This document shows positions 1-64,000 of a stretch of DNA of 64,000 nt, one piece after another. Numbering within the stretch: position 1 is the first letter of the stretch; each line of letters begins with the position of its first letter. The notes beneath the pieces were generated by a model, which searched no databases, had not been told where the DNA came from, and saw only the letters and a program-made list of their open reading frames with translations. Source of the stretch: Stutzerimonas frequens (lineage in GTDB: Bacteria; Pseudomonadota; Gammaproteobacteria; Pseudomonadales; Pseudomonadaceae); NCBI RefSeq assembly GCF_024448335.1, contig NZ_JAMOHM010000004.1, positions 62,001-126,000 on the forward strand, given 5' to 3'. The position numbers and the translations under genes are program-made.

Positions 1-46
1 ACCGCGGCGACGACTCCTGGCTTCCAGCTCTCGGACTGGCGCTTGC

Positions 47-2545
47 TTACAGCGAACGCGCCACTTCGACCTTCTCGAACACTTCGATCTTGTCGCCGAC
101 CTTGACGTCGTTGTAGCTCTTCACGCCGATACCGCACTCCATGCCGGCGCGGACCTCGGCGACGTCGTCCTTGAAACGACGCAGCGACTCCAACTCGCCT
201 TCGAAGATCACCACGTCGTCGCGCAGGACGCGGATTGGCCGATTGCGGTAGACCATGCCCTCGGTGACCATACAGCCGGCAACCGCGCCGAACTTCGGCG
301 AACGGAAGACGTCACGCACTTCGGCAATGCCGAGGATATTCTCGCGCACATCGCTGCCGAGCATACCGGTGAGCGCCTTCTTGACGTCCTCGATAATGTC
401 GTAGATGACGTTGTAGTAGCGCATGTCCAGGCCCTCGGCCTCGACGATCTTGCGCGCACCTGCATCGGCACGGACATTGAAGCCGAACAGCACTGCGTTG
501 GATGCCAGCGCCAGGTTGGCATCGGACTCGGTGATACCACCGACGCCGCCGCCGACCACGCGCACCTGCACCTCGTCGTTGCCCAGCCCGTTGAGGGATC
601 CCTGCAGGGCCTCGAGAGAACCGCGTACGTCGGCCTTGAGGACGATGTTCAGCGTTTTCTTCTCGTCCTGCCCCATGGTTTCGAAGATATTTTCCAGCTT
701 GCCGGCATGGGCACGAGCCAGCTTCACCTCGCGGAACTTGCCCTGACGGAACAGCGCAACCTCGCGGGCCTTCTTCTCGTCGGCAACCACGGTCAGGTCG
801 TCACCAGCTTCCGGGGTACCATCCAGACCGAGAATCTCGACCGGAATCGCCGGACCGGCTTCTTTCACCGGCTTGCCGTTCTCGTCGAGCATGGCGCGAA
901 CACGACCGAAGTTGACGCCGCAAAGAACCATGTCGCCCTGGCGCAGCGTGCCGTCCTGAACCAGCACGGTAGCGACCGGGCCACGACCCTTGTCCAGACG
1001 CGATTCGACCACCACGCCACGACCCGGGGCCGACGGCGTCGCTTTCAGCTCGAGGAGCTCGGCCTGCAGCAGTACAGCCTCGAGCAGCTCGTCGACACCA
1101 GTACCCATCTTGGCGGATACCGGGATGAACGGAGTATCGCCGCCCCACTCTTCCGGAATCACATCGAGCGCGGCCAGGCCGTTCTTGATGTTGTCCGGGT
1201 TGGCGTCCGGCTTATCGATCTTGTTCACCGCGACCACGATCGGAACACCAGCCGCCTTGGCATGCTGTACCGCTTCCTGGGTCTGCGGCATGACGCCGTC
1301 ATCGGCCGCCACGACCAGGATCACGATGTCGGTGGCCTTGGCACCGCGAGCACGCATGGCGGTAAACGCCGCGTGGCCCGGGGTATCGAGGAAGGTGACC
1401 ATGCCACGCTCGGTTTCGACGTGATAGGCACCGATGTGCTGGGTGATACCGCCAGCTTCGCCAACAGCTACCTTGGCACGGCGGATGTAGTCGAGCAGCG
1501 AAGTCTTACCGTGGTCGACGTGGCCCATGACGGTCACAACCGGCGCACGGGCGACCGACTCGCCTTCGAACTTCAGCAGCTCGGCCAGCTGCTCTTCCAG
1601 CGCATTGTCGCTGACCAGCTTGACCTTGTGGCCCAGTTCCTCCGCGACCAGCTGCGCGGTCTCCTGATCCAGCACTTGGTTGATGGTGACCGGAGACCCC
1701 ATCTTGAACATGAACTTGATGACTTCGGCCGCTTTCACCGACATCTGCTGGGCCAGTTCGGCCACAGTGATGGTCTCGCCGATCGACACTTCGCGCACGA
1801 CTGGTCCTGTTGGGCTCTGGAACCCATGCTGGTTACGCTTCTTGAGCTTGCTCTTGCCACCGCGACCACCGCGACGGAAGCCATCGGCTTCGTCCTCACC
1901 GCTACGCACGGTGCGCGCCAGCGGTGCCTTGGTCTTGAGCGACGGCCGATGCTGCGCATGCTTGCGATCACGACGCTCGTCGTCATCGCTGCGCGGCTTC
2001 TCGACACGGCGAGGCTCTTCCTTCTTGCGCTCTGGAGCGGGAGCAGCAGGCTCGACCGCTACCGGCACGGGCTCTCCGCTCGCGGGCTCGACAGGCTGGG
2101 CAGGCGCCTCGGCCACGGCCTTGGCTGCCTCGGCCTGGCGACGCGCCTCCTCTTCGGCGCGCTCGCGGGCTTCCTGTTCGGCCTTGGCACGCGCGGCTTC
2201 CTCGGCAGCACGCTGTTCTTCCAGCTCGCGACGCTTTTCCGCTTCGATTTCTTCAGCGCTGCGCTTGACGAAGGTCTTCTTCTTACGGACCTCTACACTG
2301 ATGGTCTTGCTGCCACCCACCTTCAACTTGGTAGTGGTTTTGCGCTGCAAGGTAATCTTGCGCGGTTCATCCACCTTCGCCCCATGGCTGCTCTTGAGAT
2401 GGGCAAGCAGGGCCTGCTTTTCGTTATCGGTCACTACTTGCTCGGCGCTGGTGTGCGACAGTCCTGCCTCACGCATCTGCTGAAGCAGTCGCTCGACCGG
2501 TGTGTCGACCACCTGGGCCAGTTCTTTCACCGTGACTTGCGTCAT
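47..2545 (-). CDS. infB: Translation initiation factor IF-2
   Basis: GTPase that brings initiator fMet-tRNA to the 30S subunit and promotes subunit joining. The 832-residue product has an IF2 N-terminal domain (about 1-50), a long charged Lys/Glu/Ala/Arg linker (about 85-235), a second IF2_N-like domain (about 250-300), then the G domain: P-loop GHVDHGKT at 341-348, DTPGH at 387-391, NKID at 441-444. Beta-barrel domains II to IV follow to the C-terminus. The ATG at 2545 is preceded by a GAGGAG-type ribosome site. It lies 28 bp after nusA as the third protein gene of rimP-nusA-infB. The next gene in most pseudomonads, rbfA, would start just outside the window; the first 46 bases hold only its leader. 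Confidence 0.98.
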
Positions 2546-2573
2546 GCATTTCTCTCCTCAGGCCGCTAATTAC

Positions 2574-4055
2574 TTACTCGAACCAATGGGCTCGGGCGGC
2601 CATGATCAGCTTGCCGGCACGCTCTTCATCGATGCCGTCTATGTCGAGCAGGTCGTCAATAGACTGCTCGGCCAGGTCTTCGCGGGTGATGACGCCCCGC
2701 ACGGCCAACTCGACCGCCAGTTCTTTGTCCATGCCTTCAAGCGCCAGCAGATCGTCAGCCGGCTGAGCGTCTGCGAGCTTTTCCTCGTTGGCGATGGCCT
2801 TGGTCAGCAGGCGATCCTTGGCCCGCGTACGCAGCTCGTTGACGATATCCTCGTCGAAGCCATCGATGTCGAGCATCTCCTCCATCGGGACATAGGCGAC
2901 TTCTTCCAGCGAAGTGAAGCCCTCTTCTACCAGTACCTGCGCGAGCTCCTCATCTACATCCAGCTCTTCGATGAAGCTGCGCAGAATATCGCCGGTCTCT
3001 TCCTGCTGCTTGGCCTGGATGTCCGCTTCGGTCATGACATTCAGCGTCCAGCCGGTCAGTTGGCTGGCCAGACGTACGTTCTGACCGCCGCGTCCGATGG
3101 CCTGGGCCAGGTTGTCCTCGGCGACGGCGATATCCATGGCATGTGCGTCTTCGTCGACGATGATCGCTGCGACTTCGGCAGGCGCCATGGCATTGATGAC
3201 GAACTGCGCTGGGTTCTCGTCCCACAGCACGATGTCGACCCGCTCACCACCGATTTCGCCGGACACTGCCTGAACCCGCGATCCACGCATACCGATACAG
3301 GCGCCCTGGGGATCGATGCGCTTGTCCTTGGAACGAACAGCGATCTTGGCCCGCGAACCTGGGTCACGCGACGCCCCCATCACCTCAATCAAGCCCTCGG
3401 CGATCTCAGGCACCTCGATGCGAAACAGCTCGATCAGCATCTGCGGCGCAGTGCGCGACAGGATCAGCTGCGGGCCGCGGTTCTCGGTGCGAATTTCCTT
3501 GAGCAAGGCGCGAACACGGGCACCGACGCGGAAGGTTTCACGCGCGATGATGTCTTCCCGGGCCAGCAGCGCTTCGGCGTTGTTGCCCAGATCGACAATG
3601 ACGCTGTCGCGGGTCACTTTCTTGACCGTTCCGGAGATGATTTCACCCAGACGATCGCGATAGGCCTCGACTACCTGCGCACGCTCGGCCTCGCGTACTT
3701 TCTGCACGATGACCTGCTTGGCAGTCTGCGCCGCAATGCGACCGAACTCGATGGACTCGATCTTCTCCTCGAACACATCACCGAGCTTGGCGTCCGGATT
3801 ACGCTCCTGGGCCTGATCCAAGGCCAATTGGTGGGCCGGATCCTCGAAATGCTCGTCGTCGACCACGGTCCAGCGACGGAAAGTCTCGTAACTGCCGTTG
3901 TGGCGATTGATTTCCACACGCAGATCAACGTCGTCTTCGTAGCGTTTCTTGGTCGCTGTGGCCAAAGCCAGCTCCAACGCCTCGAAAATCACACTTGCCG
4001 GTACGCCCTTTTCATTGGACACCGACTCCACAACCAGCAGTACTTCTTTGCTCAT
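2574..4055 (-). CDS. nusA: Transcription termination/antitermination factor NusA
   Basis: RNA polymerase-binding elongation factor acting in pausing, intrinsic termination and rRNA antitermination. At 493 residues it matches the E. coli length. The order is an N-terminal RNAP-binding domain (1 to about 130), an S1 domain, two KH domains, and two C-terminal acidic helix-hairpin-helix repeats. The repeats are visible as [10 protein letters not shown] and [11 protein letters not shown], the arrangement of gammaproteobacterial NusA. The chosen start gives [17 protein letters not shown], the conserved N-terminus; an in-frame upstream ATG would add seven residues with no family support. It follows rimP by 44 bp. 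Confidence 0.98.
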
Positions 4056-4099
4056 CGTACGCCTCGCCTTTCGCAATCCATTGGGTCCGCGGGATCCGC

Positions 4100-4558
4100 T
4101 CAGTCAAAACGGGGAACTATGTTGGCCTTATCGATCATGTCGATCGGCAGCAGATACTCATGGTCATCAACCAGCACAACAATGTCCTGCTCTTCCACCC
4201 CACGGAGAAGACCCTGGAAATTGCGCCTGCCCTCGAAGGGCGAGCGCAGCTTTATTTTTACTTGTTCACCGACATGGGCGCTGTATTGCTCGATCGTGAA
4301 CAGCGGCCGGTCCATTCCCGGAGAGGACACCTCAAGGGTGTAGTCCACGCTGATCGGGTCCTCCACATCGAGGACACCGCTCAGTTGCCGGCTGACCTTC
4401 TCGCAGTCATCAATGAGAATGCCGTTGGCATGATCGATATAGACACGCAACAGCGAATGACGGCCCTGGGAAATGAACTCGATCCCCCAGCATTGATAGC
4501 CAAGCGCCTCAACCACCGGGGCCAACAAGGCCTGCAACTGTTCTAGCTTGCTCGACAT
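4100..4558 (-). CDS. rimP: Ribosome maturation factor RimP
   Basis: Protein needed for 30S subunit maturation, 152 residues, two-domain RimP fold. The start [20 protein letters not shown] is the conserved one; the open frame continues upstream by 30 residues through a hairpin-rich leader, which argues against the longer form. The family motif [10 protein letters not shown] is present near residue 87. It is the first protein gene of the rimP-nusA-infB operon, behind tRNA-fMet and two intrinsic-terminator-like hairpins, so expression probably depends on read-through or on an internal promoter. Confidence 0.97.
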
Positions 4559-4584
4559 CGAAGTCCCTCGCGCATGCTGTACAA

Positions 4585-4610
4585 ATGAAAAATGGGCGAA
4601 ACGCCCATCC
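4585..4610 (-). terminator. Terminator-like hairpin in rimP leader
   Basis: On the minus strand the sequence forms ATGGGCG-TTT-CGCCCAT followed by TTTTCATTT, a classic intrinsic terminator shape. It sits between tRNA-fMet and the rimP start, only about 27 nt upstream of the start codon. It could be an attenuator limiting rimP-nusA-infB read-through; NusA itself modulates such sites, so autoregulation is possible (inference). Confidence 0.65.
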
Positions 4611-4651
4611 CTTCTGACCGCCTGTAAATGCCGGCGACCTGGCCTCAAGCT

Positions 4652-4680
4652 AATAAAAAGCCCCTGTACAGGGGCTCTTT
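4652..4680 (-). terminator. Intrinsic terminator after tRNA-fMet
   Basis: The stem AGCCCC-TGTA-CAGGGGCT (4659-4676) is followed on the minus strand by TTTTTATTAG. It directly follows the tRNA-fMet 3' end (4687), so it should release the tRNA transcript or act as an RNase processing point before rimP. Confidence 0.75.
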
Positions 4681-4686
4681 ATTGGC

Positions 4687-4763
<77 letters not shown>

Positions 4764-4827
4764 TCAAACTGGGCACGAATTATACGACCCACACCCAATA
4801 CAGGTCAACCGAAACCCTCAAACACAA

Positions 4828-4852
4828 GAAAGCCCGCACTAGGCGGGCCTGC
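4828..4852 (-). terminator. Hairpin between tRNA-Leu and tRNA-fMet
   Basis: The minus strand reads GCCCGCC-TAGT-GCGGGC then TTTCTTGT, an intrinsic terminator or processing hairpin just after tRNA-Leu. Confidence 0.7.
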
Positions 4853-4857
4853 TTGTT

Positions 4858-4943
4858 TGGTACCGAGGAGGGGACTCGAACCCCTACAGCCTATGGCCAC
4901 TACCACCTCAAGGTAGCGTGTCTACCAATTCCACCACCTCGGC
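4858..4943 (-). tRNA. tRNA-Leu (GAG)
   Basis: 86-nt tRNA with a class II long variable arm and encoded CCA (4858-4860). The anticodon stem CTACC/GGTAG encloses loop TTGAGGT, giving anticodon GAG. It begins 7 nt after the secG stop codon and so is probably excised from the tpiA-secG transcript. Confidence 0.97.
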
Positions 4944-4950
4944 AAAAACC

Positions 4951-5334
4951 TTATTGCCCCTCTCCCACCTCAGGCACGTCGCCAGCAGTCTCCGTCGCCT
5001 TTTGCTCTTCGAGCATCGGCACATCTTCTACCGCGGGCTTGCTTGCCGGCACTTCCAGAACAGCCGGATCAGGCAGCCCCGCCTGAGACAATTGATCAGC
5101 CTGCTGCTTGGCGAAGAACGCCAACCCAAGGCTGGTCAGAAAAAAAACGCCCGCAAGTATAGCAGTAAGCCGACTCAAAAAGGTAGCAGAACCTTGGCTT
5201 CCGAAAACAGTTGCCGAAGCACCGGAACCGAAAGACGCACCAGCATCCGCACCCTTGCCCTGCTGCAGCAGCACCAGCGCAACCACACCAAGAGCAACCA
5301 GCAGATGCACCACGATCACAACAGTCTGCAACAT
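4951..5334 (-). CDS. secG: Protein translocase subunit SecG
   Basis: Small inner-membrane subunit of the SecYEG translocon. The 127-residue protein has a first membrane helix at the N-terminus ([20 protein letters not shown]), the conserved cytoplasmic loop containing [11 protein letters not shown] and [10 protein letters not shown], then a second helix (about 55-75) and an acidic tail rich in Glu, Pro and Val. The start is set by homology; the open frame extends 14 codons further upstream into tpiA. The ATG lies 4 nt after the tpiA stop, consistent with coupling. Confidence 0.95.
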
Positions 5335-5338
5335 CTGT

Positions 5339-6094
5339 TCAGTTCCCCGCGGCGCGACAGATCGCACCGAATTCATCCGCTTTCAGAGAGGCCCCACCAA
5401 CTAGCCCCCCATCAATATCCGCCATGGCGAACAGCTCGGCTGCATTCTCCGCCTTGACGCTACCACCATACAGCAGCCTTACACCCTCAGCGATGCGGCG
5501 ATCGCTACGGGCAAGCTGCTCACGAATGGCAGCATGTACTTCCTGCGCTTGCCCTGGCGCCGCCGTCAAGCCCGAGCCGATAGCCCAGACAGGCTCGTAA
5601 GCGACCACCGCAGACCGAAACGCCTCGATTCCCTGATCATCGAGAACCCGACCCAGCTGCCGCGCCACTACCTCGAGCGTCCTACCGGCTTCGCGCTCCT
5701 CGAGCGTCTCGCCGACGCACAGCACAGGCATCAAACCACTCAACTGGGCTGCCGCAAACTTCTGGCTGACCACTTCGTCCGTCTCACCCAGCAACAGGCG
5801 GCGCTCGGAATGCCCAACCAATACCCACTTGCAACCCGCGTCAACAAGCTGTTCGGCCGAGACCTCACCGGTCAAAGCACCAAACCCCGACTGCAACGCA
5901 CAATCCTGAGCACCGACGGACACTTTTGCTCCATCGAGCGCGCTCAAGACCTGACTGACATGCACAAAGGAGGGAAATACCGCAATCTCGACTGCCGCAG
6001 GCAATACCTGCTGCTGAAAAGACTCGATCAGCTCTGCGACGCTAGCGCGGGTACCGTTCATTTTCCAGTTACCAGCTACCATGGGGCGACGCAT
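5339..6094 (-). CDS. tpiA: Triosephosphate isomerase
   Basis: Interconverts dihydroxyacetone phosphate and glyceraldehyde-3-phosphate. TIM barrel of 251 residues with NWKMNG near residue 8 (catalytic Lys), VGHSERR (electrophilic His), [11 protein letters not shown] (catalytic Glu) and the phosphate-binding [11 protein letters not shown]. It lies between glmM and secG, the standard Pseudomonas order. Confidence 0.98.
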
Positions 6095-6159
6095 GCTTTA
6101 CCTCATCGGTCAAAGTGGGCGCAGATGTTACTCAACGACTGCGCCCCTGGCAAGCAGCT

Positions 6160-7497
6160 TCACGCACAAACTTCGGTTACGACCTTGGCCAACTCTTCCG
6201 CCATGCACCGCACCTGAGTCTCGTCATCGCCCTCGACCATTACCCGCACCAGCGGCTCGGTACCAGACTTGCGCAGCAGGACGCGCCCACGCCCACCCAT
6301 GCGCTCGGTGACGCTATCGCACGCAGCCTTGACACTGGGATGAGCAATCGGATCACGATCGCCTGAGAAGCGCACATTGATCAGTACCTGCGGACACTTG
6401 TGCCACGCCAGACGCTCCTGGGCGAGGGTCTGCTCACGGCGACGAAGAGCCAGTACCACCTGCAAGGCCGCGATGATCGCATCACCCGTCGTGGTGTGCT
6501 GAGCGCAGACGATGTGCCCGGAATTCTCGCCACCGAGAACCCAGCCACGATCAAGCATTTCCGCGATCACATAGCGATCGCCGACCTTGGCACGCGTGAA
6601 TGGAATCTCACGCGCCTTCAACGCAAGCTCTAGCCCGAGGTTGCTCATCAGCGTGCCCACCACGCCACCGGCCAGACGCTCGCGCTCCTGCAGATCGGTC
6701 GCAATGATGTAAAGCAGCTCATCGCCATCGACGACCGCACCGGTATGGTCGACCATCATCACCCGGTCGCCGTCACCGTCAAAGGCGATGCCGAGGTCTG
6801 CTCCATGCTCAACGACCGCTTTCTGCAATTGCCCGACGTGGGTTGAACCAACATCGGCATTGATGTTCAGCCCATCCGGCTGTGCACCGATCACCACGAC
6901 CTCTGCCCCAAGCTCGCGGAACACGCTGGGCGCGACCTTGTAGGTAGCGCCGTGAGCGCAATCGACTACCAGCTTGAGCCCGGAGAAATCAGTACTGGTC
7001 GGCACGCTGCTCTTGCAGAACTCGATATAGCGACCGGCCGCATCGTTGATCCGCGACGCCTTGCCCAACTGAGCCGACTCGACGACCGTCATCGGCGTGT
7101 CGATCAGCTCCTCGATCATCAATTCCACCTCGTCGGGGAGCTTGGTGCCGCGACCGGAAAAGAACTTGATGCCGTTGTCGTGATGGGGATTGTGCGAGGC
7201 ACTGATAACGATCCCGGCCTCGGCATGAAAGGTACGTGTCAGGTAGGCAACCGCCGGAGTCGGCATCGGCCCTAGCAGCAACACATCGGCTCCAGCAGCG
7301 GAGAGCCCCGCCTGCAGTGCCGACTCGAACATGTAGCCCGAGATACGGGTGTCCTTGCCGATCAGGATTCGGCACTTGCCCTGCTTGCGAAAGGCCATGC
7401 CCGCCGCCCAGCCCAACTTGAGCATGAAGTCAGGGGTAATGGGCGCCTGCCCTACGTGGCCACGAATGCCGTCGGTGCCGAAGTACTTTCTAGTCAT
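6160..7497 (-). CDS. glmM: Phosphoglucosamine mutase
   Basis: Converts glucosamine-6-phosphate to glucosamine-1-phosphate for UDP-GlcNAc and hence peptidoglycan and LPS. It has 445 residues with N-terminus [13 protein letters not shown], active-site phosphoserine loop [12 protein letters not shown] (Ser near 102), metal loop DGDGDR (near 245) and C-terminal phosphate-binding [11 protein letters not shown]. The start with the conserved N-terminus is preferred to the ATG 12 codons upstream, which would overlap folP. folP ends 10 nt upstream. Confidence 0.98.
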
Positions 7498-7507
7498 GGT
7501 GCTTTCC

Positions 7508-8359
7508 CTACTCTGCCGCCTGCACTGCGGCAATCATTCGAACTACATCAACCGTTTCGGCAACATCATGCACCCGCACGATCTGCGCCCCCTTGCTGAC
7601 GGCAAGAGCCGCTAGCGCCAGACTGCCATACAACCGCTCAGCCACCGGGCGCCCTAGCACGCCACCGATCATGCTCTTGCGTGACACACCTACCAGCAGG
7701 GGGCGACCAAATTGGTGAAGCGCCTCCAGATGCTTGAACAGCACGAGATTGTGATCCAGCGTCTTGGCAAACCCGAACCCCGGGTCGAGCACGATGCGCT
7801 CGGTCGGAATGCCTGCCGCCGCACAGGCAACCATTCGGTCACCGAGGAACGACGCTACTTCCTCAGTGATATCGTCGTAACGCGGATCATCCTGCATATC
7901 ACCTGGCTCGCCGCACATATGCATGAGACAGACTGGCAGACCGCTGTCGGCCGCAGCATCCAGCGCGCCATCGCGCCGCAACGAGCGCACGTCGTTGATC
8001 AGCCCAGCCCCGAGACGCGCACACTCACGGATCACGGCCGGCGTCGAAGTGTCGACCGAGATGACGACGTCCAGCTCGCGGGCGATAGCCTCGACGATCG
8101 GAGCGACTCGCTCCAGTTCCTCAGTAGGTGATACCGAGCGCGCGCCCGGACGCGTCGACTCACCCCCGACATCGATCAGCGTGGCGCCAGCCGTGACCAT
8201 CGCCTGCGCGTGGCGCAAGGCGGCGTCGCGCTCGGCGAAGCGGCCACCGTCGGAGAAGGAATCAGGGGTGACATTGAGAATCCCCATGACATGGGGACGA
8301 GATAGATCGAGAACCCGACTGCCGCAGACCAGTCGAGCAGGTGAAGACGAGTTATTCAT
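7508..8359 (-). CDS. folP: Dihydropteroate synthase
   Basis: Condenses p-aminobenzoate with the pterin pyrophosphate in folate synthesis; target of sulfonamides. 283 residues, TIM barrel, with [15 protein letters not shown] (pterin/pyrophosphate loop), [11 protein letters not shown] and the C-terminal VRVHDVAE segment. It lies between ftsH and glmM, as in E. coli and Pseudomonas. Confidence 0.98.
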
Positions 8360-8443
8360 TCACGAGCCTTGAACGTTGGGACGCCTGGGCAGGCGATCCA
8401 CACCAGCTGCACCACCATGGCACAGCGGGGAGAACAATTTACA

Positions 8444-8472
8444 CCAGAAGGGGCGCCTATGCGCCCCTTCTG
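8444..8472 (-). terminator. Strong inverted repeat between ftsH and folP
   Basis: A 13-bp perfect stem (CCAGAAGGGGCGC / GCGCCCCTTCTGG) with a 4-nt loop lies 36 nt after the ftsH stop. No clear U-run follows, so it may stabilise the ftsH mRNA end or act as a partial terminator. Confidence 0.6.
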
Positions 8473-8507
8473 GATTCAGCTCATGACACGCGTTCGGCGC
8501 GCTGCCC

Positions 8508-10418
8508 TCAGTGCTCGCCGGCCGGACCGCCGATCGGCGTCTGCGGGCGGCTGTCATCCGGTACCGCTGGCGTCCCGGATGTTCCAGAACCACCCTCCCA
8601 GTCGCGCGGCTCACGCGGTGGGCGTCCGGCCATGATGTCGTCGATCTGCGGCGCATCGATCGTTTCGTACTTCATGAGGGCCTCGGCCATCATGTCCAGC
8701 TTGTCGCGATTGTCCGTCAGGATCTGCTTGGCCGTGCCGTAGCAATGATCGATGATGCTGCGCACTTCTTCATCGATGAGCTTGGCGGTCTCGCCGGACA
8801 CGTTGGCATGCTGACTACCGGCACTGCGACCGAGAAAGACTTCGCCTTCCTCTTCGGCATACATCAGCGGACCAAGCTTTTCGGACAACCCCCACTTGGT
8901 CACCATGTTCCGCGCCAGTTGCGTGGCGCGCATGATGTCGTTGGAGGCGCCAGTCGTGACACCTTCGAACCCCAGGGTCATCTCCTCCGCAATCCGGCCG
9001 CCAAACAGCGAGCAGATCTGGCTGATCAGCGCGCGCTTCGACAGGCTGTAGCGATCCTCTTCCGGGAGGAACATGGTGACGCCCAACGCCCGCCCACGCG
9101 GGATGATCGAAACCTTGTACACCGGATCGTGCTCCGGCACTACGCGCCCCACGATGGCATGTCCCGCCTCGTGATAGGCCGTGTTGAGCTTCTCCTTCTC
9201 GGACATGACCATGGACTTGCGCTCGGCGCCCATCATGATCTTGTCCTTCGCCAACTCAAACTCGCGCATCTCGACTATGCGCTTGTTCGCCCGCGCAGCG
9301 AACAGCGACGCCTCGTTGACCAGATTGGCCAGGTCCGCGCCCGAAAACCCCGGTGTACCGCGGGCGATAACCGCCGGCTCGACGTTCTCGCTGACCGGCA
9401 CCTTGCGCATATGCACCTTGAGGATCTGCTCGCGACCGCGGATGTCCGGCAAGCCAACAACGACCTGGCGGTCGAAACGGCCCGGACGCAGTAGCGCCGG
9501 ATCGAGCACGTCTGGGCGGTTGGTAGCCGCGATGACGATAATGCCGTCGTTCATCTCGAAACCGTCCATCTCCACCAGCAACTGGTTGAGGGTCTGCTCG
9601 CGCTCGTCATGCCCGCCGCCAAGGCCGGCACCACGATGGCGGCCGACTGCATCGATCTCGTCGATGAAGATGATGCACGGCGCATGCTTCTTGGCCTGCT
9701 CGAACATGTCACGGACACGGCTGGCGCCGACACCGACGAACATCTCGACGAAATCCGAACCCGAAATGGTGAAGAACGGCACCTTGGCTTCGCCGGCGAT
9801 TGCCTTGGCCAGCAGCGTCTTACCGGTACCGGGCGGGCCGACCATCAACACACCGCGCGGAATACGGCCACCGAGACGCTGGAACTTGCCTGGGTCACGA
9901 AGGAATTCGACCAGTTCGTGCACCTCTTCCTTGGCCTCGTCGCAACCCGCGACGTCAGCGAAGGTGGTCTTGACCTGATCCTCGGAGAGCAACCGAGCCT
10001 TGCTCTTGCCGAAGCTCATCGGCCCGCCCTTGCCGCCTGCACCGCCCTGCATCTGCCGCATGAAGAACATGAACACGGCGATGATCACTAGGATCGGGAA
10101 GCTGGCCACCAGCAACTGGGTCCAGATGCTCTGCTGCTCAGGCTGCTTGCCCTCGATCAGCACATTGTTGTCGAGCAGGTCACCGATCAGGCCGTTGTCC
10201 TGGATCGCCGGGCGAATGGTCTTGAAGGTATCGCCGTCGCTCCGCTTGCCGATGATGACGAAGCCATCGACGGTCACGCGCTCGACGCGCCCTTCCTTGA
10301 CTTGTTCGAGGAAATCCGAGTAGTTCAGCGTCTGCGGCTCGGTCGGGCTGGAGAAGTTGTTCATCACCGTGACCAAGACGGCGGCGATGATCAGCCACAG
10401 AATCAGGTTTTTTGCCAT
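8508..10418 (-). CDS. ftsH: ATP-dependent zinc metalloprotease FtsH
   Basis: Membrane-anchored AAA+ protease that degrades misfolded membrane proteins and short-lived regulators such as sigma-32 and LpxC. The 636-residue protein has a first membrane helix at 5-20, a periplasmic domain (about 25-100), a second helix (about 102-120), Walker A GPPGTGKT at 194-201, Walker B FIDEID near 251-256 and zinc site HEAGH at 416-420. The chosen start MAKNLILW fits the family; the open frame runs 30 codons further upstream. rlmE lies upstream on the same strand, 214 bp away. Confidence 0.98.
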
Positions 10419-10632
10419 GTCGTTCAATTCACTACCCTCTGGAGCAAACCCGTTGTCTGCGGGCCCGCATGACGGCCGATAGGTTGCTTGGCCTAACTTA
10501 CTACACAACTCAATGAAACAGGCAGCCGGTCTGTAACCCTATGAAACAGCCTAGCCCTAGCTTTATGTGCCCGTCCATTGGACTCGCAACCGCCGGAAAC
10601 GGTCGCTTTGATCTGGGACGGCAGCTTACGTG

Positions 10633-11265
10633 CTAGTCGTCTTGCCCGCCCCGGAAGCCACGAGCGAGCAGATATTGCTCGCGAGACCGGTCGCGCGACG
10701 ACAGCGGCTTGCGCATTTGCACTTTCTCGAAGTTCTGCCGAACCTCTTTCAGGTAGGCATCGAAGCCCTCTCCCTGAAATATCTTGATCAAGAAATCACC
10801 ACCCGGACGCAGCACGCGGCTCGCCAGATCGAGCGCCAGCTCGCAGAGGAACATCGCGCGCGGCTGATCCGCCGCCCTCACCCCACTCATATTGGGGGCC
10901 ATATCCGAAATCACAAGGTCGACGGGATTATCCCCGATGGCCTCGAGGATCTGAGAGAAGACCTCGTCTTCTGTGAAATCGCCTTGAATGAAGGTTACGT
11001 CGGCGATGCTGTCCATCGGCAGAATGTCAGATGCGATCAGCCGACCTTTGTCGCCGATGACCCGACTGGTGACCTGAGACCAGCCACCCGGCGCCGCACC
11101 GAGGTCGACCACCGTCATGCCAGGGCGCAGGATGCGATCCTTCTCCTGGATCTCCAGCAGCTTGTAGCTGGCGCGCGAACGGTAGCCGTCGCGTTGCGCC
11201 ATCTTCACGTAAGGATCGTCGAAATGTTCTTTCAGCCACCGTGGGCTGGTCTTGGAGCGTGCCAA
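10633..11265 (-). CDS. rlmE: 23S rRNA 2'-O-methyltransferase RlmE (FtsJ/RrmJ)
   Basis: SAM-dependent methyltransferase of U2552 in 23S rRNA. 210 residues with N-terminal [20 protein letters not shown], the SAM-binding [12 protein letters not shown] (near 53-64), DMAPNMSG and a catalytic K-D-K-E set. It is the gene upstream of ftsH and is divergent from yhbY with 83 bp between them, as in E. coli. Confidence 0.97.
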
Positions 11266-11348
11266 GCTGATACCTCATCTGTGCGGCCCTGCACCTCTCG
11301 GGTACACTAGCCGCCGTTTTTCAAGGGTTCTGACGCAAGGGTCGAAAT

Positions 11349-11660
11349 ATGCCGCTCACAAACGAGCAGAAGAAACAGTACAAGTCCATCGGCCACCATC
11401 TGAAACCGGTTCTGATCGTAGCCGAAAACGGGCTGACCGAAGGCGTTCAGGCCGAACTGGAGCGAGCCCTGAACGACCATGAGCTTATCAAGGTCCAGTT
11501 TCGTCTTACCGAGCGCGAAGATCGTCGCGCCTTGATGGAAGAGCTGTGCGCGATCGGTAAGTGCGAGCTGGTACAAACCATCGGCAAGATGGCACTGGTC
11601 TATCGCAAGAATCCGAAGCCGAACAAGCAGCTGTCGAACATCCATCGCTTCCAGGCGTGA
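11349..11660 (+). CDS. yhbY: YhbY-type RNA-binding (CRM domain) protein
   Basis: 103-residue single CRM/CRS1-YhbY domain protein that associates with pre-50S particles. Visible family features are the N-terminal LTNEQKKQYKSIGHHLKPV, VAENGLTEGV and the conserved KVQF segment. Divergent from rlmE. The plus-strand transcript should end at the hairpin before the convergent DUF4149 gene. Confidence 0.93.
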   Translation: MPLTNEQKKQYKSIGHHLKPVLIVAENGLTEGVQAELERALNDHELIKVQFRLTEREDRRALMEELCAIGKCELVQTIGKMALVYRKNPKPNKQLSNIHRFQA

Positions 11661-11662
11661 AA

Positions 11663-11690
11663 CCGCTGCGGCAGCAACCTGCCGCGGCAA
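11663..11690. terminator. Hairpin between convergent yhbY and DUF4149 gene
   Basis: An imperfect stem GCTGCGGCAG / CTGCCGCGGC with loop CAAC occupies the 31-bp gap between two convergent stop codons and could serve both directions. The U-run is weak. Confidence 0.5.
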
Positions 11691-11691
11691 T

Positions 11692-12123
11692 TCATTGCGC
11701 TCGCCCTGGCGCAGGCTGCAACACCAGCATCAGGCCGCCCAGGGCCATCGCCAGAATGCTGAAACTGCCCCAGTAAATGGACTCGAACCAGCCAGCATTC
11801 ATCAGCAGATGCGTGCCGGCCAGGACCATCACTGCCAATAGCACCTGCCCACGCACGTCACGCCACAAACCGCGAAGGCCGACGGCCTGGACCAGCACCA
11901 GCGCCTGCAGCGCGGCACAGAATGCGGCGAAGCCGACCATCAGAGGGCGCAGGCCTCCGGCAATCTCCTCGACCAGCATTGGCGCCAGGCCGATCCGGCC
12001 GAGCGCAGGCAGCACCAGAAACTGCAGCAACCACAGACCGCCGACCCAGAAGGTTTGGGTCAGCTGCCAGGTGATGAAACCGGCGCGCGCAGGCTGCCGA
12101 TCAGATATGGCGGACTTCGACAA
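11692..12123 (-). CDS. DUF4149-family inner-membrane protein
   Basis: 143-residue protein with about four predicted membrane helices (for example [61 protein letters not shown]). It matches the DUF4149 family, which habitually follows greA in pseudomonads; no biochemical role is established that I know. The start overlaps the greA end by 23 nt, so it is probably co-transcribed and translationally coupled. Confidence 0.85.
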
Positions 12124-12573
12124 TCTCGTACTCGATCAGCCCGCTGGGTGTTTTGACCGCCACCACATCGCCCTCCTCCTTGCCGATCAGTGCCCGCGCG
12201 ATCGGTGAACTCACCGACAGCTTGCCCTGTTTGATATCGGCCTCGTCGTCACCGACGATCTGGTAGGTCACCTGCTCGTCCGTCTCGACGTTGGCGATGT
12301 CCACGGTGGTACCGAAGATCACCTTGCCGGTCGGTGGAATGCTGGCGATGTCGATAACCTGGGCATTCTGCAGACGACCCTCGATGTCACGAATGCGCGC
12401 CTCGACCATGCCCTGCTGCTCACGCGCCGCGTGGTACTCGGCGTTTTCCTTGAGGTCACCTAGCTCACGCGCCTCGGCGATGGCCTGGGTGATCTGCGGA
12501 CGCAGCACGGTTTTCAAATGCTTGAGTTCTTCTTCCAGGGCGCGAGCGCCCTGGATGGTCATGGGGAATTTTG

Positions 12574-12577
<4 letters not shown>
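12101..12577 (-). CDS. greA: Transcription elongation factor GreA
   Basis: Stimulates RNA polymerase transcript cleavage to rescue backtracked complexes. 158 residues: an N-terminal antiparallel coiled coil (about 1-75) with acidic tip around [15 protein letters not shown], then the FKBP-like C-terminal domain. The start overlaps the carB stop by 4 nt (ATGA), indicating coupling in the carA-carB-greA operon, an order known from P. aeruginosa. Confidence 0.97.
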
Positions 12578-15795
<3,218 letters not shown>

Positions 15796-15825
15796 ATTCG
15801 TTACTCGAATCCTTGGGTCAGTCGG

Positions 15826-15966
15826 CGAGTCATCTTGAGAGTTACTGCGCGCTCCTGGGCTGCGTTGCGCGGTACTCACTTCCTCGCCGTACTACCTGTA
15901 CTGTCTCGTCGTTGCGTTCCGGGCGCCTTGCCCAGACCGCGCTCGCTACACTCTCAAGGCGACTCG
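15826..15966. repeat. MITE-like inverted-repeat unit between carA and carB
   Basis: The whole carA-carB gap is filled by a 141-bp segment whose ends are inverted repeats: CGAGTCATCTTGAGAGT (15826-15842) and ACTCTCAAGGCGACTCG (15950-15966), 15 of 17 positions complementary. The similarity continues inward (TGGGC near 15856 against GCCCA near 15930). It ends 2 nt before the carA stop triplet. It has no coding capacity and its terminal symmetry resembles a miniature inverted-repeat element. Mobility is inference. Confidence 0.55.
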
Positions 15967-15967
15967 T

Positions 15968-17116
15968 TTACTGTCGCTTGGCCATGGCTTCGATGAAACG
16001 GTCGAACAGCGGCGCGACGTCGTGCGGGCCGGGGCTCGCCTCGGGATGGCCCTGGAAGCTGAAGGCAACCTTGTCGGTACGCTCGATGCCCTGCAGGGTG
16101 CCGTCGAACAGCGACTTGTGCGTGGCGCGCACATTGGCCGGCAGGCTGGCTTCGTCCACGGCGAAACCGTGGTTCTGACTGGTGATCATCACCACGCCAG
16201 TCTTCAGATCCTGCACCGGATGGTTCGCCCCGTGATGACCATTGGGCATCTTCACGGTCTTGGCGCCGGAGGCCAGCGCCAGCAGCTGATGGCCGAGGCA
16301 GATGCCGAACACCGGAATGTCGGTTTCGAGCACCTGCTGGATCGCTTCGATCGCGTAGTCGCACGGCTCAGGGTCACCCGGGCCGTTGGCCAGGAAGATG
16401 CCGTCCGGATTCAGCGCCAGGGCTTCGCTGGCAGGCGTCTGCGCCGGCAGCACGGTGACGCGGCAACCGCGGGCGACCAGCATGCGCAAGATGTTGTACT
16501 TAACGCCGTAGTCGAAGGCGACGACATGGTAGGGCAGCTCGCTGGCCGGGATCTCCGCATGCGCGTCGTCCTTCAGGCACCAGACAGTGGAACGCCACTC
16601 GTAACGTTCCTTGACGCTGACTTCCTTGGCCAGGTCCATGCCTTTGAGGCCGGGGAAACTGCGCGCCAGCTCCAGCGCTTTCTCTTCGGTCGCGTCAGCT
16701 CCAGCCAGGATGCAGCCGTTCTGCGCACCCTTCTCGCGCAGGATACGGGTCAGACGACGGGTATCGATGCCGGCGATGGCAACGGTGCCGTTAGTCTTGA
16801 GGTAATCGGGCAGCGACTGCTTGTCGCGCCAGTTGCTGGAAATCAGCGGCAGGTCGCGAATCACCAGGCCCGCGGCCCAGACCTTCCAGGACTCGGCATC
16901 CTCGGGCGTGGTGCCGGTATTGCCGACGTGGGGATAGGTGAGGGTAACGATCTGCTTGGCGTAGGAAGGATCGGTGAGGATTTCCTGATAGCCGGTCATG
17001 GCGGTGTTGAACACCACCTCACCAATGGTTTGCCCATCGGCGCCGATGGATTCGCCGCGAAAGATGCTGCCATCGGCAAGAGCCAGAATGGCTGGCGTAA
17101 GGGCTGGCTTAGTCAA
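15968..17116 (-). CDS. carA: Carbamoyl-phosphate synthase small subunit
   Basis: Glutaminase subunit delivering ammonia to CarB. 382 residues: N-terminal CPSase small-chain domain (1 to about 150) and a C-terminal class I glutamine amidotransferase with nucleophile motif [12 protein letters not shown] (Cys near 270) and the His/Glu motif [13 protein letters not shown]. The start codon is TTG (complement of CAA at 17114-17116), preceded by GGGAGGT at good spacing; no ATG gives the full conserved N-terminus. dapB lies upstream behind a strong hairpin. Confidence 0.97.
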
Positions 17117-17157
17117 GAGACCTCCCGTAGATCAAGGCTGGAGCAAACGCAGATTGT

Positions 17158-17202
17158 AAAAAAGCGGGATGACGTGTGAAGGTCATCCCGCTTTTTGTTT
17201 GA
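17158..17202 (-). terminator. Bidirectional hairpin in the carA leader
   Basis: An 11-bp stem AGCGGGATGAC / GTCATCCCGCT with loop GTGTGAAG is flanked by A- and T-runs on both sides. In the minus direction it ends TTTTTTAC about 45 nt before the carA start. It may terminate dapB transcripts or attenuate carA; pyrimidine/arginine-linked control of carAB in Pseudomonas makes the second plausible. Confidence 0.75.
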
Positions 17203-17332
17203 TTCATTTCTGCGCAACTTTTAGTGGACACACTAAAGCGGGAAGCTTACACAAAACCGCCTTTCCGGTCCAGCCGAAATCGCCGCCCAGCGCACCCGAA
17301 CGGGGCACCGCACAGCCAGCGCGCGCAACGAA

Positions 17333-18142
<810 letters not shown>

Positions 18143-18217
18143 TCAGCTCCAAGCTGCAAGCCGGAAACCGACGGAGAGGCCGATGCACGGCACCGGACCT
18201 CAAGCCCTCAGTTCGAC

Positions 18218-19342
18218 TCAAACATCACCGAAAAAGCGCTTCACACCCTCGAACCAGCCGCTGGCCTTGGGTGAATGGGAGGTGTCGCCCTGTAGCGTGC
18301 CGCGGAACTCCTCGAGCATCTCGCGCTGGCGCTTGCTCAGGTTGACCGGCGTTTCGACCACGACGCGACACATCAGATCGCCCGCTGCGCCACCGCGCAC
18401 CGGCGCCACACCCTTACCGCGCAGGCGGAACTGCTTGCCGGTCTGGGTGCCTTCCGGGATCTTCAGCTTGACCCGGCCATCCAGCGTCGGCACCTCGAGC
18501 TCGCCACCCAGCGCCGCATCGGCGAAGCTGATCGGCACCTCGCAGTACAGGTGCTTGCCGTCACGCTGGAAGATCGCGTGCTCGCGCACGTTGACCACTA
18601 CATACAGATCACCAGCCGGACCGCCCTGAGTACCCGCCTCGCCCTCACCAGACAGGCGAATGCGGTCGCCGGTATCGACGCCCGGCGGCACCTTGACCGA
18701 GAGAGTCTTCTGCTCTTCGACGCGACCCTGGCCGTGGCAGCTGCCGCAAGGGTCGGAAATCATCTTGCCGCTGCCATGACAGCGCGGGCAGGTCTGCTGT
18801 ACGGAGAAGAAGCCCTGCTGCATGCGCACCTGGCCGATGCCGCCACAGGTGGTACAGGTCACCGGACTGGTACCCTTCTTCGCCCCGGAGCCATCGCAGG
18901 TCTTGCATTCGACCAGGGTCGGCACGCGAATGGTCACCGTGGTGCCGCGCACAGCTTCTTCCAGATCGAGTTCCAGCGTGTAGCGCAGATCGCTGCCGCG
19001 CTGAGCGCCGCCGCGGGAGCCGCCACGACCACCACTGAAGAAATCGCTGAACACGTCGCCAAAGATGTCGGAGAAGTTGGCGCCGCCATAACCGGCTCCG
19101 CCCGCCCCCATCTGCGGATCGACGCCGGCGTGTCCGTACTGATCGTAGGCAGCACGCTTGCTCGGATCGGACAGCACCTCATAGGCCTCATTGGCCTCCT
19201 TGAAGGCATCCTCAGCCGCCTTGTCGCCCGGGTTGCGGTCGGGGTGATGCTTCATGGCGAGGCGACGGTAAGCCTTTTTCAGCTCCGCCTCGCTGGCGCC
19301 GCGCTCGACGCCCAGCACCTCGTAAAAATCGCGTTTGGCCAT
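18218..19342 (-). CDS. dnaJ: Chaperone protein DnaJ
   Basis: Hsp40 co-chaperone that delivers clients to DnaK and stimulates its ATPase. 374 residues: J domain with HPD ([11 protein letters not shown] near 33), Gly/Phe-rich linker, four CXXCXGXG zinc repeats ([32 protein letters not shown]), then two substrate-binding C-terminal domains. Downstream of dnaK by 122 bp and probably part of the same heat-shock operon. Confidence 0.98.
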
Positions 19343-19377
19343 AACTATCCTGAACCCTCAATTTCATGCCTTCCAGA

Positions 19378-19411
19378 CACGCCGACGCGGGAGCAAGCCC
19401 CCGCGCGGCGG
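19378..19411 (-). repeat. REP-like palindrome between dnaK and dnaJ
   Basis: The dnaK-dnaJ gap contains CGCCG-ACGCGGG-AGCAAGC-CCCCGCG-CGGCG, a palindrome whose minus-strand core GGGGGCTTGCTCCCGC resembles the repetitive extragenic palindromes of pseudomonads. It may stabilise dnaK mRNA relative to dnaJ (inference). Confidence 0.5.
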
Positions 19412-19464
19412 TCTTGCCCACCCCATTGGCGTCGGGGCGGGCTGGAGCGGAAGCAAGCCGGGGC

Positions 19465-21378
19465 TTACTTGTTGTCCTTGACCTCTTCGAACTCGGCATC
19501 GACCACGTCGTCGCCCGGCTTCGCCTGCTCACCGGCAGGCTGACCCTCGCCAGCCTGGCCCTGCTCGGCATACATCTTCTGCGCCACCGGAGTGGAGGCC
19601 TGGGACACCGCGGCGATCTTCGCTTCGATCTCAGCCTTGTCGTCGCCCTTGATGGCAACTTCCAGCTCGCCAAGCGCCTTCTCGATGGCAGCCTTGTCAT
19701 CGTCGCTGGCCTTGTCGCCAGCTTCGGTGAGCATCTTGCGGGTGGCATGTACCAGCTGGTCGCCCTGGTTACGTGCGGTGGCCAGCTCCTCGAACTTGCG
19801 GTCTTCCTCGGCATTCGCCTCGGCGTCACGCACCATCTGCTCGATTTCCTCCTCCGACAGACCCGAGTTGGCCTTGATCACGATGGACTGCTGCTTGCCG
19901 GTGGCCTTGTCCTTGGCGGACACGTGCAGGATGCCGTTGGCGTCGATGTCGAAGGTGACCTCGATCTGCGGCATGCCGCGCGGAGCCGGCGGAATCTCGG
20001 CCAGATCGAAGCGACCCAGCGACTTGTTCTGCGCGGCCTGCTTACGCTCGCCCTGCAGCACGTGAATGGTCACGGCGCTCTGGTTGTCGTCGGCAGTGGA
20101 GAACACCTGCGACTTCTTGGTCGGGATGGTGGTGTTCTTCTCGATCAGCGGAGTCATCACGCCGCCCAGCGTCTCGATGCCCAGGGTCAGCGGGGAAACG
20201 TCGAGCAGCAGCACGTCCTTGACGTCACCAGCCAGTACCGCACCCTGAATGGCAGCCCCCATGGCGACGGCTTCGTCCGGGTTGACGTCCTTGCGCGCTT
20301 CCTTGCCGAAGAACTCGGCGACTTTCTGCTGCACCAGCGGCATGCGGGTCTGGCCACCGACCAGGATCACGTCGTTGATCTTCGATACATCAATACCGGC
20401 ATCCTTCAGCGCGATGCGGCAAGGCTCGATGGTGCGCTCGACCAGATCCTCGACCAGCGACTCCAGCTTGGCGCGGGAGATCTTCACGTTCAGGTGCTTC
20501 GGACCGGATGCGTCAGCGGTGATGTATGGCAGATTGACATCGGTCTGCTGACTGGAGGACAGCTCGATCTTGGCCTTCTCAGCGGCTTCCTTCAGGCGCT
20601 GCATGGCCAGCGGGTCGCCCTTGAGGTTCATGCCGGTTTCTTTCTTGAATTCGTCGACGAGGTAATCGATCAGGCGGATGTCGAAGTCCTCACCACCGAG
20701 GAAGGTGTCACCATTGGTGGCCAGAACCTCGAACTGGTGCTCGCCGTCGACTTCGGCGATCTCGATCACCGACACGTCGAAGGTACCGCCACCCAGGTCA
20801 TAAACGATCACGGTGTGGTCGCCCTTGGCCTTGTCCATGCCATAGGCCAGCGCGGCCGCAGTCGGCTCGTTGATGATGCGCTTGACGTCCAGACCAGCGA
20901 TGCGACCGGCATCCTTGGTGGCCTGACGCTGGCTGTCGTTGAAGTAAGCCGGCACGGTAATGACCGCTTCGGTGACCGACTCACCCAGGTAGTCCTCAGC
21001 GGTTTTCTTCATCTTTTTCAGCACTTCGGCGGAAATCTGCGGAGGGGCCATCTTCTGACCCTTCACTTCCACCCAGGCATCACCGTTATCGGCCTTGACG
21101 ATGCTGTAGGGCACCATCTTGATGTCCTTCTGCACGACGTCTTCTTCGAAACGGCGGCCAATCAGGCGCTTGACTGCGTACAGGGTGTTCTGCGGGTTGG
21201 TGACTGCCTGGCGCTTGGCCGACTGGCCAACCAGCGTCTCACCATCGTTGGTGTAGGCGATGATGGACGGCGTGGTGCGTCCGCCTTCGGCGTTCTCGAT
21301 GACCTTGACGTTGCCGTTTTCCATGATGGAGACACAGGAGTTGGTGGTCCCCAGGTCGATACCGATGATCTTGCCCAT
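19465..21378 (-). CDS. dnaK: Chaperone protein DnaK (Hsp70)
   Basis: ATP-dependent Hsp70 chaperone. 637 residues: N-terminal ATPase domain starting [16 protein letters not shown], with the phosphate and adenosine motifs ([21 protein letters not shown]), the interdomain linker ([15 protein letters not shown]), the substrate-binding domain, and a lid ending in an acidic EEVKDNK-type tail as in gammaproteobacterial DnaK. It follows grpE by 98 bp. Confidence 0.99.
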
Positions 21379-21476
21379 TTAATTCGCTCTCCAAATTTCG
21401 ATTGATCCGCGCCTGTCTACCGGCTGCGGGTAACACAAAAACGCTTGGCTACCAGATGGGGTTGGGTACGCCGATT

Positions 21477-22046
21477 TCAAGCCTTCTCATCGATCGAAGG
21501 CGGCGCGTCGGCAGGCGCCTTGCTGACCACGACCATCGCCGGACGCAGCAGGCGGCCGTTGAGCAGATAACCTTTCTGGAACACCTTGAGCACACTGCCC
21601 GGCTCGACGTGGGTGCTTTCCTCCATCGCCATGGCCTGGTGATGCTCGGGATTGAACGGCTCGCCATGCGGGTCCAGCTGCTCCAGCTGATGGCGCGCCA
21701 GGGTGTCGAGCAGCAGCTTGAGGGTAAGCTCGACGCCTTCGCGCATCGGCTTGACCGCCTCGTCGTCCGGATTCGACAGCTCCAGGCCGCGCTCCAGGCT
21801 GTCGGCAACCGCCAGCAGGTCACCGGCGAACTTTTCCAGCGCGAACTTGTGCGCCTTCTCTACATCCTGTTCGGCACGTCGACGGATGTTCTGCAGCTCT
21901 GCCGCCACGCGCAGCGACTGATCCTGCGCAGCCGCCAGCTGTTCCTCCAGCGACTGCACGCGGGCCGCCAGATCCTCGGCTACGTCCGCTTGCGATTGCT
22001 CTGGCGTTTCCGGGTTCTGGTTATCCTGATTCTGCTCGTCGGCCAT
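21477..22046 (-). CDS. grpE: Nucleotide exchange factor GrpE
   Basis: Releases ADP from DnaK and acts as a thermosensor. 189 residues: a disordered acidic N-terminus, a long coiled-coil helix (about 25-90) and a C-terminal beta domain with the conserved [17 protein letters not shown] segment. First gene of grpE-dnaK-dnaJ, with a sigma-32-type promoter about 50 nt upstream. Confidence 0.97.
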
Positions 22047-22069
22047 GGGTCCTCCTCTCAGTACGATCA

Positions 22070-22086
22070 GCGGGCAGCAAGCCCGC
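22070..22086 (-). other. Hairpin in the grpE 5' leader
   Basis: A 6-bp G/C stem (GCGGGC / GCCCGC) lies between the predicted heat-shock promoter and the grpE ribosome site. It could be a REP-type palindrome or affect translation; there is no direct evidence for either. Confidence 0.4.
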
Positions 22087-22096
22087 GCTTGTGCCG

Positions 22097-22128
22097 CTAT
22101 ATGGGGGCGCGAAAACCGGCTTCAAGGG
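22097..22128 (-). promoter_or_regulatory. Sigma-32 heat-shock promoter for grpE-dnaK-dnaJ
   Basis: On the minus strand CCCTTGAAG (-35) and CCCCATATA (-10) are about 13 nt apart. This is a near-consensus match to the RpoH pattern CTTGAA-N13-CCCCATNT, and it sits directly upstream of the heat-shock operon. Confidence 0.85.
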
Positions 22129-22207
22129 CATGAGGCGATGTACAGCGGGGGAAATGACGAGCAACGGCACATTCATCCTTATGCGCTTGTGGGCGGCAGG
22201 AAAACCA

Positions 22208-22223
22208 CTGTATAAATAGCCAG
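22208..22223 (+). promoter_or_regulatory. LexA box upstream of recN
   Basis: CTGTATAAATAGCCAG fits CTG-N10-CAG with a perfect left half (CTGTATAA). It lies 25 nt before the recN start, overlapping the expected promoter. recN is a known SOS gene in other gammaproteobacteria. Confidence 0.8.
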
Positions 22224-22247
22224 CCACGCAAAATCGGGAGCCTCGCC

Positions 22248-23921
22248 ATGCTGGTTCATCTGTCGGTTCACAACTACGCCATCGTCGAACACCTGGACCT
22301 CGAGCTGAAACGCGGCATGAGCGTGATCAGCGGTGAAACCGGTGCGGGCAAGTCGATCATGCTCGATGCCCTCGGCCTGACCCTCGGCGACCGGGCCGAT
22401 AGCAGCGTGGTGCGCATCGGTGCGGACAAAGCCGACATCCTCGCCAGCTTCGACCTGGACGACATCCCCGACGCCCGCGCCTGGCTGGCCGAACGCGATA
22501 TGGACAGCGAAGGTCCTTGCATCCTGCGCCGGGTGATCACCGCCGAAGGCCGCTCGCGCGGCTACATCAATGGCACGCCCTGCCCGCAGGGTGACCTCAA
22601 GGCGCTGGGCGAACTACTGATCGATATCCACAGCCAGCACGAGCACCAGTCGTTGCTCAAGGCCGACACCCACCGGCGCCTACTCGACGAGTACAGCGGC
22701 AGCCAGGAACTGGCGCGCCAGGTGCAACTGGCCGCGCAGCGCTGGCGGCAGACGCGCCAGACCCTGGAGCGGCTGAGCAACAGCAGCGACGAGCAGCGCG
22801 CACGCCACCAGCTGCTCAGCTATCAGCTGGAAGAGCTGGAGAATCTCGCGCTGGGCGAGAACGAACTGGAGCAGCTCGAACAGGAACACAAGAACCTGGC
22901 GAACGCCGAACAGCTGCTCGGCGCCTGCCGCCAGGTCATGGAACTGTGCAGCGAAAGCGATGCCGGCAACGTGCTCTCTGCCCTGACCAGCAGCCTGCAG
23001 CGGCTGACCGCCTTCCAGAATCAGCCGCAGGCACTGAGCGAAGCGGTCAACCTACTGGCCAGCGCGCAGATCCAGGTCGAAGAGGCGATCGGTGAGCTCA
23101 ATCGCTTCGTCGACCATTTCGACGCCGATCCGGAACGCCAGCAGATGCTGGAGGAGCGCCTGGACACCATCTACACCCTGGCGCGCAAGCACCGCATACA
23201 GCCGAGCGAACTGCCCAACCTGCACCAGCAGCTGCTGGAAGAACTGGAAGGGCTGAATGCCGATGACGAAGCGGTCGAGCGCCTCGGCGAAGAGCTGGCG
23301 GCCTACGCTCGCCACTACGAGGAGAAAGCTGGCGAACTGAGCCGCAACCGCCAGGCAGCCGCCGAAGAGCTGGCGAGCGCGGTCGAGGCAGAAATCCAAC
23401 GTCTGGGCATGCCCGGCGGGCGCTTCAGCGTACAGCTCAAGCCGGCAGCAGAAGGCGAGTACACGCCCTACGGCCTGGAACAGGTGGAGTTCTTGGTCAG
23501 CGCCAACCCCGGCCAGCCACTGCGCCCGCTGGCCAAGGTCGCGTCGGGCGGCGAGCTGTCCCGGATCAGCCTGGCGATCCAGGTGATCACTGCACAAACG
23601 TCGCGCGTGCCGACGCTGGTGTTCGACGAAGTCGATGTCGGCATCGGCGGCCCTACCGCGGAAATCGTCGGCCAGTTGCTGCGCCGCCTCGGCGAGCGCG
23701 GCCAGGTCTTGACCGTCACGCACCTGCCGCAGGTGGCTGCGCAAGGACACCACCACCTGTTCGTGCACAAGGCCCGCGGCAACGATGAAACCCGCACGGC
23801 CGTGGCCGAGCTGGACCAAGCCGGACGCGTCGAGGAGATCGCACGGATGCTCGGCGGCGTCGACCTGACCGAACAATCCTTGGCTCATGCCCGGCAGATG
23901 GTCACTTCCGCACAGGCCTGA
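22248..23921 (+). CDS. recN: DNA repair protein RecN
   Basis: SMC-like ATPase needed for double-strand break repair. 557 residues: N-terminal Walker A GETGAGKSIMLDAL (near 33-46), long coiled-coil arms in the middle, the ABC signature KVASGGELSRISLA (near 426) and Walker B LVFDEVDVGIGG. Divergent from grpE; controlled by the LexA box just upstream. Confidence 0.98.
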   Translation: MLVHLSVHNYAIVEHLDLELKRGMSVISGETGAGKSIMLDALGLTLGDRADSSVVRIGADKADILASFDLDDIPDARAWLAERDMDSEGPCILRRVITAEGRSRGYINGTPCPQGDLKALGELLIDIHSQHEHQSLLKADTHRRLLDEYSGSQELARQVQLAAQRWRQTRQTLERLSNSSDEQRARHQLLSYQLEELENLALGENELEQLEQEHKNLANAEQLLGACRQVMELCSESDAGNVLSALTSSLQRLTAFQNQPQALSEAVNLLASAQIQVEEAIGELNRFVDHFDADPERQQMLEERLDTIYTLARKHRIQPSELPNLHQQLLEELEGLNADDEAVERLGEELAAYARHYEEKAGELSRNRQAAAEELASAVEAEIQRLGMPGGRFSVQLKPAAEGEYTPYGLEQVEFLVSANPGQPLRPLAKVASGGELSRISLAIQVITAQTSRVPTLVFDEVDVGIGGPTAEIVGQLLRRLGERGQVLTVTHLPQVAAQGHHHLFVHKARGNDETRTAVAELDQAGRVEEIARMLGGVDLTEQSLAHARQMVTSAQA

Positions 23922-23938
23922 CGCCCGGCAGAGCGACA

Positions 23939-23968
23939 TAAAAAAGGCGGCCCATGGCCGCCTTTTCA
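23939..23968. terminator. Bidirectional terminator between recN and fur
   Basis: The stem AAGGCGGCC-CAT-GGCCGCCTT is flanked by an A-run and a T-run in the gap between convergent recN and fur. Confidence 0.85.
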
Positions 23969-23981
23969 ACATCTATGAGGC

Positions 23982-24386
23982 TCAGTCCTTCTTGCGCACG
24001 TAGAGCACCAGGTTGTGATCCACCAGCTCGTAGCCGTGACGCTTGACGATTTCTTTCTGCAGTTTTTCGATTTCCTGGTCGAAGAATTCGATGACATCGC
24101 CCGTATCGACGCAGACCATGTGGTCGTGATGCCCGCTATCGGCCAGCTCGAAGACGGCATGACCACCATCGAAGTTGTGCCGAACTACCAGGCCGGCCGC
24201 CTCGAACTGAGTCAACACACGGTAGACGGTCGCCAGACCGACATCTTCGCCCGCTTCCATCAATGCCTTGTAGACGTCCTCGGCACTCATGTGACGGCGA
24301 TCGGTCGTATCCAGCATCTGCAGGATCTTGACCCGCGGCAGCGTTACCTTGAGACCTGCTTTACGTAGTTCGCTATTTTCAACCAT
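23982..24386 (-). CDS. fur: Ferric uptake regulator Fur
   Basis: Fe(II)-dependent repressor of iron acquisition. 134 residues: winged-helix DNA-binding domain with the RVKILQML helix region, then the His-rich metal/dimerisation segment ([18 protein letters not shown]), matching pseudomonad Fur length. The start [15 protein letters not shown] is conserved; 31 in-frame upstream codons overlap the bamE promoter region and are rejected. Divergent from bamE, a common order. Confidence 0.97.
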
Positions 24387-24481
24387 GGTTGGCTTTCTCG
24401 CTGCTGCTGTTTCGCAGCCTCCTTCAATACGGGTATGATCCGGGTTCTTTGCCCAGCCAAGATAGTGGAAGTCACCCACCG

Positions 24482-24994
24482 ATGCAAAACACCAAGCTCA
24501 TGCTGGCCAGCCTCACATTCGTGGGTCTGTTCGCACTCGCCGGTTGTTCATTTCCCGGGGTTTACAAGGTCGACATTCAACAGGGCAATGTCGTCACGCA
24601 GGACATGATAGACCAGTTGCGACCTGGAATGACCCGCCAGCAGGTGCGGTTTATCATGGGCAACCCGCTGATCACCGATACCTTCCACCCCAATCGCTGG
24701 GATTACCTCTACAGCATTCAGCCCGGCGGCAGTCAGCGCCAGCAGGAGCGCGTGAGCCTGGTGTTCAATGCCAACGATCAGCTCGCGGGCCTGGCCGGTG
24801 ACTTCATGCCGGGTGTCAGCCGTGACGAACAGATTCTCGGCCGCCAGCCTCAGGCCCCGAGCACGCCCGCAGCCACGCCCCGCCAGCCGGAAGAGCGCCC
24901 CGCGCCCGGATCGCTGCTGGAGCAGATCCAGCGCGAAGTGGACGAAGCGGAAGCCGTTCCGGTACCGATTCCCGAGCCACTGGAAACCGAATAA
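24482..24994 (+). CDS. bamE: Outer-membrane assembly lipoprotein BamE (OmlA/SmpA)
   Basis: Lipoprotein of the BAM complex. 170 residues: signal peptide and lipobox LAGC (Cys near 23), then the SmpA/OmlA domain with [16 protein letters not shown], and a Pro/Glu-rich C-terminal tail longer than in E. coli BamE. The start [15 protein letters not shown] begins the signal peptide directly; upstream in-frame codons extend into the fur promoter. A TATGAT element at 24434-24439 may be its -10 box. Confidence 0.95.
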
Positions 24995-24997
24995 GAC

Positions 24998-25026
24998 AAC
25001 GCCCGGCTTGCCCGGGCGTTTTTGTA
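24998..25026 (+). terminator. Intrinsic terminator after bamE
   Basis: The stem AACGCCCGG-CTTG-CCCGGGCGTT is followed by TTTTGTAT, just after the bamE stop. It could also serve the convergent rnfH-ratA transcript. Confidence 0.85.
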
Positions 25027-25038
25027 TCCAGCTTTTAC

Positions 25039-25353
25039 TTACGCATCCTCAGCCTTGTTCTTCGCCGCCTTAGCCGCACGCTGCTTACGGACCTCCTTCG
25101 GATCGGCTATCAGCGGCCGGTAGATCTCGACGCGCTCGCCCTCTGCCAGCACCCGCTCTTCTGGCTTGGGCACCGCCTTGCCGAATATTCCCAGCGGCGC
25201 GCTGGCGAGGTCGAGACCAGGAAAATGTGCATCCAGCCCTGAACGCAGCGCAGCCTCGCGGACGGTGGTGCCGGCAGGCACGGTCATCTGCAGCAGCTTT
25301 TGCTTGTCGGCCAGCGCATAGACCACTTCGACGGCAATCGACGGCTTATCCAT
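25039..25353 (-). CDS. rnfH: RnfH-family ubiquitin-like protein
   Basis: 104-residue beta-grasp protein of the RnfH/YfjF family (SIAVEVVYALADKQKLLQM, VEIYRPLIADPKEVRKQRA). The tail is Lys/Ala-rich. The role is unclear; the name comes from linkage to rnf operons elsewhere. Overlaps the end of ratA by 8 nt, the conserved ratA-rnfH pair opposite smpB. The start MDKPSIAVE is preferred to the longer frame lying inside ratA. Confidence 0.92.
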   Translation of the reverse strand: MDKPSIAVEVVYALADKQKLLQMTVPAGTTVREAALRSGLDAHFPGLDLASAPLGIFGKAVPKPEERVLAEGERVEIYRPLIADPKEVRKQRAAKAAKNKAEDA

Positions 25354-25780
25354 AGAGCTGTTTCGCTCGCTCGCAAAAGGCGTCCACCAGGGTATTGGCG
25401 GCCTGATTGAACAGCGGACCAAGCGTCGCCTTGACCAGCGGCCCGGCGTAATCGAAGGTCAGATCGAGACTGATCTTGCAGGCCTTCTCACCCAGCGCCT
25501 TGAATTCCCAGATGCCATGCAGGTGACTGAACGGCCCCTCTTCCAGCTTCATCTCGATGCGCTTGCCAAGCTCCAGCGCGTTGCGCGTCATGAAGCGCTG
25601 ACTGAGCCCAGCCTTGGCCACGGTCATGCTGGCATGCATTTCGGTCTCGCTACTGGAGAGCACCTCGGTCGCAGAGCACCAGGGCAGGAACTGCGGATAG
25701 CTGGCTACGTCGTTGACCATGTCGAACAGCGCGTGTGCGGGATAAGGCAGCAGCGCGGAACGTTGAATGTGCGTCGTCAT
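25346..25780 (-). CDS. ratA: RatA-type START/polyketide-cyclase domain protein
   Basis: 144-residue single START-like domain (COQ10/RatA family), with RSALLPYPAHALFDMVNDV near the N-terminus and the conserved YPQFLPWC. In E. coli the homologue was reported as a ribosome association toxin, while relatives are linked to ubiquinone binding; I make no choice. Divergent from smpB. Confidence 0.9.
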   Translation of the reverse strand: MTTHIQRSALLPYPAHALFDMVNDVASYPQFLPWCSATEVLSSSETEMHASMTVAKAGLSQRFMTRNALELGKRIEMKLEEGPFSHLHGIWEFKALGEKACKISLDLTFDYAGPLVKATLGPLFNQAANTLVDAFCERAKQLYG

Positions 25781-25985
25781 GCGGACCTTCTACGTCGTCG
25801 TTTCATTGCGCGCCATCCAGACGTCGGCGCAGCCAGCCCGCACCCGCGGCTCGACCATTTGCCGCAGCCGCTCAGCGCGAAGCGGGCACATTGTCGGGGA
25901 TTAGCGGCTGCCCCTCAAGTTTCTGCCGCCGGCGCTGTTGCAGGCTGTCGCCAGCCGCAACGGGACTCCCTATAATGCCGCCCCT

Positions 25986-26468
25986 ATGGCCAAACAGAAG
26001 AAACAGTCCCCCGGGACCATCGCGCTGAACAAGAAAGCGCTACACGATTACTTCATCGAGCAGAAGTTCGAGGCCGGCCTCGTCCTCGCCGGCTGGGAAG
26101 TGAAGAGCATGCGCGCCGGCAAGGCGCAGCTGGTCGACAGCTATGTGCTGCTCAAAGATGGCGAAGCCTGGCTGATGGGCGCGCACATCACGCCGCTGAC
26201 CAGCGCCAGCACTCACGTCATCGCCGACCCGACCCGCACTCGCAAGCTACTGCTCAACAAGCGTGAGCTGGGCAAGCTGTTCGGTGCCGTGCAGCAGAAG
26301 GGCTACGCCTGCGTAGCACTGTCGCTGTACTGGAAGAAGCACATGATCAAGTGCGAGATCGCCCTGGCCAAGGGCAAGAAGGAATTCGACAAGCGCCACA
26401 CCGAGAAGGAGCGAGATTCCGATCGGGAAATCCAGCGCGCCATGCGTACCAAGGGCAAGGACGACTGA
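25986..26468 (+). CDS. smpB: SsrA-binding protein SmpB
   Basis: Partner of tmRNA in trans-translation. 160 residues, OB-fold with [20 protein letters not shown] and [14 protein letters not shown], and the basic C-terminal tail with the [16 protein letters not shown] region that mimics an anticodon stem. The start [12 protein letters not shown] is conserved; the frame runs 16 codons upstream. Its partner ssrA is about 9.3 kb downstream in the same window. Confidence 0.97.
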
Positions 26469-26474
26469 TCGGTC

Positions 26475-26502
26475 CCGGGCGAGGCAGCACCGCTTCGCCC
26501 GC
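26475..26502. terminator. Hairpin between convergent smpB and lldR
   Basis: The stem CGGGCGA / TCGCCCG with a 12-nt loop lies in the 55-bp gap between smpB and lldR stops. No U-run; weak support. Confidence 0.4.
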
Positions 26503-26523
26503 CAGCCTTGCCTCGCTCACGTC

Positions 26524-27321
26524 TCAGCCTGCCTTCTGCGATGCCCCTACCCGCTCCTGCCGACGCTGCGCGCGCGCCAGCCGCTGGGCTTCCTGCTGAC
26601 CTTCGGCAAGCACTTCCTGTACATAGTTGATGTGCCGATGGATGACGTCGCGCGCCTCCACCGCACGCCGCGCCATGATCGCCTCGTACAACTCGCGATG
26701 CTGGCTCATCAGCATGTCGCGAGTCTCGTCGCGCAGGGCGTACATGCCGCCGATATTGGTCACCACGTTGCGCTTGAGCAGATCGAATAGGCCACGAATG
26801 GTGTGCAGCAGCACCGCGTTGTGGCTGGCCTCGGCAATCGCCAGGTGGAACTGCGCGTCGGCCGCGCCCTCTTCCGCGCGAGTCACCTTGCCCTCACGGG
26901 TGTAGCAATCCTGCAGTGCCGAGAAGGCCTCCGTGAGGCGCTTCTGATCCACCTCGGTCGCACGCAGCGCCGCATAGTACGCACAGCTGCCCTCCAGGGT
27001 ATGCCGGAACTCCAGCAGGTCGCGCTGGGCATCGCTGTTGTTTTCCAGCAGGTGCAGCAACGGGTCGCTGAAGGTGGAGCCCAGCGACTCGGCGACGAAG
27101 GTGCCGCCACCGTGCCGACTGATCAGCAGGCCCTTGGCCGCGAGCTTCTGGATCGCCTCGCGCAGGGAGGGCCGCGACACCCCGAAGCGCTCGGCCAGCA
27201 TTCGCTCGGCCGGCAGCCGTTCACCGGCCTTGAGGGTGCCTTCCAGAATCATGGTTTCCAACTGCGCGACGATATCGTCGGCCAGCCGCCGCTGACGCAC
27301 CATGCCCACGTCCATATCCAC
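26524..27321 (-). CDS. lldR: GntR/FadR-family lactate regulator LldR
   Basis: 265-residue regulator: N-terminal winged helix (PAERMLAERFGVSRPSLREAI near 40-60) and a C-terminal FCD ligand-binding domain. It is divergent from lldP-lutABC-dld, and TGGT-N3-ACCA operators typical of this subfamily lie in the shared region, so it most likely represses the lactate genes in the absence of lactate. Alternative start codons at Met3 and Met7 are possible; the most upstream ATG is given. Confidence 0.9.
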   Translation of the reverse strand: MDMDVGMVRQRRLADDIVAQLETMILEGTLKAGERLPAERMLAERFGVSRPSLREAIQKLAAKGLLISRHGGGTFVAESLGSTFSDPLLHLLENNSDAQRDLLEFRHTLEGSCAYYAALRATEVDQKRLTEAFSALQDCYTREGKVTRAEEGAADAQFHLAIAEASHNAVLLHTIRGLFDLLKRNVVTNIGGMYALRDETRDMLMSQHRELYEAIMARRAVEARDVIHRHINYVQEVLAEGQQEAQRLARAQRRQERVGASQKAG

Positions 27322-27328
27322 CTCGAAA

Positions 27329-27339
27329 TGGTCTTACCA
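27329..27339. promoter_or_regulatory. LldR operator near lldR start
   Basis: TGGTCTTACCA, TGGT-N3-ACCA dyad, 8 nt upstream of the lldR start codon. Its place suggests autoregulation. Confidence 0.6.
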
Positions 27340-27458
27340 GTCGAAGAATGCTAGCCGTCGGCTCACGGCCATACAAGGTCAGCGGCTGCGACCAAAGTCT
27401 ATGCCCACCTGATTGACGCTCCCAGACGCAGCTCTTACGCTGGCCATTCGCTTCTGGT

Positions 27459-27475
27459 AATTGGTATTACCAATT
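27459..27475. promoter_or_regulatory. LldR operator palindrome upstream of lldP
   Basis: AATTGGTATTACCAATT is a perfect 17-nt palindrome containing TGGTATTACCA, the FadR/LldR-type operator. It lies 109 bp before lldP. Confidence 0.75.
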
Positions 27476-27507
27476 TACAGAGGCGACTAACAATAAGAGG
27501 ACTCAGC

Positions 27508-27582
27508 ATGAGATCTGTGCACGACAACCATTCCACGGTCCACTCAGGGCCCCGTATGAATCGAACCGTAGGGGACGCCTGA
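27508..27582 (+). CDS. Possible 24-codon leader ORF before lldP
   Basis: An ATG preceded by AAGAGGACT opens a 24-residue frame (begins [12 protein letters not shown]) whose TGA ends one base before the lldP ATG. Spacing suggests translational coupling. The peptide has no recognisable family, and the frame may be fortuitous. Confidence 0.35.
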
Positions 27583-27583
27583 C

Positions 27584-29278
27584 ATGTCCAACGGACTGCT
27601 CGCACTATTCGCCTTCACTCCCATTCTGCTCGCGGCCGTGATGCTGATCGGCCTGCGCTGGCCCGCCAGCCGCGCCATGCCGCTGGTCTACCTGTTCACC
27701 GCGGCAATCGGCCTGTTCATCTGGGACATGAGCTTCACCCGCATCATCGCCTCCACGCTGCAGGGCCTGGTGATTACCCTCGGCCTGCTGTGGATCATCT
27801 TCGGTGCGATCCTGCTGCTGAACACGCTGAAGCACTCTGGCGGCATCACCGCCATTCGCGCCGGCTTCACCACCATCAGCCCTGACCGCCGCATCCAGGC
27901 CATCATCATCGCCTGGCTGTTCGGCTGCTTCATCGAAGGCGCTTCCGGCTTCGGCACCCCGGCCGCCATCGCCGCGCCGCTGCTGGTTGCGGTTGGCTTC
28001 CCGGCGATGGCTGCGGTCCTGCTCGGCATGCTGGTACAAAGCACGCCGGTGTCTTTCGGCGCGGTCGGTACGCCGATCGTCGTGGGCATCAATAGCGGCC
28101 TGGATACCGCCACCATCGGTGCGCAGCTGGCAGCCCAGGGTTCCAGCTGGCAAGCCTTCCTGCAGCAGATCACCAGCAGTGTGGCGATCACCCATGCCAT
28201 CGTCGGCACCGTGATGCCGCTGGTCATCGTGCTGATGCTGACGCGCTTCTTCGGCAAGGAGAAGAGCTGGAAAGCCGGCTTCGAAGTGCTGCCGTTCGCG
28301 ATCTTCGCTGGTCTGGCGTTCACCCTGCCCTACGCCGCCACCGGTATCTTCCTCGGCCCGGAATTCCCGTCGCTGCTCGGCGGCCTGGTCGGTCTCGCTA
28401 TCGTCACCACCGCGGCACGCTTCAACTTCCTGACCCCGAAGCGCACCTGGGATTTCGCCGACGCCAAAGAGTGGCCGGCCGAATGGCTGGGTACCATCGA
28501 AATGAAGCTGGACGACATCGCGGCGCGCCCGATGAGCGCCTTCCGCGCCTGGCTGCCCTATATCCTGGTCGGTGCGATCCTGGTCGTCAGCCGGGTATTT
28601 CCGCAGGTCACTGCCACGCTGAAGTCCGTCTCCATCGCCTTTGCCAACATCCTTGGCGAGACCGGCGTCAGTGCAGGCATCGAGCCGCTGTACCTCCCGG
28701 GCGGCATTCTCGTCATGGTGGTGCTGATCACCTTCTTCCTGCACGGCATGCGCGTTTCTGAGCTGAAGGCTGCGGTAAAGGAATCCAGCGGCGTGCTGCT
28801 CAGCGCCGGCTTCGTCCTGCTGTTCACCGTGCCGATGGTGCGCATCCTGATCAACTCCGGCGTCAACGGCGCCGAGCTGGCCAGCATGCCGATCGTCATG
28901 GCGCGCTACGTCGCCGATAGCGTCGGCAGCATCTACCCGCTGCTCGCTCCCGCCGTAGGTGCACTCGGCGCGTTCCTGGCTGGCTCCAACACCGTCAGCA
29001 ACATGATGTTCAGCCAGTTCCAGTTTGGTGTCGCACAGTCGCTGGGCATCTCCGGTGCAATGGTCGTCGCCACCCAGGCCGTCGGTGCGGCCGCCGGCAA
29101 CATGGTTGCGATCCACAACGTGGTCGCCGCATCCGCTACCGTCGGCCTGCTCGGCCGCGAAGGCTCCACGCTGCGCAAGACCGTTTGGCCTACGCTGTAC
29201 TACGTACTGTTCACGGGGGCGATCGGCCTGATCGCGATCTACGTGATGGGCGTGACCGACCCGCTGGTCGGTAAGTAA
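27584..29278 (+). CDS. lldP: L-lactate permease
   Basis: 564-residue LctP-family lactate/proton symporter with 12 or more hydrophobic helices throughout. Characteristic segments are [39 protein letters not shown] and [19 protein letters not shown]. First structural gene of the lactate operon; it imports D- and L-lactate for the two dehydrogenases encoded downstream. Confidence 0.97.
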
Positions 29279-29291
29279 GACAACCGTGAAA

Positions 29292-29314
29292 CCTTGCCCC
29301 GCTCATGCGGGGCA
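29292..29314 (+). other. Hairpin between lldP and lutA
   Basis: The stem TTGCCCCGC / GCGGGGCAA with a 4-nt loop lies 14 nt after the lldP stop. There is no U-run, so it is more likely a differential-stability element or partial terminator than a full stop. Confidence 0.55.
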
Positions 29315-29372
29315 AGAGCGCTTCAACCTCCCGCAGTTTGCGGATAACCGGGCCCACCCGGAGACCAAGCCG

Positions 29373-30194
29373 ATGAGCGAACTCTTCTACAACGCCGCGC
29401 CGAACGCCACCCGCGTCGCGCCGCCGCTGCCCAAGCCACGCGAGTACCCAGCCAAGCCGAGCCAGGTTTACCTGTTCGGTACCTGCGTGGTGGATCTGTT
29501 CTATCCAGAGGCTGGCCTGGATGCCATCCGCCTGCTCGAACGCGAAGGATTGACCGTGCACTACCCGCAGGGCCAGACCTGCTGCGGCCAGCCGGCCTAC
29601 ACCACCGGCTATACCGACGAGGCGCGCAAGGTCGCCCGCGCGCAGCTGGAGCTGTTCGCCAACGACTGGCCGGTGGTCGTCCCTTCCGGTTCCTGCGCCG
29701 GCATGCTGCGCCACCACTATCTGGACCTGTTCAAGGACGAGCCGGCAACGCTGAAGAAGGCCCAGGCGCTGGCCGAGCGCACCTTCGAGCTGGCCGAGTT
29801 CCTGCTCAACGTCTGCAAGGTCGAGTTCAAGGATGCCGGCACGCCGACCAAGGTCGCTCTGCACACCTCCTGCTCGGCTCGCCGCGAAATGAATACCCAT
29901 CTGCACGGCCGCGCCCTGCTCGCCCAACTAGGCCAGGTCGAGCGCGTCGAGCATGACCACGAGAGCGAATGCTGCGGCTTCGGCGGCACCTTCAGCGTGC
30001 GCATGCCCGATATTTCCGGCGCCATGGTGCTGGACAAGACCCGTGCGCTGAAGGAGTCCGGCGCGCATCAGGTGGTCAGCGCCGACTGCGGCTGCCTGAT
30101 GAACATCAACGGCTCGCTGGAAAAGCAGCGTGAAGCCCTGCGCGGCCAGCACCTGGCGAGCTTCCTCTGGCAACGCACCGGAGGTGCCCGATGA
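29373..30194 (+). CDS. lutA: L-lactate dehydrogenase complex subunit LutA/LldE
   Basis: 273-residue cysteine-rich (CCG) protein, the subunit thought to bind an unusual Fe-S cluster in the NAD-independent L-lactate dehydrogenase LutABC (called LldABC in P. stutzeri). Two CCG motifs are visible: QTCCGQPAYTTGY (near 69) and ESECCGFGGTFSV (near 200). The start at MSELFYNAAP is chosen; the frame extends 29 codons upstream over the hairpin. The stop overlaps lutB by 4 nt. Confidence 0.95.
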   Translation: MSELFYNAAPNATRVAPPLPKPREYPAKPSQVYLFGTCVVDLFYPEAGLDAIRLLEREGLTVHYPQGQTCCGQPAYTTGYTDEARKVARAQLELFANDWPVVVPSGSCAGMLRHHYLDLFKDEPATLKKAQALAERTFELAEFLLNVCKVEFKDAGTPTKVALHTSCSARREMNTHLHGRALLAQLGQVERVEHDHESECCGFGGTFSVRMPDISGAMVLDKTRALKESGAHQVVSADCGCLMNINGSLEKQREALRGQHLASFLWQRTGGAR

Positions 30195-31651
30195 ACGCCG
30201 AACAGCGTATTCCCGCGATTCAGATCGAAAACGCCGGCGATCCGGATTTCCGCGCCCGTGCCCGCAAGTCACTGAAGGACGAGCAGCTGCGGCGCAACTT
30301 CCGCACCGCCATGGACTCGCTGATGACCAAGCGCGCCGCGGCGTTCAGCGATGCCGACGAACGCGAGCGGCTGCGCGAGATGGGCAACCATATCCGCGCT
30401 CGCGCACTGTCCAAGCTGCCCGAGCTGCTCGAGCGGCTGGAAGCCAACCTGACCCGCAACGGTGTGAAGGTGCACTGGGCGGAGACGGTAGACGAGGCGA
30501 ACAACATCGTCCTCGAGATCGCCCGCGCTCACGAGGCGCGACAAGTGATCAAGGGCAAATCGATGGTCAGCGAAGAGATGGAGATGAACCATTTCCTCGA
30601 CGGCCATAGCATCGAATGCCTGGAATCTGACATGGGCGAGTACATCGTCCAGCTCGACCACGAGAAGCCTTCTCATATCATCATGCCGGCGATCCACAAG
30701 AACGCCGGCCAGGTCGCGTCCCTGTTCCACGAGAAACTCGGCGTGGAGTACACCAAGGACGTCGACCAACTCATTCAGATCGGTCGCCGCACGCTGCGGC
30801 AGAAGTTCTTCGAGGCCGATATCGGCGTCTCCGGGGTGAACTTCGCGGTGGCCGAGACCGGCACTCTGCTGCTGGTGGAAAACGAAGGCAACGGCCGCAT
30901 GAGCACCACCGTGCCGCCGGTGCATATCGCCGTCACCGGCATCGAAAAGGTCGTGGAGAACCTGCGCGACGTGGTCCCGCTGCTCTCGCTGCTGACTCGC
31001 TCGGCGCTCGGCCAGCCGATCACCACCTACGTCAACATGATCTCCGGCCCGCGCAAGGCGCACGAGCTCGACGGCCCGCAGGAAGTGCATTTGATCCTGC
31101 TGGACAACGGCCGCAGCCAGGCCTTCGCCGACAGCGAACTGCGCCAGACGCTCAACTGCATTCGCTGCGGCGCCTGCATGAACCATTGCCCGGTGTACAC
31201 CCGCGTCGGCGGCCACACCTACGGCGAGGTCTATCCCGGACCGATCGGCAAGATCATCACCCCGCACATGGTCGGCCTGGACAAGGTGCCGGATCACCCC
31301 AGCGCCTCGTCGCTGTGCGGCGCCTGCGGCGAAGTCTGCCCGGTGAAGATTCCGATTCCGACCCTCCTGCGCCGCCTGCGCGAGGAAAACGTCAAGGCGC
31401 CGGACGATCCGCACAAGGTCATGCGCGGCCAGGGCAGCAAGTACTCCAGGCAGGAACGGCTGATCTGGGCCGGCTGGCGCCTGCTCAACACCAGCCCGAC
31501 GCTGTACCGCCTGTTCGGCTTCTTCGCCACCCGCCTGCGCGCCCTGACGCCATCGAACATCGGCCCCTGGACGCAGAACCACAGCGCACCGAAACCGGCT
31601 GCCCGCTCGCTGCACGAGCTGGCCAAGGAACACCTGGAGGGCAAGCGATGA
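30191..31651 (+). CDS. lutB: L-lactate dehydrogenase complex Fe-S subunit LutB/LldF
   Basis: 486 residues: an N-terminal LUD domain (about 60-290, with GVNFAVAETGTLLLVENEGN) and a C-terminal ferredoxin part with CIRCGACMNHCPVY (near 322) and CGACGEVCPVKIP (near 376), binding two [4Fe-4S] clusters. Electron carrier between LutA/LutC and the membrane quinone pool. ATGA overlaps at both ends show tight coupling. Confidence 0.96.
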   Translation: MNAEQRIPAIQIENAGDPDFRARARKSLKDEQLRRNFRTAMDSLMTKRAAAFSDADERERLREMGNHIRARALSKLPELLERLEANLTRNGVKVHWAETVDEANNIVLEIARAHEARQVIKGKSMVSEEMEMNHFLDGHSIECLESDMGEYIVQLDHEKPSHIIMPAIHKNAGQVASLFHEKLGVEYTKDVDQLIQIGRRTLRQKFFEADIGVSGVNFAVAETGTLLLVENEGNGRMSTTVPPVHIAVTGIEKVVENLRDVVPLLSLLTRSALGQPITTYVNMISGPRKAHELDGPQEVHLILLDNGRSQAFADSELRQTLNCIRCGACMNHCPVYTRVGGHTYGEVYPGPIGKIITPHMVGLDKVPDHPSASSLCGACGEVCPVKIPIPTLLRRLREENVKAPDDPHKVMRGQGSKYSRQERLIWAGWRLLNTSPTLYRLFGFFATRLRALTPSNIGPWTQNHSAPKPAARSLHELAKEHLEGKR

Positions 31652-32315
31652 GCGCCAAGGCCAACATTCTCGCCAAGCTGAAAAAAAGCCTGGAGGGCAC
31701 CACGCCAGTGGTCGATGACTACGACGAGTCGCTGGTGACCCAGCCCTGGAGCTACGCGCCGGAGCAGCGCATCGCCCGCCTGCGTCAGCTGATGGAAGCG
31801 GTGCACACCGAGATTCACCTGACCACGGACGCCGGCTGGCCCGCCCTGCTCGAGCAGCTGCTGCACGACCGCCAGCTGCCGAGCCTGCTGATCGCCCCAA
31901 CCACACCGTACGGCCAGCGCTTCACCGCGCATTGCGCCGGTCGTGAAGGCCTGCCGACGCTGAAGGCCTACGACCGCCCGGTCGAGGACTGGAAGGACGA
32001 GCTGTTCAACGACACCCCGGCCAGCCTCACCGGCACCCTCGGCGCCATCGCCTCCACCGGCAGCCTGATCATGTGGCCCACCCGCGAGGAGCCGCGCCTG
32101 ATGAGCCTGGTGCCGCCGGTGCATTTCGCCATCCTCAAGGCCAGCGAAATCCACGACAACTTCTACGAGATCCAGCAGAAGTTCCAGTGGGCCGCCGGCA
32201 TGCCGACCAATGCCCTGCTGGTTTCCGGCCCGTCGAAAACCGCCGACATCGAGCAGGTGCTGGCCTACGGCGCCCACGGGCCGAAGGATCTGGTCGTGCT
32301 GATCCTGGAGGACGC

Positions 32316-32319
<4 letters not shown>
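31648..32319 (+). CDS. lutC: L-lactate dehydrogenase complex subunit LutC/LldG
   Basis: 223-residue LUD-domain (DUF162, YkgG-like) protein with GTLGAIASTGSLIMWPTREEPRLMSL-type central sequence spanning about residues 130-155. Third component of LutABC. The start is the ATG overlapping the lutB stop; the frame is open further upstream within lutB and those codons are ignored. The stop overlaps the dld start by 4 nt. Confidence 0.95.
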
Positions 32320-35168
<2,849 letters not shown>

Positions 35169-35176
35169 CACCAGCG

Positions 35177-35212
35177 TTACGGCCCCGCTCAGCGGAGCGG
35201 GGCCGTTTCGTT
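35177..35212 (+). terminator. Terminator of the lactate operon
   Basis: The 11-bp stem ACGGCCCCGCT / AGCGGGGCCGT with a 6-nt loop, followed by TTCGTTTGTG, lies just after the dld stop. Confidence 0.85.
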
Positions 35213-35349
35213 TGTGTCGCTTCGATGAACGCTCTTGCGCAATCGCAGTCGGATTTTTAGAGCCCCTGACGGGTTCGATTCGACTCGGCGCCGCCGTTTC
35301 AGCAGTTCTCAGGCAGGCCCGGGAAGTCCACAAGACTGGAGGACCCACA

Positions 35350-35655
35350 ATGAAAGTTCATGCACTGCTCGCATCCGCGGTACTGCTCGCCAGCCCCGCT
35401 GTCTTCGCGCAAGACGACCTGTGTCAGCTCAACCTGCAGGAAATTGACGACAACATGGCCGCCAACACCGCCACCCTGGGTGAGCCGGCCAAGAGCCAAG
35501 TCGACGAGTACGTAAAACAGGCTCGCCAAGCCCAGCAATCCGGCGATACAGAGGCCTGCATCGCGCACTCCACCAAGGCACTGCAAGAGCTGAAAGGCCC
35601 GGGCAGCACCGGTAGCGGCGGTACCAGCGGCTCCGGTTCCGGCGCCGGCAACTAA
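35350..35655 (+). CDS. Small exported protein of unknown function
   Basis: 101 residues. The first 21 form a Sec signal peptide (MKVHALLASAVLLASPAVFAQ, cleavage after AFA likely). The mature part has two cysteines (DDLCQL and EACIAH) that could form a disulfide, helical Gln/Ala-rich sequence and a Gly/Ser-rich tail. The start is supported by GGAGGACCC just upstream. No family recognised with confidence; similar small secreted proteins occur in pseudomonads. Confidence 0.75.
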   Translation: MKVHALLASAVLLASPAVFAQDDLCQLNLQEIDDNMAANTATLGEPAKSQVDEYVKQARQAQQSGDTEACIAHSTKALQELKGPGSTGSGGTSGSGSGAGN

Positions 35656-35663
35656 GCCAGGCC

Positions 35664-35692
35664 GGCGGGATCGTGCGAGCGATCCTGCCGCT
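35664..35692 (+). terminator. Hairpin after the small exported gene
   Basis: The stem GGCGGGATCG / CGATCCTGCC (one G-T pair) with a 6-nt loop lies between this gene and ssrA. Confidence 0.5.
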
Positions 35693-35733
35693 GCCAAGCT
35701 GTACATTTTGTAACCAGCATGGCTACAAGATGA

Positions 35734-35762
35734 TCGACAGCGCAGAGAGATCGCCGTACACT
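35734..35762 (+). promoter_or_regulatory. Sigma-70-type promoter for ssrA
   Basis: TCGACA (35734-35739) and TACACT (35757-35762) are separated by 17 bp. They would start transcription about 20 nt before the mature tmRNA 5' end, consistent with a precursor trimmed by RNase P. Confidence 0.6.
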
Positions 35763-35788
35763 CGCGCCCAGCACCACAAGCTGCACCA

Positions 35789-36167
35789 GGGGCCGATTAG
35801 GATTCGACGCCGGTAACGAAACTTGAGGGGCATGCCGAGTTGGTAACAGAACTCGTAAATAAACTGTTGCAAACCTATAGTTGCCAACGACGACAACTAC
35901 GAAGGGTACGCGCTAGCCGCCTAACCTTCATCTGGTAGCTTCGGCTCCAGCGGTCACTAGGGGATGCCTGTAAACCCGAAATGACCGTCAGATAGAACAG
36001 GATCGCCGCCAAGTTCGCTGTAGACGTAACGGCTAAATCTCATACAGCTCGCTCTAAGCACCCTGCCAATCGGGCGGCGCGGAGTTAACTCAGTAGATCT
36101 GGCTAAGCATGTAGAACCAATAGCGGAGAGCTGGCGGACGGGGGTTCAAATCCCCCCGGCTCCACCA
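35789..36167 (+). ncRNA. ssrA: Transfer-messenger RNA
   Basis: 379-nt tmRNA that rescues stalled ribosomes with SmpB. The tRNA-like 5' end GGGGCCGATTAGGATTCGACGC and 3' end GGGTTCAAATCCCCCCGGCTCCACCA are present (positions 35789-35810 and 36142-36167), with encoded CCA. The mRNA-like part at 35883-35924 reads, from resume codon GCC, ANDDNYEGYALAA then TAA. The P. aeruginosa tag is ANDDNYALAA, so this one carries three extra residues (EGY). The 3' end is the attachment site of the element that follows. Confidence 0.97.
36151..36167 (+). repeat. attL: left copy of 17-bp attachment core
   Basis: TCCCCCCGGCTCCACCA, the ssrA 3' end, is repeated exactly at 44305-44321 in the same orientation. The pair brackets an 8.1-kb segment that starts with an integrase gene. 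Confidence 0.88.
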
Positions 36168-36169
36168 TC

Positions 36170-36204
36170 ACAAGCGCAGAGCCCCGTACTCCGGGGCTTT
36201 GTGC
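36170..36204 (+). terminator. Terminator behind ssrA supplied by element 1
   Basis: The stem AGAGCCCCG-TACT-CCGGGGCTTT with outer CACAA/TTGTG pairing lies immediately inside the integrated element. Because integration cuts off the native downstream sequence, this hairpin restores ssrA 3' end formation. Confidence 0.75.
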
Positions 36205-36226
36205 TGTCTGGACCTGCCGTTTTAGC

Positions 36227-36241
36227 AGGTGTGACATCGAG
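36227..36241 (+). repeat. Candidate integrase arm site, left
   Basis: AGGTGTGACATCGAG recurs in direct orientation at 44220-44234, near the other end of the element. Position inside both ends fits arm-type integrase binding sites (inference). Confidence 0.5.
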
Positions 36242-36275
36242 CAGTCACATCGAAGCAGGGCATCAGCAGGCGCCC

Positions 36276-38111
36276 ATGATGAAACTCGCTCCTACCTACC
36301 TCTACCGAAATCGCCACGGAACCTTCTACTTCCGCATGGTAATTCCCGCCTCCCTGCGCCCTCGAATCAACGGCAAACGAGAGATTCGGCGCTCACTGAA
36401 AACTGATAGCGAAAGGCTAGCGCTCAAGCGCGCTCGACAGCATGCTGTGCACTTCGATTCAATCTTCGATAGAGCTTCGCGCATGACCGACCACAGCGAC
36501 TACGAACCCAGCCAAGAAGACATCGACCTTTTCGATGAACTGTGCCGCGACCAAAAGGGCATCGGCGTAGGCACGTGGTCTAGCCCAGCCAGCGCAGCGG
36601 CAGAATCAGAACCAGTGCTATCCAATGCAGAGATCGAAGAACGCCAGCGCCGCCATTGCATCGCTGAGCTACTGGAGGGGCGATTCGACCGCCCAATCCG
36701 GGACGAGCTGGAGCCCCTAGCGCGAAAGCTGTTGGCGCTTTCGCGCTCGTATCAGCCGACCGAGCTACCAAGGGTATTGCCTAAGCTAAGGGACGAGCTG
36801 GTTACAGTCAGCCTCACCGCTACAGGCACTCCAACCGCAACTGAATTACCGCTGGCAACAGAGCCCAGCCACGACCCTAAAATGGCCAGCTGGACGCTTT
36901 ATGACGTGTGGCAGCACCAGCTAGAGCGCGATCGAGCCGACAAGACTACTAGGGGTGGCCAAGCCAAGCACGGCGGAACGCTCGAAGAGAGCAAACGTCG
37001 TGCTCGTGTGATGACGGTACTTACACGACACAAGCCAGTGTGCGAACTGACCAAGCAGGACTGGCAATTCGCATACGACGCAGCGCGCACGATTAGAGCC
37101 GGCGCGACTGTAACAATCGATCCGCCATCGCCTCTGGAATCGCTCGTTACGGACGATCCGGGAGAAATGGCAGGACATGAGCGCGTAACCAGTCTGATCG
37201 GCGCGATGAAGCGAATCCAACGACATGCGAGGTTCTTGGACCTTACCGTCATCGGCCCTGAAGACTTACTGATCAAGGCCGTCCAAAAGCGAGAGAACTC
37301 ACGTAGCCGGAAAGGCAAGCCATTTTCCATGGAGGAGGTGGAGACGATCTTTTCAGGCTACATCTACCAAGGCACACCGCCGGCTAACAGGACGAAGGCT
37401 TATCCCTTTTGGTTCTGGATGCCCCTCGTCGCCTACTTTACTGGTGCCAGAACCAACGAAATTGCCCAGCTCGACACCGCTGACATTCGCGAGATAGACG
37501 GGCACCCATGCTTCGACTTTCGCCCAGACGATCCCAAAGCCTTTGAAGCCAAACGAGTCAAGACCGAAGAGGCTAGGCAGGTGCCTATCCACCCTCGCCT
37601 GATTGATCTTGGATTTCTTGACTACTTGGCAAGCCAGCGAACGGCTAAGCAGAAAAAGCTCTTCGGAGACGGCCTCGCCTACCTGCCACCACGGGACGAA
37701 ACCTCCGATCACAACAAAGAGGGGTGGGCCAAAAGCGCCAGCAAGTTTTTCAACGAAGCGCCAAACGGCTACTTAGTGGCCATCGGCGTCCACTACCCGA
37801 AGTCCGGTAAGAGCCTCTACTCTTTTAGACACACTCTAGAGACAAACCTGCGAAACGCCCGCAGAGATGGTAAGCCGGTGGACCAAACGGTCATTGATGC
37901 CATCACGGGCCATGCACCCAACACGATTGCCGGGAAGCACTACGACGGCGGCGCGACGATTGAGCACAAGCTTGCGGCGCTCAAACTGCTGCCAATTCCA
38001 GAAGCCATCCAGCGGTTAAAAAGCTATCAAGCGGATTTCGCTGATCGTTTCGGCGCCGTACTGCGTAAGAGTATTACCAGCCACCGTGCGCGGCACCCTC
38101 GCATGGTATGA
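36276..38111 (+). CDS. Tyrosine integrase of element 1
   Basis: 611-residue phage-type site-specific recombinase. The N-terminus (LAPTYLYRNRHGTFYFRMVIP) is the DUF6538-like module frequent in ssrA/tRNA-site integrases. A core-binding domain lies near 220-350, and the catalytic domain near 380-590 has GARTNEIAQL (Arg I), SFRHTLETN (Arg II in the HxxR box, with Ser in place of the first His) and GHAPNTIAGKHY (His/Trp position and the nucleophile Tyr). The ATG at 36276 is used; codon use and AT content differ visibly from the core genes. It faces away from ssrA. Confidence 0.92.
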   Translation: MMKLAPTYLYRNRHGTFYFRMVIPASLRPRINGKREIRRSLKTDSERLALKRARQHAVHFDSIFDRASRMTDHSDYEPSQEDIDLFDELCRDQKGIGVGTWSSPASAAAESEPVLSNAEIEERQRRHCIAELLEGRFDRPIRDELEPLARKLLALSRSYQPTELPRVLPKLRDELVTVSLTATGTPTATELPLATEPSHDPKMASWTLYDVWQHQLERDRADKTTRGGQAKHGGTLEESKRRARVMTVLTRHKPVCELTKQDWQFAYDAARTIRAGATVTIDPPSPLESLVTDDPGEMAGHERVTSLIGAMKRIQRHARFLDLTVIGPEDLLIKAVQKRENSRSRKGKPFSMEEVETIFSGYIYQGTPPANRTKAYPFWFWMPLVAYFTGARTNEIAQLDTADIREIDGHPCFDFRPDDPKAFEAKRVKTEEARQVPIHPRLIDLGFLDYLASQRTAKQKKLFGDGLAYLPPRDETSDHNKEGWAKSASKFFNEAPNGYLVAIGVHYPKSGKSLYSFRHTLETNLRNARRDGKPVDQTVIDAITGHAPNTIAGKHYDGGATIEHKLAALKLLPIPEAIQRLKSYQADFADRFGAVLRKSITSHRARHPRMV

Positions 38112-38144
38112 AGGCCATCAAAGAAACGAGGTTACTGAAGTCGC

Positions 38145-38948
38145 CTAGGAAGGCTCACTGCACATCCAATGCCCGCGAATCATTTCCCTTAGCTGATCGA
38201 GGCTGAGAGTTGTTCGGCGCTTTCGGTGGATGACCGCATGGCAATTGGCGCACAAAGTAATCAAGTCGGTTTCCGGGTTAACGAGCTTCGCGCCATCGAA
38301 TTCAGAAATCGGCTGCACATGGTGCACGTGAATGTAGCCTCGTGCGTAATCGCCGTACGCCTTCTCGAAGTCAAAGCCGCACGCTTTACAGGCAGTACCA
38401 TGAATGGCGATGGCCTGGCACCTGAGCTTGGGGTCTCGCTCATAGCGGACGCCGAAGTAGCTCGTTGTGCTGCCTTCGACACCAGATCGGAAAGCCAAAG
38501 CATCTTCGCTTTCCTGCACCTCCGCGATCTGTAGAGGCTTGAGCTTAGCTCGCATCAGAATGCTCTGGTAGGTGCCTTGATCGATCGATCGGACACCGTC
38601 ACGCCAGTAATTACTCACCTTGGATGGCGGAATGGGCTCTAGGTAGGTATCGCCATCCTTAGCGAGAACAGGCCACTCGAATGGTTGGAATTCCTCGATC
38701 AGGGCAAACAGATCACCCTTTGAGCTGTTTGGATCGGGATAAACCTTGCCTATGCGAGCGATCCCGAAGTAATGCGGCAGGTCGGTCAGCCGCCGATCTG
38801 CGTAGGCTTTATCCTTCATCCCGCCTTTATAGTAGATGACCTGTATTCCAGGTTTGAGAATGGCGCTGTACCGCTTCGGATAATGGTAAACGGCACCAGT
38901 TTCATCGTCCCAAATCGAAACGTCGTTCTCAACGATGACAGCGGGCAT
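38145..38948 (-). CDS. HNH endonuclease with N-terminal unknown domain
   Basis: 267 residues. The C-terminal part is an HNH nuclease: Cys pair CKAC (187-190), HVHHVQPIS (207-215), CANCHAVIH (233-241), a zinc-stabilised beta-beta-alpha metal site. The N-terminal about 160 residues hold no motif I can name with certainty; sequence such as YYKGGMKDKAYADRRL and YFGIARIGKV recalls PUA/EVE-like or restriction-associated sensor domains. The start at 38948 has GGGAG at 7 nt; an ATG two codons earlier is possible. Convergent with the integrase. Candidate type IV-like restriction or other anti-phage cargo (inference). Confidence 0.82.
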   Translation of the reverse strand: MPAVIVENDVSIWDDETGAVYHYPKRYSAILKPGIQVIYYKGGMKDKAYADRRLTDLPHYFGIARIGKVYPDPNSSKGDLFALIEEFQPFEWPVLAKDGDTYLEPIPPSKVSNYWRDGVRSIDQGTYQSILMRAKLKPLQIAEVQESEDALAFRSGVEGSTTSYFGVRYERDPKLRCQAIAIHGTACKACGFDFEKAYGDYARGYIHVHHVQPISEFDGAKLVNPETDLITLCANCHAVIHRKRRTTLSLDQLREMIRGHWMCSEPS

Positions 38949-39166
38949 GAGCATACTCCCTTGCGCTTCGCGGCGTTACGGTCTGGCAGCTATGCGTGCA
39001 AAACGGACCAAGCACTTCATAACTGCGGACCACAGGTGGATTCGAACAAACAATCGAGAATCAGATTGAAGAAAACCTCGGGCAGTCCAGCTAGCGGCTC
39101 AACAGCTCGGCGCGTAGCGGGAGCTGTCTTGCTGCCTAGAAACACCCATCCAGCTAACGGAGTCTG

Positions 39167-39502
39167 CTACTCCGCTTTAATCCGTTCCCATTGGTGTTCG
39201 TAATAGGACGCCTCCTCCTTGCAATCGGCGCAAATCAGCCCGTCGGCAAACCTTGTATCCAAGGCCTCTATTAGCTCTTTTCCCTCTAATTCGCGCGAAC
39301 AACCATTGTGATGCCCGCCTGGGTTGACAACCCCCTCGCAAGTCTGGCGCATGAACGGCTCAAGAACGTGCTGCTGAGCAGGCGACAGGCTGCTGAACCC
39401 CCTATCAACGCCCGCCTGCGCGATCCCTGCGCATTTTGGATCACTGTCGTGAAACGCATCGCAGTCCAGCAGCTTTTTCAACACTTCCTCTTCAACACCC
39501 AT
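39167..39502 (-). CDS. Hypothetical protein with CxxC pair
   Basis: 111 residues, acidic and hydrophilic, no signal peptide. One CADC pair lies near residue 95 and further Cys/His residues (QTCEGVVNPGGHHNGC) near 54-69, together a possible zinc site. GGGAGGGGTGT precedes the start; 22 further in-frame codons are rejected for that reason. No family recognised. Same strand as the HNH gene, 219 bp upstream of it, so possibly co-expressed. Confidence 0.6.
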   Translation of the reverse strand: MGVEEEVLKKLLDCDAFHDSDPKCAGIAQAGVDRGFSSLSPAQQHVLEPFMRQTCEGVVNPGGHHNGCSRELEGKELIEALDTRFADGLICADCKEEASYYEHQWERIKAE

Positions 39503-39751
39503 ACACCCCTCCCAAGTAAAGACACTCAATGGATTCGAAACGCCAGGCGAAGCCCTATGACGACCCAAAGCAATCTATTGCATTTCGCCAGCATTAACAA
39601 AACGGATGCTCAACAGAATTCTCAAACCTCTATACCCATCTGAGAGACGCCAAGCTCGCGTACCGGGACTATCAAAAAACCTGTAGATGCAGGGCAATTG
39701 ATCGAACTATCATTTGCCCATCAAATCTAGAGTTACTTGAGAAAACTCCCC

Positions 39752-40378
39752 ATGAAAGCCCGCCTGTACCTGAGAGCATCGACGAAGGACCAAGACAGCC
39801 ACCGCGCAGAGCAGATCTTGCGAGAGTTTGCGGCTGAACGAGGCATGACCATTGCCGGCATCTACGCCGAGAACATTAGCGGCACGAAGTTGGAGCGCCC
39901 GGAGCTGATTCGCCTGCTCGATGAAGCTGAGCCGGCTGATGTGCTGCTATGTGAAAGCGTGGACAGGCTGTCCCGCTTGTCTCAGGACGAATGGAAACAG
40001 CTTCGCAGCATGATCGAATGTAAGGGACTCAGGTTAGTAGTGGTAGACCTACCGACCACGCACCAGCTAGCCAACAGCGATGACATCGCTAGTCAGGTTC
40101 TAAGGGTTATCAACGATATGCTTCTTGACCTGATGGCAACCATGGCACGACTCGACCAACAGAAACGAGTCGAGCGGATCAAACAAGGCCTTGAGCGCCG
40201 CAAGGAGCGCGGCGAGATGATTAAAACCCGTGGCAAGTCGAAATCATGGGTTACAGCCCAAGAGATGCTGTTGAAGTTTCCGGACGCCTCTGCTGAGGAG
40301 ATCGCAAGGTTGGCAAAGTGCGGAGTGGCAACTGTTTATCGAGCCAAGGCCGAACTTCCGAAATCCTTACACATATAA
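39752..40378 (+). CDS. Serine recombinase (resolvase/invertase family)
   Basis: 208 residues. The resolvase N-terminal catalytic domain begins MKARLYLRASTKDQDSHRAE with the nucleophile Ser in LRAST (near 10) and the conserved ESVDRLSRLS (near 73-82). The C-terminal end has a helix-turn-helix (SAEEIARLAKCGVATVYRAK). The start is placed at the ATG beginning the beta strand; a TTG five codons upstream is possible. Could resolve multimers, invert DNA or promote plasmid-like maintenance of the element. Confidence 0.88.
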   Translation: MKARLYLRASTKDQDSHRAEQILREFAAERGMTIAGIYAENISGTKLERPELIRLLDEAEPADVLLCESVDRLSRLSQDEWKQLRSMIECKGLRLVVVDLPTTHQLANSDDIASQVLRVINDMLLDLMATMARLDQQKRVERIKQGLERRKERGEMIKTRGKSKSWVTAQEMLLKFPDASAEEIARLAKCGVATVYRAKAELPKSLHI

Positions 40379-40532
40379 GAAAGCCGAAGTCAAGCATAAC
40401 TCTAGACACAAGACGCTAAACGCAATTACAATATTGGCGCTGAATTAAACAGCGCCTTAAACCATGAACCATAAACACTTGGAGGACGCCCTATCGGGAA
40501 GAATTTTTCACATCGTTGCTAAGGGGTAACGA

Positions 40533-40952
40533 ATGCAATACCTAGAGACAACTGCTAAGCAGTTCATGCAATCCGACAACGGCAGCTATTCGCGCCTTGC
40601 CGATCTACTTAACAAACTCGCTCCCCGCTCTGACGGCTCCCGTTGGACAAAAAATTCCGCTTACCACTTCTGCCGAACCCATGGCATCAAATCAAGCCGA
40701 CGATGCCGCAATCAGCCAACTGCCGGCTGCACTCAACGCGCTAAAACTCGCCAAGCCATCATCAGCGCAACTCTCGACGCACTCACAGCCGATGGCAAAA
40801 CCATCTTCGATATAGCTCCGGTCGAGCTGAAAACAATCGTTAGGCTGTCAGGCGCGCCGATGTTCAACGTGCGCAACAACTGGCACGAGCTAACGAATGA
40901 ACTCAATGCGCTGGCAGGTCTGCCACCGTCCCTGCTTATCGTTGAAGAGTAA
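40533..40952 (+). CDS. Hypothetical protein, element 1
   Basis: 139 residues, basic in the middle (SSRRCRNQPTAGCTQRAKTR). No family recognised. Ends 5 bp before the next gene on the same strand, suggesting an operon 40533-42676 that ends in the replication initiator. Confidence 0.55.
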   Translation: MQYLETTAKQFMQSDNGSYSRLADLLNKLAPRSDGSRWTKNSAYHFCRTHGIKSSRRCRNQPTAGCTQRAKTRQAIISATLDALTADGKTIFDIAPVELKTIVRLSGAPMFNVRNNWHELTNELNALAGLPPSLLIVEE

Positions 40953-40957
40953 GCGCA

Positions 40958-41548
40958 ATGAGCTCGAAGACCACACCGGACATCGAAGCCCAAGCCGTCA
41001 TACTTCGCGAAGCGGGTTATTCCTGCCCAGCCATCGCTGACAAGCTCGACCTATCCCTATCTACCACTAAGCGCATTCTGAAGCGCCGCAGCGCTGTTGC
41101 TGGTGCTGCAACCGAAAGTCTTGTCGAGCAAGCACGTCAAGGCATGCTCAACACCGCCTTCGATCTGGACGCGGTACAACAGCACGCCGCCGCGCTGGTG
41201 CTGGACGATCTCGCATTGTCCCGCATGATCCGGGGGAAGGTAGTAGAAGCTATGGAAGCGCTCGACCCCAGCACCAGCACGCCTTACCAAATGATGCGAA
41301 CAGTGGTGGCAGCAGCCACAGCGCTTGATCTCACGCAGAAGGTGGCGCGCCGTGCCCTGCCGCTTGATCGCTTGGCAGAAGCCACGCATGTTGAAGAGCT
41401 GTCCGAGCTTCGCATTCGAATCATGACCGACGATGACGTCCGAGAGATTCGAGAGCAGCAGCGCCGCGAAGCAGCCGAGCGCATCACAGGCAACTCACTG
41501 CTGACCGAAGAAGAAGACAACGGGGTAGTGGAGCTGGTGCAGGACTGA
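40958..41548 (+). CDS. Helix-turn-helix hypothetical protein, element 1
   Basis: 196 residues. The N-terminal region has an HTH of the ILREAGYSCPAIADKLDLSLSTTKRIL type (near 15-43), as in resolvase or small-terminase-like DNA-binding domains; the rest is helical and ends acidic (TEEEDNGVVELVQD). Might be a regulator of the element or an accessory DNA-binding factor. Function unknown. Confidence 0.6.
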   Translation: MSSKTTPDIEAQAVILREAGYSCPAIADKLDLSLSTTKRILKRRSAVAGAATESLVEQARQGMLNTAFDLDAVQQHAAALVLDDLALSRMIRGKVVEAMEALDPSTSTPYQMMRTVVAAATALDLTQKVARRALPLDRLAEATHVEELSELRIRIMTDDDVREIREQQRREAAERITGNSLLTEEEDNGVVELVQD

Positions 41549-41707
41549 CATCTACAACGAACCGACACCGGGCCGAACATGACACCACGAGCCCGGTTGT
41601 CGAATCCTTAGAAAAACAAAGCCAACTAGACCCCATAGCGCTCAATGCGCAGACCTGAAAATTGAAAATCAGGCAGAGGGACGGAGGCGACAACGAGCAT
41701 TGGACAG

Positions 41708-42676
41708 ATGCAGGACTTCAACGATTCTGAAAACGTAACCGACGCCCGGCTAGAAGTAATTCGTGAGGGTATGAGGGAGGCTGTCAGGGAAGACATTCGA
41801 GACAGCACAATCGACCACCTATTTTTGCCAGTGAGCGCTTGTACGAGCGATGCGCCATCAGAGCTTCTGCAAAAACCCGTAAATTTCGGGACTCCAAAAA
41901 ACGCCTCACCGCTAGTAACCACGGTGCTTTCAAAGCAGTTCGCTATGGCTAAGACCAGTATACTAGGGAGGAATACAAGCAATACCCTTCACACCAACCA
42001 GAAGCCTCATACGCTCTTGGAAGGGGTACAGCCCAAGACGTTTGTATTCCGTTCATGGCGAGATACGGACGACAACCACAAGCTGATGCTTGCAGTGGCA
42101 CCGCTACTAGACAGGGCGGCTGAACTGACCTACGAGTGCAAAGCCTTCACCCTGATCCTGAACAGCAAGCTAAGCAAGCGGCTCGACCAGGGCGACCAAA
42201 CTGCACCGGAGCAAATCAGAGACCAGATGGTTCGCAAGGTTCGCGAGGCATTGGGAGGCGATGCTTGGTTTCTCTATTCACTCGAAAAAAGCCCAGCGGT
42301 TCTAACGAAGGATGGCAGCCGTAGGCGCTGGCACCTTCACGGGCTCATCATTGGACCTACTGGGTTTGCAGCTCAAGGCCAGACCAAGCTTCGTCGCGCA
42401 CTACGCCGCGTGAAGGGCGAAGCTGACAGCGACCTTATGTTCACCACTCCCGGCTCCGATATCGAGCGAGAAGGCTTCGCCAGTGCGCTTGGATGGGCCG
42501 CATACTGTGCGAAGAACAAGCTATCAGTGCTCGCAGACTCTAGGCTCAAAGAGTTTTACGATCTGCCCCCCGGTAAAGCGACTTACATTTCCAGCGAACT
42601 ACTACGGCTGACAAAGGCGCACTACCAGAGCACCGTCCTGATACATGCCAACCACCACGCCCGGAAAGGCACCTAG
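41708..42676 (+). CDS. HUH-type replication initiator (inovirus Gp2/YagK-like)
   Basis: 322 residues. The C-terminal half (about 115-300) resembles the inovirus Gp2/YagK-YfjJ replication proteins. It has the metal-binding HUH motif WHLHGLI (His209, His211) and, downstream, WAAYCAKNKL with Tyr266 and Lys269 as the candidate nicking Tyr and its supporting Lys. Such enzymes nick one strand at an origin and start rolling-circle replication or mobilisation. It ends before a noncoding stretch with repeats that may hold the origin. Likely the last gene of the 40533-42676 operon. Confidence 0.75.
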   Translation: MQDFNDSENVTDARLEVIREGMREAVREDIRDSTIDHLFLPVSACTSDAPSELLQKPVNFGTPKNASPLVTTVLSKQFAMAKTSILGRNTSNTLHTNQKPHTLLEGVQPKTFVFRSWRDTDDNHKLMLAVAPLLDRAAELTYECKAFTLILNSKLSKRLDQGDQTAPEQIRDQMVRKVREALGGDAWFLYSLEKSPAVLTKDGSRRRWHLHGLIIGPTGFAAQGQTKLRRALRRVKGEADSDLMFTTPGSDIEREGFASALGWAAYCAKNKLSVLADSRLKEFYDLPPGKATYISSELLRLTKAHYQSTVLIHANHHARKGT

Positions 42677-42710
42677 AACGCTCATAGCGATGCGATCTGA
42701 CAAAAGACCG
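42672..42710 (+). repeat. 39-bp direct repeat, copy 1
   Basis: Begins CCTAGAACGCTCATAGCGAT; matches copy 2 (42899-42937) at 37 of 39 positions. The first copy overlaps the end of the replication gene. Confidence 0.8.
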
Positions 42711-43177
42711 TACAGGCAGCGCCAAAGCTAGATCGAAGCGTATAGAGCCTCACAGAAGGCTTTGCAGCGAATCACGGCATTAGGGGTGCCACGGCACCAA
42801 CACAGCCAGCAGAATCGAGACGAGTCACGCCAAACTGCCGGACTGCCGGACTGCTCCTAGAACCGGCGAGCACCAGCACCAGCACAGCCAAGAAGCCGCC
42901 TAGAACGCGCATAGCGATGCGATCTCACAAAAGACCGGCAGACCAAGCGGACAACAAAAAACAGCGCTCTAAACGCCATCTTAGAGCTTACAGCAAAGCG
43001 GGCGAACCCAAAAAAACGAGAGCACAAAAAATCAGTGGTAGTTGAACTAACTAACCACTGACTGAAGTACGAGCTTGGACGGTTTGAATTATACACAGAA
43101 CTTACCGACACCGGCAGACTTCCCGATATCGCGAACCATCGCTACTGTATTCACGCCAACGAAACAGGAGCAAAACC
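42677..43177. other. Noncoding repeat-rich stretch, candidate origin
   Basis: No convincing gene. It holds most of the first and all of the second 39-bp direct repeat, short iterations of AACTGCCGGACTGCCGGACTG type (42832-42858), AGCACC repeats, and a small GGGGTGCC/GGCACC hairpin near 42785. Location directly behind the HUH initiator fits a double-strand origin or nick site (inference). Confidence 0.5.
42899..42937 (+). repeat. 39-bp direct repeat, copy 2
   Basis: Begins CCTAGAACGCGCATAGCGAT; two mismatches to copy 1. Confidence 0.8.
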
Positions 43178-43345
43178 ATGCAGCACGAAGTTATAAGCTA
43201 CTCAGCAGCGTGCGAACTGATTGAACAGTTAGACGCCATCGAAGTACATAGCGCCGGATGGGCGCAGACGTTTAGAGCGGAGAACAATGGGAAGCCGATA
43301 TACACTCAATTTCTCGGCGAGGGTGATAGCCTGCTTATTCGCTAG
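43178..43345 (+). CDS. 55-residue hypothetical protein
   Basis: An ATG preceded by ACAGGAGCAAAACC opens a frame of 55 residues beginning MQHEVISYSAACELIEQLDA and ending GDSLLIR. Soluble, acidic, balanced composition and a good ribosome site support a real gene; no family recognised. Confidence 0.55.
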   Translation: MQHEVISYSAACELIEQLDAIEVHSAGWAQTFRAENNGKPIYTQFLGEGDSLLIR

Positions 43346-43500
43346 AACAAGGCAAAAACCTACTGAAAAACGACGAACTAATCTCAAGCAAAGATACAGA
43401 TCATGGCAGCAAGCAGGCACAAATGACCATCAATTTAAAGATTAGCGAAACACCTGAAATTAACCACCCACATCACAGGCATACGAAGAGGCCTCCAAAC

Positions 43501-43854
43501 TCAATCTTGGCTGATGTCCTTGCGTGCACCAGTATCCGATATCAACGGCTGATTGCCAGACTCAGCCATTGGTGCCGGCTCCCTTTTTCTGAGTATGCTT
43601 ATGACCCACGCAAGAAGCACAGCGCCAAAACCCATCATTATGTATGGGTCAGGCACCCGCTTTAGAATCGCCCCTATTAACCCAAGCACAAGAAATCCGA
43701 GCGTAGGACCAGGCGCTCGAACGAGGCAGTAAAGCAGAAACAGGATGCCAGCGATTATCAAAAGCTGAACGGCTTTAGCCAAAACACCTATCGCTAGCAT
43801 GGCTAGAGCCACCTTCCACACGAATGCACCAGAGTTGCCGCTCTTCCTTGACAT
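43501..43854 (-). CDS. Small membrane protein, element 1
   Basis: 117 residues with about three hydrophobic helices (VALAMLAIGVLAKAVQLLII, GILFLLYCLVRA, LGFLVLGLIGAILK and IMMGFGAVLLAWVISILRK) and a soluble polar C-terminal tail. No family recognised. Alone on the minus strand at the right end of the element, the position where cargo genes of integrative elements are often found. Confidence 0.65.
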   Translation of the reverse strand: MSRKSGNSGAFVWKVALAMLAIGVLAKAVQLLIIAGILFLLYCLVRAPGPTLGFLVLGLIGAILKRVPDPYIMMGFGAVLLAWVISILRKREPAPMAESGNQPLISDTGARKDISQD

Positions 43855-44304
43855 GCAGGTAGCCTCTAGAGGTTATGCCGAAAGGTATAAAAATTGTCTG
43901 CTACTGGAATATAGCTCTCCGAATATAGCAGGGTTATGGCTACAGGCGTTCACCGAATGAACTCCTTGTGAACCGTATGAGTGCTTTCGCCCATCTATTA
44001 ATGATGCTGCCGAGAGTCGGTACCACTAACGAGCCCCTCCTCTCGAGCGCATAGCGCTGGCGCTCGATGTTGAGCCAGCCTCACTTCCGACCCTGATCGA
44101 CGGTGCCTGAATTTCGCTTAGCTCGCGCAGCGCCGCACTTTTCGGACGCCGGTTCAAATCCCTCTAGTCCAGACATGCCGCAACGTATATTCTGCGTGAA
44201 CCATCAACCACGCCCACCTAGGTGTGACATCGAGGCACTGGCGCTGCGGCTCAAACGTACGGGTTCTGTAGCTTGCAATGGGGAACGGGAAATGCGGTTG
44301 ACCA
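43855..44304. other. Right-end noncoding region of element 1
   Basis: No gene seen. It contains the right copy of the 15-bp candidate arm site (44220-44234) and, at 44142-44173, a degenerate T-arm-like sequence (GGTTCAAATCCCTCTAGTCCA) that resembles the ssrA 3' end, possibly a remnant of an earlier attachment site. Confidence 0.5.
44220..44234 (+). repeat. Candidate integrase arm site, right
   Basis: AGGTGTGACATCGAG, identical and in the same orientation as 36227-36241. Confidence 0.5.
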
Positions 44305-44321
44305 TCCCCCCGGCTCCACCA
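44305..44321 (+). repeat. attR of element 1 / attL of next module
   Basis: Exact second copy of the 17-bp ssrA end TCCCCCCGGCTCCACCA. A second integrase module starts 99 bp downstream in the same orientation, as in tandem insertions at one site. Confidence 0.85.
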
Positions 44322-44329
44322 ATTCAACA

Positions 44330-44358
44330 CTGAAACCCGTCTAGAACGCGGGTTTCAG
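44330..44358 (+). terminator. Hairpin directly behind the second ssrA-end copy
   Basis: The 10-bp perfect stem CTGAAACCCG / CGGGTTTCAG with a 9-nt loop. It occupies the same relative position as the terminator behind attL, so this module too seems to carry its own replacement ssrA terminator. No U-run. Confidence 0.55.
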
Positions 44359-44419
44359 CCCAGATTTGATGGCATTGGATTACTCACAGTCCGTCTGTGA
44401 ATCCAAAAGGTATGCCATC

Positions 44420-46861
44420 ATGTCCAAGCGCCAAAGCAAAACGGGTGTCCCCCACCTGGTCTATCAAGCCAACACTGGCTTCCAGTACTACCTCACATTC
44501 CCTAAGCATTTCGCGGCCAACCCGAAACTGCCTGCGCAAATCCGGTGGTCGCTCAGCCACGACGAAGCCCTGGCCCGCGATCTCGCTAAGTACCTGAATG
44601 CTTCTTTCGAGCAGTTCCTTGCCAAGGCAACCGAGCACTATGTCGAGCTCTTTTCTGACCGCCTGCTGGTTGACCTCCAAAGGTTTCACTTAGCGGTAGC
44701 GGAAGCACTCAAATTCGCCGACCGGGTTTGGAAAGTCCGTCCGTCGCCCATGAAGCTCGCGAACCAAGACCTTTCGGTCGCCCACGCTCGCATGATGAAA
44801 GAGAGTGCCGAGCGTGTAGTGCTCTATAGCCACGAGCCAGGGGGCGAAATTTTCTTCGCACTGACACCAACGCCCGCACTGGTAAAAGCGCTTGGGGTCG
44901 GGTTCGTACGCTTTGACTGGCCGCTCGGAACCAACAACCAGAACGTGGCGAGCGACGCTGCCCGGTACATTTACGCCGCCCTTGATGTACTCGAGACCGT
45001 CCCACCCTCCCCAGGGCGCTATTCGAAAGAATCTCCTGCATTTGCAGCGATGACGCTTTATGAATACCTGTGCCATGCCCGCCCAGACCAGGGTCGGAAT
45101 CTCATGCACATCCCCCCAGCACTACCGCAATCTCGGCAAGCTTTGCATTTTCATCTTCAGCAAGCCAACGCGATGCATCTGAAGCTCCGCATCATTGATC
45201 GAGCGCTCTTGGTGCAGGAGGGATCGGGGCTTTATGTGATGCTTATCGAACTCGATCCGCTGTGCATGAAAGCGCATCTGAGAGAAAAGAAAAGCTTTCG
45301 GGTTGAGCTGCTCACTAGCTCCATCATCATTGCGGTCCTCATGCTGACGTATACGCTGCAGAAGGTTGATAAGGTGCTGTTGCGTTACTTTCAGGAAGAC
45401 GATCACCAAGATCCTTACGCCCAAGCCATGCAGGAAATCGGTGACCTGGTTCGGCGGATGTTGGGTTCTGCTGCAACCGCCGAGCCTATGCAGACGATTC
45501 CGGAGCTGAACTCGCCGACAGATGCTGTGGCACCGCCACAGGATCCAGGCACGCTCGCGTTGCTGAATGCGCTCGGGAGCGTTCTGCCCGACGCGCAGAA
45601 AGCCAAGCTTGAAACCCTCTTTACGCAACCCTCCGTCAACGATCGCATTGTCTCGCCGGCGCGTGGTTCAAACGCAGGGTTGAGCCTCGCAGCTTTGGTA
45701 AAGGAATACGAAGAACGGCAAATTCGTGAAGGCGCCTGGGCTAACCCGCGGACTCGCATTACCGCAAAGGCCCGCCTGGAAGGCCTGTGCGAGCTGCTTG
45801 GCGGGCACCGGCAAGTCGAGACGCTGACTCGCGCTGAATTCAACACGCTACGCGATCATCTGCGTAGCTATCCGAAGAACCGGCATCGCCTCCGTGCCAC
45901 GCGTAACCAGCCGCTAAGTAAGATCATTAGCGACGGTAAGTTCGAGCCAATCAACCCTCGCACTGCGAAAAAGTTTTTTGAGCTGGCAAGGGCCCTTGTC
46001 ACCTACGCTCATGATCAGGGTTACATCACCGAAAATATCGCGGCCGGATTGGCATTCAGCACCAAAGGAGCCGAGGCGCCGAGGAAGCGCACGTATAGCC
46101 CAAGCCAGATCGAGAAACTTCTTCACGGTCCGGCCTACACACTGACCACGCCGCCGCGCTGGCGCTTGGATGACTACAAGTTTTGGCTGCCGCTGCTTGG
46201 CCTTTTTACAGGCGCAAGGCTAAGTGAGCTGTGCCAGCTACGGCTCGAAGACATTCGGCAAGAACTCGGCGTCTGGCTCATCAGCATCAATCGAAGCGGG
46301 TCGAAACAGCTGAAGACGTCCGATTCGGAAAGGTTGGTGCCGATTCACCGGCAGCTTATCGAGTCGGGCTTCCTGGAGTTTCATCAAGCACGCCTGGAAG
46401 CTGTCGAGCGAGACGGCAAGGCTCCGCTTTTCGACAATATTCGGGTATACGGCGACCTTTCTCCCGGGCATGTTGCGAGCCGTTGGTTTCTCGGCTCAAG
46501 CCAGATTAGCCGGGGTTACCTTGGGCTTTGCGGCCTGGGAGATGACGGCCTGACGTACCACGGTCTGCGCCACACCTTTATCAATCAATTTCGCAGACAG
46601 AACCTTGACCTGGCGAAAGCCAAAGCGCTTGTAGGCCACTCGGATAAAAGTACCACCGGTGGGTACGGCGACTGCTATCCGTCTGACGTGCTCAAAGACG
46701 AGCTCGACAAGCTCGATTTCGGGCTAGGGCTGGGACACATCCATTACCGGCACTATCAAGAGTTACGAGAACGCCAGGGCGTTTTCAATGTCGGTCGCCC
46801 GGTTGGCACCCCCTTCCCCAGCGTGCGGGTTGCTAAGCGACACTGGAAAACGTACGCATAA
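44420..46861 (+). CDS. Large tyrosine recombinase (813 aa)
   Basis: Tyrosine integrase, much longer than usual. Residues 1 to about 400 form an extended N-terminal region beginning SKRQSKTGVPHLVYQANTG, similar in style to the 36276 integrase but larger. The catalytic domain (about 560-790) keeps all key residues: TGARLSELCQL (Arg I), YHGLRHTFINQF (HxxR), GHSDKSTTGGYGD (His and nucleophile Tyr). AAGG lies 9 nt before the chosen ATG; an ATG 18 codons earlier lacks support. First gene behind the second ssrA-end copy. Confidence 0.9.
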   Translation: MSKRQSKTGVPHLVYQANTGFQYYLTFPKHFAANPKLPAQIRWSLSHDEALARDLAKYLNASFEQFLAKATEHYVELFSDRLLVDLQRFHLAVAEALKFADRVWKVRPSPMKLANQDLSVAHARMMKESAERVVLYSHEPGGEIFFALTPTPALVKALGVGFVRFDWPLGTNNQNVASDAARYIYAALDVLETVPPSPGRYSKESPAFAAMTLYEYLCHARPDQGRNLMHIPPALPQSRQALHFHLQQANAMHLKLRIIDRALLVQEGSGLYVMLIELDPLCMKAHLREKKSFRVELLTSSIIIAVLMLTYTLQKVDKVLLRYFQEDDHQDPYAQAMQEIGDLVRRMLGSAATAEPMQTIPELNSPTDAVAPPQDPGTLALLNALGSVLPDAQKAKLETLFTQPSVNDRIVSPARGSNAGLSLAALVKEYEERQIREGAWANPRTRITAKARLEGLCELLGGHRQVETLTRAEFNTLRDHLRSYPKNRHRLRATRNQPLSKIISDGKFEPINPRTAKKFFELARALVTYAHDQGYITENIAAGLAFSTKGAEAPRKRTYSPSQIEKLLHGPAYTLTTPPRWRLDDYKFWLPLLGLFTGARLSELCQLRLEDIRQELGVWLISINRSGSKQLKTSDSERLVPIHRQLIESGFLEFHQARLEAVERDGKAPLFDNIRVYGDLSPGHVASRWFLGSSQISRGYLGLCGLGDDGLTYHGLRHTFINQFRRQNLDLAKAKALVGHSDKSTTGGYGDCYPSDVLKDELDKLDFGLGLGHIHYRHYQELRERQGVFNVGRPVGTPFPSVRVAKRHWKTYA

Positions 46862-46872
46862 TATTCAGCTAA

Positions 46873-46901
46873 TAAAAGGTAGGGGCTCGCTCTTACCTTT
46901 T
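46873..46901 (+). terminator. Terminator after the 813-aa recombinase
   Basis: The stem AAAAGGTA / TACCTTTT with a 12-nt loop just after the stop codon. Confidence 0.65.
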
Positions 46902-46916
46902 GCTCATCTTGCGATT

Positions 46917-46933
46917 ATTGACAAGTTGTCAAT
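46917..46933. promoter_or_regulatory. Perfect palindrome between the two recombinases
   Basis: ATTGACAAGTTGTCAAT is a perfect 17-nt palindrome in the short intergenic region before the second recombinase gene. Probably an operator or recombinase-binding site. It shares the TTGACAA core with the outer repeats at 48819 and 49014. Confidence 0.5.
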
Positions 46934-47023
46934 AAAAACTATCGCATGGTAAATCCTAATAGATTATCTTGACTGTTTATCCATCCAGTAATAATCTCAA
47001 GCCTCACCCACTGTGAGGTATAT

Positions 47024-48283
47024 ATGAATGTAACTGCCCCCCTCTCCATTCCTTTTTACAAAGGCCTGAGTCTTATCGTCGAACCCGGCCATGAAGAACA
47101 CTTGCGAATCGCGTTGGCAAACATTTCAGCGATTACGGATGCGATAAACCGCTTTCAGTCTTCTCCTTTGCTTACCGAGTTCATGGACATAACGCTGTCC
47201 CGCTTTCTGCGAGAAAACAATTACGCAGGGAAATCCGAGCACATGCTTCGAGCGCGGATGGAGAAACTAAAAATCGCTCTGACGCAAGATAATCCTACCC
47301 GCCGAGTTGCTGAGCTTGATCGGGCCGACGTACAGCGTCTGAAGGATCAGCTACCGTCGTTACTCAAGCAGAACGCTGCGTCGGGTAGCAAAGGCGCAAA
47401 CCTCACGACCTACTATCAGTTGTTCAATCGAATGCTAGACGAAGCACTTGAGAGCAAGCTGATTACCGAGGCGATCAAAGTCGCGACCTGCAATACAAAA
47501 CACGCCGAAATCACCAAGCCATTTCTGGATAGCAATCTGAATCAGATGTTCTCAGGCTGGCCCTACAGAAAGTATCTCGCAGGCGACCTGCCGAAAATCA
47601 ACCAGGACGCCAAGCCCTATCGGTTTTGGTTGCTCCCGCTTGGGCTCTATACCGGCGCGCGGCTTAACGAGCTCTGCCAGCTACGTGTGCATGATGTGAT
47701 CCAGGATGTCCACGGCGTAGACCTTATCGATATCAACGATAATGGCTACAACAAGTCGTTGAAGACGGGGCCGTCGGCTCGGCAGATTCCAATCTGCTCG
47801 AAGCTAGTGGAGATGGGCTTTCTAAATTTCGTAGAAGAACGGCGCCAGGCCGATGGCAATGACGCTCTGCTTTTCAACGAGCTGAGCTTCGATCCAAAGC
47901 ACCTATACTCCCGCGACCCAAGTCGGTTTTTCTGCGGGCCGTGCACGGGTACAGGATACATCGGTCAGCACTGTCCGCCGGCGGTTAATGGCGGGCTCAA
48001 TTTTAAAAGTCTCCGTCGCTCGTTTGCCGTTCGGCTGGAACGGTCAGGCATATCTCCATCCACGATCGCCTATCTGCTCGGCCATGAGGGTGGTGCACCA
48101 GAAGTCACAGCAGACCATTACCTGGAGCAGCCACTGAGTCTGAGATTACTGGAGCAGATGGAACGGGGACTGACATACAACGCACAGACCGAGCAGATCC
48201 GCTGGGAGCATTTTAAAAAGCTGCTCGCAAACCAAGCCGGACGCGGAAAGCGAGGAAGGAGAACTAAGCAAAAGCCTTGCTAG
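47024..48283 (+). CDS. Second tyrosine recombinase (419 aa)
   Basis: 419-residue recombinase with a core-binding domain (about 60-180) and catalytic domain (about 200-390): TGARLNELCQL (Arg I), FKSLRRSFAVRL (Arg II, first His replaced by Lys), LGHEGGAPEVTADHYLEQ (nucleophile Tyr). It is encoded 162 bp behind the 813-aa enzyme on the same strand; a pair of unlike recombinases may act as a heteromeric unit or belong to two tandem insertions. Confidence 0.9.
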   Translation: MNVTAPLSIPFYKGLSLIVEPGHEEHLRIALANISAITDAINRFQSSPLLTEFMDITLSRFLRENNYAGKSEHMLRARMEKLKIALTQDNPTRRVAELDRADVQRLKDQLPSLLKQNAASGSKGANLTTYYQLFNRMLDEALESKLITEAIKVATCNTKHAEITKPFLDSNLNQMFSGWPYRKYLAGDLPKINQDAKPYRFWLLPLGLYTGARLNELCQLRVHDVIQDVHGVDLIDINDNGYNKSLKTGPSARQIPICSKLVEMGFLNFVEERRQADGNDALLFNELSFDPKHLYSRDPSRFFCGPCTGTGYIGQHCPPAVNGGLNFKSLRRSFAVRLERSGISPSTIAYLLGHEGGAPEVTADHYLEQPLSLRLLEQMERGLTYNAQTEQIRWEHFKKLLANQAGRGKRGRRTKQKPC

Positions 48284-48337
48284 CGCGTAGCGTTCAAAAC
48301 AATCATCGCCTGGAGATGATTATGAGACAGGATGAAT

Positions 48338-48370
48338 AAAAGGCCGCAGCCAATCTGCGGCCTTTTTCGT
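48338..48370 (+). terminator. Terminator after the recombinase pair
   Basis: The stem AAAGGCCGCAG-CCAAT-CTGCGGCCTTT followed by TTCG lies 55 bp past the recombinase stop. Confidence 0.85.
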
Positions 48371-48818
48371 TCTGAACACAACAGGAAAGAAACCGAATTT
48401 TCACGCAACTCCGGGCATCGCTTGCGGCGACGGTTGGCACGCCCTATCGCTGAGCACAGTCCACCATCGAAGAACTTGCATCCGCTGCGACGAGAATTCC
48501 GTGACAGTCGGCTGCTGCCACACAAATTTCAGTTGAAGCGTGGGCGCTTTGGCATCAGACCGGACACCGCTTCATAACGCCACTGTGACAGACACACGGC
48601 ACGGTCACCCGGCGCATCGACACTCACTAACTGCCGCAAGCCCTACGAGTGACACGGCGAGACTGCAGCACTCGAGTCATGTGACATGGCGGTCGTAAGA
48701 CAAGTGTGCCGCAGTGATCGGGCTTATGATTGAGGCCGGGGCGGCAGCGCCCGCGAATGGCGCAGCTCACGTCTGTGCACAATCGCCATTTCGGCCAGGC
48801 AACGCCTGGCGGCTATGA

Positions 48819-49024
48819 TTTGACAACAAAATTGCGGGGGCATACTTGAAGCAGCGAAGCGTTCCTTCAAGTATGCCCCCGCGCCCCATACTTGAAACCT
48901 TCAAGTATGGGGCAGTTGAGCATTTTGGGCGTTTGCAGGTAAGCGAAACGAATGTGGAGCGAGACCGAGCAATAAGACCAAAATGATCAACTGCCTTCGC
49001 GAAGCGGCTGCCATTGTTGTCAAA
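48819..49024. repeat. Nested multi-hairpin element
   Basis: Ends: 11-bp perfect inverted repeat TTTGACAACAA (48819-48829) and TTGTTGTCAAA (49014-49024). Inside are a 17-bp perfect stem (48834-48850 with 48866-48882), a 13-bp perfect stem with a 3-nt loop (48884-48896 with 48900-48912), and an 18-nt stem with one mismatch (48911-48928 with 48978-48995). The first two stems share the core CATACTTGAA / TTCAAGTATG. This could be a non-autonomous mobile unit or a structured RNA or single-strand DNA substrate; no known class recognised. Confidence 0.6.
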
Positions 49025-49378
49025 AAAGGCAGCTTTCTTCATTTGCCGCAGGTAAATGGCTAGCTCCAATTTCGATGCTATGCATGGCTACCTCTGCTAA
49101 AGCAGAAGAAGCCTGCTCACGTCCGCTTCCTCTACGGGATGCGCGACGTTTCTATGCAACGGCCGCCGCTTGGTCACCTCCCATTTTGCTAACCCACCAC
49201 TTCATATGTCAGGAAGTACGCACCTCTCTGGCTGACAAACACTCCGCAGCGCCATCCCTGTACCAGCCTTCTCGATGACTGAATTACTCACGAAATCGGT
49301 CGGTCCTTAGTTTTCTCCCTCCGTGCCCAAGCGGTAGACTGAGACACACAAAGCAGTTTCGTTCTCCGAAGGTTACCC

Positions 49379-49744
49379 ATGTCCAAACTCGCCGAATTCA
49401 AAGCTCTAGAAGCCCAGCTCGCAGCCCAGCTCAAGCAGCTTGATGCTCTTAAGAATGACGACAAACTCAAGCGCGAAATCGAGTTCGAGGAAAAACTCCG
49501 CAATTTGATGGGGCAATATGACGTAGGCCTGCGCGAAATTATTTCAATATTGGATCCGCAGCCCAGCCGCACCAGCATCAGCGCCACCCCGACGTCTCAA
49601 GCGCCTCGTCGGCAGCGCCAAGTTAAGGTTTACAAAAACCCAGAAACTGGAGAGGTGGTAGAGACGAAGGGTGGCAATCATAAGATTTTGAAAGCTTGGA
49701 AAGAAAAGCACGGCGCCGAAAAGGTAGAGGGTTGGCTTCAGTAA
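49379..49744 (+). CDS. MvaT/MvaU-family H-NS-like silencer
   Basis: 121-residue nucleoid-associated protein of the pseudomonad MvaT family, functional counterpart of H-NS that silences AT-rich foreign DNA. An N-terminal coiled-coil oligomerisation domain (about 1-55) is followed by a linker and the DNA-binding domain with VKVYKNPETGEVVETKGGN (near 82-100) and a GAEKVEGWLQ end. The gene lies in the island, so it is probably an acquired paralogue rather than the core mvaT. A good terminator follows. Confidence 0.9.
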   Translation: MSKLAEFKALEAQLAAQLKQLDALKNDDKLKREIEFEEKLRNLMGQYDVGLREIISILDPQPSRTSISATPTSQAPRRQRQVKVYKNPETGEVVETKGGNHKILKAWKEKHGAEKVEGWLQ

Positions 49745-49758
49745 GCTATCCGACCAAC

Positions 49759-49792
49759 ACAAGAGCCAGGCACTGCCTGGCTTTTTCTTTAC
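49759..49792 (+). terminator. Terminator after mvaT-like gene
   Basis: The stem AGCCAGGCA / TGCCTGGCT followed by TTTTCTTT. Confidence 0.85.
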
Positions 49793-49869
49793 GCTTTCAG
49801 CGGTCAACGGATGCAAGCGATCGCACTACAACCAGTACCTGGAATTCATCGGTCCTCGCATGCACTCGC

Positions 49870-51150
49870 CTAGTTGCACCGCACCACCCACAACTGATCC
49901 AGCCTGGTCGTGAAACTTTGGCTCATCATCTCCCGTCGCATGCCCCAGTCCGGCGCGGTGGTTACGCGGCCGGGCCGGAGGGTATTGCGGCCCCACTTGG
50001 CGTTGATTGCATCGAGCACGCCCATAACGCGCTCCGACGCGGCGGGCTGGGTTTGGGCGAATAGATCGTCGGTGTACTCGCCGCGCTGGCAGAGGTCCAT
50101 CAGCAGGACCTCTGCCTTGCTGAACGAAAAGCCATCGCGATAGATGTGTTCCAACCCAGCGATCGCCGCCCGGATGATGTAGCGGGTGTCGTTGGTGGGA
50201 TACGGCAGCTCACACACGACGCCTTTCGCGAACTTGGGCTCGTCGGGATTAAACATGCCGGTACGGATGCTGATTCGGACGCGCTTGCACATGGACTGCT
50301 GTGCCCTCAGCTTCTCGCTGGCCCGAGCGGCATATGCCGCCACTGCGTCCTTGATTGGCTCAAGCTCGCGCAGGCGCTTGCCGAACATCCGCGAGCAGCA
50401 GATCTCCTGTTTGGGTGACGCGACCTCCTCCAGATCGAGGCACGGCGTCCCGCGCAGTTCGCGTGCGGTTTTCTCGATGACCACGCTGAATTTTTTGCGC
50501 AGGGTCCAGGCATCCGCGCTAGCTAGATCCCAAGCAGTACGTATGCCCAACCTGTTCAGGTGCTCGGTCATCCGGCGACCGACACCCCATACATCGCCGA
50601 CGTCAGTCACGCGCAGCACCTTGTCGCGCCGCACCGGGTCGAGAAGGTCCACTACCCCACCCGTCTGCTTCTGCCAGCGCTTCGCTGAATGGTTCGCCAA
50701 CTTGGCGAGCGTCTTGGTCCCCCCAATGCCCACCCCGACCGGGATACCTGTGCTGCGCAGTACCTCAGCGCGGATCCGCCTGCCGAGCACTTCGACGTCT
50801 GGCACACCGGTAAGGTCGGCAAACGACTCGTCGATTGAGTACACCTCAACCGCAGGCACCAGGCTCTCGATGACCGTCATGACGCGCTCGCTCATGTCGC
50901 CGTACAGCGCGTAATTGCTGGAAAACACCACAACGCCCCAACGCTCCAGGTCGCGCCGGATCTGAAAATACGGCACGCCCATTTTGATACCGAGCTGCTT
51001 TGCCTCGGCCGAGCGCGCGATCACGCAGCCGTCATTGTTCGAAAGCACGACGATAGGCGTACGGCGCAAGTCTGGTCGAAAGACACGCTCGCAGCTGGCG
51101 TAGAACGAGTTGCAATCAATGAGGGCGATGGCCCGCTCAGTACTTGCCAT
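49870..51150 (-). CDS. umuC: DNA polymerase V catalytic subunit UmuC
   Basis: Y-family error-prone translesion polymerase. 426 residues: [17 protein letters not shown] (first metal-site Asp), [23 protein letters not shown] (second acidic pair, near 104), helix-hairpin-helix [15 protein letters not shown] near 190, then little finger and C-terminal domains. It overlaps the umuD end by 14 nt, so both are translated from one LexA-controlled mRNA. Confidence 0.97.
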
Positions 51151-51568
51151 GGATTCGGATGCTGTATGACACCACGCCCCATACGTAGAGTTCTTCGCTT
51201 TCGAGGAGGTACCGCGGCGGGAACTTCGGATTAGCCGAGCGCAGAATGACCTGGCTGCCGGCTCGGTCGAAAATCTTGACCAGAGGCTCGTTATTCAGCG
51301 CTGCGATGATCACCTCCCCTTTTTCTGCCTCCCGTCCCCGGTCGATGATCAGAATGTCTCGGTCGAAAATGCCGACCTGGATCATGCTCTCCCCGTCTGC
51401 GCGCGCCAGGTAGGTATGCGGAGCTCGGATGTTCATCAGCTCGTCGAGCGAGATGCTCCCCTCCATGTGGTCCTGCGCTGGGCTCGGGAATCCGGCGGGC
51501 ACGCAGAAACTGAAAAACGGCAGTGCAATTGTGGCGGGAGCAGCAGGTCCCAACATATGGACGGGCAT
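51137..51568 (-). CDS. umuD: SOS mutagenesis protein UmuD
   Basis: 143-residue LexA-like self-cleaving protein; the cleaved form UmuD' joins UmuC as Pol V. The cleavage site is the Ala25-Gly26 bond in [12 protein letters not shown]. The catalytic pair is Ser61 (ADGESM) and Lys98 (PLVKIF). E. coli UmuD has Cys-Gly at the site; here Ala-Gly, as in LexA. A perfect LexA box lies 17 nt upstream. Confidence 0.96.
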
Positions 51569-51584
51569 GGCACAGACCTCATAA

Positions 51585-51600
51585 CTGTATGCATATACAG
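51585..51600. promoter_or_regulatory. LexA box shared by umuDC and the SRAP gene
   Basis: CTGTATGCATATACAG is a perfect CTG-N10-CAG palindrome matching the pseudomonad consensus. It sits between the divergent starts at 51568 and 51651, so one repressor dimer could control both. Confidence 0.92.
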
Positions 51601-51650
51601 TATTCTGAAGCTAGAGTCCGGTCAATTGAACCAGATGTGCGGGGGCACCC

Positions 51651-52364
51651 ATGTGTGGACGTTTCGCTCAGTACCGAATCGCCTATGAGTACCTGGACAA
51701 GATCGCGATGCAGCTGCCCTTGCCATTGCGTGGCAGCGTGAATCCTGAGCCAATCGGACGCTACAACGTGTGTCCGCAATCACTGGTTCAGCTCCTGCAC
51801 CAGGACGATGATGGCCTGCGCATGGAGCCGGTCAAGTGGGGTTACGCCCCATTGTGGGCACAGGGGAAGCGACCACCAGCGATAAATGCCAGGGTGGAAA
51901 CGGCCGCGACTAGCAAGTTCTTTCGCGATATCTGGCAAACCGGCCGCGCAATAGTGCCCGCTGATGGTTGGTACGAGTGGAAGAAGGACGCGGCCAACCC
52001 GAAGATCAAGCAGCCCTACTACATCACGCTCCGTAGCGGCGAGCCGATGTTTTTCGCTGCGCTCGGGCGGTTTCAGCGAGGCGCCTCGCTGGAACCCCGA
52101 GACGGCGACGGCTTTGTTGTCATTACGTCATCTAGCGCTGCCGGCATGCTCGATATTCACGATCGGCGTCCTCTGGTTCTATCGCCAGAGTACGCTGCGC
52201 TCTGGATGCAGCAGGAGCTTTTGCCGCTCAAGGCTGAGGAGCTAGCACTGGCGCATGGTTTATGCGTCGAGGAATTCGAGTGGCATCCGGTGGGTAAGGA
52301 CGTCGGGAACGTGCGGAATGATGGGCCGGAACTTATCAATAGGATCGCCCAGCCGCTGGTATAA
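51651..52364 (+). CDS. SRAP/HMCES-family abasic-site protein (YedK-like)
   Basis: 237 residues. SRAP proteins form a thiazolidine DNA-protein crosslink with abasic sites in single-stranded DNA through Cys2. Visible are Cys2 (MCGRF), Asn79 in INARVET with Glu83, the WYEW motif with Glu109, and His170 in DIHDRRP. This usual active-site set appears intact. Divergent from umuDC with a shared LexA box, placing abasic-site shielding in the SOS response. Confidence 0.95.
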   Translation: MCGRFAQYRIAYEYLDKIAMQLPLPLRGSVNPEPIGRYNVCPQSLVQLLHQDDDGLRMEPVKWGYAPLWAQGKRPPAINARVETAATSKFFRDIWQTGRAIVPADGWYEWKKDAANPKIKQPYYITLRSGEPMFFAALGRFQRGASLEPRDGDGFVVITSSSAAGMLDIHDRRPLVLSPEYAALWMQQELLPLKAEELALAHGLCVEEFEWHPVGKDVGNVRNDGPELINRIAQPLV

Positions 52365-52740
52365 AGGCATTTCGCTTCAATGACCGTTGGTGACAACCTA
52401 AATCAAGTGCGAGCTTTGCTTTCAGGCCCGCCACTGTATGGGCTCGCGCGACGGTGAGTCGTCAGTTTAGAAAAGTGAGCCAGGGAAATTCGCTAAAGCT
52501 CAAACGACGAGCTTGAACACACCTCTTAGGGGCAGATAGCACCGCTTCCGCTTACGGCCAGAAGCGGCCTATCGTTACCAGCTGAAATCGACCCTAAGCT
52601 GCCGCGTGTGTTCTGGCACCACACATTACGGAATTCCCCCACACTCACAGAAACCGTCGTCTATTGGGGCAATGTGGAACCAAGCAGCTGTAGCTTGCCT
52701 GGTGGCATAATCGCAGTTGGTTCATAACAGGTGTGCATTA
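52365..52740. other. Gap with no gene seen
   Basis: 376 bp between the SRAP and LysR genes. It contains a short CCGCTTC/GAAGCGG-type imperfect inverted repeat near 52547-52570 and probably the LysR gene promoter. Nothing else recognised. Confidence 0.5.
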
Positions 52741-53634
52741 ATGGCCACTGAAAGCTACGACCAGCTCGCGATCTTTGCAGCCGTGGCGCAGGAGCGTAGT
52801 TTCACGCGCGCCGCTGCCAAGCTAGGTATGTCGCAGCCGGCCTTGAGTCGCGCCATGCGCCAGCTGGAAGAGCGCCTCGGCGTTAGGCTACTCGCGCGCA
52901 CCACTCGCAGCGTTGCCCCCACGGAGGCAGGAGAACATCTGCTGCGGGTGGTCGCGCCCAGATTCGAAGAAATCGACAGCGAGCTGGGATTGCTCAGCGA
53001 GTTTCGTGACAAGCCGGCGGGCAAGCTGCGCCTCACCGCTGGCGAGCATGCGGCGATCACTATCCTGCAACCCGTACTGGCAACGCTGCTACCGGATAAT
53101 CCGGATCTGAGCATCGAGGTCATCGTCGACTACGGTCTGACCGATATCGTGGCGGAAGGCTACGACGCCGGCGTACGGCTAGGTCAACAAGTGGCCAAGG
53201 ACATGATTGCGATGCGCATCGGCCCAGATATGCGCATGGCTGTCGTCGGCTCCCCGGCGTATTTCGCTAGGCATCCGCAACCAGTAATTCCGCGTGACCT
53301 GATGCAGCACAATTGCATCAACATCCGCATGCCCACCTACGGCGGCATCTTCCCTTGGGAATTCGAGAAGAACGGAGAGGAACTCAAGGTACGAGTTGAG
53401 GGCCAACTGGTGTTCAACAACATCGCCATGCGCCTGGGGGCAGCCCTCCAGGGGTTAGGTTTGGCCTACATGGCCGAAGACCTAGTGCAGGCGCATGTAG
53501 CTGAAGGCCGGCTGATTCGCGTGCTTGAAGACTGGTGCGAGCCCTTCTCGGGCTACCACCTCTATTACCCGAGCCGGCGACAGAGTTCACCGGCTTTTAC
53601 CTTGCTGCGCGATGCCCTGCGTTATCCGGGCTAA
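52741..53634 (+). CDS. LysR-family transcriptional regulator
   Basis: 297 residues. The N-terminal winged HTH (SFTRAAAKLGMSQPALSRAMRQLEERLG near 19-46) and LysR substrate-binding domain are clear, in the style of the CrgA/AaeR-like subgroup. The start MATESYDQL is preferred to a GTG-like upstream frame of 8 codons. Convergent with the aldo/keto reductase gene 10 bp away; LysR genes usually control a neighbour, and the reductase is the only candidate here. Confidence 0.93.
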   Translation: MATESYDQLAIFAAVAQERSFTRAAAKLGMSQPALSRAMRQLEERLGVRLLARTTRSVAPTEAGEHLLRVVAPRFEEIDSELGLLSEFRDKPAGKLRLTAGEHAAITILQPVLATLLPDNPDLSIEVIVDYGLTDIVAEGYDAGVRLGQQVAKDMIAMRIGPDMRMAVVGSPAYFARHPQPVIPRDLMQHNCINIRMPTYGGIFPWEFEKNGEELKVRVEGQLVFNNIAMRLGAALQGLGLAYMAEDLVQAHVAEGRLIRVLEDWCEPFSGYHLYYPSRRQSSPAFTLLRDALRYPG

Positions 53635-53644
53635 ACCGAAAACA

Positions 53645-54712
<1,068 letters not shown>

Positions 54713-55309
54713 TCCCGGGATCAGAGGGGCTTGGTATCACCTTACGTTCCCTACATTGACACTGCCAAATCGCCCGTCACCCCTACCTCTTGCGGCTATT
54801 TCGGTAATTGGCAATTGACCGTCAAACTCAAGTCCATTGATTGACACAAACTCGCGCCAATCAAGAGCAGGTTTGACGGGGGTATCAGAGCAAGCCAGCT
54901 CTAACAACGCCAATGTTTGACACCCACATTCGACGCATTAAGCCCGGAAGCAGCGTTAACGTGCGGTTTGTGAATCATTACGCAGGCGTACCAAAGCAGA
55001 AATCCTCTCGACATCGGGCTCACCTTGGACCGGTCAGAGCTTAGATCTTGGCATGTGAAAGGTGCCTGAAAATTAAATCGGATTCCTTGCTCGAAGGTCG
55101 TTGCTGGATCGATGGACACTCTGAGGGCAACAACAACCCACACTAACCCCGAGGTAAATCCATGATTGGATGCCCAGAATATAGTTTGACATAGAGGGCC
55201 GCAAAATCCGCAAGCTTCAGCGCTATGGCATGCCGCAACAACGGAAATATAGTTCGACACAGCCTAACGCGTCCGCCGGAAAAGCCCCACCGCAGCCAGG
55301 AATAAAGTC
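54713..55309. other. Gene-free decayed region
   Basis: About 600 bp without a credible gene. Three imperfect direct repeats of GAATATAGTTTGACA type occur at 55178-55193, 55243-55260 and 55299-55315, roughly 60 bp apart, leading into a transposase remnant. Confidence 0.5.
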
Positions 55310-55525
55310 TGACACCGCCGCCCTGGCTCGGCTTATTTTGCCTACTCCGCCAACTTCCTGAGCGACACCGAGCATGGCGTGATCATGTAAGTGGAAACGA
55401 CTCCGGTGCATCGTACTGCCGCAGTCGACTCGACCAGAACGATGGTCGAGTGTTTCGAAGCGCAGTTCGATCTAACGCCGGAACGCCTCATTGGCTATGC
55501 CGCCTATGCGGTGCAATCCGCCTAA
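55310..55525 (+). pseudogene. IS1182-like transposase fragment
   Basis: From 55331 the plus strand reads AYFAYSANFLSDTEHGVIM, then TAA where the family has an aspartate, then VETTPVHRTAAVDSTRTMVE and a further 27 residues with FDLTPERLIGYAAYAV to a second stop at 55523. This matches the central DDE part of IS1182/IS5-type transposases. The rest of the gene is missing, so it is a dead fragment. Confidence 0.7.
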
Positions 55526-55713
55526 AGAGGTGCGTTCACGGGCCGCGGTTTGAGCTTTAGGGAAAATCCCTCCTCGCTTTTCTCCACTATCAGCTCATCT
55601 CCCAGCGTCCAACCGAGTTTCGCAAGTAACTCAGATGGAAGCTCAACGATTACGTCTCCGCTGCCGTCTCCCGGATCTTGGCAGACAACTCGCCAGCTGT
55701 TAGGTGTGTCCAT
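55522..55713 (-). CDS. AbrB/MazE-type small DNA-binding protein
   Basis: 63 residues: after DTPNSWRVVCQDPGDG it has the swapped-hairpin pattern DVIVELPSELLAKLGWTLGDEL, as in AbrB/MazE antitoxin DNA-binding domains, then a short tail. The start at 55713 has GGAGGG upstream. No toxin gene is adjacent on the same strand. It may be an orphan antitoxin or solitary regulator. Confidence 0.7.
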   Translation of the reverse strand: MDTPNSWRVVCQDPGDGSGDVIVELPSELLAKLGWTLGDELIVEKSEEGFSLKLKPRPVNAPL

Positions 55714-55815
55714 GACGCCACCCTCCTTACAGAAGCTAAAGTCAGAAGCATGGCGGAGACGCCTTACCATAGCGCACACCCATGTCGTAGATTCCCCCTA
55801 TTTGGAGGCTAAACC

Positions 55816-56061
55816 ATGACAGAGCCCAGCGACCACGAAATTGGCCATCCCGAGGGATTGATTCCTGCGCTCGCAGCCAGCGCCACGCATGCTGCTTACC
55901 TGCGTGCAGTTCAGGCAGGCCGTACGCTGATAATGGCGAGGGATGGATGGCTCGTTCGAATTGATCCGGACGGCTCAGAGACGCGGCTTCGCGCCTTACC
56001 CATGAAGCATAAGGTAACGGCGGGGAGCGTCTTTCATTTTAGCGCGCAATTGCGGAGCTAG
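55816..56061 (+). CDS. Hypothetical protein divergent from the AbrB-like gene
   Basis: 81 residues, MTEPSDHEIGHPEGLIPALA at the start, a predicted helix (HAAYLRAVQAGRTLIMA) and a short basic end. No family recognised. Starts 102 bp from the AbrB-like gene on the opposite strand, so the two may share regulation. Confidence 0.5.
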   Translation: MTEPSDHEIGHPEGLIPALAASATHAAYLRAVQAGRTLIMARDGWLVRIDPDGSETRLRALPMKHKVTAGSVFHFSAQLRS

Positions 56062-56777
56062 GGCTGCCCAACGCGGATACGACTGCCTCACGAAAGTGGC
56101 GGGCGCAGGCAGTACCGCCAAGATCTTGAGGCGGTGAGTGCGGCAAGCTTAATCCGTACAATGCCGCTTCGTTTGCTCTGTGTAGCCCGATGAAGCACCC
56201 GATGGTGGCAATCACCGAGGCCACGCCAGGTCGCCTGGATCGAAGTAGCTGCTACAGGTAGCAGACGTGATCGACACGAAGCCTGATTTGCGTGGCTGTC
56301 CATTCGCATCGCTTGGCCTGCCGTCCGAGAATGGATTCCCGCGGCAGTTATTTGGAATCTGCGGTGCTGCTCGACCTGGCTTGTTAGCTGGCGTAAACCA
56401 AGATCCATCACGGCGACCAGATGAAGACCGGTGGAATTAGGAGGCGATGCGAATGCCGCACGCCGAGTACTTCTGGTTAAGCGCCAGATCGATTTCGGCA
56501 ACGTACTTCACGTGCGCCATGCTGCACGGCACATCTATCAGGCGATGCAACGTCTTCTCTATTTTAGCCTGGGGCCTTTTGGTTGTTGACGATACCGTCG
56601 ATGGGAATCGCGCCTGCACAGTCAGCAGCGACACCGTTTCGCCTCCAAGATCTATGGCTCCATTAGCGTCGCGAATGACTGATGGAGGATGCGAATCGGT
56701 GTCGGAGTCGATGCGATTACCCACCGGCCGGACGATCAGGGCGGATTCGAACAAATCGATGCTCGAATCCGCATCAT
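56062..56777. other. Unassigned stretch before cusA
   Basis: 716 bp between the 81-aa gene and the cusA stop. The minus strand carries an open frame that continues past the cusA stop in another frame down to 56437 (its last part contains ETVSLLTVQARFPSTVSSTT), and the plus strand an AGGAGG-preceded frame from 56447. Neither matches a family I know. A decayed gene is possible. Confidence 0.4.
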
Positions 56778-59700
56778 TTAGCAAGCCGAACGGGCCAGGC
56801 CACGCTGTTTCACGAGCGTATAGATCGCCGGAATAACAACCAGCGTAAGAATCGTCGAAGAAACCATGCCGCCCACCATCGGCGCGGCGATGCGCCTCAT
56901 CACCTCCGATCCGGTACCGGTGCCCCACATGATTGGCAACAGACCGGCCATGATGGCAACCACAGTCATTATCTTCGGCCGCACTCGATCCACCGCGCCA
57001 ATTATCACTGCCTGGTAAAGGTCATCCACCGTCAGCTTTTCACCGGCAGCCTCCCGCTCTGCTCGACGCTCATCGAGCGCGTGGTCAAGGTAGATCAGCA
57101 TGATCACGCCTGTCTCCGCGGCAACGCCAGCCAGAGCAATGAAACCCACCGCTACTGCAACGGAGAAGTTGTAGCCCAACGCCCACATCAGCCAAACGCC
57201 ACCTACCAGCGAGAATGGCACTGAGAGCATGACGATCAGCGTCTCGGTAAGCCGCCGGAAGTTCAGATACAGCAGGAGGAAGATCACCACCAGCGTCAAC
57301 GGCACTACGATTTTCAGCCGCTCGGCCGCTCTCTCCATGTACTCAAACTGGCCGCTCCAGGTGACATAATACCCAGGCGGGAAACTCACTTGCTCCTGTA
57401 CAGCTTGCTGCGCCTCGCGCACGTAGCTACCGATATCCCTATCACGAATATCCACGTAGATATAGGCCGATAGCAATGCGTTCTCAGTGCGGATGCTCGG
57501 CGCGCCCTTAGTGATGCTGATGTCCGTAAGCTGGCCGAGTGGTATCTGTGCACCGCTCGGCGTCGGCACTAGCACTTCAGTGCCGATCCGTTGGGGATCG
57601 GAACGCAGCTCTCGCGGATAGCGCACATTGACGCCGAATCGCTCCCGCCCTTCGACAGTGGTGGTCACAAGCTCGCCGCCAAGGGCGGTGCTAATCACCG
57701 TTTGCACTTCCCCTACCGTCAAGCCGTAGCGGGCCAAGGCGTCATAGTCGGGCGAAATGTCGAGGTAGAAGCCGCCTGTAATACGTTCGGCAAACGCGCT
57801 GGTGGTGCCGGGCACTGCCTGCACAACCGCTTCAATCTGAGTTGCTAGCCGCTCGATCCCGGCGAGGTCCATGCCAAATACCTTGATGCCAATGGGCGTT
57901 CGAATGCCGGTGGAGAGCATGTCCAAGCGCCCTTGGATGGGCATAGTCCAGCTATTTGCCACGCCCGGAAATTTCAGCGCGTCGTTCATCTCGGCGATGA
58001 GCTTGTCCACCGTCATTCCTGGCCGCCACTCTTTCTCCGGTTTGAGGTTAACCACCGTCTCGAACATTTCCACCGGCGCCGGGTCGGTGGCCGTGGCCGC
58101 GCGGCCCGCCTTGCCAAACACCGAGGCCACCTCTGGGAAGCTCTTGATGATCCGGTCCTGCGTTTGCATGAGCTCAGCGGCCTTGGTAATAGACATACCA
58201 GGAAGCGAGGCTGGCATATACAGCAGCGTGCCCTCGTTGAGTCGCGGCATGAACTCGCTACCGAGCTGCCGCGCCGGCAAAATGCTAACGACCAAAACCA
58301 CCAGCGCTACAACGATTGTCATCACCTTCCAACGCAGCACACCTTGGATGATCGGGCGGTAGACCCATATCAGAAAGCGGTTCACCGGGTTCTTGTGCTC
58401 GGGGATTATCCGCCCTCGCACGAACAGCAGCATCAGCACCGGCACCAGGGTCACTGATAGCAGCGCCGCAGCGCCCATAGCGAAGGTCTTGGTGAGCGCC
58501 AGCGGCGAGAACATCCTCCCCTCCTGCGACTCCAGCGTGAACACCGGTAGGAAGGAGACTGTGATGATCAGCAGCGAGAAGAACAGCGCAGGGCCTACCT
58601 CCCGACAGGCCTCGATTATAATATGTACACGCGGCTTCTCCGGCGGCGCTCGCTCCAGGTGCTTGTGGGCGTTCTCGATCATCACAATAGCTGCGTCCAC
58701 CATCGCACCGATGGCGATCGCGATGCCGCCCAAACTCATGATGTTGGAGTTGAGCCCTAGCCAGCGCATGGCGATGAAGGACATTAGGATGCCAATCGGC
58801 AGCATGAGGATGGCCACCAGCGCACTGCGCACGTGCAGAAGAAACACAACGCACACCAGCGCAACGATGATCGACTCTTCAAGAAGCGTGAACTTGAGAT
58901 TGTCGACAGCGCGCTGGATAAGATCCGAGCGGTCGTACACCGTCTCGATATTCACTCCTTCCGGCAGGCCGGGACGGATCTCCTCTATTTTGGCCTCAAG
59001 ATTGTCGATCACGGACATAGCATTCTCGCCGTAGCGGGCAACGGCGATGCCGCCGACCACCTCACCCTCTCCATCGAGCTCAACGACGCCGCGACGCTCG
59101 TCCGGGCCGAGTTCGACGCGAGCTACATCACGCAGCAGAACCGGAATTCCGCGTGAAGCTTTCAGTACCAGTTTCTCGATGTCCTCTGCACCGCGCAGGT
59201 AGCCACGACCGCGCACCATGTACTCGGTCTCGCTCATCTCTACGATGCGGCCACCGACGTCGGCATTGCTGGTACGGATGACTTCAGATATCCGGCTCAA
59301 CGGGATGTCATAGGCCTGAAGCTTCTGCGGGTCAACGGTGACCTGGTACTGCTGGACAAAGCCTCCGATGCTCGCAATCTCGGATATGCCTTCGGCCTTG
59401 GTGAGCTGATAGCGCACGAACCAGTCTTGCAGGGTGCGTAGCTCAGCAAGGGTATGACGTGTGCTGGTCAAGGCGTATTGGTAGACCCAGCCCACACCTG
59501 TGGCATCTGGCCCTAACGCGGGTGTCACCCCCGCTGGCAGGTTCTTCGAAGCGAAGTTGAGGTACTCCAGCACCCGCGAGCGGGCCCAATAGATGTCGGT
59601 ACCGTCCTCGAAGATGACATAGACGAAGGAGGCACCGAAAAACGAGAAGCCTCGCACCACCTTGGAGTTGGGCACCGATAGCAGCGCCGTGGTAAGCGGA

Positions 59701-59900
59701 TAGGTGACCTGATCCTCTACCACCTGCGGGGCCTGCCCAGGATATTCGGTGTACACAATCACCTGCACGTCGGATAGGTCCGGCAGTGCGTCCAGTGGGG
59801 TTTTCATTACCGCGTAGATGCCGGCGCCGATGATAATCAGCGTGGCGAGCAACACAAGGAAGACGTTGCGCACCGACCATTCAATGATTTTGGCAAGCAT
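56778..59900 (-). CDS. cusA: CusA/SilA-type heavy-metal RND efflux pump
   Basis: 1040-residue inner-membrane RND transporter (HME-RND), the proton-driven pump of a tripartite Cu(I)/Ag(I) exporter. The three methionines of the E. coli CusA metal site (573, 623, 672) fall in conserved surroundings here: LLYMPASLPGM, APVEMFETV and RLDMLSTGI. Large periplasmic loops and 12 membrane helices fit the family, as does the motif GIAIAIGAMVDAAIVMIENAHKH (seen in part, residues near 390-412). cusB ends 2 nt upstream. Confidence 0.95.
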   Translation of the reverse strand: MLAKIIEWSVRNVFLVLLATLIIIGAGIYAVMKTPLDALPDLSDVQVIVYTEYPGQAPQVVEDQVTYPLTTALLSVPNSKVVRGFSFFGASFVYVIFEDGTDIYWARSRVLEYLNFASKNLPAGVTPALGPDATGVGWVYQYALTSTRHTLAELRTLQDWFVRYQLTKAEGISEIASIGGFVQQYQVTVDPQKLQAYDIPLSRISEVIRTSNADVGGRIVEMSETEYMVRGRGYLRGAEDIEKLVLKASRGIPVLLRDVARVELGPDERRGVVELDGEGEVVGGIAVARYGENAMSVIDNLEAKIEEIRPGLPEGVNIETVYDRSDLIQRAVDNLKFTLLEESIIVALVCVVFLLHVRSALVAILMLPIGILMSFIAMRWLGLNSNIMSLGGIAIAIGAMVDAAIVMIENAHKHLERAPPEKPRVHIIIEACREVGPALFFSLLIITVSFLPVFTLESQEGRMFSPLALTKTFAMGAAALLSVTLVPVLMLLFVRGRIIPEHKNPVNRFLIWVYRPIIQGVLRWKVMTIVVALVVLVVSILPARQLGSEFMPRLNEGTLLYMPASLPGMSITKAAELMQTQDRIIKSFPEVASVFGKAGRAATATDPAPVEMFETVVNLKPEKEWRPGMTVDKLIAEMNDALKFPGVANSWTMPIQGRLDMLSTGIRTPIGIKVFGMDLAGIERLATQIEAVVQAVPGTTSAFAERITGGFYLDISPDYDALARYGLTVGEVQTVISTALGGELVTTTVEGRERFGVNVRYPRELRSDPQRIGTEVLVPTPSGAQIPLGQLTDISITKGAPSIRTENALLSAYIYVDIRDRDIGSYVREAQQAVQEQVSFPPGYYVTWSGQFEYMERAAERLKIVVPLTLVVIFLLLYLNFRRLTETLIVMLSVPFSLVGGVWLMWALGYNFSVAVAVGFIALAGVAAETGVIMLIYLDHALDERRAEREAAGEKLTVDDLYQAVIIGAVDRVRPKIMTVVAIMAGLLPIMWGTGTGSEVMRRIAAPMVGGMVSSTILTLVVIPAIYTLVKQRGLARSAC

Positions 59901-59902
59901 GC

Positions 59903-61540
59903 TTAATGCCCTCCATGGGAATGGCCGCCGTCCGGCATCACATGATCTGGGTGACTCCCAGACTCAGCGTCGCTACCGTGGCCCGCATCCACCTCACCCG
60001 CCGGCTTATGAAGCTCGTTGCTCTCGTAACTGCCGCTATCACTGTGATCGTCGTGTCCAGCATGACGATGAAGTGCATCGGCATTGCCTGGCGCGGCGGG
60101 ACCGTCAGGCCCGACGGCGGCTCCATGGGCATGGGGATCCGCTTCTGCAGTCGAAGCCGACTTCCCACTCATGCCGCTTAGCGCTGCCTTTAGGTTGCTC
60201 TCGGCGTCTATCAGGAAGTTGGCGCGCGTGACTACTGACTCGCCCTCCCCCAGCCCTTCCAACACCTCAATGTAGCCGTCGGCACGCCTGCCTGTGCGCA
60301 GTTCGCGCGGCTCAAAGCGACCTTCGCCCAGGGCAACCAGCGCAATCCGGCGAGTACCGCTGTCGATTACCGCCGAGTCAGGCACTGCGAGCACCGGCGC
60401 CTGCTCACCTGCTGCGAGCTGAGCGGTGCCGAACATAGCCGGCTTAAGCAGGCCGTCGGGATTGGTTAGCTCGATGCGAACCCTGGCGGTGCGAGTCTCC
60501 GGCGACAGATCGGGATAAACGAAGGTTACCTCGCCCCTAAAGCGCCGGTCGGGATAGGCGCTTACCGTAAGCTGCGCCTTCTGCCCAAGCTGAACTAACG
60601 CCAGATCCTGCTCGAAAACCTCAGCGATAAGCCAGACGGTATCGAGATCCGCGATTCGGTAGAGGGCATCCCCTGGCTGAAAGCGCATACCTTCAACCGA
60701 TGGCTTATCCAATACCACGCCATCCACGGGCGCGGCGATCGTCAAAGTGCGAGTTACCTTGCCAGTACGACGCAACCGTTCAAGCTGTGCTTCCCCGATA
60801 TCCCAATTGCGTAGCCGCTCAAGGGCAGAATAGGAGAGGGAGGCGAGCCCCTTTTGCGCGGCCGCGCTGCCGCCGGCAAGACTTTGCTGCCCGGCATTGG
60901 CGATCAGGAACTCCTGCTGCGCCGACACCAGCTCGGGGCTGTAGACCTCCATAAGTGGCTGGCCTTTGCGAACCGGCTCACCGGTCGTGTTGACGTAGAG
61001 CTTTTCGATCCAACCCTCAAACTTGGGCGCCAAGGTGTATTGGCCGCGCTCGTCGACCTGCACCGTACCGACTGCACGCACTGTACGGGTGAGCACGCGG
61101 CGCTCAACTGGCGAAGACAGTACACCCAGCAACTGCACCTTCTCAGGGCTGATTACAACGGTGTTTCCCGATTCATCACCCTCATAAACGGGGATGTACT
61201 CCATACCCATGGAGTCCTTCTTCGGCACCGGGGAGGTGTCCGGCAGTCCCATGGGATTGCGGTAGTACAGGATCTTGCGCTCGCCCTGCGCGGCAGCAGG
61301 CCCCTTGTCGGCGTAGACCGGGATGTAGTCCATCCCCATCGGATCCTTCTTGGGCACTGGCGACGTGTCGGGCAGCCCCATGGGGTTGCGGTAGTACAGA
61401 ACCTTGCGCTCTTGTGGGGCGGTGCTTCCAGCTACCTCCGAGGAGCCTGTCCTTTGCGCCACCATGTAGCCACCACCGAAGCCGGCGATTGCCGTCGCAA
61501 GGGCGAGCGCACCTGCGCCGAAAATCATGCTGCGATTCAT
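59903..61540 (-). CDS. cusB: CusB-type efflux adaptor with two metal-binding repeats
   Basis: 545-residue periplasmic membrane-fusion protein. After an N-terminal anchor (1-28) come two almost identical heavy-metal-binding domains at about 46-76 and 89-119, each YYRNPMGLPDTSPVPKKD followed by MGM. Then come the barrel-sandwich and beta-barrel domains (about 150-420), and a His-rich C-terminal tail (about 460-545) with many HXH and HDDH clusters. Both the Met and His parts would bind Cu/Ag. It overlaps the cusC end by 4 nt. Confidence 0.95.
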   Translation of the reverse strand: MNRSMIFGAGALALATAIAGFGGGYMVAQRTGSSEVAGSTAPQERKVLYYRNPMGLPDTSPVPKKDPMGMDYIPVYADKGPAAAQGERKILYYRNPMGLPDTSPVPKKDSMGMEYIPVYEGDESGNTVVISPEKVQLLGVLSSPVERRVLTRTVRAVGTVQVDERGQYTLAPKFEGWIEKLYVNTTGEPVRKGQPLMEVYSPELVSAQQEFLIANAGQQSLAGGSAAAQKGLASLSYSALERLRNWDIGEAQLERLRRTGKVTRTLTIAAPVDGVVLDKPSVEGMRFQPGDALYRIADLDTVWLIAEVFEQDLALVQLGQKAQLTVSAYPDRRFRGEVTFVYPDLSPETRTARVRIELTNPDGLLKPAMFGTAQLAAGEQAPVLAVPDSAVIDSGTRRIALVALGEGRFEPRELRTGRRADGYIEVLEGLGEGESVVTRANFLIDAESNLKAALSGMSGKSASTAEADPHAHGAAVGPDGPAAPGNADALHRHAGHDDHSDSGSYESNELHKPAGEVDAGHGSDAESGSHPDHVMPDGGHSHGGH

Positions 61541-62823
61541 AGTTCTGCTCCGACAAGACGTTCCAATTCCACCACTTGGACTCGTTGCTCCAGCGCCAGC
61601 GAGAGCAGCGACAGCCTCAGCTGGCGAATCTGTCGCTGGGCATCAAGCAAGGTCGCGAAATCGACGTTGCCGGTCTGATAGCTGGCGAGCGCCGATTGAT
61701 AGGTGAGCTCCGCCTGCGGCAGGAGCGTTCTGTCAATCAGTTCGTGCTGTCGAAAGGCTGTCTCCAACGCCGACCACGCTTCACCTACGCTGCCCGCGAG
61801 ACGGCTGTTGACCGCCTCGCGACGAGCCTCGGCGGCGTAGCGCAAGGAAACGGCCTCGCGCTGCTCTGCGCTGCGGCGTTTGCCCCACAGCGGGATATTC
61901 ATCTCCAGCATCAACTCGAACTCTTCGGCCCGGTTACCCATCTGGACGACGGCAGTGCCGACGGTGATATCCGGAATCCAGTTTCGGCTGGCAAGCGCCT
62001 CAGCACGCTGGGCCTCTTGAATTCGTGCATTGAGCTCAGCCAGTTGAGGATTGCCACCGAAGATACGAGCCTGCAGCTCAGCCAAGGTCGGCACTGATGC
62101 AGGCAGAGCAGGCCAACCGGCGGGCTCCGCCAGCGGCGAGTTCGCAGGGCGCGCCAAGATGCCGTTCAACCGCGCCGCCGTGCCGCGTCGGTCGCGTTCC
62201 AGCGTCAGCAGCTCGCTCTGCAGACTGGTGTGCTCGGTCTGAGCCTTGATCACGTCCTGTTGCGGCGCAAGCCCCACTCTGTAGCGAGCTTGGGCAATAC
62301 TCTCAAGCTCATCCACCAGCGCCCGCAGCTCCTCGGTGACCTGGATGGCTGCGTGGGCATACTGGTATTCGTTGAAGGCAAGCTTGACGAGACTCCTGAG
62401 CTCGACTCGGCTCAGGCGCTCGCGGGCCGCTGCCTGCTCGGCGCCCGCCTCTGCGATCTCGCGAGCAAGCCCCCGCTTGCCGCCAATAGGAAAAGTCTGA
62501 CGGAACGCGTAACGTGTGCTGCCAACGCCGCTGGGCGATAGGCTCGGGTCGTCGCGGGCGATGCCCATTTCCTCAAAAGTGAGCATCGGGTCCGGGAGCG
62601 CACCGGCTACATCGGGACGCTCCCAGGCGGCCTGCCTCTCATGCCCGACAGCCCGGAGCTCTGGGCTCTGCCGTTCAAGCAGGTCTAGCAGCGGAGGCAA
62701 CGTGGCGCCAAGCTCGGCTGACCCTGGCGAAGCCTGCGCGCCGCTGCTCAGAGCAAGGCCTAGGATGACGGGTGCTAGCAGCCCCCAACTGCGGACGGGC
62801 AGCGGCTGAACGATCCAGTTCAT
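61537..62823 (-). CDS. cusC: CusC-type outer-membrane efflux protein
   Basis: 428-residue TolC-family channel: signal peptide (1 to about 31, ALSSGAQA), two OEP domains rich in coiled-coil helices. Completes the CusCBA tripartite pump from the cytoplasmic membrane to outside. The start ATG overlaps the stop of a small Cys-rich ORF (ATGA), whose last codons carry the AAGGAG ribosome site. Confidence 0.92.
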   Translation of the reverse strand: MNWIVQPLPVRSWGLLAPVILGLALSSGAQASPGSAELGATLPPLLDLLERQSPELRAVGHERQAAWERPDVAGALPDPMLTFEEMGIARDDPSLSPSGVGSTRYAFRQTFPIGGKRGLAREIAEAGAEQAAARERLSRVELRSLVKLAFNEYQYAHAAIQVTEELRALVDELESIAQARYRVGLAPQQDVIKAQTEHTSLQSELLTLERDRRGTAARLNGILARPANSPLAEPAGWPALPASVPTLAELQARIFGGNPQLAELNARIQEAQRAEALASRNWIPDITVGTAVVQMGNRAEEFELMLEMNIPLWGKRRSAEQREAVSLRYAAEARREAVNSRLAGSVGEAWSALETAFRQHELIDRTLLPQAELTYQSALASYQTGNVDFATLLDAQRQIRQLRLSLLSLALEQRVQVVELERLVGAEL

Positions 62824-62975
62824 AGAATCTCCTTACTGCAGTGCCGGTCCCGTTGATTGCAGCAACGACAACTAGAATATTCGAGGACTTCGGCTTGCGC
62901 ACCACGCCAGTCATGAGCGGAGAGCGGAAACGGGTGTGCCGACCAGGCGCGATATTTGATCAAGTCATTCATCAT
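62820..62975 (-). CDS. 51-residue Cys-rich protein upstream of cusC
   Basis: The frame begins MMNDLIKYRAWSAHPFPLSA and ends with CRCCNQRDRHCSKEIL, holding four cysteines and one histidine within the last 17 residues. CGGAG lies 6-9 nt before the start. The TGA overlaps the cusC ATG by one base sharing (ATGA), which makes translational coupling likely. No family recognised; a metal-binding or sensing leader peptide is possible. An alternative start is the adjacent ATG (62972). Confidence 0.6.
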   Translation of the reverse strand: MMNDLIKYRAWSAHPFPLSAHDWRGAQAEVLEYSSCRCCNQRDRHCSKEIL

Positions 62976-63008
62976 GTTTAACTCCGAAGCACGCAAATTT
63001 CGGCACAA

Positions 63009-63358
63009 GGGAAAGCTTGGACCCGTTTATGAGCGAGCTATTGTTTGGCTTTATTGCAGATCAGACCTGTCGTTCATATAACTTAAACTTTACATTTATG
63101 TCAGTTACCTAAACTAACATATTTTCAGCGTACTACTCGCAAAACACCTGCTATCTCCGCCGCCGCAAACCACAAATAACCTGCTACCTCCTCTTCAAAA
63201 TCAATACAACTATTTCACCAACAAACGTGAAAATGTAATGCACAAGTAAGGTTTACGACAGCTTCTTCTCTGTAGGCTATTAGTAATAGCCTGATCTGTA
63301 AGGTAGTTTTTCCTACGCCCACAGCCAAAGTCAGAAAAAAAACCATTAGGAGGTTGTC
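63009..63358. promoter_or_regulatory. Divergent control region of the metal cluster
   Basis: About 350 bp, AT-rich, between the divergent cusCBA side and the Met-rich gene. It contains a perfect 19-nt palindrome AGGCTATTAGTAATAGCCT (63274-63292) and AT-rich stretches around 63070-63120 likely to hold both promoters. No regulator gene is in the window. Confidence 0.55.
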
Positions 63359-63865
63359 ATGAGACCGCACCGACGCACACCCCTCGCTCCAATTTGCTTC
63401 GTGGGAATACTCCTCGCTGGGACGACGCTCGCTGATGACGACATGCACAACAAGAACGCCATGCCTAGCCCAATTGGACAGCAGCCCACCAGCACGCCAT
63501 CGGCGCACGCTACCGATCCGAAGTCCTCTGCTCCTCAGAATACGCTTGCAACGCCCGATGCCATGGCCACGCACATGGAGGAGATGGCAGCCATGATGCG
63601 CCAAAAGGGGCAAGCCATGGAGGCCATGGGCCGACAGATGCAGGAAGGCAGCATGCAGATGCATCAACAGGCCATGGCGATGAAGACTGGCGACGCCTCT
63701 GCGCATCAGGGCATGGACATGTCTGCCACGATGCAGCACATGCAGCAGATGAATGAGGACATGAAGCACTGCGAGATGCAGATGCAGAGGGTTGACGCCA
63801 CCATGCAGAAGATGGATTCGAGCATGGGTGGCGGTATGGCTAAGAAGAAGATGGGCCACATGTAG
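63359..63865 (+). CDS. Met/His-rich exported metal-binding protein
   Basis: 168 residues. Signal peptide (1 to about 25, LAPICFVGILLAGTTLA). The mature protein is extreme in Met, with repeated M-x-x-M patterns (HMEEMAAMMRQKGQAMEAM, QMHQQAMAM, MQHMQQMNEDMKH), typical of periplasmic Cu/Ag-binding proteins of the CopB/PcoE/SilE style. Helical and coiled-coil-like. AGGAGG precedes the ATG. Probably sequesters Cu(I)/Ag(I) before export by CusCBA. Confidence 0.75.
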   Translation: MRPHRRTPLAPICFVGILLAGTTLADDDMHNKNAMPSPIGQQPTSTPSAHATDPKSSAPQNTLATPDAMATHMEEMAAMMRQKGQAMEAMGRQMQEGSMQMHQQAMAMKTGDASAHQGMDMSATMQHMQQMNEDMKHCEMQMQRVDATMQKMDSSMGGGMAKKKMGHM

Positions 63866-63879
63866 CGGAGGCCGGCGCG

Positions 63880-64000
63880 GTGCTAACGGAAGACTTCGTA
63901 CGGTGGAAGCGAGTCGCCGCTGCAGCCACGCTGGCGATGCTGCTAGCTCCCGGAACTGCTGGCGCTCAGTCGGCTGCTGATCTACACGCAGCTTATTTGC
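63880..64000 (+). CDS. Start of an exported protein, cut by the window
   Basis: A GTG start with GGAGG at 8 nt opens a frame of at least 40 codons (VLTEDFVRWKRVAAAATLAM...), a basic N-region followed by hydrophobic AAAATLAMLLAPGTAGA and AQ, a signal peptide. It lies 14 bp after the Met-rich gene and so is likely co-transcribed. The identity is out of view; copper-resistance or efflux partners are expected here. Confidence 0.5.
   Translation, partial: MLTEDFVRWKRVAAAATLAMLLAPGTAGAQSAADLHAAYL

Follow-up and report, generated by a model that had tools for sequence, protein, structure and literature searches.

A conserved multi-hairpin element in ssrA islands of Stutzerimonas, a candidate origin of transfer for a MobK-like tyrosine recombinase

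The stretch of Stutzerimonas frequens DNA analyzed here (64,000 nucleotides; hereafter, the window) contains ssrA and the left end of an island, in which two tyrosine recombinase genes, intA and intB, are followed by a 206-bp structured element (Table 1). Because the same 18- to 20-base repeat of the ssrA end recurs at G000:C4:212398-212415, the island of the window measures ∼106 kb. In Stutzerimonas, the element belongs to ssrA islands of ∼61 to 106 kb (∼82 kb in G023, ∼72 kb in G033, and ∼61 kb in G036) and is located after intA and intB. Five islands were compared, with the genome of the window as the reference. Three parts are common to them, namely, the left end, which carries intA, intB, and the element; a block containing a third recombinase gene, intC; and the right end. 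The remaining sequence is mostly variable cargo.

Between ssrA and the island of the window, an insert of ∼8.1 kb (36168-44321) is bounded by the same ssrA repeat and holds a DUF6538 integrase (36201-38111), an HNH protein, and a resolvase. Among the 20-kb loci compared, 14 have the two flanks of this insert directly joined. One of its products (322 aa; 41708-42676) has no Pfam match and displays, by eye, an HxH-like WHLHGL motif, perhaps that of a replication or nicking enzyme. Past the element, the cargo includes an MvaT-like gene at 49379, and the next genes resemble umuC, umuD, and the gene for an SRAP protein by eye. In several genomes, this cargo ends at a common 22-base motif (52544-52565), and the sequence beyond differs between most of them. 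Cargo adjoining the element at other loci resembles defence genes by eye (L116, 1454-3802; L115, 14035-17136; L071, 15359-18062), the types being paired AAA proteins, a type I restriction subunit, HNH proteins, and AIPR-like proteins. DUF6957 proteins (PF22275) are encoded near the element in two unlike settings (L202, 604-999; L070, 10875-11303).

Table 1. Coordinates of the features in the window
Feature	Position	Strand	Remarks
ssrA	35789-36167		
attL, repeat of ssrA 3′ end	44304-44321	+	attR outside the window, G000:C4:212398-212415
intA, 831-aa tyrosine recombinase	44366-46861	+	PF00589, E 1.1e-11
intB, 419-aa tyrosine recombinase	47024-48283	+	PF00589, E 3.7e-11
Terminator-like hairpin and T run	48342-48367	+	Between intB and the element; seen in the sequence, absent from the pattern-scan list
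Left flanking hairpin, then GGCTA	48794-48815	+	Within the conserved block
Core structured element, candidate oriT	48819-49024	+	Terminal stem P1 around H1 to H4
P1 left arm, TTTGACAACAA	48819-48829	+	Pairs with 49014-49024; P1 pairs invariant in A4 (11 rows)
Hairpin H1, holds CATACTTGAA	48834-48882	+	23-nt arms, 91% complementary; two pairs with compensatory changes
Hairpin H2, holds CATACTTGAA	48883-48913	+	14 nt, 100%, 3-nt loop; 3′ arm ends in G run
Stem H3	48911-48995	+	Arms 48911-48928/48978-48995, 18 nt, 94%; inner part with AACGAATGTG and AGCGA motifs
H4 motif, TTCGCGAAGCG	48996-49006	+	TCGCG.AGCG kept in 11/11 rows of A3
P1 right arm, TTGTTGTCAAA	49014-49024	+	Pairs with left arm
Two small right flanking hairpins, GGCT after each	49040-49089	+	Conserved block ends here

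The element is one closed multi-hairpin unit, in which the 11-bp stem P1 encloses H1, H2, H3, and the short H4 motif. An initial reading made from the sequence alone (the sequence-only reading) had described four stems packed into about 200 bp at a density far above chance, including terminal 11-bp inverted repeats, a 13-bp stem with a 3-nt loop, an 18-nt stem with one mismatch, and a core sequence reused in two stems. All four stems were recovered. The terminal repeats form P1 (48819-48829/49014-49024), the 13-bp stem is H2 and extends to 14 fully paired nt, the 18-nt stem is H3 (94% paired), and the core is CATACTTGAA, present in both H1 and H2. The density likewise withstood comparison with randomized sequence. 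The fold energy as RNA was −107.4 against a shuffle mean of −57.7 (z, −11.4; 0/200 shuffles as good), and folding as DNA gave a z of −12.2. The element contains 14 perfect 11-mer inverted pairs, whereas any such pair arose in 4 of 2,000 mononucleotide shuffles of the 206-bp stretch; by the same measure, tiles over the element score highest among the 206-bp tiles of the window (step of 50). Since the minus strand folds nearly equally (z, −10.9), the strand is not chosen by fold energy alone. The conserved block is broader than the 206 bp (∼48776-49089). It includes three small hairpins (48794-48810, 49040-49058, and 49075-49085), and in the window GGCTA comes after each of them. The 3′ arm of H2 ranks with the best conserved columns when relatives are compared.

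Within the genus, the element was matched in 24 of 56 genomes, of which 23 contain a clear match and one (G050) a 35-base fragment. In 16 of these 23, the best copy matches at full score along the entire 206 bases, and the element is single copy in all but two of the 23 (G047 and G029, with two copies each). The neighbouring intB may differ by ∼9% in protein beside a full-score element (e.g., IntB at 91% and the element at 100% in L144), and relatives with near-identical intB mostly bear the name Stutzerimonas. An IntB alignment scan yielded 26 loci, five of which (L142, L149, L150, L156, and L161) are uninformative because the contig ends too early. At all 21 loci with enough contig, the element lies downstream of intB, at IntB identities down to 47%. 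Seventeen of these elements were found by BLASTN; the other four (L157 to L160) were seen in the sequence and confirmed by R1, a model built from element copies beside intB or its remnants (E values of 7e-14, 1e-19, 1e-7, and 3e-8, respectively). These four loci show identities of 42 to 46% for IntA and 47 to 53% for IntB, and their P1 stem consists of different yet complementary arms, TTTGATGTCAAA/TTTGACATCAAA. An order-wide model search under stricter filters matched 2 of 390 genomes (G000 and G148), and IntB was found in 8 of 369 genomes of the class, including the window's own, with the seven others being weak. Neither the DNA of 48700-49150 nor IntB had a match in plasmids or phages. The element is real and deeply conserved within these Pseudomonadaceae, and no published description of it was found among the titles and abstract openings listed from the literature collection searched.

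The terminal inverted repeats of 11 bp and the near-identical copies in many species would suit a nonautonomous, MITE-like transposon, an option raised by the sequence-only reading. The copies examined, however, adjoin intB, a piece of intB, or intC, with the single exception of L070, whose 20 kb hold no intA or intB. Moreover, one copy per genome is the rule (21 of the 23), flank conservation extends past the terminal arms, and no target duplication was seen at the element. Based on copy number and context, a transposon was rejected and has next to no chance of being correct.

Some copies have parted from the usual layout. At L070 and L071 (both in G047) and at L075 (in G029), the element persists away from ssrA although intA has been lost together with all or much of intB; L071 and L075 adjoin intB fragments. 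Identity of the element over the 314-base block is 99% at L070, 95.5% at L071, and 91% at L075. In G028 (L077), two inserts of ∼1.65 kb are present (4979-6631 and 10287-11942), one splitting the element and the other sitting in intA; the bases shared at the joint number 7 and 5, respectively.

Base pairing is maintained through sequence change. In 11 close copies, paired cells amounted to 97.2%, and four pairs were changed on both sides. The covariation score was 0.088, compared to 0.066 for shuffles (0/500 as high) and 0.009 to 0.033 for slid structures. Of the five measures in the covariation test, two were not clearly above shuffles, namely, the count of pairs changed on both sides (67/500 shuffles reached the same number) and further pair types (500/500 at least as high). 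The sequence-only reading was to be given up for a single copy with no covariation and no transcript; because covariation exists, it stands in this respect. On the plus strand, G-T pairs outnumber A-C pairs by 60 to 5 cells in 13 copies, an excess that is partly due to the use of the window sequence for deriving the structure. Without the pairs that are already G-T in the window, the ratio is 31 to 5 cells by a hand count that includes some doubtfully aligned columns. As G-T pairs exceed A-C pairs on this strand, the bias suggests that the plus strand of the element acts as a single strand, whether RNA or DNA. Unpaired motifs of the element are also conserved.

The closest partner of the element is IntC, a small tyrosine recombinase, with the element placed ∼20 to 141 nt before intC in eight loci. 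The gap to the intC start is 26 nt in L159, 29 nt in L160, 141 nt in both L117 and L118, and 20 nt in L202. In L222, L247, and L248, the element lies ∼20 to 24 nt before the IntC match; R1 detected it there, in loci fetched by protein, with E values of 1e-22 to 1e-26. These are the 3 loci with an element just before intC among the 19 on which the R1 linkage check was run. The model found the element in none of 11 further IntC loci with 1.5-kb flanks (L203 to L211, L220, and L221) and none just before intC in L249, L250 (pIGRK), L251, L030, and L119; in L249, pIGRK, and pPZG500, no element was found. L117 and L118 come from another genus of the family, and intA and intB had no match at an E value of 1e-8 in the 19.9 kb of either locus; L202 was found by R1. 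IntC is also encoded in L157 to L160 and in the Stutzerimonas islands. In L157 to L160, the three integrase genes are adjacent, with intC upstream of the element in L157 and L158.

Across the genus, IntC is present in 21 of the 23 genomes with a clear element versus 4 of the 33 without one (Fisher P = 1.9e-9, a value inflated by kinship). One of these four, G032, carries a diverged element before intC (L222), and two genomes (G019 and G043) contain the element with no IntC match. IntC was not matched in phages. Where the element and IntC share a contig (11 genus genomes), intC is inverted and 18 to 76 kb off in 10; in G036, it is on the same strand as the element, 1.9 kb away, behind an IS3-like gene. 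In all five Stutzerimonas islands compared, intC lies within the island of the element; in G000, its position is G000:C4:187017-187910 on the minus strand.

Because the element ends ∼20 to 29 nt before intC in six loci (L159, L160, L202, L222, L247, and L248), it may sit in the intC leader and adjust intC expression. The structured RNA considered in the sequence-only reading was kept as an option, given pairs preserved through changes and the G-T excess on the plus strand. We nonetheless regard it as unlikely that the element is chiefly a plus-strand RNA, either a leader controlling intC or a mobilization small RNA resembling the sgm-sRNA of SGI1. The conserved unpaired motifs and the proximity to intC are consistent with such an RNA, and SGI1 requires a small RNA encoded between mpsA and oriT, but a folded DNA strand undergoing transfer would give an equal strand bias. 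A terminator-like hairpin parts the element from intB, and a simple sigma-70 scan of 48200-49500 returned no promoter-like site on the plus strand. Rfam analysis of 44000-50000 gave no family at the gathering cutoff, the sole listed match inside the element being a sub-cutoff hit to mir-2944 (E value of 1.2). A leader role cannot hold in the 10 genomes in which intC is far and inverted.

IntC belongs by family to the tyrosine recombinases. R127, K147, R211, H234, and Y243 are invariant in 9/9 rows of A6 (catalytic assignment by eye), and the position three before R211 is Y, except for K in L159 and L160. Approximately 100 residues precede the catalytic part, and a scan of four IntCs at an E value of 0.1 found no Pfam domain there. 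Homology links IntC to MobK of pIGRK (hhalign probability of 98.2; E value of 4.9e-14). In a blastp comparison of an 11-protein set, six IntCs matched MobK with E values of 1.6e-12 to 1.5e-9, whereas MobK matched the other three integrases of the window at 0.005 or worse; within this set, IntC is closer to MobK than to those three integrases. A tblastn search of all plasmids with IntC matched MobK at an E value of 4e-6. IntC homologues occur on the tiny plasmids pPDDCC3357-6 (42%) and pPS1M3 (34%) and, more distantly, on pIGRK and its relatives. IntC-type genes are found on plasmids of 3.1 to 3.2 kb whose replication proteins are of two different kinds, a distribution that a mobilization module would be expected to show. 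MobK is reported to be a tyrosine-recombinase-type relaxase by experiment (PMC8152469). The minimal oriT of pIGRK, described in the same paper, spans 186 bp immediately ahead of mobK and contains AGCGA motifs; inverted repeats and a G-rich run are essential to it.

The element of the window contains AGCGA three times on the plus strand and not on the minus strand, compared to 0.30 expected. Plus/minus counts are 3/0 in pPS1M3, 4/0 in pIGRK, and 2/0 in the Aeromonas locus L246, there downstream of intC (0.2 to 0.3 expected in each). The other eight sequences hold zero to two; the L117 element has no AGCGA, and L159 and L202 have one copy per strand. AGCGA is enriched on the plus strand in several sequences, not all, and the longest G run is 4 to 6 in 12/12. 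By eye, intC of pPDDCC3357-6 and intC of pPS1M3 are preceded by a hairpin, CCATACTT...AAGTATGG, with GGGTGT after it; R1 gave a nonsignificant E value of 0.57 on the former plasmid and nothing on the latter. The pIGRK oriT had no sequence-level match to the element by R1 (L250). Because no direct match was found, membership of the element among MobK-type oriTs rests on its partner enzyme and layout.

A folded single strand served by a tyrosine recombinase is also the substrate in integron attC and CTX attP recombination. The element could by analogy be a site at which IntC inserts or inverts cargo, as IntC falls in the tyrosine recombinase family, four of the five islands compared have intC and the element in opposite orientations, the G036 comparison sets one breakpoint soon past the element, and the cargo changes shortly after it. 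We judge this quite improbable. No second copy of the element and no cassette array was found in the five islands examined, and homology beyond 49089 stops at varied points rather than at a single crossover point. Among the enzymes compared, IntC is nearest to a proven relaxase. The folded single-strand DNA recombination site envisaged in the sequence-only reading survives in part, as a folded single-strand site served by a recombinase-type enzyme, but is best read as the oriT of a relaxase. A cassette or integron interpretation, prompted by the sharp cargo end near 52565 and the inverted intC, was demoted to a rival because the boundary motif is present a single time in the window, 10 of 241 loci have it likewise a single time each, and no cassette array was found.

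Strand-specific folding would also befit a single-strand replication origin, at which transferred or excised single strands become double stranded, and a possible diverged element was made out by eye on a tiny plasmid that encodes a Rep_trans protein. Such a function is very improbable: the element is linked to intC rather than to any Rep gene; Rep proteins differ among the tiny plasmids; and pIGRK has a separate ssi site, reported downstream of mobK (PMC8152469).

The element is most probably the oriT of a mobilization module in which IntC serves as a MobK-type relaxase, with the element working in the form of a folded strand. In this scheme, IntC would recognize and bind the repeated hairpin motifs, cut one strand at the element, and remain covalently joined to it. 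The folded plus strand, in its closed multi-hairpin form, would presumably next enter a type IV secretion channel that a helper conjugative element provides, and IntA and IntB would excise the island and integrate it at ssrA. In a search for the PF02534 family alone, a coupling protein was found in three of nine genomes, always >1 Mb from the element, with none in the window's genome and none near the islands in any of the nine; a helper would therefore be needed for transfer. Counting against an oriT module is the distant, inverted intC in 10 of 11 genus genomes, unlike a compact module. Counting against the MobK-type label are the ∼100 extra residues of IntC, as MobK, TcpM, and MpsA are described as having no core-binding domain (PMC8152469). 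On balance, the best reading from sequence comparison is to file the element as a putative large multi-hairpin oriT for a MobK-like relaxase.

The closest described system is the pIGRK module of MobK and oriT, which likewise pairs a tyrosine-recombinase-like enzyme homologous to IntC with a noncoding oriT directly upstream (PMC8152469). The two resemble each other in inverted repeats and perhaps in a G-rich run and, for several of the sequences, AGCGA motifs; the pIGRK module is carried on a tiny plasmid, as are some IntC homologues. The pIGRK module differs in that the plasmid is AT rich (33.4% GC), in an oriT unmatched by R1, in having no island and no intA or intB, and in a MobK without the N-terminal ∼100 residues of IntC; a closed multi-hairpin unit is absent from its description (PMC8152469). 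SGI1, likened here by description, is a helper-mobilized chromosomal island with the tyrosine-recombinase-like relaxase MpsA, a GC-rich oriT of 125 bp with three inverted repeats, and an essential sgm-sRNA beside the oriT; unlike the present islands, it is inserted at trmE, and a protein of its own, MpsB, supplies the core-binding part (PMC6414798, PMC9299015).

As described, GInts resemble the Stutzerimonas islands in that they carry several tyrosine recombinase genes at one end, vary in cargo, insert at specific sites, and have Pseudomonas hosts, and the three neighbouring integrase genes of L157 to L160 recall the gin operon (PMC5385486). GInts, compared by description, possess ginABCD, including a small fourth protein (HLH), and imperfect repeats of 10 to 17 bp (PMC5385486), whereas in Stutzerimonas intC is usually 18 to 76 kb from intA and intB and the repeat is a perfect 18- to 20-bp ssrA end. 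SEs (strand-biased circularizing elements) also have two tyrosine recombinases, one of them large, but are described with the order intA-tfp-intB-srap (PMC10214605); here, intA and intB are direct neighbours. With their different layout, the Stutzerimonas islands probably belong to neither group; the relatives with three adjacent integrase genes may be GInts.

A more general principle can be put forward tentatively, although we think it rather unlikely: the element would be a nucleic acid part of the relaxosome, with its plus strand, as RNA or folded single-stranded DNA, forming a conserved scaffold that tyrosine-recombinase-type relaxases need for the transfer complex. The SGI1 sgm-sRNA and the pIGRK oriT would be other instances.

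Only three tyrosine-recombinase-like relaxases are named in a 2021 paper (PMC8152469), and GInts and SEs have been called putatively nonmobilizable (PMC10214605). A recognizable and structurally conserved candidate oriT, together with its enzyme, makes the mobilization of large tyrosine-recombinase islands directly testable. The element yields a covariance model for finding further modules of this kind. Its natural variants would be useful for learning how transfer begins with an enzyme whose recombinase chemistry would leave the 3′ end blocked.
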